This document shows positions 1 through 45,481 of a stretch of DNA of 45,481 bases, in pieces. The notes below the pieces were generated by a model, which had not been told where the DNA came from, searched no databases, and saw only the letters and a program-made list of their open reading frames with translations. The translations under genes were made by a program, and so were the position numbers. This DNA is from Hydrogenophaga sp. (lineage in GTDB: Bacteria; Pseudomonadota; Gammaproteobacteria; Burkholderiales; Burkholderiaceae_C). Position 1 is the stretch's first letter, and every line of letters begins with the position of its first letter. The stretch covers positions 1 through 45,481 of the forward strand of contig JALORL010000005.1 in NCBI GenBank assembly GCA_025458915.1, in the 5' to 3' direction.

Positions 1-9
1 TCACGTTTT

Positions 10-85
10 TGGTAGGACGTGGCAGGCTCGAACTGCCGACCAACGGATTAAAAGTCCGCTGCTCTACCAACTGAGCTAACGTCCC
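10..85 (-). tRNA. tRNA-Lys (anticodon TTT)
   Basis: Read on the minus strand, the sequence folds as a 76-nt tRNA with encoded CCA. The acceptor arm starts GGGACGT and closes with ACGTCCT before the discriminator A and CCA. The D-arm is GCTC..GAGC, and the T-arm carries GGCAG-TTCGAAC-CTGCC. The anticodon loop is CTTTTAA, giving anticodon TTT, which decodes AAA/AAG lysine codons. The acceptor stem contains G-T pairs, which is tolerated. Confidence 0.97.
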
Positions 86-231
86 ATCAAAACCAAACCG
101 CTTGAGCCATGCAGCTCCCACGCGAATGCTGCCGTACTCGAAGAACTTATTGTTTTACGCATCACATCGAACATGCTGAATCCGATGTAATGATTGCAGG
201 TCTACGGCATCGCCGTCTACTGCGCCAAGCC

Positions 232-1037
232 TCAAATTATAGCGTCAGATTGAGGCCCCTTTGAAGACCCCACGGATTTTTTTGGCCCAGCAGCCAGGGT
301 GTTCATGACCCAACCCGCGGCACAAAAACCAAAGCATGGCAGTTCAGACTGCCATCCGCCTGGTCCAGGCCACAACTGGCATCTGGCCCCGCAACGGCTT
401 CGCGGCTGAATACGCACGCTACATGCATGGCACCGTCGCGCGGCGCACCATGGTGCTTGCGCAGCCGGTAGCGAAGCTGCGCCAGCAGCGGGTCGTGGGT
501 GGTGTGGGCCAGGTCCGCCACCTCCACCCGATCAGCCAGTCGCTTGCCACCAGCCGCGCCGACTGCGATCAGCGGAACACCCGCTGCCCGGGACCATGTT
601 GCAAGTGTGGTCTTGGCCCGCACCTGATCACAGGCATCGATCACGGCGGAGGGTCTCCCATCCAAGATGCCCTCTGCGCGCTCCAGCAGCAGCGGCCAGT
701 TATCGGGCGAAACAAAATCCTCCACGCCATTCACCTGACACCCCGGGTGAAAGGATGCGATGCGCTCCCGCATGGCTTCGGTCTTGGCCTGCCCCAGCGT
801 GCCCGCTGTGGCATGAATCTGGCGGTTGACGTTGGATTCCGACACGTGATCCAGGTCGATCAAGGTCAGGCGGCGCATGCCACTGCGGGCCAGGGCCTCC
901 ACCGCCCATGACCCCACGCCACCGATGCCAACCACGACGACATGCGCATCAAAAATGCGCTGCGCACCAACCATGCCGTACAGACGCCGCAAGCCGCCGA
1001 AGCGCCGCTCGAGGTCGGCATCCGGTGTGGTGCTCAC
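232..1037 (-). pseudogene. tcdA: tRNA threonylcarbamoyladenosine dehydratase TcdA (CsdL), apparently frameshifted near the 3' end
   Basis: TcdA uses ATP to cyclise t6A37 of ANN-decoding tRNAs to ct6A. The start is taken as GTG at 1037, which overlaps the TGA stop of the upstream transporter; the longer ORF from 1277 lies inside that transporter. The E1-like nucleotide-binding motif VVVGIGGVGSWAVEALARSG, the conserved NRQIHA and the VIDACD segment are all present. The reading frame stops at 303 with the unfamiliar tail ALVFVPRVGS. In another frame the expected C-terminal family sequence (FGFCAAGWVMNTLAAG) continues from about 333 to 232. Compared with E. coli TcdA, about eleven residues between 'NCH' and 'FGF' are missing. 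I infer a deletion of roughly 31-34 nt plus frameshift near 331-338. It may be a real lesion or a sequence error. The gene is non-essential in E. coli, so loss would be tolerated. Confidence 0.82.
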
Positions 1038-2155
1038 GCGCGTTCCAGCAACCAGATCTGAAAACGGAAACCGAGCACTGCCCCCACCATGATTCCAGAC
1101 ACGGCGATCACGCTGGACAAGCTCAGGGTGGAAAGGCCAGACATACCCTGCCCCACCGTACAACCCAGAGCGGTTACGCCTCCAATGCCCATGCACGCAG
1201 CGCCCACCAGATGCAGTGCGGTGTCCTGGGTGCTGCTGAAGCCCTCCCAGCGAAAGCTCCGGTCCACCAGGGCACACAGCAACGACCCGACCACCACGCC
1301 CACCACCGTCACCACCCCGAAGGTCAGCACCTTCGACGAATCGCTGAAAAAGATCAACCAGTCAATCGCGTACGCCATGGGCGCCGTGAAGGTCAAAGAT
1401 TCCATGCGCCGTGTGTTGCTGCCCAGGTACACCGGCTCAAGTGTTTCAGGGTGCTCTGGCACGAAGCCAAGATGACCGCTGACCCACCACATTGCCACGA
1501 TCACCATGCCGAGGCCAAGGCCGGCCAGAAGGTTGTTGAATGAAATGAAATCGCGGCCCATCAGCGCCCAGATGACGAGACCCCCACCCACGAGGCCGGC
1601 GAGCAACAAGCCGGCCAGGGATGGCTCAAGGCCTGTGTTGCCGGCGAGCAGCGCCGGCAAGGCACCACTCATCCCGGTGTCAAACACCACCTGGTCGAAC
1701 GTGGCGTTCCGGAACACAGCCACAACCCCCCGCAACGTGGCAAAGGCTGCAATGCCCATCACGAAAAACACGACCAGGGATTTCAGACTGCCAGCCCCGA
1801 TGCGCACCAGCGTCTTGCTTCCACAGCCCGAGGCAAGCACCATGCCGAAGCCAAAGAGGGCGCCACCCAGCAGGGCGGACAGCCAGAGCACACGACTGGA
1901 GGCGTAGATGGTCTGCGTCGGGTCAATGAGCTCCCACCAGGCCATGACATGAAACCCGATCATGGCGACACCAACCGCCATGCCCCACATGCGCATGCGC
2001 GTCCAGTCGCCCATGTTGACAATGTCACTCACCGCTCCCATGGTGCAGAAATGGGTGCGCTGTGCAATGAATCCGAAGGCGGCTGCCACGGCAAAGGCAG
2101 CCCACAAGACCCAGGTGGTCAGTTTCTCAAGCTCGGCGATATCCATGGACGCCAT
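1034..2155 (-). CDS. YeeE/YedE family membrane transporter (sulfur-compound/thiosulfate transport type)
   Basis: This 373-residue polytopic membrane protein has many glycine-rich hydrophobic helices. It carries the two short cysteine motifs typical of the YeeE/YedE (DUF395, TsuA-like) family: ASGCGSKTLVRIG and LGCTVGQGMSG. In characterised members these cysteines line the thiosulfate path. The family usually covers about 350-400 residues, so this copy is full length. The start ATG at 2155 has no Shine-Dalgarno directly before it; a strong hairpin lies just upstream (see 2162-2183). A second in-frame ATG occurs three codons later. The stop TGA overlaps the tcdA GTG, so the two are probably co-transcribed. 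The exact substrate is not determinable here. Confidence 0.85.
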   Translation of the reverse strand: MASMDIAELEKLTTWVLWAAFAVAAAFGFIAQRTHFCTMGAVSDIVNMGDWTRMRMWGMAVGVAMIGFHVMAWWELIDPTQTIYASSRVLWLSALLGGALFGFGMVLASGCGSKTLVRIGAGSLKSLVVFFVMGIAAFATLRGVVAVFRNATFDQVVFDTGMSGALPALLAGNTGLEPSLAGLLLAGLVGGGLVIWALMGRDFISFNNLLAGLGLGMVIVAMWWVSGHLGFVPEHPETLEPVYLGSNTRRMESLTFTAPMAYAIDWLIFFSDSSKVLTFGVVTVVGVVVGSLLCALVDRSFRWEGFSSTQDTALHLVGAACMGIGGVTALGCTVGQGMSGLSTLSLSSVIAVSGIMVGAVLGFRFQIWLLERA

Positions 2156-2161
2156 TGTAGG

Positions 2162-2183
2162 AGGAGGCCGTTACCGGCCTCCT
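2162..2183 (-). promoter_or_regulatory. 9-bp perfect hairpin between cpoB and the YeeE-like gene
   Basis: AGGAGGCCG and CGGCCTCCT pair perfectly around a TTAC loop. On the minus strand the 5' arm is an AGGAGG sequence and the 3' arm (CCTCCT) ends a few bases before the transporter ATG. There is no T-run on either side, so it is a weak candidate for a Rho-independent terminator of tolB-pal-cpoB. It could instead act as a leader structure that pairs a Shine-Dalgarno-like sequence. The role is inferred. Confidence 0.45.
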
Positions 2184-2231
2184 TGGATCGTTCGTGGACA
2201 GGGGTGCGTTGCCCAACAGGCTCCACACCCG

Positions 2232-3020
2232 TCAGCGCAGGCGGGCCAGACGGTCGCGCGCCACCGAGGCAGCCTCGGTCGTTGGGTGCAGCTTCATCAG
2301 ATCTTCCAGCGTACGGCGGGCTGCGCGGCTGTCCTTCAGCTCGACCTGGCTGTTGGCCATGGCCAGCATGGCCTCCGGCACCCGTTGGTGCCCGGGGAAT
2401 TGCGCCGAAAGCCGTCGATGGCTCTCGATGGATTCCTTGTAGGCGCGGTTGGCATACTGCGCGTTGCCCAGCCAGTACAACACCGAAGGGGTGTATCCAC
2501 TGTCCGGATAGCGGCGCAAGAAGTCGCCATATGCCGATGCTGCCGCCGGAAACTCTGATCGTCTCAACTGGGCCATTGCAGCTTCGTAGTCGCGCTGCTC
2601 TGCAGGCGTGGCGGTAAAGTCCCGACCGTCCAGCGAAACCTGGGCTGGCTCAAACTGGCGCAAGCGCTCATCCACGCCAGCCTGTGCATCTGCCTGCTTG
2701 CGCTGCAGTTCGGCTACTTCCCGGGCCAACTGCTCGTTTTGACCACGCAGGCTGGCGAGTTCCGAGCGCAGTTGCTCGATCTGGTTGGACAATTCAAGCA
2801 GGCTGCGTTGACCGTTGCTTTGCGCCCTCACCTGCTCGATCAATTCGGCCTGGCGAACCTCGCTGGCCTCGAAGCGCTGGCGCAGTTCGATGATCGCCCT
2901 GCGCGCTTCATCGTCGCCGAGGAAGGCATGCGATTCCAGCGGTTGCATCAGCGCTGCCAGCGCTGCCACTCCCGCCAGCAGCCGAATCGGGACACGCCTC
3001 TTGAGAACCTGCATTTCCAT
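2232..3020 (-). CDS. cpoB: Cell division coordinator CpoB (YbgF)
   Basis: This periplasmic partner of the Tol-Pal system links outer-membrane constriction to septal peptidoglycan synthesis by PBP1B. The 262-residue product starts at ATG 3020, which shares a base with the pal stop (TGATG); the tracked TTG three bases earlier is less likely. There is a signal peptide (basic start, then LLAGVAALAAL, ending near SHA-FLGDD). A coiled-coil with heptad-rich ELRQRFEASEVRQAELIEQV and LRSELASLRGQNEQLAREV follows over about residues 35-110. A C-terminal TPR domain ('YEAAMAQLRRSEFPAAASAYGDFLRRYPDSGY', 'LYWLGNAQY') completes it. The length agrees with the family. It is the last gene of tolB-pal-cpoB. Confidence 0.93.
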   Translation of the reverse strand: MEMQVLKRRVPIRLLAGVAALAALMQPLESHAFLGDDEARRAIIELRQRFEASEVRQAELIEQVRAQSNGQRSLLELSNQIEQLRSELASLRGQNEQLAREVAELQRKQADAQAGVDERLRQFEPAQVSLDGRDFTATPAEQRDYEAAMAQLRRSEFPAAASAYGDFLRRYPDSGYTPSVLYWLGNAQYANRAYKESIESHRRLSAQFPGHQRVPEAMLAMANSQVELKDSRAARRTLEDLMKLHPTTEAASVARDRLARLR

Positions 3021-3598
3021 CAACGGTAGGTGATTTCAACGCGACGGTTTTGCGCGTAGGACTCTTCATCGAGACCAAACGCAGCAGGCTTCTCTTCGCC
3101 GAAGCTCACGGCTTCCATCTGGCTTTCGCTCACGCCCAGCAATTGAAGCGCGCGACGCACGGCCTCCGCACGCTTTTGGCCAAGCGCCAGGTTGTATTCG
3201 CGTCCACCGCGCTCATCGGTGTGACCTTCCAGGGCCACGCGACGACTCGGGTTGGCTTTGAGAAACGCAGCGTTGGCCTCCAGGGCAGTGGTGAATTCCG
3301 CGCGGATTTCGAAGCTGTCGTAGTCGAAATACACGATTCGGGCGAGGTTCGCCGGCTGCTGCGAATCCATGCCTGGAACCTGCACGCCAGAGACTCCACT
3401 CGGGTCTACGCCACTGCCTGTGCCGCCCTGAGCACCAGCAGCGCCGGCAGCGTTGCGATCCTCAACCGGCACTTCATCGAGCTTCACGCTGGAGCCGCAG
3501 GCTGCGAGCGAAAGCGCCAGCACCACGGCAAAGAATCCGCTGATCAGCGGACGGGTACGTGCGCCAGTGGTATTGGACGAACGAGAAGGGGTGAACAT
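3020..3598 (-). CDS. pal: Peptidoglycan-associated lipoprotein Pal
   Basis: Pal is an outer-membrane lipoprotein that binds peptidoglycan through its OmpA-like domain and interacts with TolB. I chose ATG 3598 (MFTPSRSS) because an AGAAAGG ribosome-binding sequence lies about nine bases upstream and it places the lipobox LSLAAC correctly; the ORF-track start at 3655 is upstream and unsupported. The 192-residue product has a lipoprotein signal ending at Cys, a low-complexity linker, and an OmpA C-terminal domain with YFDYDSFEI, the peptidoglycan-binding GHTDERGGREYNLALGQKRA, and NRRVEITYR at the end. It is preceded by tolB with an 80-bp gap and overlaps the cpoB start. Confidence 0.95.
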   Translation of the reverse strand: MFTPSRSSNTTGARTRPLISGFFAVVLALSLAACGSSVKLDEVPVEDRNAAGAAGAQGGTGSGVDPSGVSGVQVPGMDSQQPANLARIVYFDYDSFEIRAEFTTALEANAAFLKANPSRRVALEGHTDERGGREYNLALGQKRAEAVRRALQLLGVSESQMEAVSFGEEKPAAFGLDEESYAQNRRVEITYR

Positions 3599-3678
3599 GA
3601 GCTTAGACCTTTCTGATGGGAGGTGTGGTGAAGAAGGAAGAACGAAAAAAATCAAATTGCCCGGACGTCACCCAGGAC

Positions 3679-4989
3679 TCAACGACCGAAAGGACCCCAC
3701 TGGGGCTCCCGGATGTCACCCCTGGCACCTGCCAGCCGCGTCTTGATGCGGCCATCCACCGTGCTGGTCATCAAGGCTTCCTGACCACGATCGCGGGTGG
3801 CGTAGATGATGAGCCGGCTGTTGGGCGAAAAACTGGGGCTTTCGTCGCCACTGGTCGTCGTGAGGGCCGTCACGTTCCCAGTGGCAAGCTCCATGACGTG
3901 CAGCCGAAATGCGCCGCCGATGCGGGACACATAGGCGAGCCATCGGCCATCGGGGCTGGGGGCCGGGGAGATGTTGTAGTTGCCGGTGAATGTCAGGCGC
4001 TGCGGATTGCCGCCCTGAACGCCCATGCGGTAGATCTGCGGTGAGCCACCCCGGTCGCTCACAAAGTACAGCGACTGACCGTCCGCCGAGAACACGGGCT
4101 CCGTGTCGATGCTGCTGGACTGCGTGAGCCGGCGGGGCTCTCCGCCCGCTGCGCTCATCACATAGATCTGGGCATTGCCGGAAATGGACAGCGTGGCGGC
4201 AAGCTGGCTGCCATCGGGCGACCACGAAGGCGCGCTGTTGGAACCGCGGAAATTGGCCAGCAGCCGGCGCCGGCCGGTGGCCACATCGTGGGTGTAAATC
4301 ACCGGCTTGCGCGATTCGAAGGAGACATACGCCAGTTGGCCACCACCCGGCGCCCAGCTCGGGGAAATGATCGGCTCCGGACTGGTGAGCGCAGCCCGCG
4401 CGTTTTCACCGTCAGCGTCGGCTACCCACAACACGTGCTGGTTGCCATTCTTGGAAACATAGGCGATGCGCGTGGCAAATACGCCCTTGTCTCCCGTGAG
4501 CCGCTCGTAGATGTAGTCGGCGATGCGGTGGGCGGCAAGGCGCAGGTCCTGGGCAGTGACGGGATAACTCAGACCGCCCAGATCCTTGGCCTGCACCACG
4601 TCCCAGAGACGGAACCGAATGTCAAACCGGCCGTCGGCAAGCCGGGTGACGCTGCCAGCCACCATGGCGTCGATGGTGCGGGACCGCCACGGCGCCAGAT
4701 CGGGACGGGACGTTTCGTCAATCTGGCCAGGCAGCGGGTCGACAAACCGGAACTGGCCGCTGCGCTCCAGGTCGGCGCGCACGATGGCTGCAATGTCCTG
4801 GTCCGCCTGGCCATTGCCCCGGAAGGTCACCGCAGAAAACGGAATTTGCGTCATGCCGACGCCGGATACCTCAACGCGAAACTGCGCCTGGGCTTCCAGC
4901 AACGGCCAGCCAACAGCCGGAAGAAGTGCTGCCTGAGAAAGCAAGCGGCGCCGGGACACTGGCCATTGGTTCTTTTTGATTTCCTGCAT
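3679..4989 (-). CDS. tolB: Tol-Pal system beta-propeller protein TolB
   Basis: TolB is the periplasmic propeller that shuttles between Pal and the TolA/TolQR energy complex during outer-membrane constriction. The 436-residue product opens with a signal peptide that contains twin arginines (VSRRRLLSQAALLPAVGWPLLEAQA), so Tat export is possible. A TolB N-terminal domain (IPFSAVTFRG, DLERSGQFRFVDP) follows. Repeated propeller blades come next with 'SPSWAPGGGQLAYVS', 'APSWSPDGSQLAATLS', 'EPVFSADGQSLYFVSDRGG' and 'SPAPSPDGRWLAYVSR'. The length is normal. tolQ, tolR and tolA are not next to it in this window; the upstream neighbour is a divergent ABC transporter, with about 150 bp for two opposing promoters. 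Confidence 0.95.
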   Translation of the reverse strand: MQEIKKNQWPVSRRRLLSQAALLPAVGWPLLEAQAQFRVEVSGVGMTQIPFSAVTFRGNGQADQDIAAIVRADLERSGQFRFVDPLPGQIDETSRPDLAPWRSRTIDAMVAGSVTRLADGRFDIRFRLWDVVQAKDLGGLSYPVTAQDLRLAAHRIADYIYERLTGDKGVFATRIAYVSKNGNQHVLWVADADGENARAALTSPEPIISPSWAPGGGQLAYVSFESRKPVIYTHDVATGRRRLLANFRGSNSAPSWSPDGSQLAATLSISGNAQIYVMSAAGGEPRRLTQSSSIDTEPVFSADGQSLYFVSDRGGSPQIYRMGVQGGNPQRLTFTGNYNISPAPSPDGRWLAYVSRIGGAFRLHVMELATGNVTALTTTSGDESPSFSPNSRLIIYATRDRGQEALMTSTVDGRIKTRLAGARGDIREPQWGPFGR

Positions 4990-5142
4990 TTCCTGAGACT
5001 CGCAAATGGTGCTTTGTTACAAGAGCACACGGCAAGTTCCGCAACCCTGAGGCGAAGCGTCCCGACAGGGCTTCAGCCCAACCGCGTCTTGCAAAGCAGC
5101 CGACGATAATACCGGATGACCTCTGACCAGCCGTGACAAGAT

Positions 5143-7074
5143 GTGCTTGAATGCACAGGCGTTGGAGAGCAACTTCAAGGCCCTGAGCCCCTAGCTTTTT
5201 CGCTGTCTACAGCCCTCACCAGGCCCATCGTCTTGACAGAATCCGCCCAAGCAAAACCTCTGCCACCCCGGTCGATCACACAACGCCTGTTACGTTTTTG
5301 GCCGTATTTCCGCGCAGCCAAGGCGGGCATCGTGCTCGCAGCTCTCTGCACGGTTGTCGGGGCCCTGACCGAACCACTCATTCCAGCCCTGCTGAAAACC
5401 TTGCTGGACCGAGGCTTCGCCGAGGGCAATCTCGCCTTGTGGATGGTTCCTGCAGCGCTGATCTCGTTGTTCGGCATTCGCGGTCTCGCGGGTTTCCTGG
5501 CCCAGTATGCATTGACCCACACGGCCAGCCTCGGCCTGCTGAACCTGCGGCGCGCCATGTTTGTGAAACTCAACAGCGCCCGCATGGACCTGTTTGCGCA
5601 GCAAAGTGCGAGCAAGCTGTCGAACACGCTGGTGTATGAAGTCCAGACCGGCTCCACCATGCTGGTCAATGCGCTGCTGATCCTGGCCAAGGACAGCCTG
5701 ACCATGCTGGCGCTCATGGGGTACCTCATGTATCTGAACTGGCAGCTCACCCTGATCGTGCTGATGATCATCCCGGGCTTGATGCTGATCATGCGGGTGC
5801 TGTCGCGCCGCCTGTACCGATTGACGCAGTCGAGCCAGCAGGCCACCGACGAACTCGCGTATGTCGTGGAAGAGAACGCGCTGGCACACAGGGTGGTGCG
5901 CCTGCACGGCGCGCAAGGGTCGCAGGCGGAGCGCTTCGACCGCCTGAGCACAGCCCTGAGACGGCTGGCGTTGAAGTCCACCGTAGCGCAGGCCGCGATG
6001 ACCCCACTCACCCAGCTGCTGGCCTCGGTGGCGCTGTCCACCGTGATTGCCGTAGCCCTGTGGCAAAGCAGCAGCGACGACGTGACCGTGGGCAATTTCG
6101 TGGCCTTCGTGACAGCCATGCTGATGCTGGTTGCACCCATTCGCCATCTGGCAGAGATCGCAGGCCCCATCACCCGGGGCTTGGCGGCGCTCGAACGTGG
6201 TCTGGACCTGATCGAAAACACCGAGGATCAAAGCGGCGGGTCCCACACGGTGGCACAGGCCAGGGGCGCATTGTCCCTGCGCAACGTGTGGGTCCAGTAC
6301 GCATCCCGGACGCAGACCCCGGGCCGCGACGAGAGCGAAACCCGCGCGGCGCTCAAAGGCATTCATCTGGATGTGCAGCCCGGCGAGGTGCTGGCGTTGG
6401 TCGGACCTTCGGGCTCGGGCAAGACCACCCTCGTCAACCTGTTGCCGCGATTTGTCGATGTGTCACGGGGTGAGGTCCGCCTGGACGACGTACCGCTGCC
6501 ACAGTGGGACCTGACCTGCCTGCGCCGGCAGTTCGCACTCGTCAGCCAGGACGTGGTGATGCTCAACGACACGCTGGCAGCCAATGTGGCCCTGGGCGAC
6601 AGCGCACAGGCCATCAACGAGCCGCGGGTGATGGAGGCACTGGCCTCAGCCAACCTGCTGGACCTGATCGGTCAGCTGCCGCAGAGCATTCACAGCAAGG
6701 TCGGGCACAACGCAGCCGAGCTGTCTGGCGGGCAACGGCAACGCCTGGCCATTGCCCGGGCGATCTACAAGAATGCGCCGGTGCTGATTTTGGATGAAGC
6801 CACATCGGCCTTGGACAACGAGTCCGAACGGCTGGTGCAGGACGCGCTGTCCCGCCTCATGAAGGGCCGCACAACATTGGTGGTGGCGCACCGCCTGTCG
6901 ACCATCGAGCACGCAGACCGGGTGGTGGTTCTGGCCGACGGGCAGATCAGCGAACAGGGCACACACGCCCAGCTGCTGGCAGCCGATGGGCTGTACGCCC
7001 GCCTGCATGCCCAAGGCTTCAAGACGACCGAAGAAGGCGCCGCGCAGGCGGACACGAACACGCCGCAGGGCTGA
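5143..7074 (+). CDS. msbA: MsbA-like lipid A export ABC transporter (permease fused to ATPase)
   Basis: This is a half-size ABC exporter with a six-helix ABC-membrane domain (about residues 45-340) and a nucleotide-binding domain (about 390-620). Visible motifs are Walker A LVGPSGSGKTTL, the ABC signature LSGGQRQRLAIARAI, Walker B VLILDEATSALD and the H-loop VAHRLSTIEHADRV. Homodimers of this type flip lipid A-core or phospholipid across the inner membrane. The assignment to MsbA rather than another exporter rests on overall similarity and single-copy core context. The start is uncertain: GTG 5143 gives 643 residues, but TTG 5233 (LTESAQAK) would fit the usual family length near 610 better, and no in-frame ATG exists near the N-terminus. 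A strong terminator follows. Confidence 0.87.
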   Translation: MLECTGVGEQLQGPEPLAFSLSTALTRPIVLTESAQAKPLPPRSITQRLLRFWPYFRAAKAGIVLAALCTVVGALTEPLIPALLKTLLDRGFAEGNLALWMVPAALISLFGIRGLAGFLAQYALTHTASLGLLNLRRAMFVKLNSARMDLFAQQSASKLSNTLVYEVQTGSTMLVNALLILAKDSLTMLALMGYLMYLNWQLTLIVLMIIPGLMLIMRVLSRRLYRLTQSSQQATDELAYVVEENALAHRVVRLHGAQGSQAERFDRLSTALRRLALKSTVAQAAMTPLTQLLASVALSTVIAVALWQSSSDDVTVGNFVAFVTAMLMLVAPIRHLAEIAGPITRGLAALERGLDLIENTEDQSGGSHTVAQARGALSLRNVWVQYASRTQTPGRDESETRAALKGIHLDVQPGEVLALVGPSGSGKTTLVNLLPRFVDVSRGEVRLDDVPLPQWDLTCLRRQFALVSQDVVMLNDTLAANVALGDSAQAINEPRVMEALASANLLDLIGQLPQSIHSKVGHNAAELSGGQRQRLAIARAIYKNAPVLILDEATSALDNESERLVQDALSRLMKGRTTLVVAHRLSTIEHADRVVVLADGQISEQGTHAQLLAADGLYARLHAQGFKTTEEGAAQADTNTPQG

Positions 7075-7178
7075 CACCCGTCACCTGGCCGTCATCATGT
7101 GCGTCGGGTCGCGACGGCCTGTCTCACCGTTAGCGGGCCCCTGGAAAATGCGGTACCTTGGGCGCCGGCCACACAACG

Positions 7179-7211
7179 AACCAAAGGGGCTTCATGGGAG
7201 CCCCTTTGGTT
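7179..7211. terminator. Bidirectional intrinsic terminator between the MsbA-like gene and the OmpA-like gene
   Basis: A perfect 13-bp inverted repeat (AACCAAAGGGGCT and AGCCCCTTTGGTT) surrounds a 7-base TCATGGG loop. It sits between convergent genes and is symmetrical, so it can stop transcripts from both sides. Confidence 0.85.
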
Positions 7212-7235
7212 ACGCCATGCGGGCCGGTTGAGCGG

Positions 7236-8318
7236 TCAGAAGCTGTACTGCAGACCGACGCCAAAGTAGTCCACATTGCCCCAGCGCGGGTTGTTGCCAG
7301 CGCTCATGCGGGGGTAATGGTCTGCGTCCAGACGCAACGAGAGGTTGGTATTGAGCAGGTAGGTTGCGCCGATACCGATCAGACCTCGGGTCTTGGACTC
7401 ATCACCTCCGACAAAGCTGTCATGGGTGACGCGTGCAGCGCCAATCTTGCCGAACAGGCGCAGTTTCTCGGTGACGTTGCCCCCCAGGGTCAGACGCGCG
7501 CCGAGAGCCTGCAGGCCGATGCCCGCGGTATTCACCCCGTTCGCCAGCGGGTACTCGTGGTCCTTGCCGCCCTGGTAGAAGACCTCCGCGCCAACCAGGC
7601 TGTTGAACTGCAGGCCTGCGCCAAACTGTCCACCAATCTGTCGATCGGTGGCGCCAACGCTGTTCGCTGCCACTGGTGCGCGGTAGATCGCACTGTCGTT
7701 GACCATGCCCAAAGTGCCAAAGATGTAAGGCGTCATGCCCTTCGGCGCAGGCGCAGGCGTGGGAGCAGGTGCGGCCACCGCCGGAGCTGGAGCTGCCGCG
7801 ACCGGCGCTGGGGCTGGTGCCGGCGCAGGGGCGGGCATGGCGACGGGTGCAGGCGCCGGCGCAGCAGCCACCGGCACAGGCCTGGGTTTGACACTGGAGA
7901 ACCGGTTGTCGCATTGCGCCATGCTGGCGCGCACCGGAACTCCTTGGGCATTGCTGTAGAGGTTGATGGGCATGTCCGGGCTGTAGGGCACGTACTTGCC
8001 CCGCAACGCCCTGGAAACACCATTGCGACCGTCCTTGCGCCCCACACCCAGGTCACATGCCCCGTTCGCGTACTCGGGTCCGAGGTCTGAGAGCTTCGCA
8101 GTGCGCACGCTGACCTCGCCTTGTCGGCGAAGCGGCGGCATGGTGGTCACGGGCTTGTAGAAGCGCGCCGTACCGGCGAGCACGGCGGCATCGCATTCGG
8201 CCAGCGTGTCGTAACCCACATTGCCGTCGGCGTCGGTGACCATGCCCGCGTGAACACAAAGAGGGATCATGGCGGCCCCCAGTGCAGAGAGGACAAAAAA
8301 GGTTGGTTTGTTCATCAT
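7236..8318 (-). CDS. Outer-membrane beta-barrel protein (OmpA/OmpW-like) with Pro-Ala linker
   Basis: The 360-residue secreted protein has a signal peptide (MNKPTFFVLSALGAAMIPLCVHA). An N-terminal part of about 120 residues contains several cysteines (LAECDAAV, NGACDLGVGRKD, MAQCDNRF). A low-complexity Ala-Pro linker lies around residues 150-195, and a C-terminal barrel of about 165 residues has alternating hydrophobic strands and ends in the outer-membrane signature GVGLQYSF. Phrases such as 'GAGLQFNSLVGAEVFYQGG' and 'RLFGKIGAARVTHDSF' resemble the OmpA-like transmembrane barrel family. No peptidoglycan-binding OmpA C-terminal domain is present. The linker probably spaces the N-domain from the barrel. 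The function is unknown. Two adjacent ATG codons (8318, 8315) could start it. The 242 bp upstream to rng hold no gene I can support. Confidence 0.75.
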   Translation of the reverse strand: MMNKPTFFVLSALGAAMIPLCVHAGMVTDADGNVGYDTLAECDAAVLAGTARFYKPVTTMPPLRRQGEVSVRTAKLSDLGPEYANGACDLGVGRKDGRNGVSRALRGKYVPYSPDMPINLYSNAQGVPVRASMAQCDNRFSSVKPRPVPVAAAPAPAPVAMPAPAPAPAPAPVAAAPAPAVAAPAPTPAPAPKGMTPYIFGTLGMVNDSAIYRAPVAANSVGATDRQIGGQFGAGLQFNSLVGAEVFYQGGKDHEYPLANGVNTAGIGLQALGARLTLGGNVTEKLRLFGKIGAARVTHDSFVGGDESKTRGLIGIGATYLLNTNLSLRLDADHYPRMSAGNNPRWGNVDYFGVGLQYSF

Positions 8319-8560
8319 GAAAATCAGGTAGATATCGTTGATACGCTTTTGCGCCGGGTCACGTGGCCGCGCTGCAGGGCAAGCAGCTTCGGATCACGCG
8401 GGCTGGGACGTGGATTATGGGCGCACGCACTGCCGCATCTGTTCCGTGTTGTAAACGACATTCCCCTTTCCGCGACACAGCCAGCATTCGCGTTTACCGT
8501 TTGTGGCATGCAATCCGTGCCATGCCTGCACGGGGCCAACTCCAGAGCGCTGAAGGCACC

Positions 8561-10123
<1,563 letters not shown>

Positions 10124-10163
10124 GGAAGCGTGCCGTTGGCGTAGGTTGAGGGAAGAGACGGGA

Positions 10164-10772
10164 TCAATACACACGCAAACCAGCCGCTCTCAGCAGCTGG
10201 CCAGTCTCGTGTGCGGGCAACCCCATGATGCCGGAATAACTGCCGCTGAGGTGCCGTGTCCACAAGGCGGCCAGGCCTTGGATGGCGTAGGCCCCGGCCT
10301 TGCCCATGGGCTCGCCGGTGTTCACGTATCGGCGGATTTCAACGGAAGTGAGGGGCGAAAATTCGACCGTCGATACCGATAAAGCCTGCACGATCCGGGC
10401 GCCTTCCTCGGCCTGCCATCCAACGGCAACCGCTGTCAGTACCCGGTGCCGACGGCCTGCGAGGTCGGTGAGCATCCGCATGGCTTCGGCCTTGCTGCGT
10501 GGTTTGCCGAAAATGCGCCGCCCCAATGCCACGGTGGTATCCGCGCACAGCACCGGCGCTGGTGGCAACTGTCTGGCCGCCAGCCGGTCCATGGCAGCCA
10601 GCAGCTTGAGCCGCGTGACCCGTTGCACATACCCCGCTGGGGACTCCATGCCTTTGACCACCTCCAGGGCTTCCGTGTCTTCATCCGCGTCGGGGAGCAG
10701 CAGCGCGTTCGGCACGCCCCATTGTTCGAGCAACTGGCGCCGGCGAGGGCTTTGGGAGGCAAGGTAGATCAT
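10164..10772 (-). CDS. maf: Maf family nucleoside triphosphate pyrophosphatase (YhdE type)
   Basis: This house-cleaning enzyme hydrolyses dTTP/UTP and modified nucleotides to the monophosphate and pyrophosphate. The 202-residue protein starts with the Maf signature IYLASQSPRRRQLLEQWG and contains the catalytic region VLCADTTVALG, the motif FGKPRSKAEAMRML, and the C-terminal 'GAYAIQGLAA' and 'GSYSGIMGLPAHET'. Length is typical. It lies between rlmH and rng, a common betaproteobacterial order. Confidence 0.94.
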   Translation of the reverse strand: MIYLASQSPRRRQLLEQWGVPNALLLPDADEDTEALEVVKGMESPAGYVQRVTRLKLLAAMDRLAARQLPPAPVLCADTTVALGRRIFGKPRSKAEAMRMLTDLAGRRHRVLTAVAVGWQAEEGARIVQALSVSTVEFSPLTSVEIRRYVNTGEPMGKAGAYAIQGLAALWTRHLSGSYSGIMGLPAHETGQLLRAAGLRVY

Positions 10773-10862
10773 GGGTGCAGGAGCATCAATGAAAACGTGC
10801 GGGGAACCACGGGACCGGCCAGACAGGGGCGCACAGGACCAGCTCTGGCAGAAAACCAGTGC

Positions 10863-11330
10863 TCATTCGCGGTGGTAGGGGTGGTTCGCGTTCACCGACC
10901 AGGCGCGGTACAGCTGCTCGATGAGCAGCACCCGCACCATGGCGTGCGGCAAGGTCAGGTCCGACAGCCGGATGCGCTGGTGGGCAGAATCGCGAAAGGC
11001 CGGCTCGATGCCGTCGGGCCCGCCTATCACCAGCGCCACATCGTCACTGTCCAGTTGCCACTGCTTGAGCTGCTGCGCGAGCGCCTGGGTGGTGAGTGCC
11101 GTTCCACGTTCGTCCAGCACAACAACGCGCGCGCCTTTGGGCAGGGCCGCCTGGATGCGCTCGCGTTCCGATGCCAGCATGTTCGCCAGCGTCTTGGATC
11201 CACGGGGCTCGGTCTTCACTGCCTTCAGCTCCACGCGCAGGTCGGGAGGAAAGCGCTTGGCGTAATCGTCGTAGGCCGTTTGCGCCCAGTCGGGCACGCG
11301 CTGCCCGACTGCGACGATCACCAGCTTCAT
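10863..11330 (-). CDS. rlmH: 23S rRNA (pseudouridine1915-N3)-methyltransferase RlmH
   Basis: RlmH is a SPOUT-class methyltransferase that methylates pseudouridine 1915 of 23S rRNA on assembled 70S ribosomes. At 155 residues it has exactly the usual length. Visible signatures are the N-terminal [15 protein letters not shown], the SAM-binding knot '[17 protein letters not shown]' and '[31 protein letters not shown]', whose C-terminal YHRE is diagnostic. Its ATG overlaps the rsfS stop (ATGA), so translation is probably coupled. Confidence 0.97.
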
Positions 11331-12118
11331 GCCTTCTTCGGTGTCGAACGGCGCGAGGCGGTTTTGGCCGGCGCCTTGGCGCCCGATTTGGCCGCAGGAC
11401 GGCTAGCTGCGCGAGGCTTGACCACCACGGTCTTCACCGTCTTTCGGGCGGCAGTGCCTGCACTTCCGGCCTTGCTGCCGGAGGCAGTGGGAGCGGGTTT
11501 GGGGGCCTTGGCAGTCTTTGCAGGGGTGGCTGCCTTGCTGGAGGCTGGCTTCTGCACCTTGGTCGCTGCAGGTCTGGTGCCTGTTGTCGGACGGGACGCA
11601 GCCTTGGCCGGCGCCGCCGCAGCGGCCTTGGCGGTGGCCTGGGCCGCCTTGCGTGCCACCTTTTTGGCCGGGACGGCAACGGCCTCGACCGCGGGCTTTT
11701 TCCGGCTCGTCCGCGTGGCGGGCTTCGGTTCGGCCACCGCGGGCTTCTCAGCGCCGTGCTTCAGACGCAGGGGCTTTTCACCCCAGATCTCTTCGAGTCG
11801 GTAGTACGCCCGAATCACTGGCTGCATGACGTGCGCCACCGCAGAGCCGCAGTCCACGATGATCCATTCGCCGTTTTCTTCGCCTTCGATGCGAGGCTTC
11901 TCGAAGCCGGCATCGCGAACGGCATCGCGAACGCTGGCGGCCAGAGCCTTGGTCTGGCGGTTGGACGTGCCACTGGCCACGATGACCCTCTCGAAGAGGG
12001 GCGACAGGTGTTCGGTATTGAAAACCACGATGTCCTGCCCCTTGACGTCTTCCAGTCCGTCGACGATGGCGCGCTGAAGGCGTTGCAGGTTTTTCTTGGC
12101 TGTGGTTTCGCTGGTCAT
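11327..12118 (-). CDS. rsfS: Ribosome silencing factor RsfS with a long Ala/Lys/Pro-rich tail
   Basis: RsfS binds ribosomal protein uL14 and blocks joining of the ribosomal subunits, lowering translation under starvation. Residues 1-120 form the canonical domain ([71 protein letters not shown]). The rest, about 140 residues, is a low-complexity basic tail of AAKPAAK-like units, reminiscent of histone H1-like proteins. Total length is 263, against about 105-130 for most family members. The ATG overlaps the nadD stop and its stop overlaps rlmH ATG. The tail's role is unknown; nucleic-acid or ribosome affinity is a guess. Confidence 0.93.
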
Positions 12119-12762
12119 GTAGGGGGCTGGTAAAGGGAATGTTGTGAAATATAGCCTGCCACCCGTTCCGGCACCAGAACCTCCAGCGCGCCGGAGCGGC
12201 TGCGGGCCTCGCTGACCCGGGCCCGGACCGCCGTGGCGCTGATGTTTTTCAGCGGCATGTTGAGGCGCACGAAAGGCAGGTCGACACCGGACAGGTCGGC
12301 TTCCTGTGCTTGGTCCAGAGGCGCGTCGGCCCCGATGTTGGTGGCCCGGTTCGCCACCGCAAGGGTGGCCAATGCCAGGACCTCTTCCCAGCGGACCCAG
12401 GTCTTGAAGGCCAGCAGCTGGTCGGCACCCAGCACGAGGAACAAGGTGGCTTGAGGGTACTCGTTCTGCAGTTCTTTCAGCGTGTCGGCGGTGTAGCTGG
12501 GCCCCTGCCGATGGATTTCGCGCTCATCCAGGCGTACTTCAGGCAAATCACCGAATGCAAGCCGACACATCGCCACCCGATGCTCGGCCGGGGACAGCAC
12601 CCGCGCCTTGTGCCAGGCATGCCCCGTAGGAAGAATGTGCAGAATGTCCAGCTGCAGCTGCTCCAGCGCGGTCTGAGCCAGCGAACAATGGGCCCAATGC
12701 GGCGGATCGAACGCTCCGCCAAACACTCCCACCCGCCGGGCCACCGCGGTGGCGGCTGTCAA
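12115..12762 (-). CDS. nadD: Nicotinate-nucleotide adenylyltransferase NadD
   Basis: NadD adenylates nicotinate mononucleotide to deamido-NAD in NAD synthesis. The 215-residue protein carries the nucleotidyltransferase motif [20 protein letters not shown], in which WAH stands at the place of the common xGH/HxGH histidines. The central segment is [11 protein letters not shown], followed by '[22 protein letters not shown]' and '[15 protein letters not shown]'. The proposed start TTG 12762 overlaps the hemF stop (TTGA); a GTG six codons in is an alternative. Translational coupling with hemF upstream and rsfS downstream is likely. Confidence 0.94.
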
Positions 12763-13673
12763 ATCCAGTCCTTGCGCACCAGGAAGTGCTTGTACAGGCG
12801 ATCTTCTGGCGTGCCCTTTTTGGTCACGCGGTTGTAAACCCAGCTGACGAGGGGGGGCATGGACAACAGGATGGATTCGCTCCTTCCACCCGACTGCAGG
12901 CCGAAATGCGTGCCTCGATCCCAGACCAGATTGAACTCGACATACCGGCCACGCCGGTACAACTGGAAACTGCGCTCGCGCTCACCGGATTCGGTGTTCT
13001 TGCGGCGGTCGACGATGGGCAGATAGGCATCGAGGAATGCATCACCAACCGAAGCCATCATTGCAAAGCTGCCATCGAATCCCAGTTCGGAGAAATCGTC
13101 AAAAAACACGCCGCCGATGCCGCGCTGTTCCTCCCTGTGCTTCAGATAAAAATACTCGTCGCACCACTTCTTGAAGCGGGGGTACTTGTCCACCCCGAAC
13201 GGGTCCAGGGCATTCTTGCAGGTGGTGTGGAAGTGCACCGCATCCTCGTCGAAGCCGTAGTAGGGTGTGAGATCCATGCCTCCACCAAACCAGCAAACCG
13301 CGTCGCCTCCCTCTGGCTTGGCCGCGATCATCCGGACATTCATGTGTACGGTGGGCACATACGGGTTGCGCGGATGAAACACCAGAGAAACGCCCATTGC
13401 CTCAAAGGGCGCACCGGAAAGCTCAGGCCTGTGCTGTGTAGCAGACGGTGGCAGGCGTGGGCCGCTGACATGCGAAAACCCGCAACCAGCCCGCTCGAAA
13501 ACCCGCCCACCTTCCAGAATCTGGGTGTTGCCCTCTCCCTGAAGCAGGTCTCCCGCAGGCTTCTTCCAGCGATCCTCCAGGAAGCTGGAGCCATCCACCA
13601 GAGCGATGGTTGACGTGATGCGTCCCTGAAGATCCTTCAGGTAATCCCGCACGGATTGGGTCTGTTTGCTCAT
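12759..13673 (-). CDS. hemF: Oxygen-dependent coproporphyrinogen III oxidase HemF
   Basis: HemF performs the aerobic decarboxylation of coproporphyrinogen III to protoporphyrinogen IX in haem synthesis. The 304-residue length matches the family. Conserved stretches include [14 protein letters not shown], '[26 protein letters not shown]', '[23 protein letters not shown]', '[27 protein letters not shown]' and '[35 protein letters not shown]'. The start ATG at 13673 is clear. It heads the hemF-nadD-rsfS-rlmH overlap group; 122 bp separate it from purD. Confidence 0.97.
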
Positions 13674-13795
13674 GGTGTTCTGCGCAATTGGTTGGGTGAT
13701 GACCGGCGTGCAAGACTGGAGTGGTGTAGCGGCCGTCGGGAAGCGGGTCGCTGGAAGTGCAGCAAGCCGAATGGTGGAGCAGCCACGAGAGTCTG

Positions 13796-15070
13796 TCAGA
13801 GGGCACGATGGCCGATGTCTTTGCGGTATTGCATGCCACCGAATCGGATGCTGTCAATGGCTGCGTAGGCTTTGTCACGCGCCTGGGCCACCGAGTCGCC
13901 CAATGCGGTGACGCACAGCACCCGCCCGCCCGAGACCAACACATCGTGGCCGGACCCGGTCGTGCCGGCATGGAACACCATGCAGTCGACCTGGTCGGCA
14001 GGCAGCCCCTGGACGAGATCGCCCTTGCGTGGATGCATGGGATAGCCGCCTGCTGCCAGCACCACGCCCAAAGCGACACGCGGGTCCCACTCCAGCTCCA
14101 CCGCATCCAGCTCGGCGCGCGTGGCGGCGAGCAACACCTGGACCAGATCGCTTCGCAGGCGCATCATGATGGGCTGGGTTTCCGGGTCTCCCATGCGGCA
14201 GTTGAACTCGAGCGTCTTCACGTCACCACCGGGCGTGATCATCAGCCCGGCATAGAGAAAACCTGTGTAGGGAATGCCATCAGCCGCCATGCCGCGCAGC
14301 GTGGGCAGGATGACCTGATCCATCGCTTTGGCGTGTACTGCCTGCGTGACAACCGGTGCAGGCGAATAAGCCCCCATGCCACCGGTGTTCGGACCCTGGT
14401 CGGCATCCAGCAGGCGCTTGTGGTCCTGGCTGGTGGCGAGCGCCAGCGCGTGTTCACCGTCGCACAGCACGATGAAGCTGGCTTCCTCGCCCACCAGGAA
14501 CTCTTCGATCACCACGCGGGCGCCGCCCGCGTTGTGGGCCACGCCCAGGACGTTGTCGAGCAGCATGAAGTCGATCGCCTCATGCGCTTCGGCCAGTGTC
14601 ATGGCAACCACGACGCCCTTGCCTGCCGCAAGCCCGTCGGCTTTGACCACGATGGGGGCCCCCTCCTGCTCCACGTAGGCATGTGCTTTGGCGGGATCCG
14701 TGAAGGTCTGGTAGCGCGCCGTGGGAATTCCGTGCCGTTCCATGAACGCTTTGGAAAACGCCTTGGAACTCTCCAGTTGGGCCGCCGCCCGGGTAGGCCC
14801 GAAGATGGCCAGGCCGTGGGTACGAAATTCATCGACCACACCGTCTGCCAGCGGCGCCTCAGGCCCCACCACCGTGAGGGCCACGCCGTTGGACTGCACC
14901 CATTCACGCAGCGCCACCTTGTCGGTCAGCGCGAGGTTGGTGAGATCCGGGTCTCGGGCTGTTCCGGCATTGCCTGGTGCCACAAACACCTGCGACACCC
15001 CGGCCGACTGCTTGAGCTTCCATGCGAGCGCATGTTCGCGTCCGCCCCCACCAATGACCAATACTTTCAA
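13796..15070 (-). CDS. purD: Phosphoribosylamine-glycine ligase PurD
   Basis: PurD catalyses the second step of de novo purine synthesis: 5-phosphoribosylamine + glycine + ATP to GAR. I chose the TTG at 15070 (giving [19 protein letters not shown]) because a GGAG lies six bases upstream and this is the conserved N-terminus; the tracked start at 15082 has no such site. The 424-residue product has the ATP-grasp core '[25 protein letters not shown]', '[20 protein letters not shown]', '[14 protein letters not shown]' and '[17 protein letters not shown]'. Length is usual. The large antisense ORF over this gene is a shadow. Confidence 0.96.
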
Positions 15071-15103
15071 ACTGTTCTCCAAAAACCGTGTGCCGGCCTG
15101 CGT

Positions 15104-15823
15104 TCAGAGGCCGGCGTTGTGAAACACCTCTTGCACATCGTCGAGGTCCTCCAGCACATCCAGCAACTTCTGCATGCGGGCTGCATCTTCGCCCGTCAGA
15201 TCGATGGTATTTTCCGGCCGCATGGTCACCTCAGCCAGTTCCGGATGCAAACCGGCGGCTTCCAGCGCCTGCTGGACCGTTTCGAATTCGGTCGGAGACG
15301 TGAGAACTTCAATCGACCCATCCTCACCGGCGATGACGTCGTCCGCGCCCGCCTCCAGAGCCACCTCCATCACCTTGTCCTCCGAAGTTCCAGGCGCAAA
15401 GACCAGCTGTCCGCAATGCTTGAACTGGAAAGACACCGAACCATCGGTACCCAGATTGCCACCGTACTTGCTGAAGGCATGACGTACCTCGGCCACAGTA
15501 CGCACCCGGTTGTCGGTCATGGTGTCCACGATCACCGCCGCCCCGCCGATGCCGTAGCCCTCGTAGCGGATCTCCTCCAGTGCCTGGCCTTCCAGGTTGC
15601 CCGAGGCCTTGTCCACGTTGTACTTGATGCGATCGGCCGGCATGTTTGCGGCTTTGGCCTTCTCGATGGCCAGACGCAACCGCGGATTCATGGCAGGATC
15701 GCCGCCGCCCTGCCGTGCAGCCACGGAAATTTCCCGGATCACCCTGGTCCAGATCTTGCCGCGCTTCTCGTCCTGGCGTCCTTTGCGGTGCTGAATGTTT
15801 GCCCATTTGCTGTGTCCGGCCAC
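15104..15823 (-). CDS. yebC: YebC/PmpR family transcriptional or translational regulator
   Basis: The 239-residue protein has the invariant family start [23 protein letters not shown] and the core '[45 protein letters not shown]', '[18 protein letters not shown]'. Family members have been described both as DNA-binding regulators and, more recently, as helpers of translation through stalling-prone motifs; the role here cannot be separated from sequence. It lies 33 bp upstream of purD and reads in the same direction. The 100 bp to the divergent ATPase gene must hold both promoters. Confidence 0.95.
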
Positions 15824-15924
15824 GAAAATGTCCTTCTGCCCATGCTGGCTTTGATCTAATAAGAGCGCGATTTTACGTTTTCACCCGAACCGCCCCGCAC
15901 CCAGTCACTCCAGGAAAACATGCC

Positions 15925-17469
15925 ATGGCCGAACCGCTGCTGATTGCCCAGAACGACCACACCACCTGCCAGTTGCTGCCCGGTCTGGCCAACCGCCACG
16001 GTCTCATCACCGGGGCCACCGGCACCGGAAAAACCGTCACGCTCCAGACCCTGGCCGAGCAGTTCTCCAACATCGGTGTCCCAGTATTCATGGCTGACGT
16101 GAAGGGCGACCTCTCCGGCATCAGCCAGACAGGCAGCTTTGGTGAAAAGATCAGCAAGATCCTGCAAGACCGGGGCATCACCCTACCCGCCCCCCAGTCC
16201 TGCCCCACCACGGTGTGGGATGTGTTCGGCGAACTGGGCCATCCGATACGCGCCACGATCAGCGACATGGGCCCGCTCTTGCTGGCCCGCATGCTCAACC
16301 TGAACGACACCCAGTCGGGTGTTCTGAACCTGGTGTTCAAGATCGCCGACGACAACGGCCTGCTGCTGCTTGACATGAAAGACCTGCGGGCCATGTTGCA
16401 GCACATCGGTGACAACGCCAAGCAGTTCACCACCGAGTACGGCAACATCAGCGCAGCCAGCATCGGCGCCATTCAACGCGGCCTGATGCAGGTGGAACAG
16501 CAAGGCGGCGACAAATTCTTTGGCGAGCCCATGCTGGACATCGCCGACTTCATGCAGACGGTCGACGGCAAGGGCGTCGTCAACATCCTTGCGGCCGACA
16601 AGCTCATGAACGCGCCCCGGCTCTATGCCACGTTCCTCCTGTGGATGCTGTCCGAGCTGTTCGAAACGCTGCCGGAAATCGGCGATCCGGAAAAACCCAA
16701 GCTGGTGTTCTTCTTCGATGAAGCCCACCTGCTGTTCAATGAAGCGCCGAAGGTGCTGATCGAACGGATCGAGCTGGTCGTGCGCCTGGTTCGCTCCAAG
16801 GGCGTGGGGGTGTACTTCGTGACGCAGAACCCCCTGGACATTCCCGACACCGTGCTCGGGCAGCTGGGCAACCGGGTGCAGCATGCGCTGCGCGCTTTCA
16901 CCCCCAGAGACCAGAAAGCGGTGAAAGCCACGGCCCAGACCATGCGACCCAAGGCTGGACTGGACATTGAAGCAGCGATCACCGAACTGGGGGTCGGTGA
17001 GGCCCTGGTGAGTTTTCTCGACGCCAAAGGCCGCCCGTGCGAAACCGAGCGCGTATTCGTGGTCCCGCCGGGCAGTCAGCTCGGCCCCATCTCCGATGCT
17101 CAGCGCCGGCAATTGCGGCAGAACTCCCTGGTGGCAGGGGTGTACGAGAAGGTGCTGGACCGGGAGAGCGCGTATGAGTTGTTTGCCAAACATGCAAGCC
17201 AACGGGGCACTGAAGAGGCATCTTCCAAGGGTGGCGCAGCCGCGAAGACACCCCGCATTCCCGGCGCGAAAGAGCAAAACGTGGAGTCCGGCGGCGGCAT
17301 CGGCGGCATGGTGAACGAAGCCCTGTTCGGACGCACCGGACCACGGGGCGGGCAGTACGATGGATTGGTGCAGACGATGGCGAAATCCGCGGCCCGCACC
17401 GTCGCCAATGGCATCGGACGGCAGATCCTGCGCGGGGTACTGGGCGGCCTTCTGGGTGGCAAGCGGTAG
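15925..17469 (+). CDS. HerA-like ATPase, DUF853 (YjgR) family
   Basis: This 514-residue P-loop ATPase is of the HerA/FtsK-related DUF853 family. I chose ATG 15925 ([11 protein letters not shown]); the ORF-track start at 15646 lies inside yebC. Visible motifs are Walker A GATGTGKT, the following [12 protein letters not shown], and Walker [14 protein letters not shown]. Conserved segments '[15 protein letters not shown]' and '[36 protein letters not shown]' follow. The C-terminus is glycine-rich ([11 protein letters not shown]). The family is often called a bacterial DNA-pumping helicase, but the cellular role of YjgR is unclear. It forms a rightward pair with the DUF1499 gene 18 bp downstream. 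Confidence 0.88.
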
Positions 17470-17487
17470 CATGGATACTCTGACAGC

Positions 17488-17973
17488 ATGAAACGCACCA
17501 TGTCGTCGCTTGCGATCGCTGCAGTCCTGGCTTTCGGTGCTGCACAGTTCGGCGCGTTGTCGGGCCAGCCGCCCGACGACCTGGGCGTCCGGGACGGTCA
17601 GCTCAAGCCGCCTTCCGTGACGCGCAACAGCGTCAGCAGCCAGGCGGATCTGCACGCAGGCCATCCCCAACAGGAGTATGCGCTGATCGACCCGCTGCCC
17701 TTCAAGCCACTTGGACCGGAGGCTTCGATGCAGGCGCTCGAGAATGCCCTGGTCAGGCTTGACGGTGTGCAGATCGTGGAACGTGGGCCCACCTACATCC
17801 GTGCAGAGGCGCAGACGCGCTGGCTGAAGTTTGTGGACGATCTTGAGTTCTGGCAGAACGCCAGCGACAACACGATCGAGGTGCGCAGCGCCAGCCGCCT
17901 CGGTCGCGAGGACTTCGGGGCGAACCGGGCGCGCGTCGAGCGTCTGCGCGCGGCCTACCTGGGATTGCCCTGA
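17488..17973 (+). CDS. DUF1499 domain protein, secreted
   Basis: The 161-residue product has an N-terminal hydrophobic export signal (MKRTMSSLAIAAVLAFGAAQFGAL) and a DUF1499 body: 'LGVRDGQLKPPSVTRNSVSSQAD', 'PFKPLGPEASMQALENAL', 'YIRAEAQTRWLKFVDDLEFW', 'IEVRSASRLGREDFGANRARVERLRA'. The family is widespread in Gram-negative bacteria and its function is unknown. No lipobox is clear, so the protein is probably periplasmic or anchored by the N-terminal helix. The start has the usual spacing after the ATPase stop, and an intrinsic terminator follows. Confidence 0.82.
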   Translation: MKRTMSSLAIAAVLAFGAAQFGALSGQPPDDLGVRDGQLKPPSVTRNSVSSQADLHAGHPQQEYALIDPLPFKPLGPEASMQALENALVRLDGVQIVERGPTYIRAEAQTRWLKFVDDLEFWQNASDNTIEVRSASRLGREDFGANRARVERLRAAYLGLP

Positions 17974-18000
17974 ATCCCTCCGCGATCTCCTGAACGACAA

Positions 18001-18022
18001 AAAGCCCGGAACTCCGGGCTTT
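18001..18022. terminator. Bidirectional terminator between DUF1499 gene and clpA
   Basis: The hairpin is AAAGCCCGG-AACT-CCGGGCTTT with a 9-bp perfect stem; pyrimidine-rich sequence follows on the plus strand and an A-run precedes it (a T-run on the minus strand). It sits between convergent genes. Confidence 0.87.
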
Positions 18023-18050
18023 CTGTTTCTGCGTCAAGGGCCGCCAGAAC

Positions 18051-20387
18051 TCAACCTGCTGTGGCCTCCTCTGGCTTGGCCTTGCCTTCCTTCTTCTGCA
18101 GGGGCTGGATGTCGAGCTTGACTTCCTGCGTTTCCTTGCCTGCTTCATCGGTGACCGTCTCGAGATCCACCGTCAGACGGCCGCCATCGGTGAGCTTGCC
18201 GAATAGCAATTCGTCGGCCAGCGCGCGGCGGATCGTGTCTTGGATCAGGCGCTGCATCGGCCGGGCACCCATGAGTGGATCGAAACCTTTCTTCGCCAGA
18301 TGCTTGCGCAGGGTGTCGGTAAAGGTGACCTCAACCTTTTTCTCGGCCAACTGGCCTTCGAGCTGCAGCAGGAACTTGTCGACCACCCGCAGGATGATGT
18401 TCTCGTCCAGCGCCTTGAAGCCAACAATCGCGTCCAGCCGGTTGCGGAATTCGGGCGTGAACAGGCGCTTGATATCGGCCATTTCGTCGCCCGCCTCGCG
18501 CGGGTTCGTGAAGCCGATGGTCGCCTTGTTCATGGTTTCGGCGCCCGCATTGGTCGTCATGATCACGATCACGTTGCGGAAGTCAGCCTTGCGCCCGTTG
18601 TTGTCGGTCAGCGTTCCGTGGTCCATCACCTGCAGCAGCACGTTGAAGATGTCCGGGTGCGCTTTCTCGATTTCGTCGAGCAGCAGCACGCAGTGGGGCT
18701 TCTTGGTCACGGCTTCCGTGAGCAGGCCTCCCTGGTCAAAACCGACGTAGCCCGGAGGCGCACCAATCAGGCGACTGACTGCATGCCGTTCCATGTATTC
18801 GGACATGTCGAAGCGGATCAGATCGATGCCCATGATGTAGGCCAGCTGTTTGGCAGCTTCGGTCTTGCCCACACCGGTGGGCCCGCTGAAGAGGAAGGCC
18901 CCGATCGGCTTGTCGCTCTTGCCCAGGCCGGAGCGGGCCATCTTCACAGAAGCTGCAAGCACTTCCAGAGCCTTGTCCTGCCCGAACACGACGCTCTTGA
19001 GGTCGCGCTCCAGGGTCTGCAGCTTGCCGCGGTCATCGTTGGACACATTCGCGGGCGGGATGCGGGCGATCTTGGCAACGATTTCCTCGACCTCGGTCTT
19101 GCTGATGGTCTTCTTGCGCTTGGAAGCCGGGAGGATGCGCTGCGCTGCCCCGGCTTCGTCAATCACGTCGATGGCCTTGTCGGGCAGGTGGCGGTCGTTG
19201 ATGTACTTCGCGCTGAGTTCTGCGGCCGCCTGCAGGGCGCCCAGCGCGTATTTGACATTGTGGTGTTCTTCGAAGCGAGATTTCAGGCCCTTGAGGATGT
19301 CCACGGTCTGCTCGACCGTGGGCTCCACCACATCCACTTTCTGGAAGCGGCGTGACAGCGCCGCATCCTTTTCGAAAATGCCACGGTACTCGGTAAAGGT
19401 GGTTGCACCAATGCACTTGAGCTGGCCGCTGGAGAGCGCCGGCTTGAGCAGGTTGGATGCATCCAGCGTCCCGCCCGATGCGGCACCTGCACCAATCAAG
19501 GTGTGGATTTCATCGATGAACAGGATGGCATTGGGTTTTTCCTTCAGGGACTTGAGCACGCCCTTGAGACGCTGCTCGAAATCGCCACGGTACTTGGTGC
19601 CAGCCAGCAGAGCACCCATGTCCAGTGAGAACACGTTCGAATCCGTCAGGATCTCCGGAACGTCGCCCTGGGTGATGCGCCAGGCAAGACCCTCGGCAAT
19701 TGCCGTCTTGCCCACGCCTGCCTCACCCACCAGCAGCGGATTGTTCTTGCGGCGGCGGCACAGAATCTGGATGACGCGCTCCACCTCGTACTCGCGGCCG
19801 ATCAACGGATCGATCTTGCCGTCCTTGGCCATCTGGTTCAGGTTCTGGGTGAACTGCTCCAGCGGCGAGGCCTTTTCGTTGCCCTTGGGCTCTGCAGCTT
19901 CCTCATTTTCGGCGGCACTTTCGCCCGGCTTGCCTGCGTCCGGCGGATCGCTCTTGCGAATGCCATGGGCGATGAAGTTCACCACATCGAGGCGCGTGAC
20001 GCCCTGCTGGTGGAGGTAGTAGACGGCGTGCGAATCCTTTTCGCCGAAGATGGCCACAAGGACGTTGGCGCCAGTCACTTCCTTCTTGCCATTGCCCGTG
20101 CTCTGCACGTGCATGATGGCGCGCTGGATAACACGCTGGAAACCGAGCGTGGGCTGGGTGTCCACCTCATCGGTACCAGCCACTTGCGGGGTATTGTCCT
20201 TGATGAAGTTGGTCAGGGACTTCCGCAGGTCGTCAATGTTGGCGGAGCAGGCACGCAGCACTTCCGCAGCGCTGGGATTGTCAAGCAGTGCCAGCAGCAG
20301 GTGCTCCACTGTGATGAATTCGTGCCGCTGCTGCCGGGCCTCGACGAAGGCCATATGCAAGCTGACTTCAAGTTCCTGGGCAATCAT
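18051..20387 (-). CDS. clpA: ATP-dependent Clp protease ATP-binding subunit ClpA
   Basis: ClpA is the AAA+ unfoldase that feeds ClpP and takes N-degron substrates from ClpS. I chose ATG 20387 ([35 protein letters not shown]), the canonical start; the track's 36-residue extension overlaps clpS. The 778-residue product has an N-terminal Clp repeat domain, D1 with Walker [18 protein letters not shown] and Walker [15 protein letters not shown], and D2 with [17 protein letters not shown] and [20 protein letters not shown]. The sensor '[10 protein letters not shown]' and the ClpP-docking-type segment are in the usual place. The C-terminus is a short [14 protein letters not shown]-like acidic/basic tail. 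Confidence 0.97.
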
Positions 20388-20478
20388 GGGCACGTCCTTT
20401 GGCTTTGGGGGGGTGTGTAGCGCAAGTGTAGGGGTCTTCGAGCGTTGGAATGACTTGTCAAATGGGGCAATTCGGGGC

Positions 20479-20835
20479 TTATTCAACAGGCTCACTCAGG
20501 CACTGGAGCGGATGGCCGGCACCCCTGGCCGCCTGCAGCACCTGGTCAACCTTGGTGGAAGCCACATCCCGGGAATACACCCCACAGATGCCTTTGCCCT
20601 CCAGGTGGATCTTGAGCATGATCTGGGTAGCGGTTTCCCGGTCCTTGCCAAAGTATTCCTGGATGACATGCACCACGAATTCCATTGGGGTGAAGTCGTC
20701 GTTGAGCAGAACCACCTGAAACATCTGAGGTGGCTGGGTGCGCTGAGTCCGCCGCTCGAGCACAACGGCGTCGTCGCTCCCCACGCTGGGTGGGACTGCT
20801 GGGGTCTCTGGCTTTTTGGGATTCTGGGTGGCCAT
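20479..20835 (-). CDS. clpS: ATP-dependent Clp protease adapter ClpS
   Basis: ClpS is the N-recognin that hands N-end-rule substrates to ClpA. I chose ATG 20835 ([12 protein letters not shown]), three codons inside the tracked ORF. The 118-residue protein has an unstructured Pro-rich N-terminus, then the folded domain with '[62 protein letters not shown]', including the conserved NDD(F/Y)T motif. It is followed by clpA after 91 bp, the normal order. What normally lies upstream (a cold-shock gene in several relatives) is replaced here by island DNA. Confidence 0.96.
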
Positions 20836-20955
20836 GCAAATCATTCTAGCGGCGTGGATGCGGCCGCAGCGGACATCCGGGATAGGCCTTTGCCCACATG
20901 GGGCTGACCGGCGAAGAACGGCGACAACCGGGGACCGGCACCGCCATCCCCAACG

Positions 20956-20988
20956 AAAAAACCGCCGGCAAACGTTGTTTGCCGGCGG
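20956..20988 (-). terminator. Intrinsic terminator reading leftward, upstream of clpS
   Basis: On the minus strand an 11-bp perfect stem (CCGCCGGCAAA / TTTGCCGGCGG) with a 5-base loop is followed by six T residues, a textbook Rho-independent terminator. It stops transcripts arriving from higher coordinates, but the nearest such gene end (abiEii) is 300 bp away. It may be the leftover 3' end of a lost gene next to clpS. Confidence 0.85.
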
Positions 20989-21294
20989 CTCAACAGAAAC
21001 AGGGGATACGCTTTTCCAGAGAAGAAAAGCCCACCTAACCCAAAACGTTTACATGTTTTCGATCATGAGGCCTCAATCGGTTGCAGCACGCCGCAGGCTG
21101 TGGCACGGCGTTGCGCTGGCGTCGCTCCATGGGGCCAATCATGGAGCCATCGCCGGCCGCAGCTGCAGCTCATTCGCTCTGCTTCGCTCCAAAACGCTGC
21201 GCCCCCAACGAGTACACCAGGCACCCCACGCGTGGAGGCGCCCGCCCACGCCAAAAGCGGTTCTACGGAGCCATTTCGGGCAGCGCATCCATGC
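20989..21294. other. Non-coding boundary between core chromosome and island
   Basis: I see no gene here. A 7-bp hairpin (GCTTTTC..GAAAAGC, 21010-21030) lies at the left. The 166-residue minus-strand ORF that crosses this stretch is a shadow that runs into abiEii in another frame. The island edge probably falls in this stretch; no duplicated attachment site could be seen. Confidence 0.4.
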
Positions 21295-22251
21295 TCACTC
21301 CGCTCTGAAGGCCGGTGGAGCATCATCGTTTGGCTCGACGCTGGCAAACCGAGCAGCCAACAGATCGGCCTGCTCGGCAAACTTCTTCGCATTGGTCTTC
21401 CGCAACTGCGCCAGGTTCTGCAACTTCCATCGCACGCCCGGCAGATGTTCGAGGTGGTCGATGCCCAGCCGTGCCCACTCGGGTGTACCGGCAACCAGCG
21501 AGAGCAGAAAAAGCCGTTCCTCCTCGTCCAGTCCCAACTGGATCTCGTGCACCAGGCGCTCACGGGCGGCGAGCAATGCCTCCAACGGCACCGGCTCCGC
21601 CGTCATGCCATGAAAGTTGTGCGTGAAGTCGTACTGGATGTCACGCAGCGGAGGGAACAGCATCTCGTGCACTGGACGGTTGCTGCTGGCCAGGTAGACG
21701 ACGAAGGCGCGCCGGATGCCGGGCGTGATGCCTTCGTGCGAAAAAAGCTGCATCACGTCGAACAGGTCGCGGGGATGCTGCCGATCCAGCGCCGCCACCA
21801 GCTTGCCGCCGTAAACGTCTTCCAGCGAGACCACCGGGATCTCCAGGTCGGCCATCAGCACATCACGCGCGGTCGGCGTGAGCGAGGCTTGACGCACCGG
21901 CAGCACGGTGCCCCGCATCACGAAATTCACTTCGATCTTGACCTGTACGGGTCCACGCCGCACCAACAGCTTGGTCTCCCCCTCTGCTGCCGCCGGCGCG
22001 TGCACCTGCAAGCCTTGTTTCTTCAAGCGCTCAGCCGCTTGCCGGATGGCCTCATTGATGCGAACCAGCGCTTCGTCACGTGGCAGCGTGTGGTCGGGAA
22101 AGACCAGATCAAGGTCCACCGACAGGCGCGGCATGTCGCGCACGAAGAGGTTGATCGCGGTTCCACCCTTCAGCGCCAACGTGTCGTCCACGAAAACCAG
22201 CGGCGCCACCTGCGTCAGCAGGCGCGCGGTATCAAGATAGGTCTGATTCAT
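21295..22251 (-). CDS. abiEii: AbiEii/AbiGii-type nucleotidyltransferase toxin
   Basis: This toxin of type IV-class AbiE toxin-antitoxin and abortive-infection systems has a nucleotidyltransferase fold; characterised relatives add nucleotides to tRNA acceptor ends. The 318-residue protein has the motif LALKGGTAINLFV, followed by the catalytic acidic pair in 'RLSVDLDLVFPDHT', and 'PVVSLEDVYGGKLVAALDRQHPRDLFDVMQLF', a conserved DUF1814 signature (KxxAxxxRxxxRDxxD). Length is normal. Its ATG overlaps the stop of the antitoxin gene upstream (ATGA), the standard abiEi-abiEii arrangement. It appears intact. Confidence 0.9.
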   Translation of the reverse strand: MNQTYLDTARLLTQVAPLVFVDDTLALKGGTAINLFVRDMPRLSVDLDLVFPDHTLPRDEALVRINEAIRQAAERLKKQGLQVHAPAAAEGETKLLVRRGPVQVKIEVNFVMRGTVLPVRQASLTPTARDVLMADLEIPVVSLEDVYGGKLVAALDRQHPRDLFDVMQLFSHEGITPGIRRAFVVYLASSNRPVHEMLFPPLRDIQYDFTHNFHGMTAEPVPLEALLAARERLVHEIQLGLDEEERLFLLSLVAGTPEWARLGIDHLEHLPGVRWKLQNLAQLRKTNAKKFAEQADLLAARFASVEPNDDAPPAFRAE

Positions 22252-22985
22252 CGTTTTAGCACCAGCAGGCCGTCGGCCGATCGGGACACCCAGGGCCGGT
22301 CGCTGCCCGTCGGTAACGTGGCCGGATCGAGCTTGGCTGCCCAGGGCAGCGATGCCTCGCGGCCGAGTTGCAGGCAGAGCCGTACGGTCTTGACGCTCGT
22401 GCAGCGCTGCAGCAGCTCGCGCAGCACGTCGACACGCAGGCTGTAGGTACTTTCCACGAGCTCGCGCGCCTCCTGCAACGGCTGGCGGACGCCGACGTCG
22501 CTCAGCAACTCCAGCAGTGCGCGCTCCGGCGCCGATACCTGCGGCGCTCCGCTACGCTTCTCGAACGGCCCGGCGTGCAGCAAGGCGCCAGGCTGCTCAT
22601 CGAAGAGCCGCTTGCGGTGGTACTCGGCCGGAAAGCGCTCGGTGAACCATTCGGGCAGGCGCCCGGCCGCCCAGCCATAGAGCTGCAGCACCGGCTGCTG
22701 CGCCACATACTGGCGCACGCCATACCAGTCCAGCGCCGACTTGCCGCCTACGTGCAAGCCTTTGAGGCGACGCTGCAGCAGGGTTAGGCTCGGATGCAGC
22801 GCTAGGGTGTCGTTGGGCCGGCAGAAAACCCCGCGAGCCAAGCGCGTGAGCCAGCCCGCGCGCACATAGTGCACGGCCAGATCCGCAGAGATGCCCAACG
22901 CCGCCAGGTCTTCCGAGGTCAGCGGCATCCCCGGCGGCAGGCGGGTATAGAGCGCATTTAGTTTGCTCGTTCCAGTCGTAGCCAT
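22248..22985 (-). CDS. abiEi: AbiEi-type antitoxin with winged-helix DNA-binding domain
   Basis: AbiEi antitoxins repress their own promoter through an N-terminal helix-turn-helix domain and counter AbiEii. The 245-residue product starts at ATG 22985 (MATTGTSKLNALYTRLPPGMPLTSEDLAALGIS); the tracked TTG four codons earlier is less likely. The winged-helix part includes 'SADLAVHYVRAGWLTRLARGVFCRPND'. The C-terminal part carries 'LQRRLKGLHVGGKSALDWYGVRQYV', 'ERALLELLSDV' and 'VKTVRLCLQLGREASLPW', typical of AbiEi_3-like antitoxins. It precedes and overlaps the toxin gene. Inverted repeats lie directly upstream. Confidence 0.88.
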   Translation of the reverse strand: MATTGTSKLNALYTRLPPGMPLTSEDLAALGISADLAVHYVRAGWLTRLARGVFCRPNDTLALHPSLTLLQRRLKGLHVGGKSALDWYGVRQYVAQQPVLQLYGWAAGRLPEWFTERFPAEYHRKRLFDEQPGALLHAGPFEKRSGAPQVSAPERALLELLSDVGVRQPLQEARELVESTYSLRVDVLRELLQRCTSVKTVRLCLQLGREASLPWAAKLDPATLPTGSDRPWVSRSADGLLVLKR

Positions 22986-22990
22986 ACTGC

Positions 22991-23042
22991 GATTCAAACA
23001 CTTTATTCAAACTTCAGTCAACTTGAAATGTGATTTTGAATC
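22991..23042 (-). promoter_or_regulatory. Inverted repeats in the abiE promoter region, candidate AbiEi operator
   Basis: GATTCAAA at 22991-22998 and TTTGAATC at 23035-23042 are perfect inverted copies, with an inner TTCAA..TTGAA pair between. The block is AT-rich and directly precedes abiEi. Known AbiEi proteins bind inverted repeats at their own promoter, so this is a candidate autoregulatory site; binding is inferred. Confidence 0.55.
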
Positions 23043-23340
23043 GTAGCTCGACTACGACAATAGAACTTTTTCAAAATAACCGGGCTACCCGTCGACAGCC
23101 AAGCAAGAAATCCGCACCAATCCGCCCGACGCTGTGCATCCTTCGCTGGTTGCGGTGGGGCGTTTGATTGAGCGGCACTGCACATCGACCCAGTCGCGAG
23201 AAACGAAGCCTCCAAAAAATAGACCGATATCTTCGTGCCCTGCACACTGTGACAGAACGGGGTCGGCCCGCTCCTGCCTGACATCCCGTTACTCCGGTTA
23301 CTATTTGCCGAGCAAGGGGAACGAAGGGGGAGCACATCCA
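23043..23340. other. Intergenic stretch between abiEi and the DUF2397 fragment
   Basis: No gene is supported. A small hairpin (TCGTAG-CTCGA-CTACGA, 23041-23057) occurs at the left. The region is less GC-rich than the surroundings and probably holds divergent promoters for abiEi and for the DUF2397 gene, whose RBS (GGGGGAG) is at the right end. Confidence 0.4.
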
Positions 23341-23589
23341 GTGCTGACAACAAACACGGCAGCAGAACTGTTTCGGCACCTGAGCGCGGACAAAGCCGTG
23401 CTCTACCGCAGCATCATGGACGTATTCGCCGCAGCCAAGCGGCAGTACCGCCTCCAGCTGCGGCCAGACGAGGTCCTCGCTGAAGCCAACTGGCCAGGTT
23501 CACCACCGCGCCTTGAAGAAGTGAGCATCGCCCTGGCACAACTGGCCGCGTGGGGCAACCTCGAATCCCAGCCCGACACCGCGTGTTGA
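23341..23589 (+). pseudogene. N-terminal fragment of a DUF2397 protein (JetA of type III Wadjet)
   Basis: The GTG at 23341 has GGGGGAG eight bases upstream and opens 82 codons. These read as the N-terminus of the DUF2397/TIGR02677 family: 'ELFRHLSADKAVLYRSIMDVFAAAKRQYRLQLRPDEVLAEANWP' and 'ALAQLAAWGNLESQPDTA'. Full-length members are several hundred residues and continue after PDT(A/S)R with a VTTVEDFYRAR-like motif; here the frame ends in CysStop just at that point. DUF2397 belongs to the four-gene TIGR02677-02680 locus, described as type III Wadjet anti-plasmid defence. The other three genes are not present. The rest was evidently removed by the recombination that joined the RepA fragment. 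Confidence 0.78.
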
Positions 23590-24140
23590 TGCGCGCGCGG
23601 CCCTACGAGATCCTGCGCTTCATCGGGCGCGGCGTGTCGCTGCGCGACTACCAGCGCCTCAAGGCTGCGCTCGATCGCCTGCAGTCCACCACCGTGGCCA
23701 CGTCCATCCGAGAGACCACCGGGCGGCGCCTGCACCGCTTTTCCTGGATCAACGAATGGAAGGAGCTGGCCGATGCCCACGGCACGCCGCTGGGCATCGA
23801 GCTGATCTTGCCGGACTGGTTCTATGCGGGCGTGCTGGACGCGGCCCTGGTGCTCACCATCGACCCGGCCTACTTCGACCTCACCGGAGGCATCGAGCGC
23901 TGGCTATACCGCCTGGTACGCAAGCACGGCGGTCACCAGCCTGGTGGCTGGCAGTTCGACTTCAAGCACCTGCACCGCAAGTCCGGCAGCACCGCCAAGC
24001 CACACGACTTCGCCTGCGACCTGCGCGCCCTGGTGGCTCGGCAGTCCATGCCCGGCTACCGCCTGGGCATCGTGCGCATGCCGGGCACGGGTGCAGAGGT
24101 ACTGACGTTCCGACCGGTGCCACCCACGGCACGGGGATAA
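23589..24140 (+). pseudogene. repA: C-terminal part of a RepA-type replication initiator
   Basis: The frame from ATG 23589 encodes 183 residues that match the second half of the RepA initiators found in Tn4371-like ICEs and broad-host plasmids: 'YEILRFIGRGVSLRDYQRLKAALDRLQSTTVATSI', 'HRFSWINEWKE', 'LPDWFYAGVLDAALVLTIDPAYFDLTGGIERWLYRLVRKHGG' and 'PGYRLGIVRMPGTGAEVLTFRPVPP'. Complete proteins have roughly 100-120 further residues at the N-terminus. The joint with the DUF2397 fragment is within a few bases of 23580-23595. It could still be translated from the internal ATG, but it is unlikely to be a functional initiator alone. Confidence 0.78.
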
Positions 24141-24164
24141 GCGGTTCATGGCCTGTGGACGGGC

Positions 24165-24228
24165 TCGTGCCATCGGGCGTGTCCCGCCTCGTGCTATCCG
24201 GCGTGCATCCATCGTGCCATCAAGCGTT
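24165..24228 (+). repeat. Three iteron-like direct repeats
   Basis: Three copies of a 17-bp unit follow each other at 23-24-bp spacing: TCGTGCCATCGGGCGTG (24165-24181), TCGTGCTATCCGGCGTG (24189-24205) and TCGTGCCATCAAGCGTT (24212-24228). They lie directly after the RepA fragment and before parA, the usual place for iterons bound by an initiator. A spacing near two helix turns fits iteron arrays. Confidence 0.65.
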
Positions 24229-24384
24229 CCGATCGGCCGCCAGCCCAATGGCGGCGCGGGTTGTCGTCGGCCGTAACGTACCTAACCAGATTCATCTAAC
24301 TGGTGGTGAGAGCGCGCCGTTTCGGTGGACAAGTGTCGACCGGCACGCTGCCGCCGCCGCGATTCGAGCGGAAGGGACCACGCC

Positions 24385-25000
24385 GTGATCCTGGCCCTGC
24401 TCAACCAGAAAGGCGGCGTGGGCAAGACCACGCTGGCCACCCACATCGCGGGCGAGCTCGCGCTGCGCGGTCAGCAGGTGGTGCTGCTCGATGCCGATCC
24501 GCAAGGCTCGGCACTGGACTGGACCCAGCGCCGCAGCCAGCAGGGCCTGCCCCGGCTTTTCAGCGCCGTGGGCCTGGCACGCGAGACCCTGCACCAGGAA
24601 GCGCCCGAACTGGCCCGGCGGGTCGATCACGTTGTCATCGACGGCCCGCCGCGCATCGCGGCGCTGGCGCGCTCCGCGTTGCTGGCGGCCGACCGCGTGG
24701 TCATCCCGGTGCAGCCCAGCCCCTACGACCTGTGGGCCAGCGCCGAAATGGTGGCGCTGATCCGGGAAGCCCAGGTCTTCCGCCCGGCGCTGCGCGCGGC
24801 CTTTGCCATCAACCGGCGCGTCAGCACCACCGTGATCGGCCGAGCAGCCGCTGCCCGCGCTGCGCTCGGAGGTGCACCAGCGCATCGTGTTCGCCGACAG
24901 CGTGGCCGCCGGCCGGCTGGCCTGCGAAACCGCACCCGACAGCGCTGCCGCACGCGAGGTGACCGCCCTGGTCGATGAACTGCTGCGGTGGCCGTCATGA
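24385..25000 (+). pseudogene. parA: ParA-family partition ATPase, frameshifted by a small deletion
   Basis: The GTG at 24385 has GGAAGGGA upstream and starts VILALLNQKGGVGKTTLATHIAGELALRG, the deviant Walker A of ParA. It continues with 'VVLLDADPQGSALDW', 'VVIDGPPRIAALARSALLAADRVVIPVQPSPYD' and 'AFAINRRVSTTVIG'. After that the tracked frame turns into an Arg/Ala-rich shadow. The expected C-terminus (EQPLPALRSEVHQRIVFADSVAAGRL..., to WPS) is in another frame from 24842 and ends at 25000. Family members have about eight more residues at the joint. A 23-nt deletion, perhaps between two GGCC(G) repeats, would give exactly this. The C-terminal stop overlaps the next ATG, showing that the original gene ended there. 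Confidence 0.82.
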
Positions 25001-25269
25001 CTGCGGAACACCCGTCGCGTGGCAAACGCATCGCCATCGGCGCACGCCCACCCGCCAACCCGCAGGCCGATGCCTGGGTGCGCCAGGGTGATGGCGAGGC
25101 GCTGCAGAAAGGCGATCTGTTCACCGCCCGCCTTACGCTGGATGTGACGCCCGCCATGCGCGCACGCATCAAGGTTTCGGCGTTCACCCAGGGCACCACC
25201 GTGGCCGAACTGCTGCGCGCCCTGCTGGAGCGCGAATTCCCGGAATCCCGTCCAGAGACATCCCCATGA
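24997..25269 (+). CDS. Small ribbon-helix-helix-type protein, partner of ParA
   Basis: The ATG at 24997 overlaps the original parA stop (ATGA) and gives 90 residues. The N-terminal half is flexible; the C-terminal half 'FTARLTLDVTPAMRARIKVSAFTQGTTVAELLRALLEREFPE' has the strand-helix-helix pattern of ribbon-helix-helix proteins. In Tn4371-like elements a small gene of this kind stands between parA and the DUF2840 gene and is often called ParB-like. The function as a centromere-binding partner is inferred from position. Confidence 0.7.
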   Translation: MTAEHPSRGKRIAIGARPPANPQADAWVRQGDGEALQKGDLFTARLTLDVTPAMRARIKVSAFTQGTTVAELLRALLEREFPESRPETSP

Positions 25270-25847
25270 ACATGCACACCACGCCCGATGGCACGGTTGC
25301 GCCCAGCGCAGCACATTCACCGCGGCTGCAGCCTCTTCCGCTGCAATACAGCCCGGCAGGAACCCCGCCGCTGACCCGCGTCTCGCTGGCCTACGTCCAC
25401 CTGCGCTTCAACCTCTATCTGCGCTTTGGGCAACCCGAACGTACCTTGCAACTCGACCACTGGCGGCGCTGTGCGATCTTCAAACCGTCGGCCGTTTTCT
25501 GCCGCGTGCGCTGGCAGGCCAACGACCACGGCACGACGCTGTGGCAGTTGATGGTGCTGCAGGCCGGCACGCCGCTGGACACCTTGCAGAGCCTGCCTGG
25601 CGTACGCCCTGGCGCGCGCCTGTTGCTGAACGCCGAAGGCGAACTCAAGGTACGCGCCGTGCTGCAGCAGATCGACGCCATCGAGGCCCAGGGCATCGAC
25701 GCCTGCACCGTCGCCGCCGCGTACTGGGGCACGCTGGGAAACCGTCTTGCGGTCTGGACTGCTGGGCCGTCGGCCACTCCGCTGCAACTGCCGGCATATG
25801 GTGCCGACCGCCACGCCGCAGCGCTGGCCACGAGGGGCGCGTCATGA
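25266..25847 (+). CDS. DUF2840 domain protein of conjugative elements
   Basis: The 193-residue protein matches the DUF2840 family: 'TRVSLAYVHLRFNLYLRFGQPERTLQLDHWRRCAIFKPSAVFCRVRWQANDHGTTLWQLMVLQA', 'PLPGVRPGARLLL'-like and 'GIDACTVAAAYWGTLGNRLAVW'. DUF2840 genes are nearly always found between parA and traF in Tn4371-like ICEs. The function is unknown; the tight overlaps (4 bp with both neighbours) imply coordinated expression with TraF. Confidence 0.82.
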   Translation: MNMHTTPDGTVAPSAAHSPRLQPLPLQYSPAGTPPLTRVSLAYVHLRFNLYLRFGQPERTLQLDHWRRCAIFKPSAVFCRVRWQANDHGTTLWQLMVLQAGTPLDTLQSLPGVRPGARLLLNAEGELKVRAVLQQIDAIEAQGIDACTVAAAYWGTLGNRLAVWTAGPSATPLQLPAYGADRHAAALATRGAS

Positions 25848-26407
25848 GCCGCTCGCGTGCTTCCATCCTTGCACTCGGCTGCACAGCAGCCGTCGCATTG
25901 GCTGCACTCGCGTGGGCCTCGTTCGCAAAGCCCTTGCCGCGCCTGGTCTACAACCCATCTGACAGCGTGCCCGTGGGCTGGTACCGCGTCGATCCGATGC
26001 TGCAACAACCAGCGTCTGACACCACACCGAAGTCCGCACCGCTGCAGGTCGGCAGCATCGTGCTTGTCCGCCTTCCAGCCCACGCCGCTGCACTGGCCGC
26101 GCAGCGCGGCTACCTGCCGCTGCAGGTTCCGTTGCTCAAACGCGTGGGCGCTGTGGCGCCACAACGCGTGTGCACCATTGGCCGGACCTTGCGCATCGAC
26201 GGCAACTTCGTGACCACCATGTTGCGCGCGGACCGCCTGGGTCGCCCTCTGCACGGCTGGCCGCAATGCCGCCGCTTGCGGGCTGGCGAAATCTTCCTGC
26301 TTAGCGTGACGAACCCGGCCTCGTTCGACAGCCGCTATTTCGGGCCGGTGCGCAGCGCCGATGTCATCGGCAGCGCGCACCTCTTGTGGTTGGAGGGCCA
26401 GCCATGA
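25844..26407 (+). CDS. traF: TraF-type S26 signal peptidase / conjugal pilin maturation protease
   Basis: The 187-residue membrane-anchored protein is of the S26C family. ATG 25844 overlaps the DUF2840 stop. The N-terminal transmembrane anchor (ILALGCTAAVALAALAWASFA) is followed by 'LVYNPSDSVPVGWYRV', which holds the catalytic Ser motif region (N-x-S-x-S-x-P-x-G-W). Later come 'PLLKRVGAVAPQRVCTIG' with the Lys general base, and 'PLHGWPQCRRLRAGEIFLLS', 'SFDSRYFGPVRSADVIG', which are diagnostic of TraF. In IncP plasmids TraF matures and cyclises pilin. All key segments appear intact, but no pilin gene is in the window. Confidence 0.88.
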   Translation: MSRSRASILALGCTAAVALAALAWASFAKPLPRLVYNPSDSVPVGWYRVDPMLQQPASDTTPKSAPLQVGSIVLVRLPAHAAALAAQRGYLPLQVPLLKRVGAVAPQRVCTIGRTLRIDGNFVTTMLRADRLGRPLHGWPQCRRLRAGEIFLLSVTNPASFDSRYFGPVRSADVIGSAHLLWLEGQP

Positions 26408-26682
26408 CGGCCGCGCGACGGCAGTCGCCGCAGCCGCCAGTGCATCGCCTCACCTTGCCCGCCGGCCCGGTGGACGGCACAGGTGCAGGGGGGAAAATGC
26501 AGGGCAAGATAAAAGGAGGCGGCACCTACGGGCCGCAAACGCCCGTCTGCACAAGGGCCTGGCGCAGCACGCGCCAGGTGGCGGCACGGTGCTGCGCCCG
26601 TGCCCAAACCCGCGCCGCGACGGCCTCGGCCACGTGCCTTGCACGTCGCACTGCGCCAAGGCTAGGTAGGGGCCACCAATGA
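26404..26682 (+). CDS. Small hypothetical ORF between traF and the relaxase gene; doubtful
   Basis: An ATG overlapping the traF stop (ATGA) opens 92 codons that reach into the relaxase start. The product is rich in Arg/Ala/Thr with no recognisable domain, and its second half looks like a shadow reading. In related elements a lytic transglycosylase often stands here; it is absent. The stretch may instead be non-coding and hold the transfer origin next to the relaxase gene. Confidence 0.3.
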   Translation: MTAARRQSPQPPVHRLTLPAGPVDGTGAGGKMQGKIKGGGTYGPQTPVCTRAWRSTRQVAARCCARAQTRAATASATCLARRTAPRLGRGHQ

Positions 26683-28697
26683 GCCGCAAGGACGAAGACC
26701 GCTTCCGCCCCGAGCCGGGCAAGCCGGGCCGAAGCGGCGAGCGTTTCATCAGCAAGGTGCTTCAGCAGGCCGGCAAGGCGGGCGCCAAGGCACTTTCCAA
26801 GCCTTGGGCGCGTGCGCCTGGCATGGCCGGGCAACAGCCCGGCGCGCGCCTGGGGCGGGGCCACGTCGCGGCCCGCTTCGCCAGCCTGGGCCTGGGTGCC
26901 AAAGCGCGCCGCGTCGCCATCAAGGCGCGGCTGGTCAACCTTTCCAAGGCGGGTGCACGCTCCACCGGCACCCACCTGCGCTACATCGAGCGCGAGGGTG
27001 TCAACCGCCAGGGCGGCCCGGGTCAGGCCTACGGGCCCGCCAGCGACGCCGCTGACCTTGACGCCTTCCGCGAACGCGGGCAGGACGATCGCCACCAGTT
27101 CCGGTTCATCGTCTCGCCCGAAGACGCCGAGCAACTCCACGATCTGCGCACCTACACCCGCCACCTGATGCAGCGCATGGAGGCCGACCTGGGCACCCGC
27201 CTCGATTGGGTGGCCGTGGACCACTGGAACACCGATAACCCGCACACCCATCTGGTGCTGCGCGGAAAGGACGAACGCGGTAAAGACCTCATCATTGCCC
27301 GTGACTACATCGCTCATGGCATGCGCGAGCGCGCAGCGGCTCTGGCAACCGAATGGCTGGGGCCCCGCACCGAGCTGGAGATCCGCCAGGCCCAGGTCCG
27401 CGAAATCACCCAGGAACGCTGGACCAGCCTGGACCGCACCCTGCAGCGCGAAGCCACCGAAGGCCAGCTCACACCCGCCGCCCTCGCCCGCCCGCACCTT
27501 CAGTCACAGCGCCAACTGCTGGTGGGCCGCCTGCAACAGCTGCAACGCATGGACTTGGCAAGTGAATCTCCGCCCGGCACCTGGACACTAGAGCCCACCG
27601 CCGAACCCACGCTGCGCGCCCTGGGCGATCGGGGCGACATCATCCGCACCATGCAACGCGCCATGGGCGGCCAGCAGCGCGAGCTGGCCATCCACACCAG
27701 CGGTCTGACTCCCAGACAGACCGATCCCGTTCGCCCGACCATTGTGGGCCGCGTGGCCGCCAAGGGTCTCGCCGACGAGCTCTACGAAAAGGGCTACCTG
27801 ATCATCGACGGCACCGACGGCAAAGCGCACTACGTCCCCTTGCCCGCACGCGCCGAGTTGGAACAGTTCCCGCTGGGCGCCATCGTCGAAGCCAATCCGC
27901 TTGACGCACCCCGGGCCGTGGACCGCCGCATCAGCGAGCAGACCCAGGCCGGCCTGTACCGGAGTGACCAGCACCTCGACGCCTTGCAACGGCAGGGCCA
28001 CGGCGAAAGCGAAGCAGCCGAGCAGGTCAAGACCCATCTGCGCCGGCTCGAAGCCCTGCGCCGAGCTGGCATCGTTGAACGCCTGGCCGAGGGGGTGTGG
28101 CGCGTGCCGTCCGACCTGTCCGAACTCGGCCGCCAGTTCGACGCGCAAGGCCAGGGCGGCCCAAGCGGCGCACTCTCCGTCACGCTCAAGTGCCACCTGC
28201 CCCTTCAGCAGCAAACCCGGGTGATCGGCGCCACATGGCTGGACCAGCAACTCATCAACGGCGAGCGCGGCGCTGTCGGTGCAAGCGCGCCGGCCAACCT
28301 GGGCTTCGGTGGCGAAGCAAAAGCCGCCCTGCGCCAGCGGGCTGCGTTTCTGGTGGAGCAAGGCCTGGCCGAGATACAAGGCGGGCGTACCTTGCTCGCG
28401 CGCAACCTGCTAGCCACCTTGCGCAACCGCGATCTTGCCGCTGCGGCGCAACGCATCGTTTCGGAAACCGGCCGTGCCCATCGCCGGCTCGCCGATGGTC
28501 AATCAGCACGAGGCGTTTTCCGGGAAGCGTTGCAACTGGCCAGTGGCCGCTACGCCGTGGTGGACGATGGCGTGGGCTTCAGCTTGGTGCCTTGGCGCCC
28601 GGTGCTGGAGTCCCGCCTGGGTCAGCAAGTCACCGCCACCATGCGTGGCGGTATCGCCAACTTTGAGTGGCAGCGTTCGCGCGGGCTCGGACATTGA
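26679..28697 (+). CDS. DUF3363/VirD2-like conjugative relaxase (RlxS type)
   Basis: The relaxase nicks oriT and pilots the strand in conjugation. The 672-residue protein starts at ATG 26679 with a TAGGGG site before it. The basic N-terminus contains 'RGHVAARFASLGLGAKARRVAIKARLVNLSKAGARSTGTHLRYIEREGV'. The relaxase core has 'HQFRFIVSPEDAEQLHDLRTYTRHLMQRME' and the metal-binding HUH-type motif VDHWNTDNPHTHLVLRGKD, with 'DYIAHGMRERA' and 'GPRTELEI'. The DUF3363 part (from about residue 270) has 'GRVAAKGLADELYEKGYLIIDGTDGKAHYVPL' and the C-terminal 'RYAVVDDGVGFSLVPWRPVLE'. It seems full length. traR, traG and the trb genes that normally follow are missing. Confidence 0.9.
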   Translation: MSRKDEDRFRPEPGKPGRSGERFISKVLQQAGKAGAKALSKPWARAPGMAGQQPGARLGRGHVAARFASLGLGAKARRVAIKARLVNLSKAGARSTGTHLRYIEREGVNRQGGPGQAYGPASDAADLDAFRERGQDDRHQFRFIVSPEDAEQLHDLRTYTRHLMQRMEADLGTRLDWVAVDHWNTDNPHTHLVLRGKDERGKDLIIARDYIAHGMRERAAALATEWLGPRTELEIRQAQVREITQERWTSLDRTLQREATEGQLTPAALARPHLQSQRQLLVGRLQQLQRMDLASESPPGTWTLEPTAEPTLRALGDRGDIIRTMQRAMGGQQRELAIHTSGLTPRQTDPVRPTIVGRVAAKGLADELYEKGYLIIDGTDGKAHYVPLPARAELEQFPLGAIVEANPLDAPRAVDRRISEQTQAGLYRSDQHLDALQRQGHGESEAAEQVKTHLRRLEALRRAGIVERLAEGVWRVPSDLSELGRQFDAQGQGGPSGALSVTLKCHLPLQQQTRVIGATWLDQQLINGERGAVGASAPANLGFGGEAKAALRQRAAFLVEQGLAEIQGGRTLLARNLLATLRNRDLAAAAQRIVSETGRAHRRLADGQSARGVFREALQLASGRYAVVDDGVGFSLVPWRPVLESRLGQQVTATMRGGIANFEWQRSRGLGH

Positions 28698-28762
28698 AAG
28701 GGTTGCTACCAGACTCCAACAACGTCCCGCAGCGGCGAATCTGAGACACCGACATCGTCCTA

Positions 28763-29088
28763 GGTGCGCCCCAGCAACGGGTTTTTCGCAGATAATAAGA
28801 ACAATTCTTATTACGCCACGCCCGCAGACCAGCCGCCGCCAGTCTCCACGCACGGGCCCAGGCGTTTTCCTTCGTCCTTCCCAGGGTCTGCCCGTGCTGG
28901 AGCGTTACCACCGCGAACTGCTGAACTTCCTCTCGCGCCAGGTCAACGACCGCGACACCGCGGCCGACCTGGCGCAGGAAAGCTTCGTGCGCGTGCTCGC
29001 CGCCCAGCAAGCTGGCCAGGCCGTGCTGGACATGCGCGCCCTGCTCTACCGCACCGCCCGCAATCTCGTCATCGACCAGCACCGCCGC
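28763..29088 (+). repeat. Direct repeat copy 1: Fec promoter plus 5' part of fecI
   Basis: From GGTGCGC through the Fur box, leader and first part of fecI to about ATCGACCAGCACCG this stretch repeats nearly base for base at 39178-39500. The high identity includes non-coding leader sequence, so it reflects duplication, not just protein conservation. Confidence 0.8.
28794..28812. promoter_or_regulatory. Fur box upstream of the first fecI
   Basis: AATAAGAA-CAA-TTCTTATT is a perfect 8-bp palindrome with a 3-base spacer inside GATAATAAGAACAATTC, close to the 19-bp Fur consensus. It lies about 80 bp before the sigma gene start, so iron-loaded Fur would block its transcription. Confidence 0.85.
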
Positions 29089-29445
29089 AACGAGGTGCGC
29101 CGCCACGACGATCTGGACGCCCTACCCGAAGACCAGCACCCGTCCGCGCCCCAGCACCTGCAGCCCGAAGATGCACTGGCCGCGCAGCAGGTCATCCGCG
29201 CCTATGTGGCCACCATCGAAGCCCTGCCCGAGCGCTGCCGCGAAGCCTTTGTGCTGCATGTGTTCGACGACTTCACCCATGCCCAGATTGCCCGGCACAT
29301 GGGCATATCTACCAGCATGGTGGAGAAGCACGTCGTGCGCGCCATGGTGGCCTGCAAGCTGTGCGAGCGGCGTCTGCGCGGCGAACTGGCACCGGGTCAG
29401 GGCGAAGCTGGCGATCCGGGGCACCGGCGGGGGGCGCCGAACTAG
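28894..29445 (+). CDS. FecI-like ECF sigma factor, copy 1
   Basis: This iron-starvation ECF sigma factor of the FecI type would direct RNA polymerase to receptor promoters when released by FecR. I chose GTG 28894 (MLERYHRELLNFLSRQ) with AGGG seven bases upstream; the second copy has the same start. The 183-residue product has region 2 (RDTAADLAQESFVRVLAAQ, MRALLYRTARNLVIDQHRR) and region 4 (EALPERCREAFVLHVFDDFTHAQIARHMGISTSMVEKHVVRAM). The C-terminus differs from copy 2. The ORF-track start at 28435 lies inside the relaxase gene. fecR follows after 114 bp. Confidence 0.88.
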   Translation: MLERYHRELLNFLSRQVNDRDTAADLAQESFVRVLAAQQAGQAVLDMRALLYRTARNLVIDQHRRNEVRRHDDLDALPEDQHPSAPQHLQPEDALAAQQVIRAYVATIEALPERCREAFVLHVFDDFTHAQIARHMGISTSMVEKHVVRAMVACKLCERRLRGELAPGQGEAGDPGHRRGAPN

Positions 29446-29559
29446 CACCCAACGCCGCCGGCGTCAGGTGTCTTTACATGGCGATCTCCTGGCGGAGGTG
29501 AGGTTCCGCCCACCGCCGTGCGTCTACACCAACAAGAGCAAACCATTTGCCGCAACCCC

Positions 29560-30876
29560 ATGCCCACCACCCCGCCCTCGTCCAGCCCTGATCGAACCGA
29601 AGCCGCCGTACAAGGCCGAGGCGCAAGCGTTGCCGCTGACCAGAGGGCCGCAGAAAGCGCCGACGAGCGCGAGTTCGACGCCTTCGCCCAGCACCAGGAC
29701 CCGCTGGACATCGTCGCCGCCACCTGGGTCACCCGCAGGCGCAGCGGCCTGGGCCCCGAGGGCGAAGCCGAGCTGCAAGCCTGGCTGGACGCCGACCCGC
29801 GCAACGCCCAGGCCTTCGACGACATGGACGCCACCTTCGGCGAGGTGCAGCAACTGCCCGACGACGACGTCGCCCAGCTCCGCGCTGGCTTGCCGGATCA
29901 GGATGCAGCCCGCCACGCCACCCCAGCCGGGACCGCGCAGCCACAGGCGCAACGCCCGAAGCAAGAGCCACCCCTCACGGGCTGGGACACTGCCCTGTCG
30001 GGCCTGAACGGGCTGCTGGGTCTGATCCGCCCCCTCTTGCCCCAGGCGGCCGCCGCCGCCATCGCATTTGCCATGGTGGGTGGTGGCTGGATGGGCTGGA
30101 GCCACTGGCAGCGACAACCCGTGTTCGAGCAGGCCTACACCACCGAGCGCGGTCAGCAGCTCAAAGCCACCTTGCCGGATGCAGCACCCCAGACCGCCGA
30201 GCGAGACGCCGCCTTGGGCAGCACCCTGCAACTCGACACCGCCACCCAGACCCAGGTGCGCCTGTACCGCGACCGGCGCGAGGTACACCTGCAAAGCGGC
30301 CAGGCCATGTTTGCGGTGCACAGCGACCCGCAGCGCCCCTTCCACGTCTACGCCGGGGCACTGCGCATCACAGTGGTGGGCACCCGGTTCTCGGTCAGGC
30401 ACACCGGCACAGGGCTTGACGCGGGCCAGACGGTGGTGGCAGTGGAAGAAGGCCGGGTACGCGTCGAAAAACGGCGGACAGGCGCCAATGACCCTGACGA
30501 CACCGAAGCATCGACAAACCTCGCGGCGTCAACCGGTGCGCCCACAGACCAGCCCGTCGAGCTGACCGCTGGCCAGACCGTGCTGGCCGACGCCCGGGGC
30601 CACATTGGCCCAGTGGCCTCCCTGGCCGCCCACACCATCGCCCCCTGGCGCGATGGCCGCCTCAGCTTCGACCAGACCCCGCTGGCCCAGGCCATTGCCG
30701 AGTTCGAGCGCTACGGCCGCACCGGCCTGGTGGTGCGCGACCCCGCCGTGGCCGCCCTGCCTGTGGGCGGCAGCTACAGCCTGCAGCAGTGGCAGCGGTT
30801 TGCCGAAACGCTGCCCCAGGTGCTGCCCGTGCGCCTGGTGCGGCGCGGCGAGGTCACCGAAGTGGTGGCGCGGTAG
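29560..30876 (+). CDS. FecR-like transmembrane anti-sigma/signal transducer, copy 1
   Basis: FecR senses the occupied receptor via the receptor's STN domain in the periplasm and controls FecI in the cytosol. The 438-residue product starts at ATG 29560; the same leader (GTGCGTCTACA...) stands before the second fecR start. The N-terminal cytosolic anti-sigma part has the FecR signature WVTRRRSGLGPEGEAELQAWLDADPRNAQAFDDMD. A transmembrane helix lies near residues 150-170 (AAAAIAFAMVGGGWMGWSHW). The periplasmic FecR domain shows 'VRLYRDRREVHLQSGQAMFAVHSDPQRPFHVYAGALRITVVGTRFSVRHT'. A C-terminal STN-like segment is 'PLAQAIAEFERYGRTGLVVRD'. Its 3' end overlaps the convergent parE by 23 bp. Confidence 0.88.
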   Translation: MPTTPPSSSPDRTEAAVQGRGASVAADQRAAESADEREFDAFAQHQDPLDIVAATWVTRRRSGLGPEGEAELQAWLDADPRNAQAFDDMDATFGEVQQLPDDDVAQLRAGLPDQDAARHATPAGTAQPQAQRPKQEPPLTGWDTALSGLNGLLGLIRPLLPQAAAAAIAFAMVGGGWMGWSHWQRQPVFEQAYTTERGQQLKATLPDAAPQTAERDAALGSTLQLDTATQTQVRLYRDRREVHLQSGQAMFAVHSDPQRPFHVYAGALRITVVGTRFSVRHTGTGLDAGQTVVAVEEGRVRVEKRRTGANDPDDTEASTNLAASTGAPTDQPVELTAGQTVLADARGHIGPVASLAAHTIAPWRDGRLSFDQTPLAQAIAEFERYGRTGLVVRDPAVAALPVGGSYSLQQWQRFAETLPQVLPVRLVRRGEVTEVVAR

Positions 30877-31207
30877 GTGCCCCAGCAGGAGGTTCGCCGA
30901 AAAAGTCCTCCCGAAAGCGAGAGATCTGGTGCATGCGCTCGTGAAGAATGGTCACGATGCCGATGTCGCCGCTGGACAAGCGCCGCCAATACACCAAGTG
31001 CCGTTCGTATCTGAAGAAGAAGCCTTCGACGCCGAACTCAGCCGGCACCGGCCGGGACGCCACCCCGTGTGCCTCGATGCGTTCAAACGCGTCGAACAAC
31101 CCGGTGATGTAGCGGTTTGCTTGCGCTTCTCCCCAGCGCTCGCGCGTGTAGCGGTAAATCTCATCGAGGCGCCAAGAAGCCGCCTCCTGAACGCGCACAG
31201 CGGCCAT
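30854..31207 (-). CDS. parE: RelE/ParE-family toxin
   Basis: The 117-residue toxin has the ParE fold signature: 'VQEAASWRLDEIYRYTRERWGEAQANRYITGLFDAFERIEAHGVASRPVPAEFGVEGFFFRYERHLVYWRR', ending in 'IGIVTILHERMHQISRFREDF'. ParE toxins poison DNA gyrase, while RelE cleave mRNA; the closer similarity to ParE is judged from the 'HxVYWR' and 'ILHERM' segments. It lies three bases after the antitoxin gene, and its end runs into the end of fecR from the other side. The pair sits unusually between fecR and the receptor gene. Confidence 0.85.
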   Translation of the reverse strand: MAAVRVQEAASWRLDEIYRYTRERWGEAQANRYITGLFDAFERIEAHGVASRPVPAEFGVEGFFFRYERHLVYWRRLSSGDIGIVTILHERMHQISRFREDFFGEPPAGAPTAPPLR

Positions 31208-31210
31208 TCT

Positions 31211-31471
31211 TCAGGCGCCCGGCGCGTTGCGGGCAATCACATCCGCCGCAGTCAAGGGCTGATAGGCCGACTCGGGTGCGGCAAAGGCATGCGCCAGCTC
31301 CGCCTTCAGGCGGTCAAACGCCTGCTGCTCCTTGCGCTCCATGTCACGCCGGATCAGATCGCGCACGTACTCGCTGACGTTTTCGTAGGCACCGTCTTGC
31401 TGCACGTTGGCCGCCACAAACTCGCTCAGCGTCGGGTTCAGGCGAACGGTCATAGTCGTGGTCTGTGACAT
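31211..31471 (-). CDS. parD: ParD-type ribbon-helix-helix antitoxin
   Basis: The 86-residue antitoxin has an N-terminal ribbon-helix-helix domain (TTTMTVRLNPTLSEFVAANVQQDGAYENVSEYVRDLIRRDMERKEQQAFDRLKAEL) typical of ParD/CopG, and a flexible C-terminal part that should wrap the toxin. It precedes the toxin gene by three bases in the normal antitoxin-first order and should repress its own promoter in the 270-bp interval before the receptor. Confidence 0.86.
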   Translation of the reverse strand: MSQTTTMTVRLNPTLSEFVAANVQQDGAYENVSEYVRDLIRRDMERKEQQAFDRLKAELAHAFAAPESAYQPLTAADVIARNAPGA

Positions 31472-31599
31472 GGCATGCTTCGGGAAAGACTTGATGTATT
31501 CAATTTAACCAATATAGAAGACAACTGCAAGAGGCCGTAGCCGCATCCGCATGCCACGCGCCGCCGCAAGTTCGCGGAAGTGCTGGTGCAGCGGGGCGA

Positions 31600-31640
31600 T
31601 CTGGGTCGCAGAGAAATTTTTGAAGAATTCTCATTTGCAA
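31600..31640 (+). promoter_or_regulatory. Candidate iron-regulated promoter element before receptor 1
   Basis: GAGAAATTTTTGAAG followed by AATTCTCATTT contains a GAGAA...TTCTC palindrome and the string ATTCTCATTT. The second receptor gene has ATTCTTATTT shortly before its start. Similar strings occur in Fur boxes and in promoters used by iron-starvation sigma factors. The site is about 105 bp before the ATG; the remaining 31472-31599 shows nothing else I recognise. Confidence 0.4.
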
Positions 31641-31741
31641 CGTGAGGATCGCGCAGGGGGTCTGCGTCTCCATCGGTAGGAGGGTTGGCGCGTGTTGCGC
31701 CGGCCCGGCACATCCGCAACCGACCGAGGAGTTTTTGACCC

Positions 31742-34141
31742 ATGCGACCCGCGCAACCCGCCGCGCTGCACCAGCGCTTCACCCCTGCACCCCTCGCCTT
31801 GGCCGCCGCCATGGCCATCGCGATGGCCGCCGGTCACGCCCCGCTGGCGCATGCACAAAGTGGCGCCCCGACTGCGGCCGCCACACCCATTGCCATCAAC
31901 ATCCCGGCGCAGCCGCTGGGGCAGGCGCTGAACGAGCTGGCACGGCAGGCGAATTTGCAGATGACGTTTCCAGCTTCCTTGGTTGCGGGGAAGCAGGCCC
32001 CGGCAGTGTCGGGGCAGCTGACGGTGCGACAGGCGCTGGATCGGCTGCTGACTGGCGGGGAACTGCTGGCCAACGTCGATGGGGCGGCGGTAGTGGTTAG
32101 GGCGGCCGCACAAGTTCAACCAGAGGCAACCCTGCCGGCAGTAACTGTTTCTGCTCGCCGGCAAGAACTTGAGACTGTTGTTGTCCGTAAATCAACCGGT
32201 GGCGCACTGTTTGGTGAAGCTGACACGCGCGAGATTCCGTTTGCCGTAAACATCGTGGGTGAGCCGGAAATCAGAAACCGTCAAGCCACGACGCTCGCTG
32301 AGATGCTCGCTACCGATCCCTCCATCGGGTTTGAGTACCAAGACGCAGGGGGGATGCCATTTGATCGCCTCAGTATCCGGGGTTTCACTCAGAGCAACCA
32401 GATCATCAACGGACAACTTACCGGCCTCGATGTTATTGCCGCACAAGCGGAAAACGTTGACCGCGTCGAGGCCCTGCGAGGGCCGGCGGCTTTCCGTTAC
32501 GGTTTCGTGCAAGCGGGGGGCGTCATCAACACCGTTACCAAACGGCCAACCGACGACGCTAAAACGACGCTCACCTTGCAGGGCGCAGCAGCCAGCCAAC
32601 TGGGTGCTCATCTTGACCACAGCAGTCACTTTGACAATGAGAAGCGCTTTGGATATCGCCTGAATGCGGTTTTCTCAGATGGGGACACAGCCATCGACAC
32701 AACGCAGCGGCGACGCAGTCTTCTGTCATTCGCTACCGATTTCAAGTTGACGGACGACCTGACACTCTACGCCGACCTGACACACTCCGATATCAAGGCG
32801 CGGGGAGGAAATTCGTTCTTCCCCAACATTCAGATCGCGAGCGATGGGCGGGCACTTGACCCAATCAACCCACGGCGGACATTTCAGCCCGATTGGAATT
32901 TTTTCGATGGCGAATCGCTTACCGGAGGCTTGGAAATCGAGTACAAGCTAGCTCCCCAGTGGCAGTTCAATTCAATGTTTCGCTACCTCGACGCAACTGA
33001 TCGCGGTTACGGTGGCGTGACTTTCTACAACGCCTTTCAGCCCAACGGAGACCACGTTCTGTCCAACTATGGGTATAAAAACAAGTATGACACTTGGTCG
33101 AGCGTGAGCTTTGTTCAAGGGCAGTTATCTACTGGCGCCGTATCGCACAAACTGACCGCAGGCATCAGTTATTTGAACAACGATTATGACGGTTTTCAGG
33201 CAGCGAACAGCAATACCGTGAGCGTGCCAAGCAATATTTATGCTCCTGTAATCCTGCCTAAAACCGATGCCGGGCCTTATGCCCCAAGTTCTGCAGCACG
33301 CGAAAAACAGTCGGGCGCCTTTGTTTCGAATGAAATGAGGATAGGCCAATGGCGACCGCTCATCGGCCTACGCTATTCGAAGCTAGAGTACGACGCGACC
33401 TGGAATTCCGGGAAGAGCAATACCAGTAAGGTTTCCCCCATGCTGGCCCTGAGCTATGACGTCAATGATGCCATCACGCTCTACAGCAGTTATTCAACCG
33501 GGCTGGAAAACGGTGGCCTAGCACCCTTGGGCACTACCAATGCCAATGCGCAAATGCCCCCACTGGTTTCCAAAGGCTATGAGTTTGGTGTCAAGACGGA
33601 TCTGCTCGATGGTGCAGCCACCCTTGACGCCTCAATCTTCAGCGTCGAAAAAACTTCGGCTTTCACGGATTCGTCCAACACCTTTGTGCAGAAAGGTAAT
33701 CAAGTGCACAAAGGCGTTGAAGTTATGGCGCGGGGTCGTTTCTGGAAACCTTTGGAAGTGAGTGCCGGTTTCACTTACATCGATGCCAAATTGAAGGATG
33801 ATCCCGCCACGGACGGTAATCGCCCAGTGAACGTACCTCGCTTGAGTACGGTACTTTTTGGTGAGTACGCAGTTGCTTCGCTGCCTGGCCTTTACCTATC
33901 AGGTCAGGTTACATACCGGAGTGCCCGAGACTACAACTTGCCGAATAAGAACCAAGTACCTGGATACACGTTACTTGGTTTGGGTGGCCGTTATGTCACT
34001 ACGTTAAATGGACAAAAGAGCACATTCCGCATCAACGTCGACAACCTGACTAACGAGGCTTATTACAAGATGATTGATACGTTCGGCGGCACCCTTGGCG
34101 CGCCTATGACGATCAAGGCTTCACTAGAGCTCGCGTTCTAA
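31742..34141 (+). CDS. TonB-dependent siderophore receptor 1 with STN signalling domain (mosaic)
   Basis: This outer-membrane ferric-siderophore transporter has 799 residues, with ATG 31742 after GAGGAG. Order: signal peptide to about residue 38 (HAPLAHAQS); STN domain 50-115 (IPAQPLGQALNELARQANLQMTFPASLVAGKQAPAVSGQLTVRQALDRLL); TonB box near 'LETVVVR'; plug 140-270 with 'AENVDRVEALRGPAAFRYGFVQAGGVINTVTKRPT'; 22-strand barrel ending 'TIKASLELAF'. The STN domain implies signalling to FecR. The specific siderophore is unknown. From about 32100 to 34200 the DNA is plainly less GC-rich than the STN part, so plug and barrel look imported. It continues into the DUF3649 gene 19 bp later. Confidence 0.9.
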   Translation: MRPAQPAALHQRFTPAPLALAAAMAIAMAAGHAPLAHAQSGAPTAAATPIAINIPAQPLGQALNELARQANLQMTFPASLVAGKQAPAVSGQLTVRQALDRLLTGGELLANVDGAAVVVRAAAQVQPEATLPAVTVSARRQELETVVVRKSTGGALFGEADTREIPFAVNIVGEPEIRNRQATTLAEMLATDPSIGFEYQDAGGMPFDRLSIRGFTQSNQIINGQLTGLDVIAAQAENVDRVEALRGPAAFRYGFVQAGGVINTVTKRPTDDAKTTLTLQGAAASQLGAHLDHSSHFDNEKRFGYRLNAVFSDGDTAIDTTQRRRSLLSFATDFKLTDDLTLYADLTHSDIKARGGNSFFPNIQIASDGRALDPINPRRTFQPDWNFFDGESLTGGLEIEYKLAPQWQFNSMFRYLDATDRGYGGVTFYNAFQPNGDHVLSNYGYKNKYDTWSSVSFVQGQLSTGAVSHKLTAGISYLNNDYDGFQAANSNTVSVPSNIYAPVILPKTDAGPYAPSSAAREKQSGAFVSNEMRIGQWRPLIGLRYSKLEYDATWNSGKSNTSKVSPMLALSYDVNDAITLYSSYSTGLENGGLAPLGTTNANAQMPPLVSKGYEFGVKTDLLDGAATLDASIFSVEKTSAFTDSSNTFVQKGNQVHKGVEVMARGRFWKPLEVSAGFTYIDAKLKDDPATDGNRPVNVPRLSTVLFGEYAVASLPGLYLSGQVTYRSARDYNLPNKNQVPGYTLLGLGGRYVTTLNGQKSTFRINVDNLTNEAYYKMIDTFGGTLGAPMTIKASLELAF

Positions 34142-34160
34142 CAATCGTTTGGAGGCGGAT

Positions 34161-34439
34161 ATGTTTCGACTATTTGTGCATAGTTTGCTTGGCTTGTCCG
34201 GCAGCTACGCCTTCACCTGGGGCTTGGTCGCCATCGGAGTCGCGAGTCTCGTGGCCCTGGACATTGACTACCACGAAGCCGAAGTGACGCTGATGCTGCT
34301 GGCTTTCCTGGTCTTCCTGCCGCTGTTCCTGTGGTCCTTCGCCTCGCCCCGCCAGGGGCGGGTGATGGCGCTGCTGTTCGGCGGCGCAGCGCTCATGACC
34401 TCAGCCGCCTGGGCCATCCAGCGCGCCGTGCTGGCCTGA
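34161..34439 (+). CDS. DUF3649 small membrane protein, iron-uptake associated
   Basis: The 92-residue protein starts at ATG 34161 (MFRLFVHSLLGLSGSYAFTWG) with GGAGG a few bases upstream; the tracked TTG is not needed. It has about three transmembrane helices (GLVAIGVASLVALDI, VTLMLLAFLVFLPLFLWSFA, VMALLFGGAALMTSAAWAI). Such genes regularly stand next to siderophore receptors and PepSY proteins and are annotated as iron-uptake proteins of unknown role. The first dozen codons share the lower-GC style of the receptor upstream; the rest is high-GC. Confidence 0.78.
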   Translation: MFRLFVHSLLGLSGSYAFTWGLVAIGVASLVALDIDYHEAEVTLMLLAFLVFLPLFLWSFASPRQGRVMALLFGGAALMTSAAWAIQRAVLA

Positions 34440-34476
34440 TCGACTCGGCATGACCCGACCCCACGGAGGCTCTTCA

Positions 34477-36198
34477 ATGTTTACCAACTTCCGCCAGGCC
34501 ATGACCTGGCTGCACACCTGGATGGGCCTGGTGCTGGGCTTCGTGCTCATGGTCTGCTTCTTCTTCGGCTCGCTCGCGGTGTTCGACCGCGAGATCGACC
34601 GCTGGGCGATTCCGCAGACCCGCTTCGAGCCGCAGCCCATGCCCTCGCTTGATCGCATGCTGCTGCCCATCCTGCAGCAGGTGCAGCCCGACGAGAAGGA
34701 CTACGCGGCCAACATGCCCACGCTGCACGACCCGGCCAAGGGCCCGATGACGCCGCGCCTGGAGCTGCCGGTGGACGAGTACTGGGCTTACACCACGCAC
34801 CGCGACCCGGTGCTGGCCATGGGCGTGGGCTTTGGGGTGCCGCTGGCCAAGAACCCCCAAGACCACAACCACATCTACGGCGACGTGACCATCGATCCGC
34901 GTTCTGGCGCACTCGTGCCCAACGACGCGCTCAAGATCGGCAGCCGCTGGTTCTACCCGATGCACATCCACCTGCACTGGACCTGGAAGGACATCGGCAT
35001 TTGGATCGTCGGCATCGCTGCCTTCACCATGCTGGTGGCGCTGGTCACTGGCGTGATCATGCACCGCAAGATCTTCCGCGAGTTCTTCACCTTCCGCCCC
35101 AAGAAGCACACCCAGCGTTCCACGCTGGACCTGCACAACCTCACCGGTGTGGTGGCCCTGCCCTTCCACTTCTTCTTCGCCTTCACCGGGCTCGTGATCT
35201 TAGCCAGCTACATCTACTTCCCCGTCAGCCACACGCTGCTCAAGCCCTTGCACCAGCAACACGAGGTGCAAGAGGCCAAGGCAACCGGCCTGCCGCACGA
35301 GCGCTCGGGTGTGGCCGCGCCGCTGTCCAGCGTCGATGCCATGGTCGCTGAGGCCAAGCGCCGCTGGGCTGCGCGCGACATGGCAGGTGAAGTGGGCTAC
35401 CTGCAGGTGCACCACGTGGGGGATGCCAACAGCTATGTGAGCATCTTCCGCGCCGGCAGCGACCGCGTGGCGCTGGTGGGCGAAGGCATCCACTTCAAGG
35501 CCAGCACGGGTGAGGTGCTGCGCGAGGACCCGCCGCGCACGGTGGTCAGCGAGATCAATGAGTTCCTCACCGGCCTGCACCTGCAGCACTTCGAGCACTG
35601 GCTGCTGCGCTGGCTGTACGTGTTGGGCGGACTGCTGGGCTGTGTGTGCATCGCCACCGGTTTCGTCTTCTTCGTGGAGAAGCGCAAGGCGGCGCACGCC
35701 AAGGCTGGCGGTCAGGGCAGCCGCGTGGTGGACGCACTGGCGGTGACCAGCGTCACCGGCATGGTGATCGCCGCCGTGGGCATGCTGGCGGTCAACCGGA
35801 TGTTGCCCGCCGACCTCGCCGGCAAAGGTGACTGGGAGAAGCTGGCCTTCTGGGGCATCTGGGTGCTGGCCATGCTGCAAGCCTTCGTGCGCAGCGCCCC
35901 TGTGGCGCAGGGCCGCATGAACCCGGCCTGGCGCGAGCATTGCTGGGCCATCGCCGGCCTGGCGGTTGCAGCGGTGGTGCTCAACGCCATCACCACGGGC
36001 GACCACCTGGTCAAGACGGTGTTCACCGACACCTACTGGCCGGTGGCTGGGGTGGACCTGAGCCTGCTGGCCACGGCGGGAATTGCCCTCTGGGCGGCGC
36101 GCAAGCTGGCACAGCGGGAGCGGGGTGTTACCGCCTCAAAGTCTGCCAAGACCGATCCCTCCGAGCCGAACGACTCCGCCGAGGTGGCCCATGTCTGA
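34477..36198 (+). CDS. PepSY-associated TM-helix protein, probable siderophore-iron reductase
   Basis: The 573-residue inner-membrane protein starts at ATG 34477 (MFTNFRQAMTWLHTWMGLVLGF) after GGAGG at seven bases; the tracked ATG 34450 lacks an RBS. N-terminal helix with His (WLHTWMGLVLGFVLMVCFFFGSLAVF), periplasmic PepSY-like part, 'MHIHLHWTWKDIGIWIVGIAAFTMLVALVTGVIMHRKIF', 'TLDLHNLTGVVALPFHFFFAFTGLVIL' and 'LHLQHFEHWLLRWLYVLGGLLGCVCIATGFVFFVEKRK' follow. Paired histidines in helices suggest b-type haem, as in family members proposed to reduce ferric siderophores. Further helices at the end. It overlaps the DUF3325 gene by 8 bp. Confidence 0.85.
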   Translation: MFTNFRQAMTWLHTWMGLVLGFVLMVCFFFGSLAVFDREIDRWAIPQTRFEPQPMPSLDRMLLPILQQVQPDEKDYAANMPTLHDPAKGPMTPRLELPVDEYWAYTTHRDPVLAMGVGFGVPLAKNPQDHNHIYGDVTIDPRSGALVPNDALKIGSRWFYPMHIHLHWTWKDIGIWIVGIAAFTMLVALVTGVIMHRKIFREFFTFRPKKHTQRSTLDLHNLTGVVALPFHFFFAFTGLVILASYIYFPVSHTLLKPLHQQHEVQEAKATGLPHERSGVAAPLSSVDAMVAEAKRRWAARDMAGEVGYLQVHHVGDANSYVSIFRAGSDRVALVGEGIHFKASTGEVLREDPPRTVVSEINEFLTGLHLQHFEHWLLRWLYVLGGLLGCVCIATGFVFFVEKRKAAHAKAGGQGSRVVDALAVTSVTGMVIAAVGMLAVNRMLPADLAGKGDWEKLAFWGIWVLAMLQAFVRSAPVAQGRMNPAWREHCWAIAGLAVAAVVLNAITTGDHLVKTVFTDTYWPVAGVDLSLLATAGIALWAARKLAQRERGVTASKSAKTDPSEPNDSAEVAHV

Positions 36199-36523
36199 GG
36201 CGCTGTGGCTCACCGCAGCGGCCGCGCTGAGCCTGGCCGGCATGGGCTGGCTGGCGCTGGCCATGGAGGTGCACTGGGGGCAGGTGATGCACCGCCCGGC
36301 CGAGGCGGCTGCGCGCACCCGGCGGGTGCTGCGCGCCCTGGGCGTGCTGGCCCTGCCGCTGTCGCTGCTGGCCTGCCTGATGGCCGACCGCCCATCCATG
36401 GCGATGCTTGTCTGGGTGATGCTGCTCGCTGGCAGCGCCCTCGCCATCGCCATGACGCTAGCCCGCCGCCCTGAAGTGATGCGCGCCTTGTGGCCTGTTG
36501 ATTCCGCAGCGCAAACGCATTGA
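36191..36523 (+). CDS. DUF3325 small membrane protein
   Basis: The 110-residue protein starts at ATG 36191 (MSEALWLTAAAALSLAGMGWLALAMEVHWGQVMH), inside the PepSY stop region. Three predicted transmembrane helices: N-terminal, 'VLRALGVLALPLSLLACLMAD' and 'MAMLVWVMLLAGSALAIAMTLA'. DUF3325 genes accompany PepSY and DUF3649 genes in iron clusters; function unknown. The overlap suggests that the three make one membrane complex. Confidence 0.78.
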   Translation: MSEALWLTAAAALSLAGMGWLALAMEVHWGQVMHRPAEAAARTRRVLRALGVLALPLSLLACLMADRPSMAMLVWVMLLAGSALAIAMTLARRPEVMRALWPVDSAAQTH

Positions 36524-36594
36524 TCAACCTGTGTTTTTTCGGCGGCCGTGCGTCTTCATAGGGGAGAACATGATTTCGCTTCCCGCGCCCTGTC

Positions 36595-37401
36595 TTGACT
36601 GCCACCACTTCACCCAACCCAGCCGAACGAACGGCCCGCGCCGCGAACCGTGCGCCGTCTGGCCCGCCAGTTTCTCGCGCGGCAGACGCTGCCGCCGCGC
36701 ACCCGCATGACCGAGTAGCGGCGCCAACCCGCTCGACGCTGCTCGCCCCCTCGCTGCTGATCGTCAGCCTGGCCCATGCAGGCCTCGCCTGGTGGGCTGT
36801 CACGTCGCTGAGCCAGCCACCCGAGGTGGTGACTCTGCCCGTGATGATCGGCCAGTTGGTCCCTCAGGCGCCGGTGACTGAGCCCGAACCGCTGCCCATG
36901 CAGCCGGAGCCGCCCAAGCCGCAGCCCACACCGCCAAAGCCCCGCCCGGCCCCGGTGCCACCCGCGCCCAAGGCTCCGCCATCGGAGCGTGCCGTGACGG
37001 CGCCGCCGGCCGAGCTGCCCGCCCCGCCATCACCCGAGCCCGCTGTGGCTGAACCCTCGCCAGCGCCCCCGCCGCCGCCCGTGGCAGCCGCCCCGGTGGC
37101 TGCCGAACCGGCCGCACCGGTGATCCCACCGCGTTCCGATGCCGCGCACCTGAGCAACCCGGCGCCGGTGTACCCAGCCGTCTCTCGCCGTCTGCGCGAA
37201 CAGGGGCGCGTGCTGTTCGACGTCTACATCCTGCCCGACGGCACCGTGGGCGAAATCAAACTCAAGCGCAGCAGCGGCTTTGCCCGGCTCGACGAAGCCG
37301 CACTGGAGGCCGTGCGCCAGTGGCGCTACGTGCCCGCCATGCGCGGCGACCAGCCCATTCCCTTCTGGTACGTGCAGCCCATCGACTTTGCGATGCGCTG
37401 A
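36595..37401 (+). CDS. tonB: Energy transducer TonB
   Basis: TonB couples the proton-motive force, through ExbB/ExbD, to outer-membrane receptors. The 268-residue ORF begins at TTG 36595. It has a long cytosolic N-terminus, one transmembrane helix (LLAPSLLIVSLAHAGLAWWAV), a Pro-rich periplasmic spacer of about 100 residues, and the C-terminal domain 'NPAPVYPAVSRRLREQGRVLFDVYILPDGTVGEIKLKRSSGFARLDEAALEAVRQWRYVPA'. The start is weak: a good site with ATG at 36570 (AGGGGAGAACATG) lies upstream but in a different frame, so either the N-terminus is mis-framed or that ATG opens a small leader. exbB follows after 32 bp. Confidence 0.88.
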   Translation: MTATTSPNPAERTARAANRAPSGPPVSRAADAAAAHPHDRVAAPTRSTLLAPSLLIVSLAHAGLAWWAVTSLSQPPEVVTLPVMIGQLVPQAPVTEPEPLPMQPEPPKPQPTPPKPRPAPVPPAPKAPPSERAVTAPPAELPAPPSPEPAVAEPSPAPPPPPVAAAPVAAEPAAPVIPPRSDAAHLSNPAPVYPAVSRRLREQGRVLFDVYILPDGTVGEIKLKRSSGFARLDEAALEAVRQWRYVPAMRGDQPIPFWYVQPIDFAMR

Positions 37402-37433
37402 CGCCTCACATCCATAGATCTGGAGTTGAACTC

Positions 37434-38180
37434 ATGAACGAACCAACCACCAACCCGTATGGCATCGCGGCGCTCTGGGCGCAGGGCGACATCGTCATCA
37501 AAACCGTGGCCATTGCGCTGCTGCTGATGTCCATCGTCTCCTGGACGGTGATCGTGATGCGCAGCTGGCGCGCCGCGCGCCTGAACCGCGCGGCGGCTGC
37601 GGCCGCCGGCTTCTGGCACACGCACAGCTTTGCCGAAGGCATGGCGTTGCTGGACCAGCATGGCGCGGACAACCCCTTCCGGCACCTCGCGGCCGAAGCG
37701 CAGGCGGCCGTGGACCACCATGCCTCCAACAAGGAAGACCTGCACGGCCAGATCAGCATGGCCGAGTGGCTGACCGAGAGCCTGCGCGGCGCCATTGACG
37801 ACAGTGCCGAACGCATTGGCTCGGGGCTGGCGATCCTGGCCTCGGTGGGTTCCACTGCGCCCTTCGTGGGTCTTTTCGGCACCGTCTGGGGCATCTACCA
37901 CGCGCTGGTGGGCATTGGCGTGAGCGGCCAGGCCAGCATCGACAAGGTGGCCGGCCCGGTGGGCGAGGCGCTGATCATGACGGCCTTCGGCCTGTTCGTG
38001 GCCATCCCGGCGGTACTGGGCTACAACGCGCTCACCCGCAACAACAAAGGCCTGGTGAACAAGCTCAACCGCTTCGCGCGTCAGTTGCACGCCTACTTCC
38101 TGACCGGTTCCCCCGTGGCCAAGGGAGACGGCAAGGTGATGCCGCTGCGGCGCGGCATGACGACGAAGACGGGAGGCTGA
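37434..38180 (+). CDS. exbB: TonB-system proton channel subunit ExbB
   Basis: The 248-residue MotA/TolQ/ExbB-type protein starts at ATG 37434 (MNEPTTNPYGIAALWAQGDIVIKTVAIALLLMSIVSWTVIVMRSW). Three transmembrane helices are visible, the last two framing 'AILASVGSTAPFVGLFGTVWGIYHALVGIG' and 'GPVGEALIMTAFGLFVAIPAVLGYNALTR', the ExbB signatures. It stands two bases before exbD and after tonB, so a dedicated operon for the nearby receptors is likely. Confidence 0.94.
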   Translation: MNEPTTNPYGIAALWAQGDIVIKTVAIALLLMSIVSWTVIVMRSWRAARLNRAAAAAAGFWHTHSFAEGMALLDQHGADNPFRHLAAEAQAAVDHHASNKEDLHGQISMAEWLTESLRGAIDDSAERIGSGLAILASVGSTAPFVGLFGTVWGIYHALVGIGVSGQASIDKVAGPVGEALIMTAFGLFVAIPAVLGYNALTRNNKGLVNKLNRFARQLHAYFLTGSPVAKGDGKVMPLRRGMTTKTGG

Positions 38181-38182
38181 CC

Positions 38183-38596
38183 ATGGCCTTCGGCGGCAAC
38201 CTCAACAACGACGACGACGTGGTCAGCGACATCAACATGGTGCCGCTGATCGACGTGATGCTGGTGATGTTGATCATCTTCATCATCACCGTGCCGGTGC
38301 TCACCCACTCGGTCAAGCTGGACTTGCCTCGCGCTGACAACACGCCCAACCTCGTCAAGCCCGAGACGGTGAACCTGTCGGTCACGACCGACGGCAGCGT
38401 GTTCTGGAATGAGGAGCGCGTGACCGACGAGCAACTGGTCCAGCGCCTGGAGGCCGCAGCCAAGAAGGAGCCGCAGCCCGAGGTGTTCATCCGCGGCGAC
38501 CGCAAGGTGGAGTACGAACGCGTGGCCCAAGTGATGGCCACGGTGCAGCGCTCGGGCGTGCTCAAGCTTGGCTTCGTAACGGAGCCCGGGAACTGA
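38183..38596 (+). CDS. exbD: TonB-system subunit ExbD
   Basis: The 137-residue protein has one N-terminal transmembrane helix with the functional aspartate (DINMVPLIDVMLVMLIIFIITVPVL) and a periplasmic domain 'VNLSVTTDGSVFWNEERVTDEQLVQRLEAAAKKEPQPEVFIRGDRKVEYERVAQVMATVQRSGVLKLGFVTEP'. This is the complete ExbD family pattern. It is directly followed by the Fur-like gene with one base between. Confidence 0.94.
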   Translation: MAFGGNLNNDDDVVSDINMVPLIDVMLVMLIIFIITVPVLTHSVKLDLPRADNTPNLVKPETVNLSVTTDGSVFWNEERVTDEQLVQRLEAAAKKEPQPEVFIRGDRKVEYERVAQVMATVQRSGVLKLGFVTEPGN

Positions 38597-38597
38597 G

Positions 38598-39107
38598 TTG
38601 ATTCCCTCGACGTTGGAGGCCGTTGCCTCGCCAGCTTCTGCAACGGACACAGAGACGCCCCGCTTGCAGCCCGCGCCAGGCGCAGTTCGACGGCTGAACC
38701 TGGCATCCCTCAGGCTGACGCCCCAACGCCGCGCGGTGCTGAGGGCATTGGACGACAACTTTCAGCGGTTCCTGGATGTGGAAACGCTGCACCGGTCTAC
38801 GCGCTGCTGGGAAGTACCCGTCAACCTCGCGTCGGTGTACCGCATCCTTGTTGAGATGGAGAAGGCCAGGATTGTTCAAGTGGTCAAGCTCGGGGCTAGA
38901 TTGCTCTACCGCAAAGTGCCTGATGACGAGGTGGCGCAACCGCACTTCGTTTGTACCCGCTGCGGCCTGGCAGAGCCGCTGGGTAATGACGCACTCATGT
39001 CGCAGTTGTTCGAGGGCGCCGGGCGACATGGTTTTCGCCTGAGTCCCCGCATCGCGCTGGTCGGTCTCTGCGCTGCCTGCTCCAGCAAGCACGCCAACCG
39101 ACTGTAG
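38598..39107 (+). CDS. Fur-family regulator lacking most regulatory metal ligands
   Basis: This 169-residue protein is of the Fur/Zur family, with TTG start one base after the exbD stop. The N-terminal winged helix is 'LRLTPQRRAVLRALDDNFQRFLDVETLHRSTRCWEVPVNLASVYRILVEMEKARIVQVV'. Both structural-zinc CxxC motifs are present (CTRCG, CAACS). Aligned by eye to E. coli Fur, the HHHDH cluster is replaced by AQPH, leaving only the last His, and the later ligand His (NHSLYLYGHC) is Arg here (SPRIALVGLC). So iron-dependent activation as in classical Fur is doubtful; it may be apo-active, sense something else, or act as a Fur antagonist. It could autoregulate the operon; that is speculation. Confidence 0.83.
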   Translation: MIPSTLEAVASPASATDTETPRLQPAPGAVRRLNLASLRLTPQRRAVLRALDDNFQRFLDVETLHRSTRCWEVPVNLASVYRILVEMEKARIVQVVKLGARLLYRKVPDDEVAQPHFVCTRCGLAEPLGNDALMSQLFEGAGRHGFRLSPRIALVGLCAACSSKHANRL

Positions 39108-39177
39108 GCGCCCGCGGAGTCGCGGTCAGGCGTGCTCGGCCCAATCTCAGCAGGATGGAGACCACACCAGCCAGTCC

Positions 39178-39500
39178 GGTGCGCTCCAGCAACGGTTTTC
39201 GCCGATAATAAGAACCATTCTTATTTCGCCAAGCCCGCAGACCAGCCGCCGCCAGTCTCCACGAACGGGCCAAGGCGTTTCCCTTCGTCTTTCCCAGGGT
39301 CTGCCCGTGCTGGAGCATTACCACCGCGAACTGCTGAACTTCCTGAGCCGCCAGCTCCGCGACCGCGATACCGCGGCCGACCTGGCGCAGGAAAGCTTCG
39401 CTCGCGTGCTCGCTGCCCAGTCCTCCGGCCAGGCCGTGCTGGACATGCGCGCCCTGCTCTACCGCACCGCCCGCAACCTCGTCATCGACCAGCACCGGCG
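39178..39500 (+). repeat. Direct repeat copy 2: Fec promoter plus 5' part of fecI
   Basis: This is the second copy of the repeat at 28763-29088, covering the Fur box, the conserved leader (AAGCCCGCAGACCAGCCGCC) and the first half of fecI. Differences are scattered single bases plus a few 1-base indels in the leader. Confidence 0.8.
39207..39225. promoter_or_regulatory. Fur box upstream of the second fecI
   Basis: AATAAGAA-CCA-TTCTTATT is a perfect 8-bp palindrome with a 3-base spacer, the same site as at 28794-28812 with one base changed in the spacer. It lies about 80 bp before the sigma start. Confidence 0.85.
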
Positions 39501-39828
39501 AGCCGTTCATCGCCAGCACGAAGACATTGACTCGCTGACCGAGGTAGACCAGCCCTTGGCGCCGCGCCACCTGCAGCCCGATGAGGTCCTGGCCTACGAG
39601 CAGCAGGTCCGCGCCCTGGTGGCGGCCATCGAGTCACTGCCACCCCGCTGCCGCGAGGCCTTCGTACTGAACCGTTTCGACGGTCTGTCGCACCAAGTGG
39701 TGGCCGAGCGCATGGGCATCAGCAAGAACATGGTGGCCCAGCATGTGGCGCGTGGCATTCTGTCGTGCCAGGCCCGCCTGGACCAGATGACGGGGAACAG
39801 CGGCAACCCGGGGAGTACCCGAAAATAG
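39307..39828 (+). CDS. FecI-like ECF sigma factor, copy 2
   Basis: The 173-residue ECF sigma factor is closely related to copy 1 in its first half (MLEHYHRELLNFLSRQLRDRDTAADLAQESFARVLAAQ; MRALLYRTARNLVIDQHRR). It differs in region 4 (ESLPPRCREAFVLNRFDGLSHQVVAERMGISKNMVAQHVARGI), the part that reads the -35 element. The two factors may therefore recognise different receptor promoters. GTG 39307 follows AGGG at the usual distance. fecR copy 2 follows after 123 bp. Confidence 0.9.
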   Translation: MLEHYHRELLNFLSRQLRDRDTAADLAQESFARVLAAQSSGQAVLDMRALLYRTARNLVIDQHRRAVHRQHEDIDSLTEVDQPLAPRHLQPDEVLAYEQQVRALVAAIESLPPRCREAFVLNRFDGLSHQVVAERMGISKNMVAQHVARGILSCQARLDQMTGNSGNPGSTRK

Positions 39829-39951
39829 CGAAGCTGCCCCAGCAGCCGCTCACGGATCTGTTCAAGCGATACGCACCACCGGGTAGCGGTCAACATCGAC
39901 CTCAAGCGTTCAGTCGCTTGTGCGTCTACAAGAACAACACCGCCTCTCGTC

Positions 39952-41163
39952 ATGCATCAGTCCACCTCTCGCCCAGTCGCTGAAGGCTCCGCCGCCGCTG
40001 ACGCAACCGCGGCGGAAGCGCGCGAGCTCGCCGACTATCTGGCCGGGCAAGATCCGTTCGACGCTCAGGCCGCTCTCTGGGCGGCCCGACGGCAGGATGG
40101 ACTGAGTGCGGAAGAAGAATCAGAGCTGCAAGCGTGGTTGGCGGGTGACCCCGCGCGCGGCGCCAAGCTTGAAGAGCTCTCGGGCGTGCTTGGGCAGGTC
40201 GATCAACTGCCGCCTGGTGATGTGGCAGCATTGAAGGCGGCCTTGCCAGCGGCCCTCACCAGCGGCCGCACGGCGCAAGGCGCACGCCCGAGTGCGCAAG
40301 AAAACCTGCGGCCCCGCAGCCATACCACCCAAAACAGTGGGCGCCGCCAATGGCTCGCAAGTTGGGGGCGTTGGTTACCGCAGGCGGCCATGGCTGGCAT
40401 GGCCGCGATGTTAGTGACCGGCGGCTGGTTGGGATGGAGCCACTGGCAGCAGCAGCCCACCTTCATACAGAGCTTTGTGACCCAGCGCGGGCAGCAGCTG
40501 TCGGTTACCTTGCCCGAAGGCAGCGCCTTGCGGCTGGACACCGACACACGGCTGGAGGTCGCGATTTACCACGACCGGCGGGAAGTGAAAATGCCGGAGG
40601 GTCAGGCGCTCTTCGATGTCAATCCCGACCCCAACCGCCCCTTCCACGTGATCGCCGGCGCCACCCGCATCACCGTGCTGGGCACGCGCTTTTCGGTGCG
40701 CCATACCCTGACCGGGTTGGAAGCTGGTGGGGTGAGCGTCATGGTTGAGGAAGGCCGCGTACGGGTGGCGCGCATCTCGAACGAGGGTATGGCCAATTCC
40801 CGCGATGTGCATTCAACGGTTGACGAGAGCGGCGCCGTCGAACTCGTCGCCGGCCAAAGTGTGGTCGCCAATTCGCGCGGGCATCTGTCTCCCGTCAGCG
40901 TCCTTCTCCCAGCCAGCGCCCTCTCTTGGCGGGACGGACGCGTCGTCTTGAACGACATACCCCTGCGCGACGCAGTGGCTGAGTTCGAGCGCTATCTGGA
41001 TACCGGCCTGGTGGTCAACGACCCCCACGCTGCCGAGCTTCGGCTCAACGGCAGCTTCGACCTGCGCCAGTTCAGCGCCTTCAAGCGCGCCCTCCCGCAG
41101 GCCCTGCCGGTGCGCCTGCGCAGTCGGGATGACGGGCGGATCGAGGTGATCGCTGCTGACTGA
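39952..41163 (+). CDS. FecR-like transmembrane anti-sigma/signal transducer, copy 2
   Basis: The 403-residue FecR starts at ATG 39952 (MHQSTSRPVAEG). Anti-sigma motif 'AALWAARRQDGLSAEEESELQAWLAGDPARGAKLEEL', transmembrane helix near residue 145-165 (AAMAGMAAMLVTGGWLGWSHW), FecR domain 'LRLDTDTRLEVAIYHDRREVKMPEGQALFDVNPDPNRPFHVIAGATRITVLGTRFSVRHT' and a terminal STN-like 'PLRDAVAEFERYLDTGLVVND'. It is a clear paralogue of copy 1 but diverged throughout. It is followed, after 118 bp, by receptor 2. Confidence 0.9.
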   Translation: MHQSTSRPVAEGSAAADATAAEARELADYLAGQDPFDAQAALWAARRQDGLSAEEESELQAWLAGDPARGAKLEELSGVLGQVDQLPPGDVAALKAALPAALTSGRTAQGARPSAQENLRPRSHTTQNSGRRQWLASWGRWLPQAAMAGMAAMLVTGGWLGWSHWQQQPTFIQSFVTQRGQQLSVTLPEGSALRLDTDTRLEVAIYHDRREVKMPEGQALFDVNPDPNRPFHVIAGATRITVLGTRFSVRHTLTGLEAGGVSVMVEEGRVRVARISNEGMANSRDVHSTVDESGAVELVAGQSVVANSRGHLSPVSVLLPASALSWRDGRVVLNDIPLRDAVAEFERYLDTGLVVNDPHAAELRLNGSFDLRQFSAFKRALPQALPVRLRSRDDGRIEVIAAD

Positions 41164-41281
41164 GTGCCCGATAGCACAGGAACATCGCTAAAAAATTTGC
41201 CGCCGGCACCTCAACTGCTCGCACATTGGCGCGTCTTCATGGTGAGTGATTCTTATTTACTGACCTTGAGGAGCTGTTTTC

Positions 41282-43693
41282 ATGTCCGCCCACCCTTTCA
41301 AGCTGGCGCCCGTCGCCTTGGCGAGCGCCCTCGCCATCGGCGCCCTGGCACCGAACGCAGCTTTTGCGCAAAGCACATCTGCGTCACCCAGCGCTGAAGC
41401 CAACTACAGCGTCAATTTGCCTGCCGAGCCTTTGGGCAACGCGCTGAACGAGTTGGCGCGCCAGGCTGGCCTGCAACTGCTGGTGAGCCGCGAGTTGGTG
41501 GCGGGCAAACTGGCCCCGGCAGTGACCGGGCGTCTAACCGTACGGCAGGCGCTGGACAGACTGCTGGCCGGCAGCGGGCTGGTGGCCAGCATGGATGGGA
41601 CGGCGGTGGTGGTGCGCGCATCGGCACCAGCGCCCGATGCCAGATCCGAGGCTGTGTTGCCCACGGTCAACGTGACCGCGGAATCGGACCGCGGCGTGGT
41701 TCCTTACGTGGCTCGTGAAACCCAGTCGCTCGGCTTCAAGCTACCGGAACAGAAGACGCCGGCTGTCATTAATACAGTCACCGAAGAGTTCTGGGAAGCG
41801 ACTGGGTCTAAAACACTGGATGAAGTACTGTCGTTTGTTCCGGGCGTCAGCCTCACAGACAACGGCGGCTGGACCGGTGACACGATCTCCATCCGCGGCT
41901 TTACCTCCAGCGTGCCTTACCGTGACGGCATTCGGCAAGTGGATTCTGGCTACGGGCAAAGCCTGCGCGCCATGCCGGACAACATCGAACGGATCGAGGT
42001 CGTCAAAACGCTCCGGACCATCACGCTCGGTGTGGGCCAAGACGGCTATCGCAAGCTGGGAGCGGACCTCACCGGCAAGCTGAATGAAGCCGGGGACGTG
42101 CAGGGACGCCTGGTGCTGGCTTACGTTGAACCGGAAGAGTGGCGTGCGGGCCGGCCAGACAACACGCTCCGTTATCTGGTCGCTCCGACGCTGAACTGGG
42201 ACTACAGCGCACAGGGCAAGGTCACGGTAGGGTACGAACGAAGCCATCAGAAGTCACCGCAGGACCGCGGCATCATCTTCTTGGAAGGCGCTTGGCCGGG
42301 CGGCTTCGCGCCTCGGGAGTGGAGCTTTCATCAAACCACATCCAATCAGGTCAATGAGACCGATCGCCTCCGCCTGAACCATGAGCACCGCTTCAACGAT
42401 GCACTGACTTGGTCGACATCTATCGAGCATGGCAAGTACAGCTACCGCCTGCAGGAGTTCCGGAACGCGGATTCCGAACCGGGCTGGGGCACGCTTTACA
42501 ACGACGATGGGCGCAGCTGGAGTGGTTCGCGCCTGATGAACCTGTACTGGGATAACTGGAGTGGTGACACCACCGCGAATGCGCTCCGGTCCACACTGGA
42601 CTACAAGGTCAAGGCCGGACGCACAGACCACACCATATCCATCGGCATTGACCGATTCAGCAGCACCAACCTGGCGAGCTCGCTGTACAGCAACATCAGC
42701 AACACGTTCGACATCCTGGCGCCGATCAACAACCAGGCACCCGCCTTCCTCGACAAGAACTACGCGCTCTGGACCAGCACCATCAAGGTCAAGGAACAAG
42801 GTGTCAGCGCCAAATGGCTGGCAGACTGGTCTGAGAAGTTCCGCACCATCGTGGGTGTGCGTCAGTTTGATTACACCTACGACTACGACGCGGCCTATGT
42901 CGACTACCAGGACGCCGCCAACAACTACCCTTATGTGGACGCATACGGCAGCAAGAAGACCTCGCTGCGCGTTGCTGGCAGCTATGACCTGAGCCCCAAT
43001 CACACCGCCTTTGTCGGCGCGAGCGACGGCTACGTTCCGCAAACGGGCATCAAGCGGGATGGTTCACCTCTGGACCCGATCCACGACCAGGCTCTGGAGG
43101 TGGGGATCAAGAGCCGCCTGCTGGGCGGAAAGCTGGCCTGGACCAACAGCCTGTTCACCATTCGTCGCAGTAACGCGAGCCTTCAAGACCCGACCAATGG
43201 CCCAAATGACTCCTTCGTGGTGAACGGAGGAAAGTCGAAGATCACCGGGTTTGAGAGCGAACTGACTGCGCAGGTCGGTCAGCACCTGCGACTTCGCGGT
43301 GGGGTTGCGCTGCAGAAGTCGCGCATTGTGGCCAACGACAACGCCAGCTTCATCGGAAACCGCTTCGCCAACACGCCTGAACATCAGGTCTCGCTGCTGG
43401 CCAGCTACACATGGGCAGGCTTGGGACTTGGGCAGCTCACCACCGATGTCGGACTGACACGCATCGGGCAACGATGGGGGAATTCCGGCAACACCATTTC
43501 GCTGCCGGGTTACACCGTGGTCAGTCTGGGAGCGTCGTATCGCGTCGCGCCCGCAACCACCGTGCGGCTGAGCGTTGCCAACGCCACAGACCAAACCTAT
43601 TACACCGGTATGCAGGACAGTGGGTCGCGCGCCGACCAGGTGATGGTCGGGGCCAAGCGAAACGCCTATCTGACTTTGACGCACAGCTTCTGA
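41282..43693 (+). CDS. TonB-dependent siderophore receptor 2 with STN domain; plug appears to carry an internal deletion
   Basis: The 803-residue receptor starts at ATG 41282 after TTGAGGAGC. Signal peptide to AAFAQS, STN domain 'LPAEPLGNALNELARQAGLQLLVSRELVAGKLAPAVTGRLTVRQALDRLLAG', TonB box in 'VLPTVNVTAES', plug 'LDEVLSFVPGVSLTDNGGWTGDTISIRGF', then barrel ending YLTLTHSF. In the plug, 'NIERIEVVK' is followed at once by 'TLRTITLGVGQDGYRKLGADL'. Receptors 1 and 3 have about 26 more residues there (GP..LRYG..PGG.(I/L)N.V.KRP). So a roughly 78-nt in-frame deletion near 42005-42016 has removed the most conserved plug segment. The protein might still fold, but transport is doubtful. It could also be an assembly error. 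Confidence 0.88.
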   Translation: MSAHPFKLAPVALASALAIGALAPNAAFAQSTSASPSAEANYSVNLPAEPLGNALNELARQAGLQLLVSRELVAGKLAPAVTGRLTVRQALDRLLAGSGLVASMDGTAVVVRASAPAPDARSEAVLPTVNVTAESDRGVVPYVARETQSLGFKLPEQKTPAVINTVTEEFWEATGSKTLDEVLSFVPGVSLTDNGGWTGDTISIRGFTSSVPYRDGIRQVDSGYGQSLRAMPDNIERIEVVKTLRTITLGVGQDGYRKLGADLTGKLNEAGDVQGRLVLAYVEPEEWRAGRPDNTLRYLVAPTLNWDYSAQGKVTVGYERSHQKSPQDRGIIFLEGAWPGGFAPREWSFHQTTSNQVNETDRLRLNHEHRFNDALTWSTSIEHGKYSYRLQEFRNADSEPGWGTLYNDDGRSWSGSRLMNLYWDNWSGDTTANALRSTLDYKVKAGRTDHTISIGIDRFSSTNLASSLYSNISNTFDILAPINNQAPAFLDKNYALWTSTIKVKEQGVSAKWLADWSEKFRTIVGVRQFDYTYDYDAAYVDYQDAANNYPYVDAYGSKKTSLRVAGSYDLSPNHTAFVGASDGYVPQTGIKRDGSPLDPIHDQALEVGIKSRLLGGKLAWTNSLFTIRRSNASLQDPTNGPNDSFVVNGGKSKITGFESELTAQVGQHLRLRGGVALQKSRIVANDNASFIGNRFANTPEHQVSLLASYTWAGLGLGQLTTDVGLTRIGQRWGNSGNTISLPGYTVVSLGASYRVAPATTVRLSVANATDQTYYTGMQDSGSRADQVMVGAKRNAYLTLTHSF

Positions 43694-43725
43694 AGATGCC
43701 GCTGACGCAACCCTGAGTTTCTCCC

Positions 43726-45481
43726 ATGATGTTCATGTTCAAACCCATCCTCTCCCCGGTAGCGCTGGCAGTGGCGGTCGTGGCCGCGTCCGGTTTTGCC
43801 GCCGTTCAGTCCGTTCATGCGCAGACAGCCACCGAACAGGCCACCACCGTCCTGAACATTCCTGCACAGCCACTCGCCCAAGCGCTCAACGAGCTGGCGC
43901 GGCAGACCCGCATGCAACTGCTGGTGCAGCGCCAGCTGGTGGAGGGCAAGCAAGCACCGGCCGTGAGCGGCAACCTGACGGTGCGCCAGGCCCTGCAGCG
44001 CCTGCTGGCCGGCAGCAGCCTGGAGCCCTCGTTCGACGGCAACTCCGTCGTCATCAAGGCGGCGGTTGCAGCCGCCCCCCAAGGCGAAGCGGTTTTGCCG
44101 ACGGTCACCGTCACCGCCTCCAACGAACAGCCTTTGCCCGTTCGGCAGGAGCGCGGGTTTCGCGCCCGAAGCTCTGCGGTTTCCGGCTTTCGCGAGCAGG
44201 AGGTGCTGAACACGCCGTTCTCGACCACCACGGTCAGCGCCGAGGTCATCGCCGATCAGCAGGCCAAGTCGCTGGCCGACGTCGTTCGCAACGACCCGTC
44301 CGTAACCCTCGCGGGAGACCCGCACTGGTTCGAGCGCGTCAATGTGCGAGGTTTCTACCTGAGCACCGACGCTGTGTACCGCGACGGCATGAGCATCAAC
44401 GACCAGGGCAGCATCGCGCTTGAGAACAAGGCGGCCGTGGAGGTGAACAAGGGCCTGTCGGCACTGCGCTACGGCGCGACATCGCCGGGCGGCACCCTCA
44501 ACTACGTGGTCAAGCGCCCCACCGCCGAGCCCTTGCGCACGATCAGCGTGAGCGCCAACGGCGACGGCGGGTTCGGCGCCCATGCCGATCTGGGCGGCCG
44601 CTTCGGCAGCGACGCGCAGTTTGGCTACCGAATCAATGCGGCGGCCGAGGAGCAGCGTTCCCACGTCAAGGCCTTTAAGGGAGACAAACAGTTCGTCAGC
44701 GGCTTCTTCGACTGGCAGGTCAACAACCAGCTGTCGCTGGAGCTTGACGTGGAACACCAGCGCCTGAAGAAGCTGAGCGTGCGCGGTCCTTCGCTCTGGT
44801 GGTGGGGCTGGGATGAGGACGCGGCCGCAGTGGCGGCGGCCCAGGCGGCCTTCGATCGGATCGGGCCTCAAACCTACGCCTACCAGAGCTGGGCCATGGA
44901 GCCCAACGAACAGACCTATGTGGTGACCCGCGCCCACTACCGCATCAACGATGCCTGGAAGGCGAGCTTCTCCGCCCACCGAAGCAAACTCTGGCGCGAC
45001 CAGAATTCGTCGGACGCCTGGGACGTTGTGGGCCCCAACGGCGACTACGAGGCCAGCATCTACTACTCGCCCGACCAGGAACGCAACAACAGCGCCTACC
45101 AGCTGGTGGTGCAGGGTGACATCCGCCAGGGCCCGCTGCGCCACGAGCTGGCCTTTGGCCACGACCGGGTGCAGCGGGACATGACCTACCCCGAAGGGGT
45201 CTACGAGTCGATCGGGTTTGACAACCTGTTCAACCCGGTGGGCCTGCCCAGGCCCGCGGTCGGCCCGGCCGAGGCCGGTCCGTCGTACCTCGCCAACCGG
45301 AGCCGGTTCGGTGCCAGTTCGGCGACCGACGCATTGGCCCAGCGGTACAAACGCTCCAAAACCAACCCCACCCTGGGCGTCGTCTTCAAACCGACACCCC
45401 AAGGCAGCGTGTACCTGAGTTACGCCGAAGGCATCGAGCAAGGCGGCGTTGTCAACGGGGCCAACTACACCAACAACCGCG
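43726..45481 (+). CDS. TonB-dependent siderophore receptor 3 with STN domain, cut by window end
   Basis: The gene starts at ATG 43726 (or 43729), 32 bp after receptor 2, and is open to the window edge (585 codons visible); the track lists only its antisense shadows. Signal peptide to SVHAQT, STN domain 'IPAQPLAQALNELARQTRMQLLVQRQLVEGKQAPAVSGNLTVRQALQRLLAG', TonB box in 'VLPTVTVTASNEQ', plug with 'SLADVVRNDPSVTLAGDPHWFERVNVRGF' and an intact 'KGLSALRYGATSPGGTLNYVVKRPT', then barrel strands up to 'GSVYLSYAEGIEQGG'. It resembles hydroxamate/pyoverdine-class receptors, but the substrate cannot be fixed. The close spacing suggests co-transcription with receptor 2. Confidence 0.9.
   Translation, partial: MMFMFKPILSPVALAVAVVAASGFAAVQSVHAQTATEQATTVLNIPAQPLAQALNELARQTRMQLLVQRQLVEGKQAPAVSGNLTVRQALQRLLAGSSLEPSFDGNSVVIKAAVAAAPQGEAVLPTVTVTASNEQPLPVRQERGFRARSSAVSGFREQEVLNTPFSTTTVSAEVIADQQAKSLADVVRNDPSVTLAGDPHWFERVNVRGFYLSTDAVYRDGMSINDQGSIALENKAAVEVNKGLSALRYGATSPGGTLNYVVKRPTAEPLRTISVSANGDGGFGAHADLGGRFGSDAQFGYRINAAAEEQRSHVKAFKGDKQFVSGFFDWQVNNQLSLELDVEHQRLKKLSVRGPSLWWWGWDEDAAAVAAAQAAFDRIGPQTYAYQSWAMEPNEQTYVVTRAHYRINDAWKASFSAHRSKLWRDQNSSDAWDVVGPNGDYEASIYYSPDQERNNSAYQLVVQGDIRQGPLRHELAFGHDRVQRDMTYPEGVYESIGFDNLFNPVGLPRPAVGPAEAGPSYLANRSRFGASSATDALAQRYKRSKTNPTLGVVFKPTPQGSVYLSYAEGIEQGGVVNGANYTNNR

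What the first reader, a model, noticed from the sequence alone, without database searches (positions are those of the whole stretch)
23341..24140. Scar joining a type III Wadjet gene to a RepA fragment
The first 82 codons of DUF2397 (JetA, anti-plasmid defence) end within a few bases of where the C-terminal half of a plasmid-type replication initiator begins. Both partners are truncated at the joint. The remnant suggests that a plasmid/ICE core carried or sat beside a Wadjet locus, and that one deletion removed the rest of the defence genes together with the RepA N-terminus.
Basis: partly seen in the sequence, partly recalled or inferred. Interest (0 to 1): 0.6.

Follow-up and report, generated by a model that had tools for sequence, protein, structure and literature searches.

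The report
Deletion scar in a Wadjet-carrying ICE
A conjugative element in a Hydrogenophaga chromosome has lost one ~34-35 kb internal block, leaving the first 81 codons of an anti-plasmid defence gene joined to the back two-thirds of the element's replication gene; intact relatives show both genes in full, so this is a real but fairly ordinary decay scar.

Summary
Window 23341-23583 encodes residues 1-81 of DUF2397/JetA (TIGR02677 E 7e-21, PF09660 E 1e-19, PADLOC JetA E 2.5e-27). Three bases on, window 23586-24137 encodes RPA/RepA model positions 70-228 of 228. The main interpretation also holds. In three Hydrogenophaga relatives the same module (AbiEii-AbiEi-jetA; left-end DNA 91-96% identical) has an intact jetA, and an intact repA (97-98% aa) lies 33.6-35.5 kb downstream on the same contig and strand. 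One of them, G041, was followed end to end. It carries jetABCD inside a ~94 kb Tn4371-like ICE (rlxS, traG, trb) integrated at the 3' end of icd, with its integrase beside icd. The window's own genome has the same element: attL at 21050-21066, and an identical 17-nt attR with a full-length integrase on contig C163. A single ~35 kb internal deletion explains the joint. It removed jetBCD, most of jetA, radC, ParB-like and regulatory genes, and the RepA N-terminus. There is no IS at the joint and at most CGCG is shared. parA has a second, 23-bp frameshifting deletion, so the replication/partition module is dead. Corrections: 81 native codons, PADLOC type II (not type III), and jetABCD on the same element as repA rather than adjacent. 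An assembly chimera is not excluded without reads.

The parts
20479..20844 (-). clpS (with clpA at 18051-20495): chromosomal flank left of the element
   Evidence: PF02617 E 1.6e-33; conserved in nearly all genus genomes at 80-86%
21050..21066 (+). attL core TACATGTTTTCGATCAT = last codons of icd (isocitrate dehydrogenase) in reverse; left end of the ICE
   Evidence: homology between elements at different flanks starts here; same 17 nt at icd 3' end on own contig C163 near 23004; empty site in L100/L101
21295..22251 (-). AbiEii nucleotidyltransferase toxin (type IV TA), left-end cargo
   Evidence: PF08843 E 8e-44, PADLOC AbiEii E 2.6e-112; 82-97% nt to relatives
22248..22997 (-). AbiEi antitoxin/regulator, left-end cargo
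   Evidence: PF11459 E 4e-41, PF17194 E 4e-32, PADLOC AbiEi E 2e-67
23341..23583 (+). jetA (DUF2397) remnant: native codons 1-81 of ~500; stop TGA supplied by the joint at 23587-23589
23584..23586 (+). deletion joint; TGT matches neither intact parent; CGCG just before it occurs in both parents
23586..24140 (+). repA remnant: C-terminal 184 residues of the RPA/RepA initiator; first ~100 residues lost
   Evidence: PF10134 70-228/228; 98% aa identical to intact RepA in G041, G006, G038
24385..24978 (+). parA, frameshifted at codon 151 by a 23-bp deletion after 24837 (GGCCG repeats at the ends in relatives)
   Evidence: alignment with G041, G004, G038; NF041546 E 2e-62 for the part before
24988..25269 (+). 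small ParB-like/RHH gene of the partition module
   Evidence: weak PF23807; same position annotated as ParB in CP109756
25266..25847 (+). DUF2840 core gene of the Tn4371-type module
   Evidence: PF11000 E 1e-48
25844..26407 (+). TraF-like S26 peptidase
   Evidence: homology and position as in L010, 66%
26679..28697 (+). relaxase RlxS (DUF3363), open to its end
   Evidence: NF041267 E 1.7e-191, PF11843 E 2e-123
29518..43693 (+). accessory cargo: FecR, TonB-dependent receptor, PepSY, ExbB/ExbD, second FecR and TonB receptor (iron uptake)
   Evidence: Pfam

Best explanation
The window holds the left end of a Tn4371-like integrative and conjugative element inserted at the 3' end of icd, next to clpS, in a Hydrogenophaga genome. 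Its ancestor carried AbiE and a complete jetABCD Wadjet system at this end, then ~25 kb of variable and regulatory genes, then repA-parA-parB-DUF2840-traF-rlxS. One illegitimate (end-joining type) deletion of ~34-35 kb ran from jetA codon 81 to about repA codon 100. Wadjet and the element's own initiator were therefore lost together, leaving two dead gene ends back to back. A later or earlier 23-bp deletion also broke parA. att sites, integrase, relaxase and the trb/traG genes remain, so the element may still excise and transfer but can no longer make Wadjet or an intact RepA. Shown: gene identities, the truncations, the intact relatives, the att ends and the integrase. Inferred: one event, its mechanism, and the functional consequences.
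For: JetA and RepA fragments by HMM. Same left module in G004, G006, G038, G041 and Simplicispira at 91-96%. Intact repA 33.6-35.5 kb downstream of intact jetA, same strand, in three genomes. jetABCD identified in G041 by PADLOC and Pfam. Element limits in G041: att 231595 and icd 325965, integrase 324569-325897. Own attR identical over 17 nt, full-length integrase and trb/traG genes on C163. No jetBCD or other deleted-interval DNA elsewhere in the MAG, apart from one 366-bp match at 69%. No IS and no shared word over 7 nt near the joint, only CGCG at it. parA frameshift as an independent sign of decay.
Against: MAG of 355 contigs, 81% complete, and no reads to test the joint. Exact joint not seen in any other record. 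The element is a mosaic: repA region 91-95%, rlxS ~64% nt to these relatives, so the true parent is not in hand and the exact amount lost is unknown.
Confidence: 0.85

Rival explanations
1. Assembly chimera: two pieces of the same or different ICEs were joined wrongly in the metagenome assembly.
For: The record is a fragmented MAG, the joint occurs in no other record, and the element spans at least two contigs.
Against: Only CGCG is shared at the joint, too little for a k-mer join. The missing parts are not found elsewhere in the MAG. Order and strand are those expected from one element. An independent parA lesion shows decay.
Confidence: 0.08
2. The joint arose by recombination between two elements (tandem ICEs at icd, or a Wadjet island plus a separate ICE) instead of a deletion inside one element.
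For: Elements with the same integrase and AbiE-Wadjet end but no repA exist (Simplicispira, ~27 kb). Identity differs between left end and core.
Against: Single elements with jetA and repA in the right order and strand already exist in three genomes, so no second element is needed.
Confidence: 0.06
3. The fused fragments are kept for a function: the JetA N-terminal piece as an inhibitor of incoming Wadjet, or the RepA C-terminal piece translated through the TGATG overlap.
For: Both fragments are open, and the jetA stop TGA overlaps an ATG of the repA frame (sequence). RepA fragment 98% aa identical with 1 nonsynonymous against 3 synonymous window-only changes.
Against: Such short divergence carries no signal; 2 nonsynonymous against 1 synonymous in jetA'. 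parA beside it is frameshifted. No other record keeps the arrangement.
Confidence: 0.02

Closest known systems
Tn4371-family ICEs (PMC2789088)
   Same: RepA-ParA-ParB, DUF2840, TraF, RlxS and traG/trb modules in the same order; cargo between core blocks; RepA of the pVS1 type
   Different: Integrates at the 3' end of icd with a 17-nt att core and an Arm-DNA-bind_3 tyrosine integrase at the opposite (trb) end, not the 8-bp TTTTC/TA/GT site. That paper mentions elements with Tn4371-like stability/transfer regions but an unrelated integrase. This copy has lost the RepA N-terminus and the genes before it.
Wadjet (JetABCD), PADLOC type II (DUF2397/DUF2398/SMC-like/DUF2399)
   Same: Relatives of this element carry all four genes in order; the window keeps the first 81 codons of jetA
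   Different: No functional system is left in the window: jetB, jetC, jetD and ~84% of jetA are gone
Deletion derivatives of the same ICE, e.g. the ~27 kb element at icd in Simplicispira hankyongi (L014/L121)
   Same: Same att site, 96.5% identical integrase, AbiE-Wadjet left end, large internal deletion
   Different: There the Wadjet end was kept and repA, rlxS and traG were lost; here Wadjet and the RepA N-terminus were lost and the transfer genes kept

Membership tests
Wadjet (type II in PADLOC) | DUF2397 (JetA) homology | tested here: met
   but only the first 81 residues
Wadjet (type II in PADLOC) | complete jetABCD | tested here: not met
   absent from window and MAG; present in G041
Tn4371-like ICE | RepA/ParA/ParB-DUF2840-TraF-RlxS block | tested here: met
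   repA and parA are broken
Tn4371-like ICE | TraG and Trb mating-pair genes | tested here: met
   ORFs on own contig C163, recognised from sequence, colinear with G041 at 89%
Tn4371-like ICE | intTn4371 integrase and TTTTC/TA/GT att site | tested here: not met
   att is 17 nt at icd and the integrase sits at the trb end; sequence comparison with intTn4371 itself not made
Integrated element at icd | direct repeat at both ends, integrase beside one end, empty site in relatives | tested here: met
Active ICE | excision and transfer | not testable with these tools
   needs PCR for attP and mating

The most novel reading that the evidence does not exclude
An ICE that carries an anti-plasmid system active on circles below ~100 kb has to keep its own excised circle large or shielded. 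Loss of Wadjet together with RepA released that constraint and let the element shrink to roughly half its size, so the scar marks an evolutionary switch and not only decay.
Probability: 0.06. Interest if true: 0.6.

Novelty: new member of a known kind. Interest (0 to 1): 0.3.

Why it matters
It documents that a PADLOC type II Wadjet system travels on Tn4371-like ICEs that insert at icd, and that such elements shed Wadjet or their replication/transfer genes by large internal deletions. That gives a natural set of elements with and without Wadjet for asking how an anti-plasmid system lives with the circular stage of its own carrier. The scar itself is ordinary genome decay.

Tried and rejected
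I first read AbiE-jetA as a host defence island beside clpS into which an ICE had run. That was dropped when the module's left limit (21050) proved to be an att site at icd and intact relatives put jetA and repA on one element. An IS or transposon at the joint was rejected because no such gene or repeat is there. A strict size constraint (Wadjet only on large ICEs) is weakened by the ~27 kb Simplicispira element that keeps the AbiE-Wadjet end. The search for the exact joint in viral contigs and plasmids gave nothing. No paper in the library linked Wadjet with icd-site ICEs or used the term DUF2397 with Wadjet.

Full report
OBSERVATION. Window 23341-23583 reads as an 81-residue open frame with strong DUF2397/JetA matches limited to the N-terminal end of each model: PF09660 1-73/483, E 1.4e-19; TIGR02677 1-73/494, E 7e-21; PADLOC JetA 13-92/518, E 2.5e-27. 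It is 93-95% identical in protein to codons 1-81 of intact jetA genes. Window 23586-24137 matches RPA (PF10134) positions 70-228 of 228, E 1.5e-60, with the first 69 positions missing. The frames differ. jetA homology ends at 23583 and repA homology starts at 23587, with TGT between. The stop TGA of the jetA frame (23587-23589) overlaps an ATG of the repA frame.

THE INTACT STATE. The genus is Hydrogenophaga (record titles). Seven of 67 genus genomes, own included, have the jetA start; the six relatives have open frames of 539-567 aa. The block AbiEii-AbiEi-jetA (window 21051-23583, or from 21349/21353 on) is 91-96% identical in Hydrogenophaga, Simplicispira and Xylophilus loci. A search for RepA in the same genomes puts repA downstream of jetA on the same contig and strand: G041 jetA 233882 / repA 269391, G004 3303372 / 3337207, G006 286581 / 322343. 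In each, RepA is full length. Measured from the window's breakpoints, the missing stretch is 35.3, 33.6 and 35.5 kb in these relatives. In G041 it holds the rest of jetA, jetB (DUF2398), jetC (SMC-like), jetD (DUF3323/DUF2399), an XseA-like protein, a UvrD-type helicase, a ParB-domain protein, an RovC/DUF2285-type regulator and the RepA N-terminus. A RadC-like gene lies there too; it was recognised from its sequence in the G038 counterpart, not by an HMM.

THE ELEMENT. Comparing loci with different flanks shows the left limit at window 21050-21066, TACATGTTTTCGATCAT. In reverse this reads as the last codons of a gene that, in two loci lacking the element (L100, L101), is icd next to clpS. In G041 the same core lies at 231595 and again at the end of icd at 325965, with an integrase (Arm-DNA-bind_3, Phage_integrase) at 324569-325897 beside it: a ~94 kb ICE with rlxS and, by sequence and position, traG and trb genes. 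In the window's own genome, contig C163 carries traG, trb genes and a full-length integrase, then icd with an identical 17-nt core at 23004. It is colinear with G041 over 16 kb at 89%. So the window is the left end of the same kind of ICE, with at least ~47 kb left. Contigs between C324 and C163 may be missing.

THE JOINT. Parents: jetA ...CCCGACACCGCGCGCGTATCG; repA ...CCTCGCGGCTGATGCGCGCG; window ...CCCGACACCGCG-TGT-TGATGCGCGCG. CGCG is common to both, and the longest shared word in the neighbourhood is 7 nt and not at the joint. There is no IS and no repeat. This fits an end-joining type deletion and is too little for a k-mer assembly join. The deleted sequences are not elsewhere in the MAG apart from one 366-bp match at 69% identity, but the MAG is 81% complete.

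SECOND LESION. parA has a 23-bp deletion after 24837 with GGCCG at both ends in relatives; it shifts the frame at codon 151. RepA and ParA are thus both broken while relaxase, traG/trb and integrase frames remain. I infer that the element can no longer replicate or partition with its own RepA/ParA but may still excise and transfer. Neither was tested.

ALTERNATIVES. A chimeric contig cannot be ruled out without reads (8%). Recombination between two elements could give the same joint (6%); the Simplicispira element shows that Wadjet-bearing elements without repA exist. A kept function of either fragment is unlikely (2%).

KNOWN CONTEXT. The core matches the Tn4371 family scaffold (integrase; repA-parA-parB stability block; traG-trb transfer block) described in PMC2789088, which also mentions elements with these blocks but an unrelated integrase. 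Wadjet is known to act on circles below ~50-100 kb, and Wadjet operons are reported to coexist with or lie on plasmids (PMC10586767). Spontaneous deletion of jetABCD is on record in Clostridium cellulovorans (PMC12287153). PADLOC names this system JetA2-D2 (type II), so 'type III' is not supported here; naming schemes differ and I found no paper that settles it.

VERDICT. It is a clear example of ICE erosion, not a new system.

Noticed in passing
window 24837-24838: parA has a 23-bp deletion between GGCCG repeats that shifts the frame at codon 151; a second lesion in the replication/partition block.
   Followed up: yes
L014 5709 to L121 17553 (Simplicispira hankyongi): A ~27 kb element at icd keeps the AbiE-Wadjet end plus a 96.5% identical integrase, but has lost the stretch from the XseA region to trbE (repA, rlxS, traG): an independent internal deletion in the same ICE family.
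   Followed up: partly
G006:C11 211678-233461 (L098, L122): In G006 icd and clpS are 22 kb apart with an insert that holds a stretch 67-80% identical to the window's FecR/TonB cargo in inverted orientation; the AbiE-Wadjet ICE sits on another contig.
   Followed up: no
window 29518-43693 and L118 259-7245: The element carries a long iron-uptake cargo: two FecR/TonB-receptor pairs, PepSY proteins and ExbB/ExbD by Pfam, plus imelysin-like proteins on C163 recognised from sequence only.
   Followed up: partly
L106 16327-18060 (G041): An exonuclease VII large-subunit-like protein with a DUF5710 domain lies downstream of jetD in the intact ICE.
   Followed up: no
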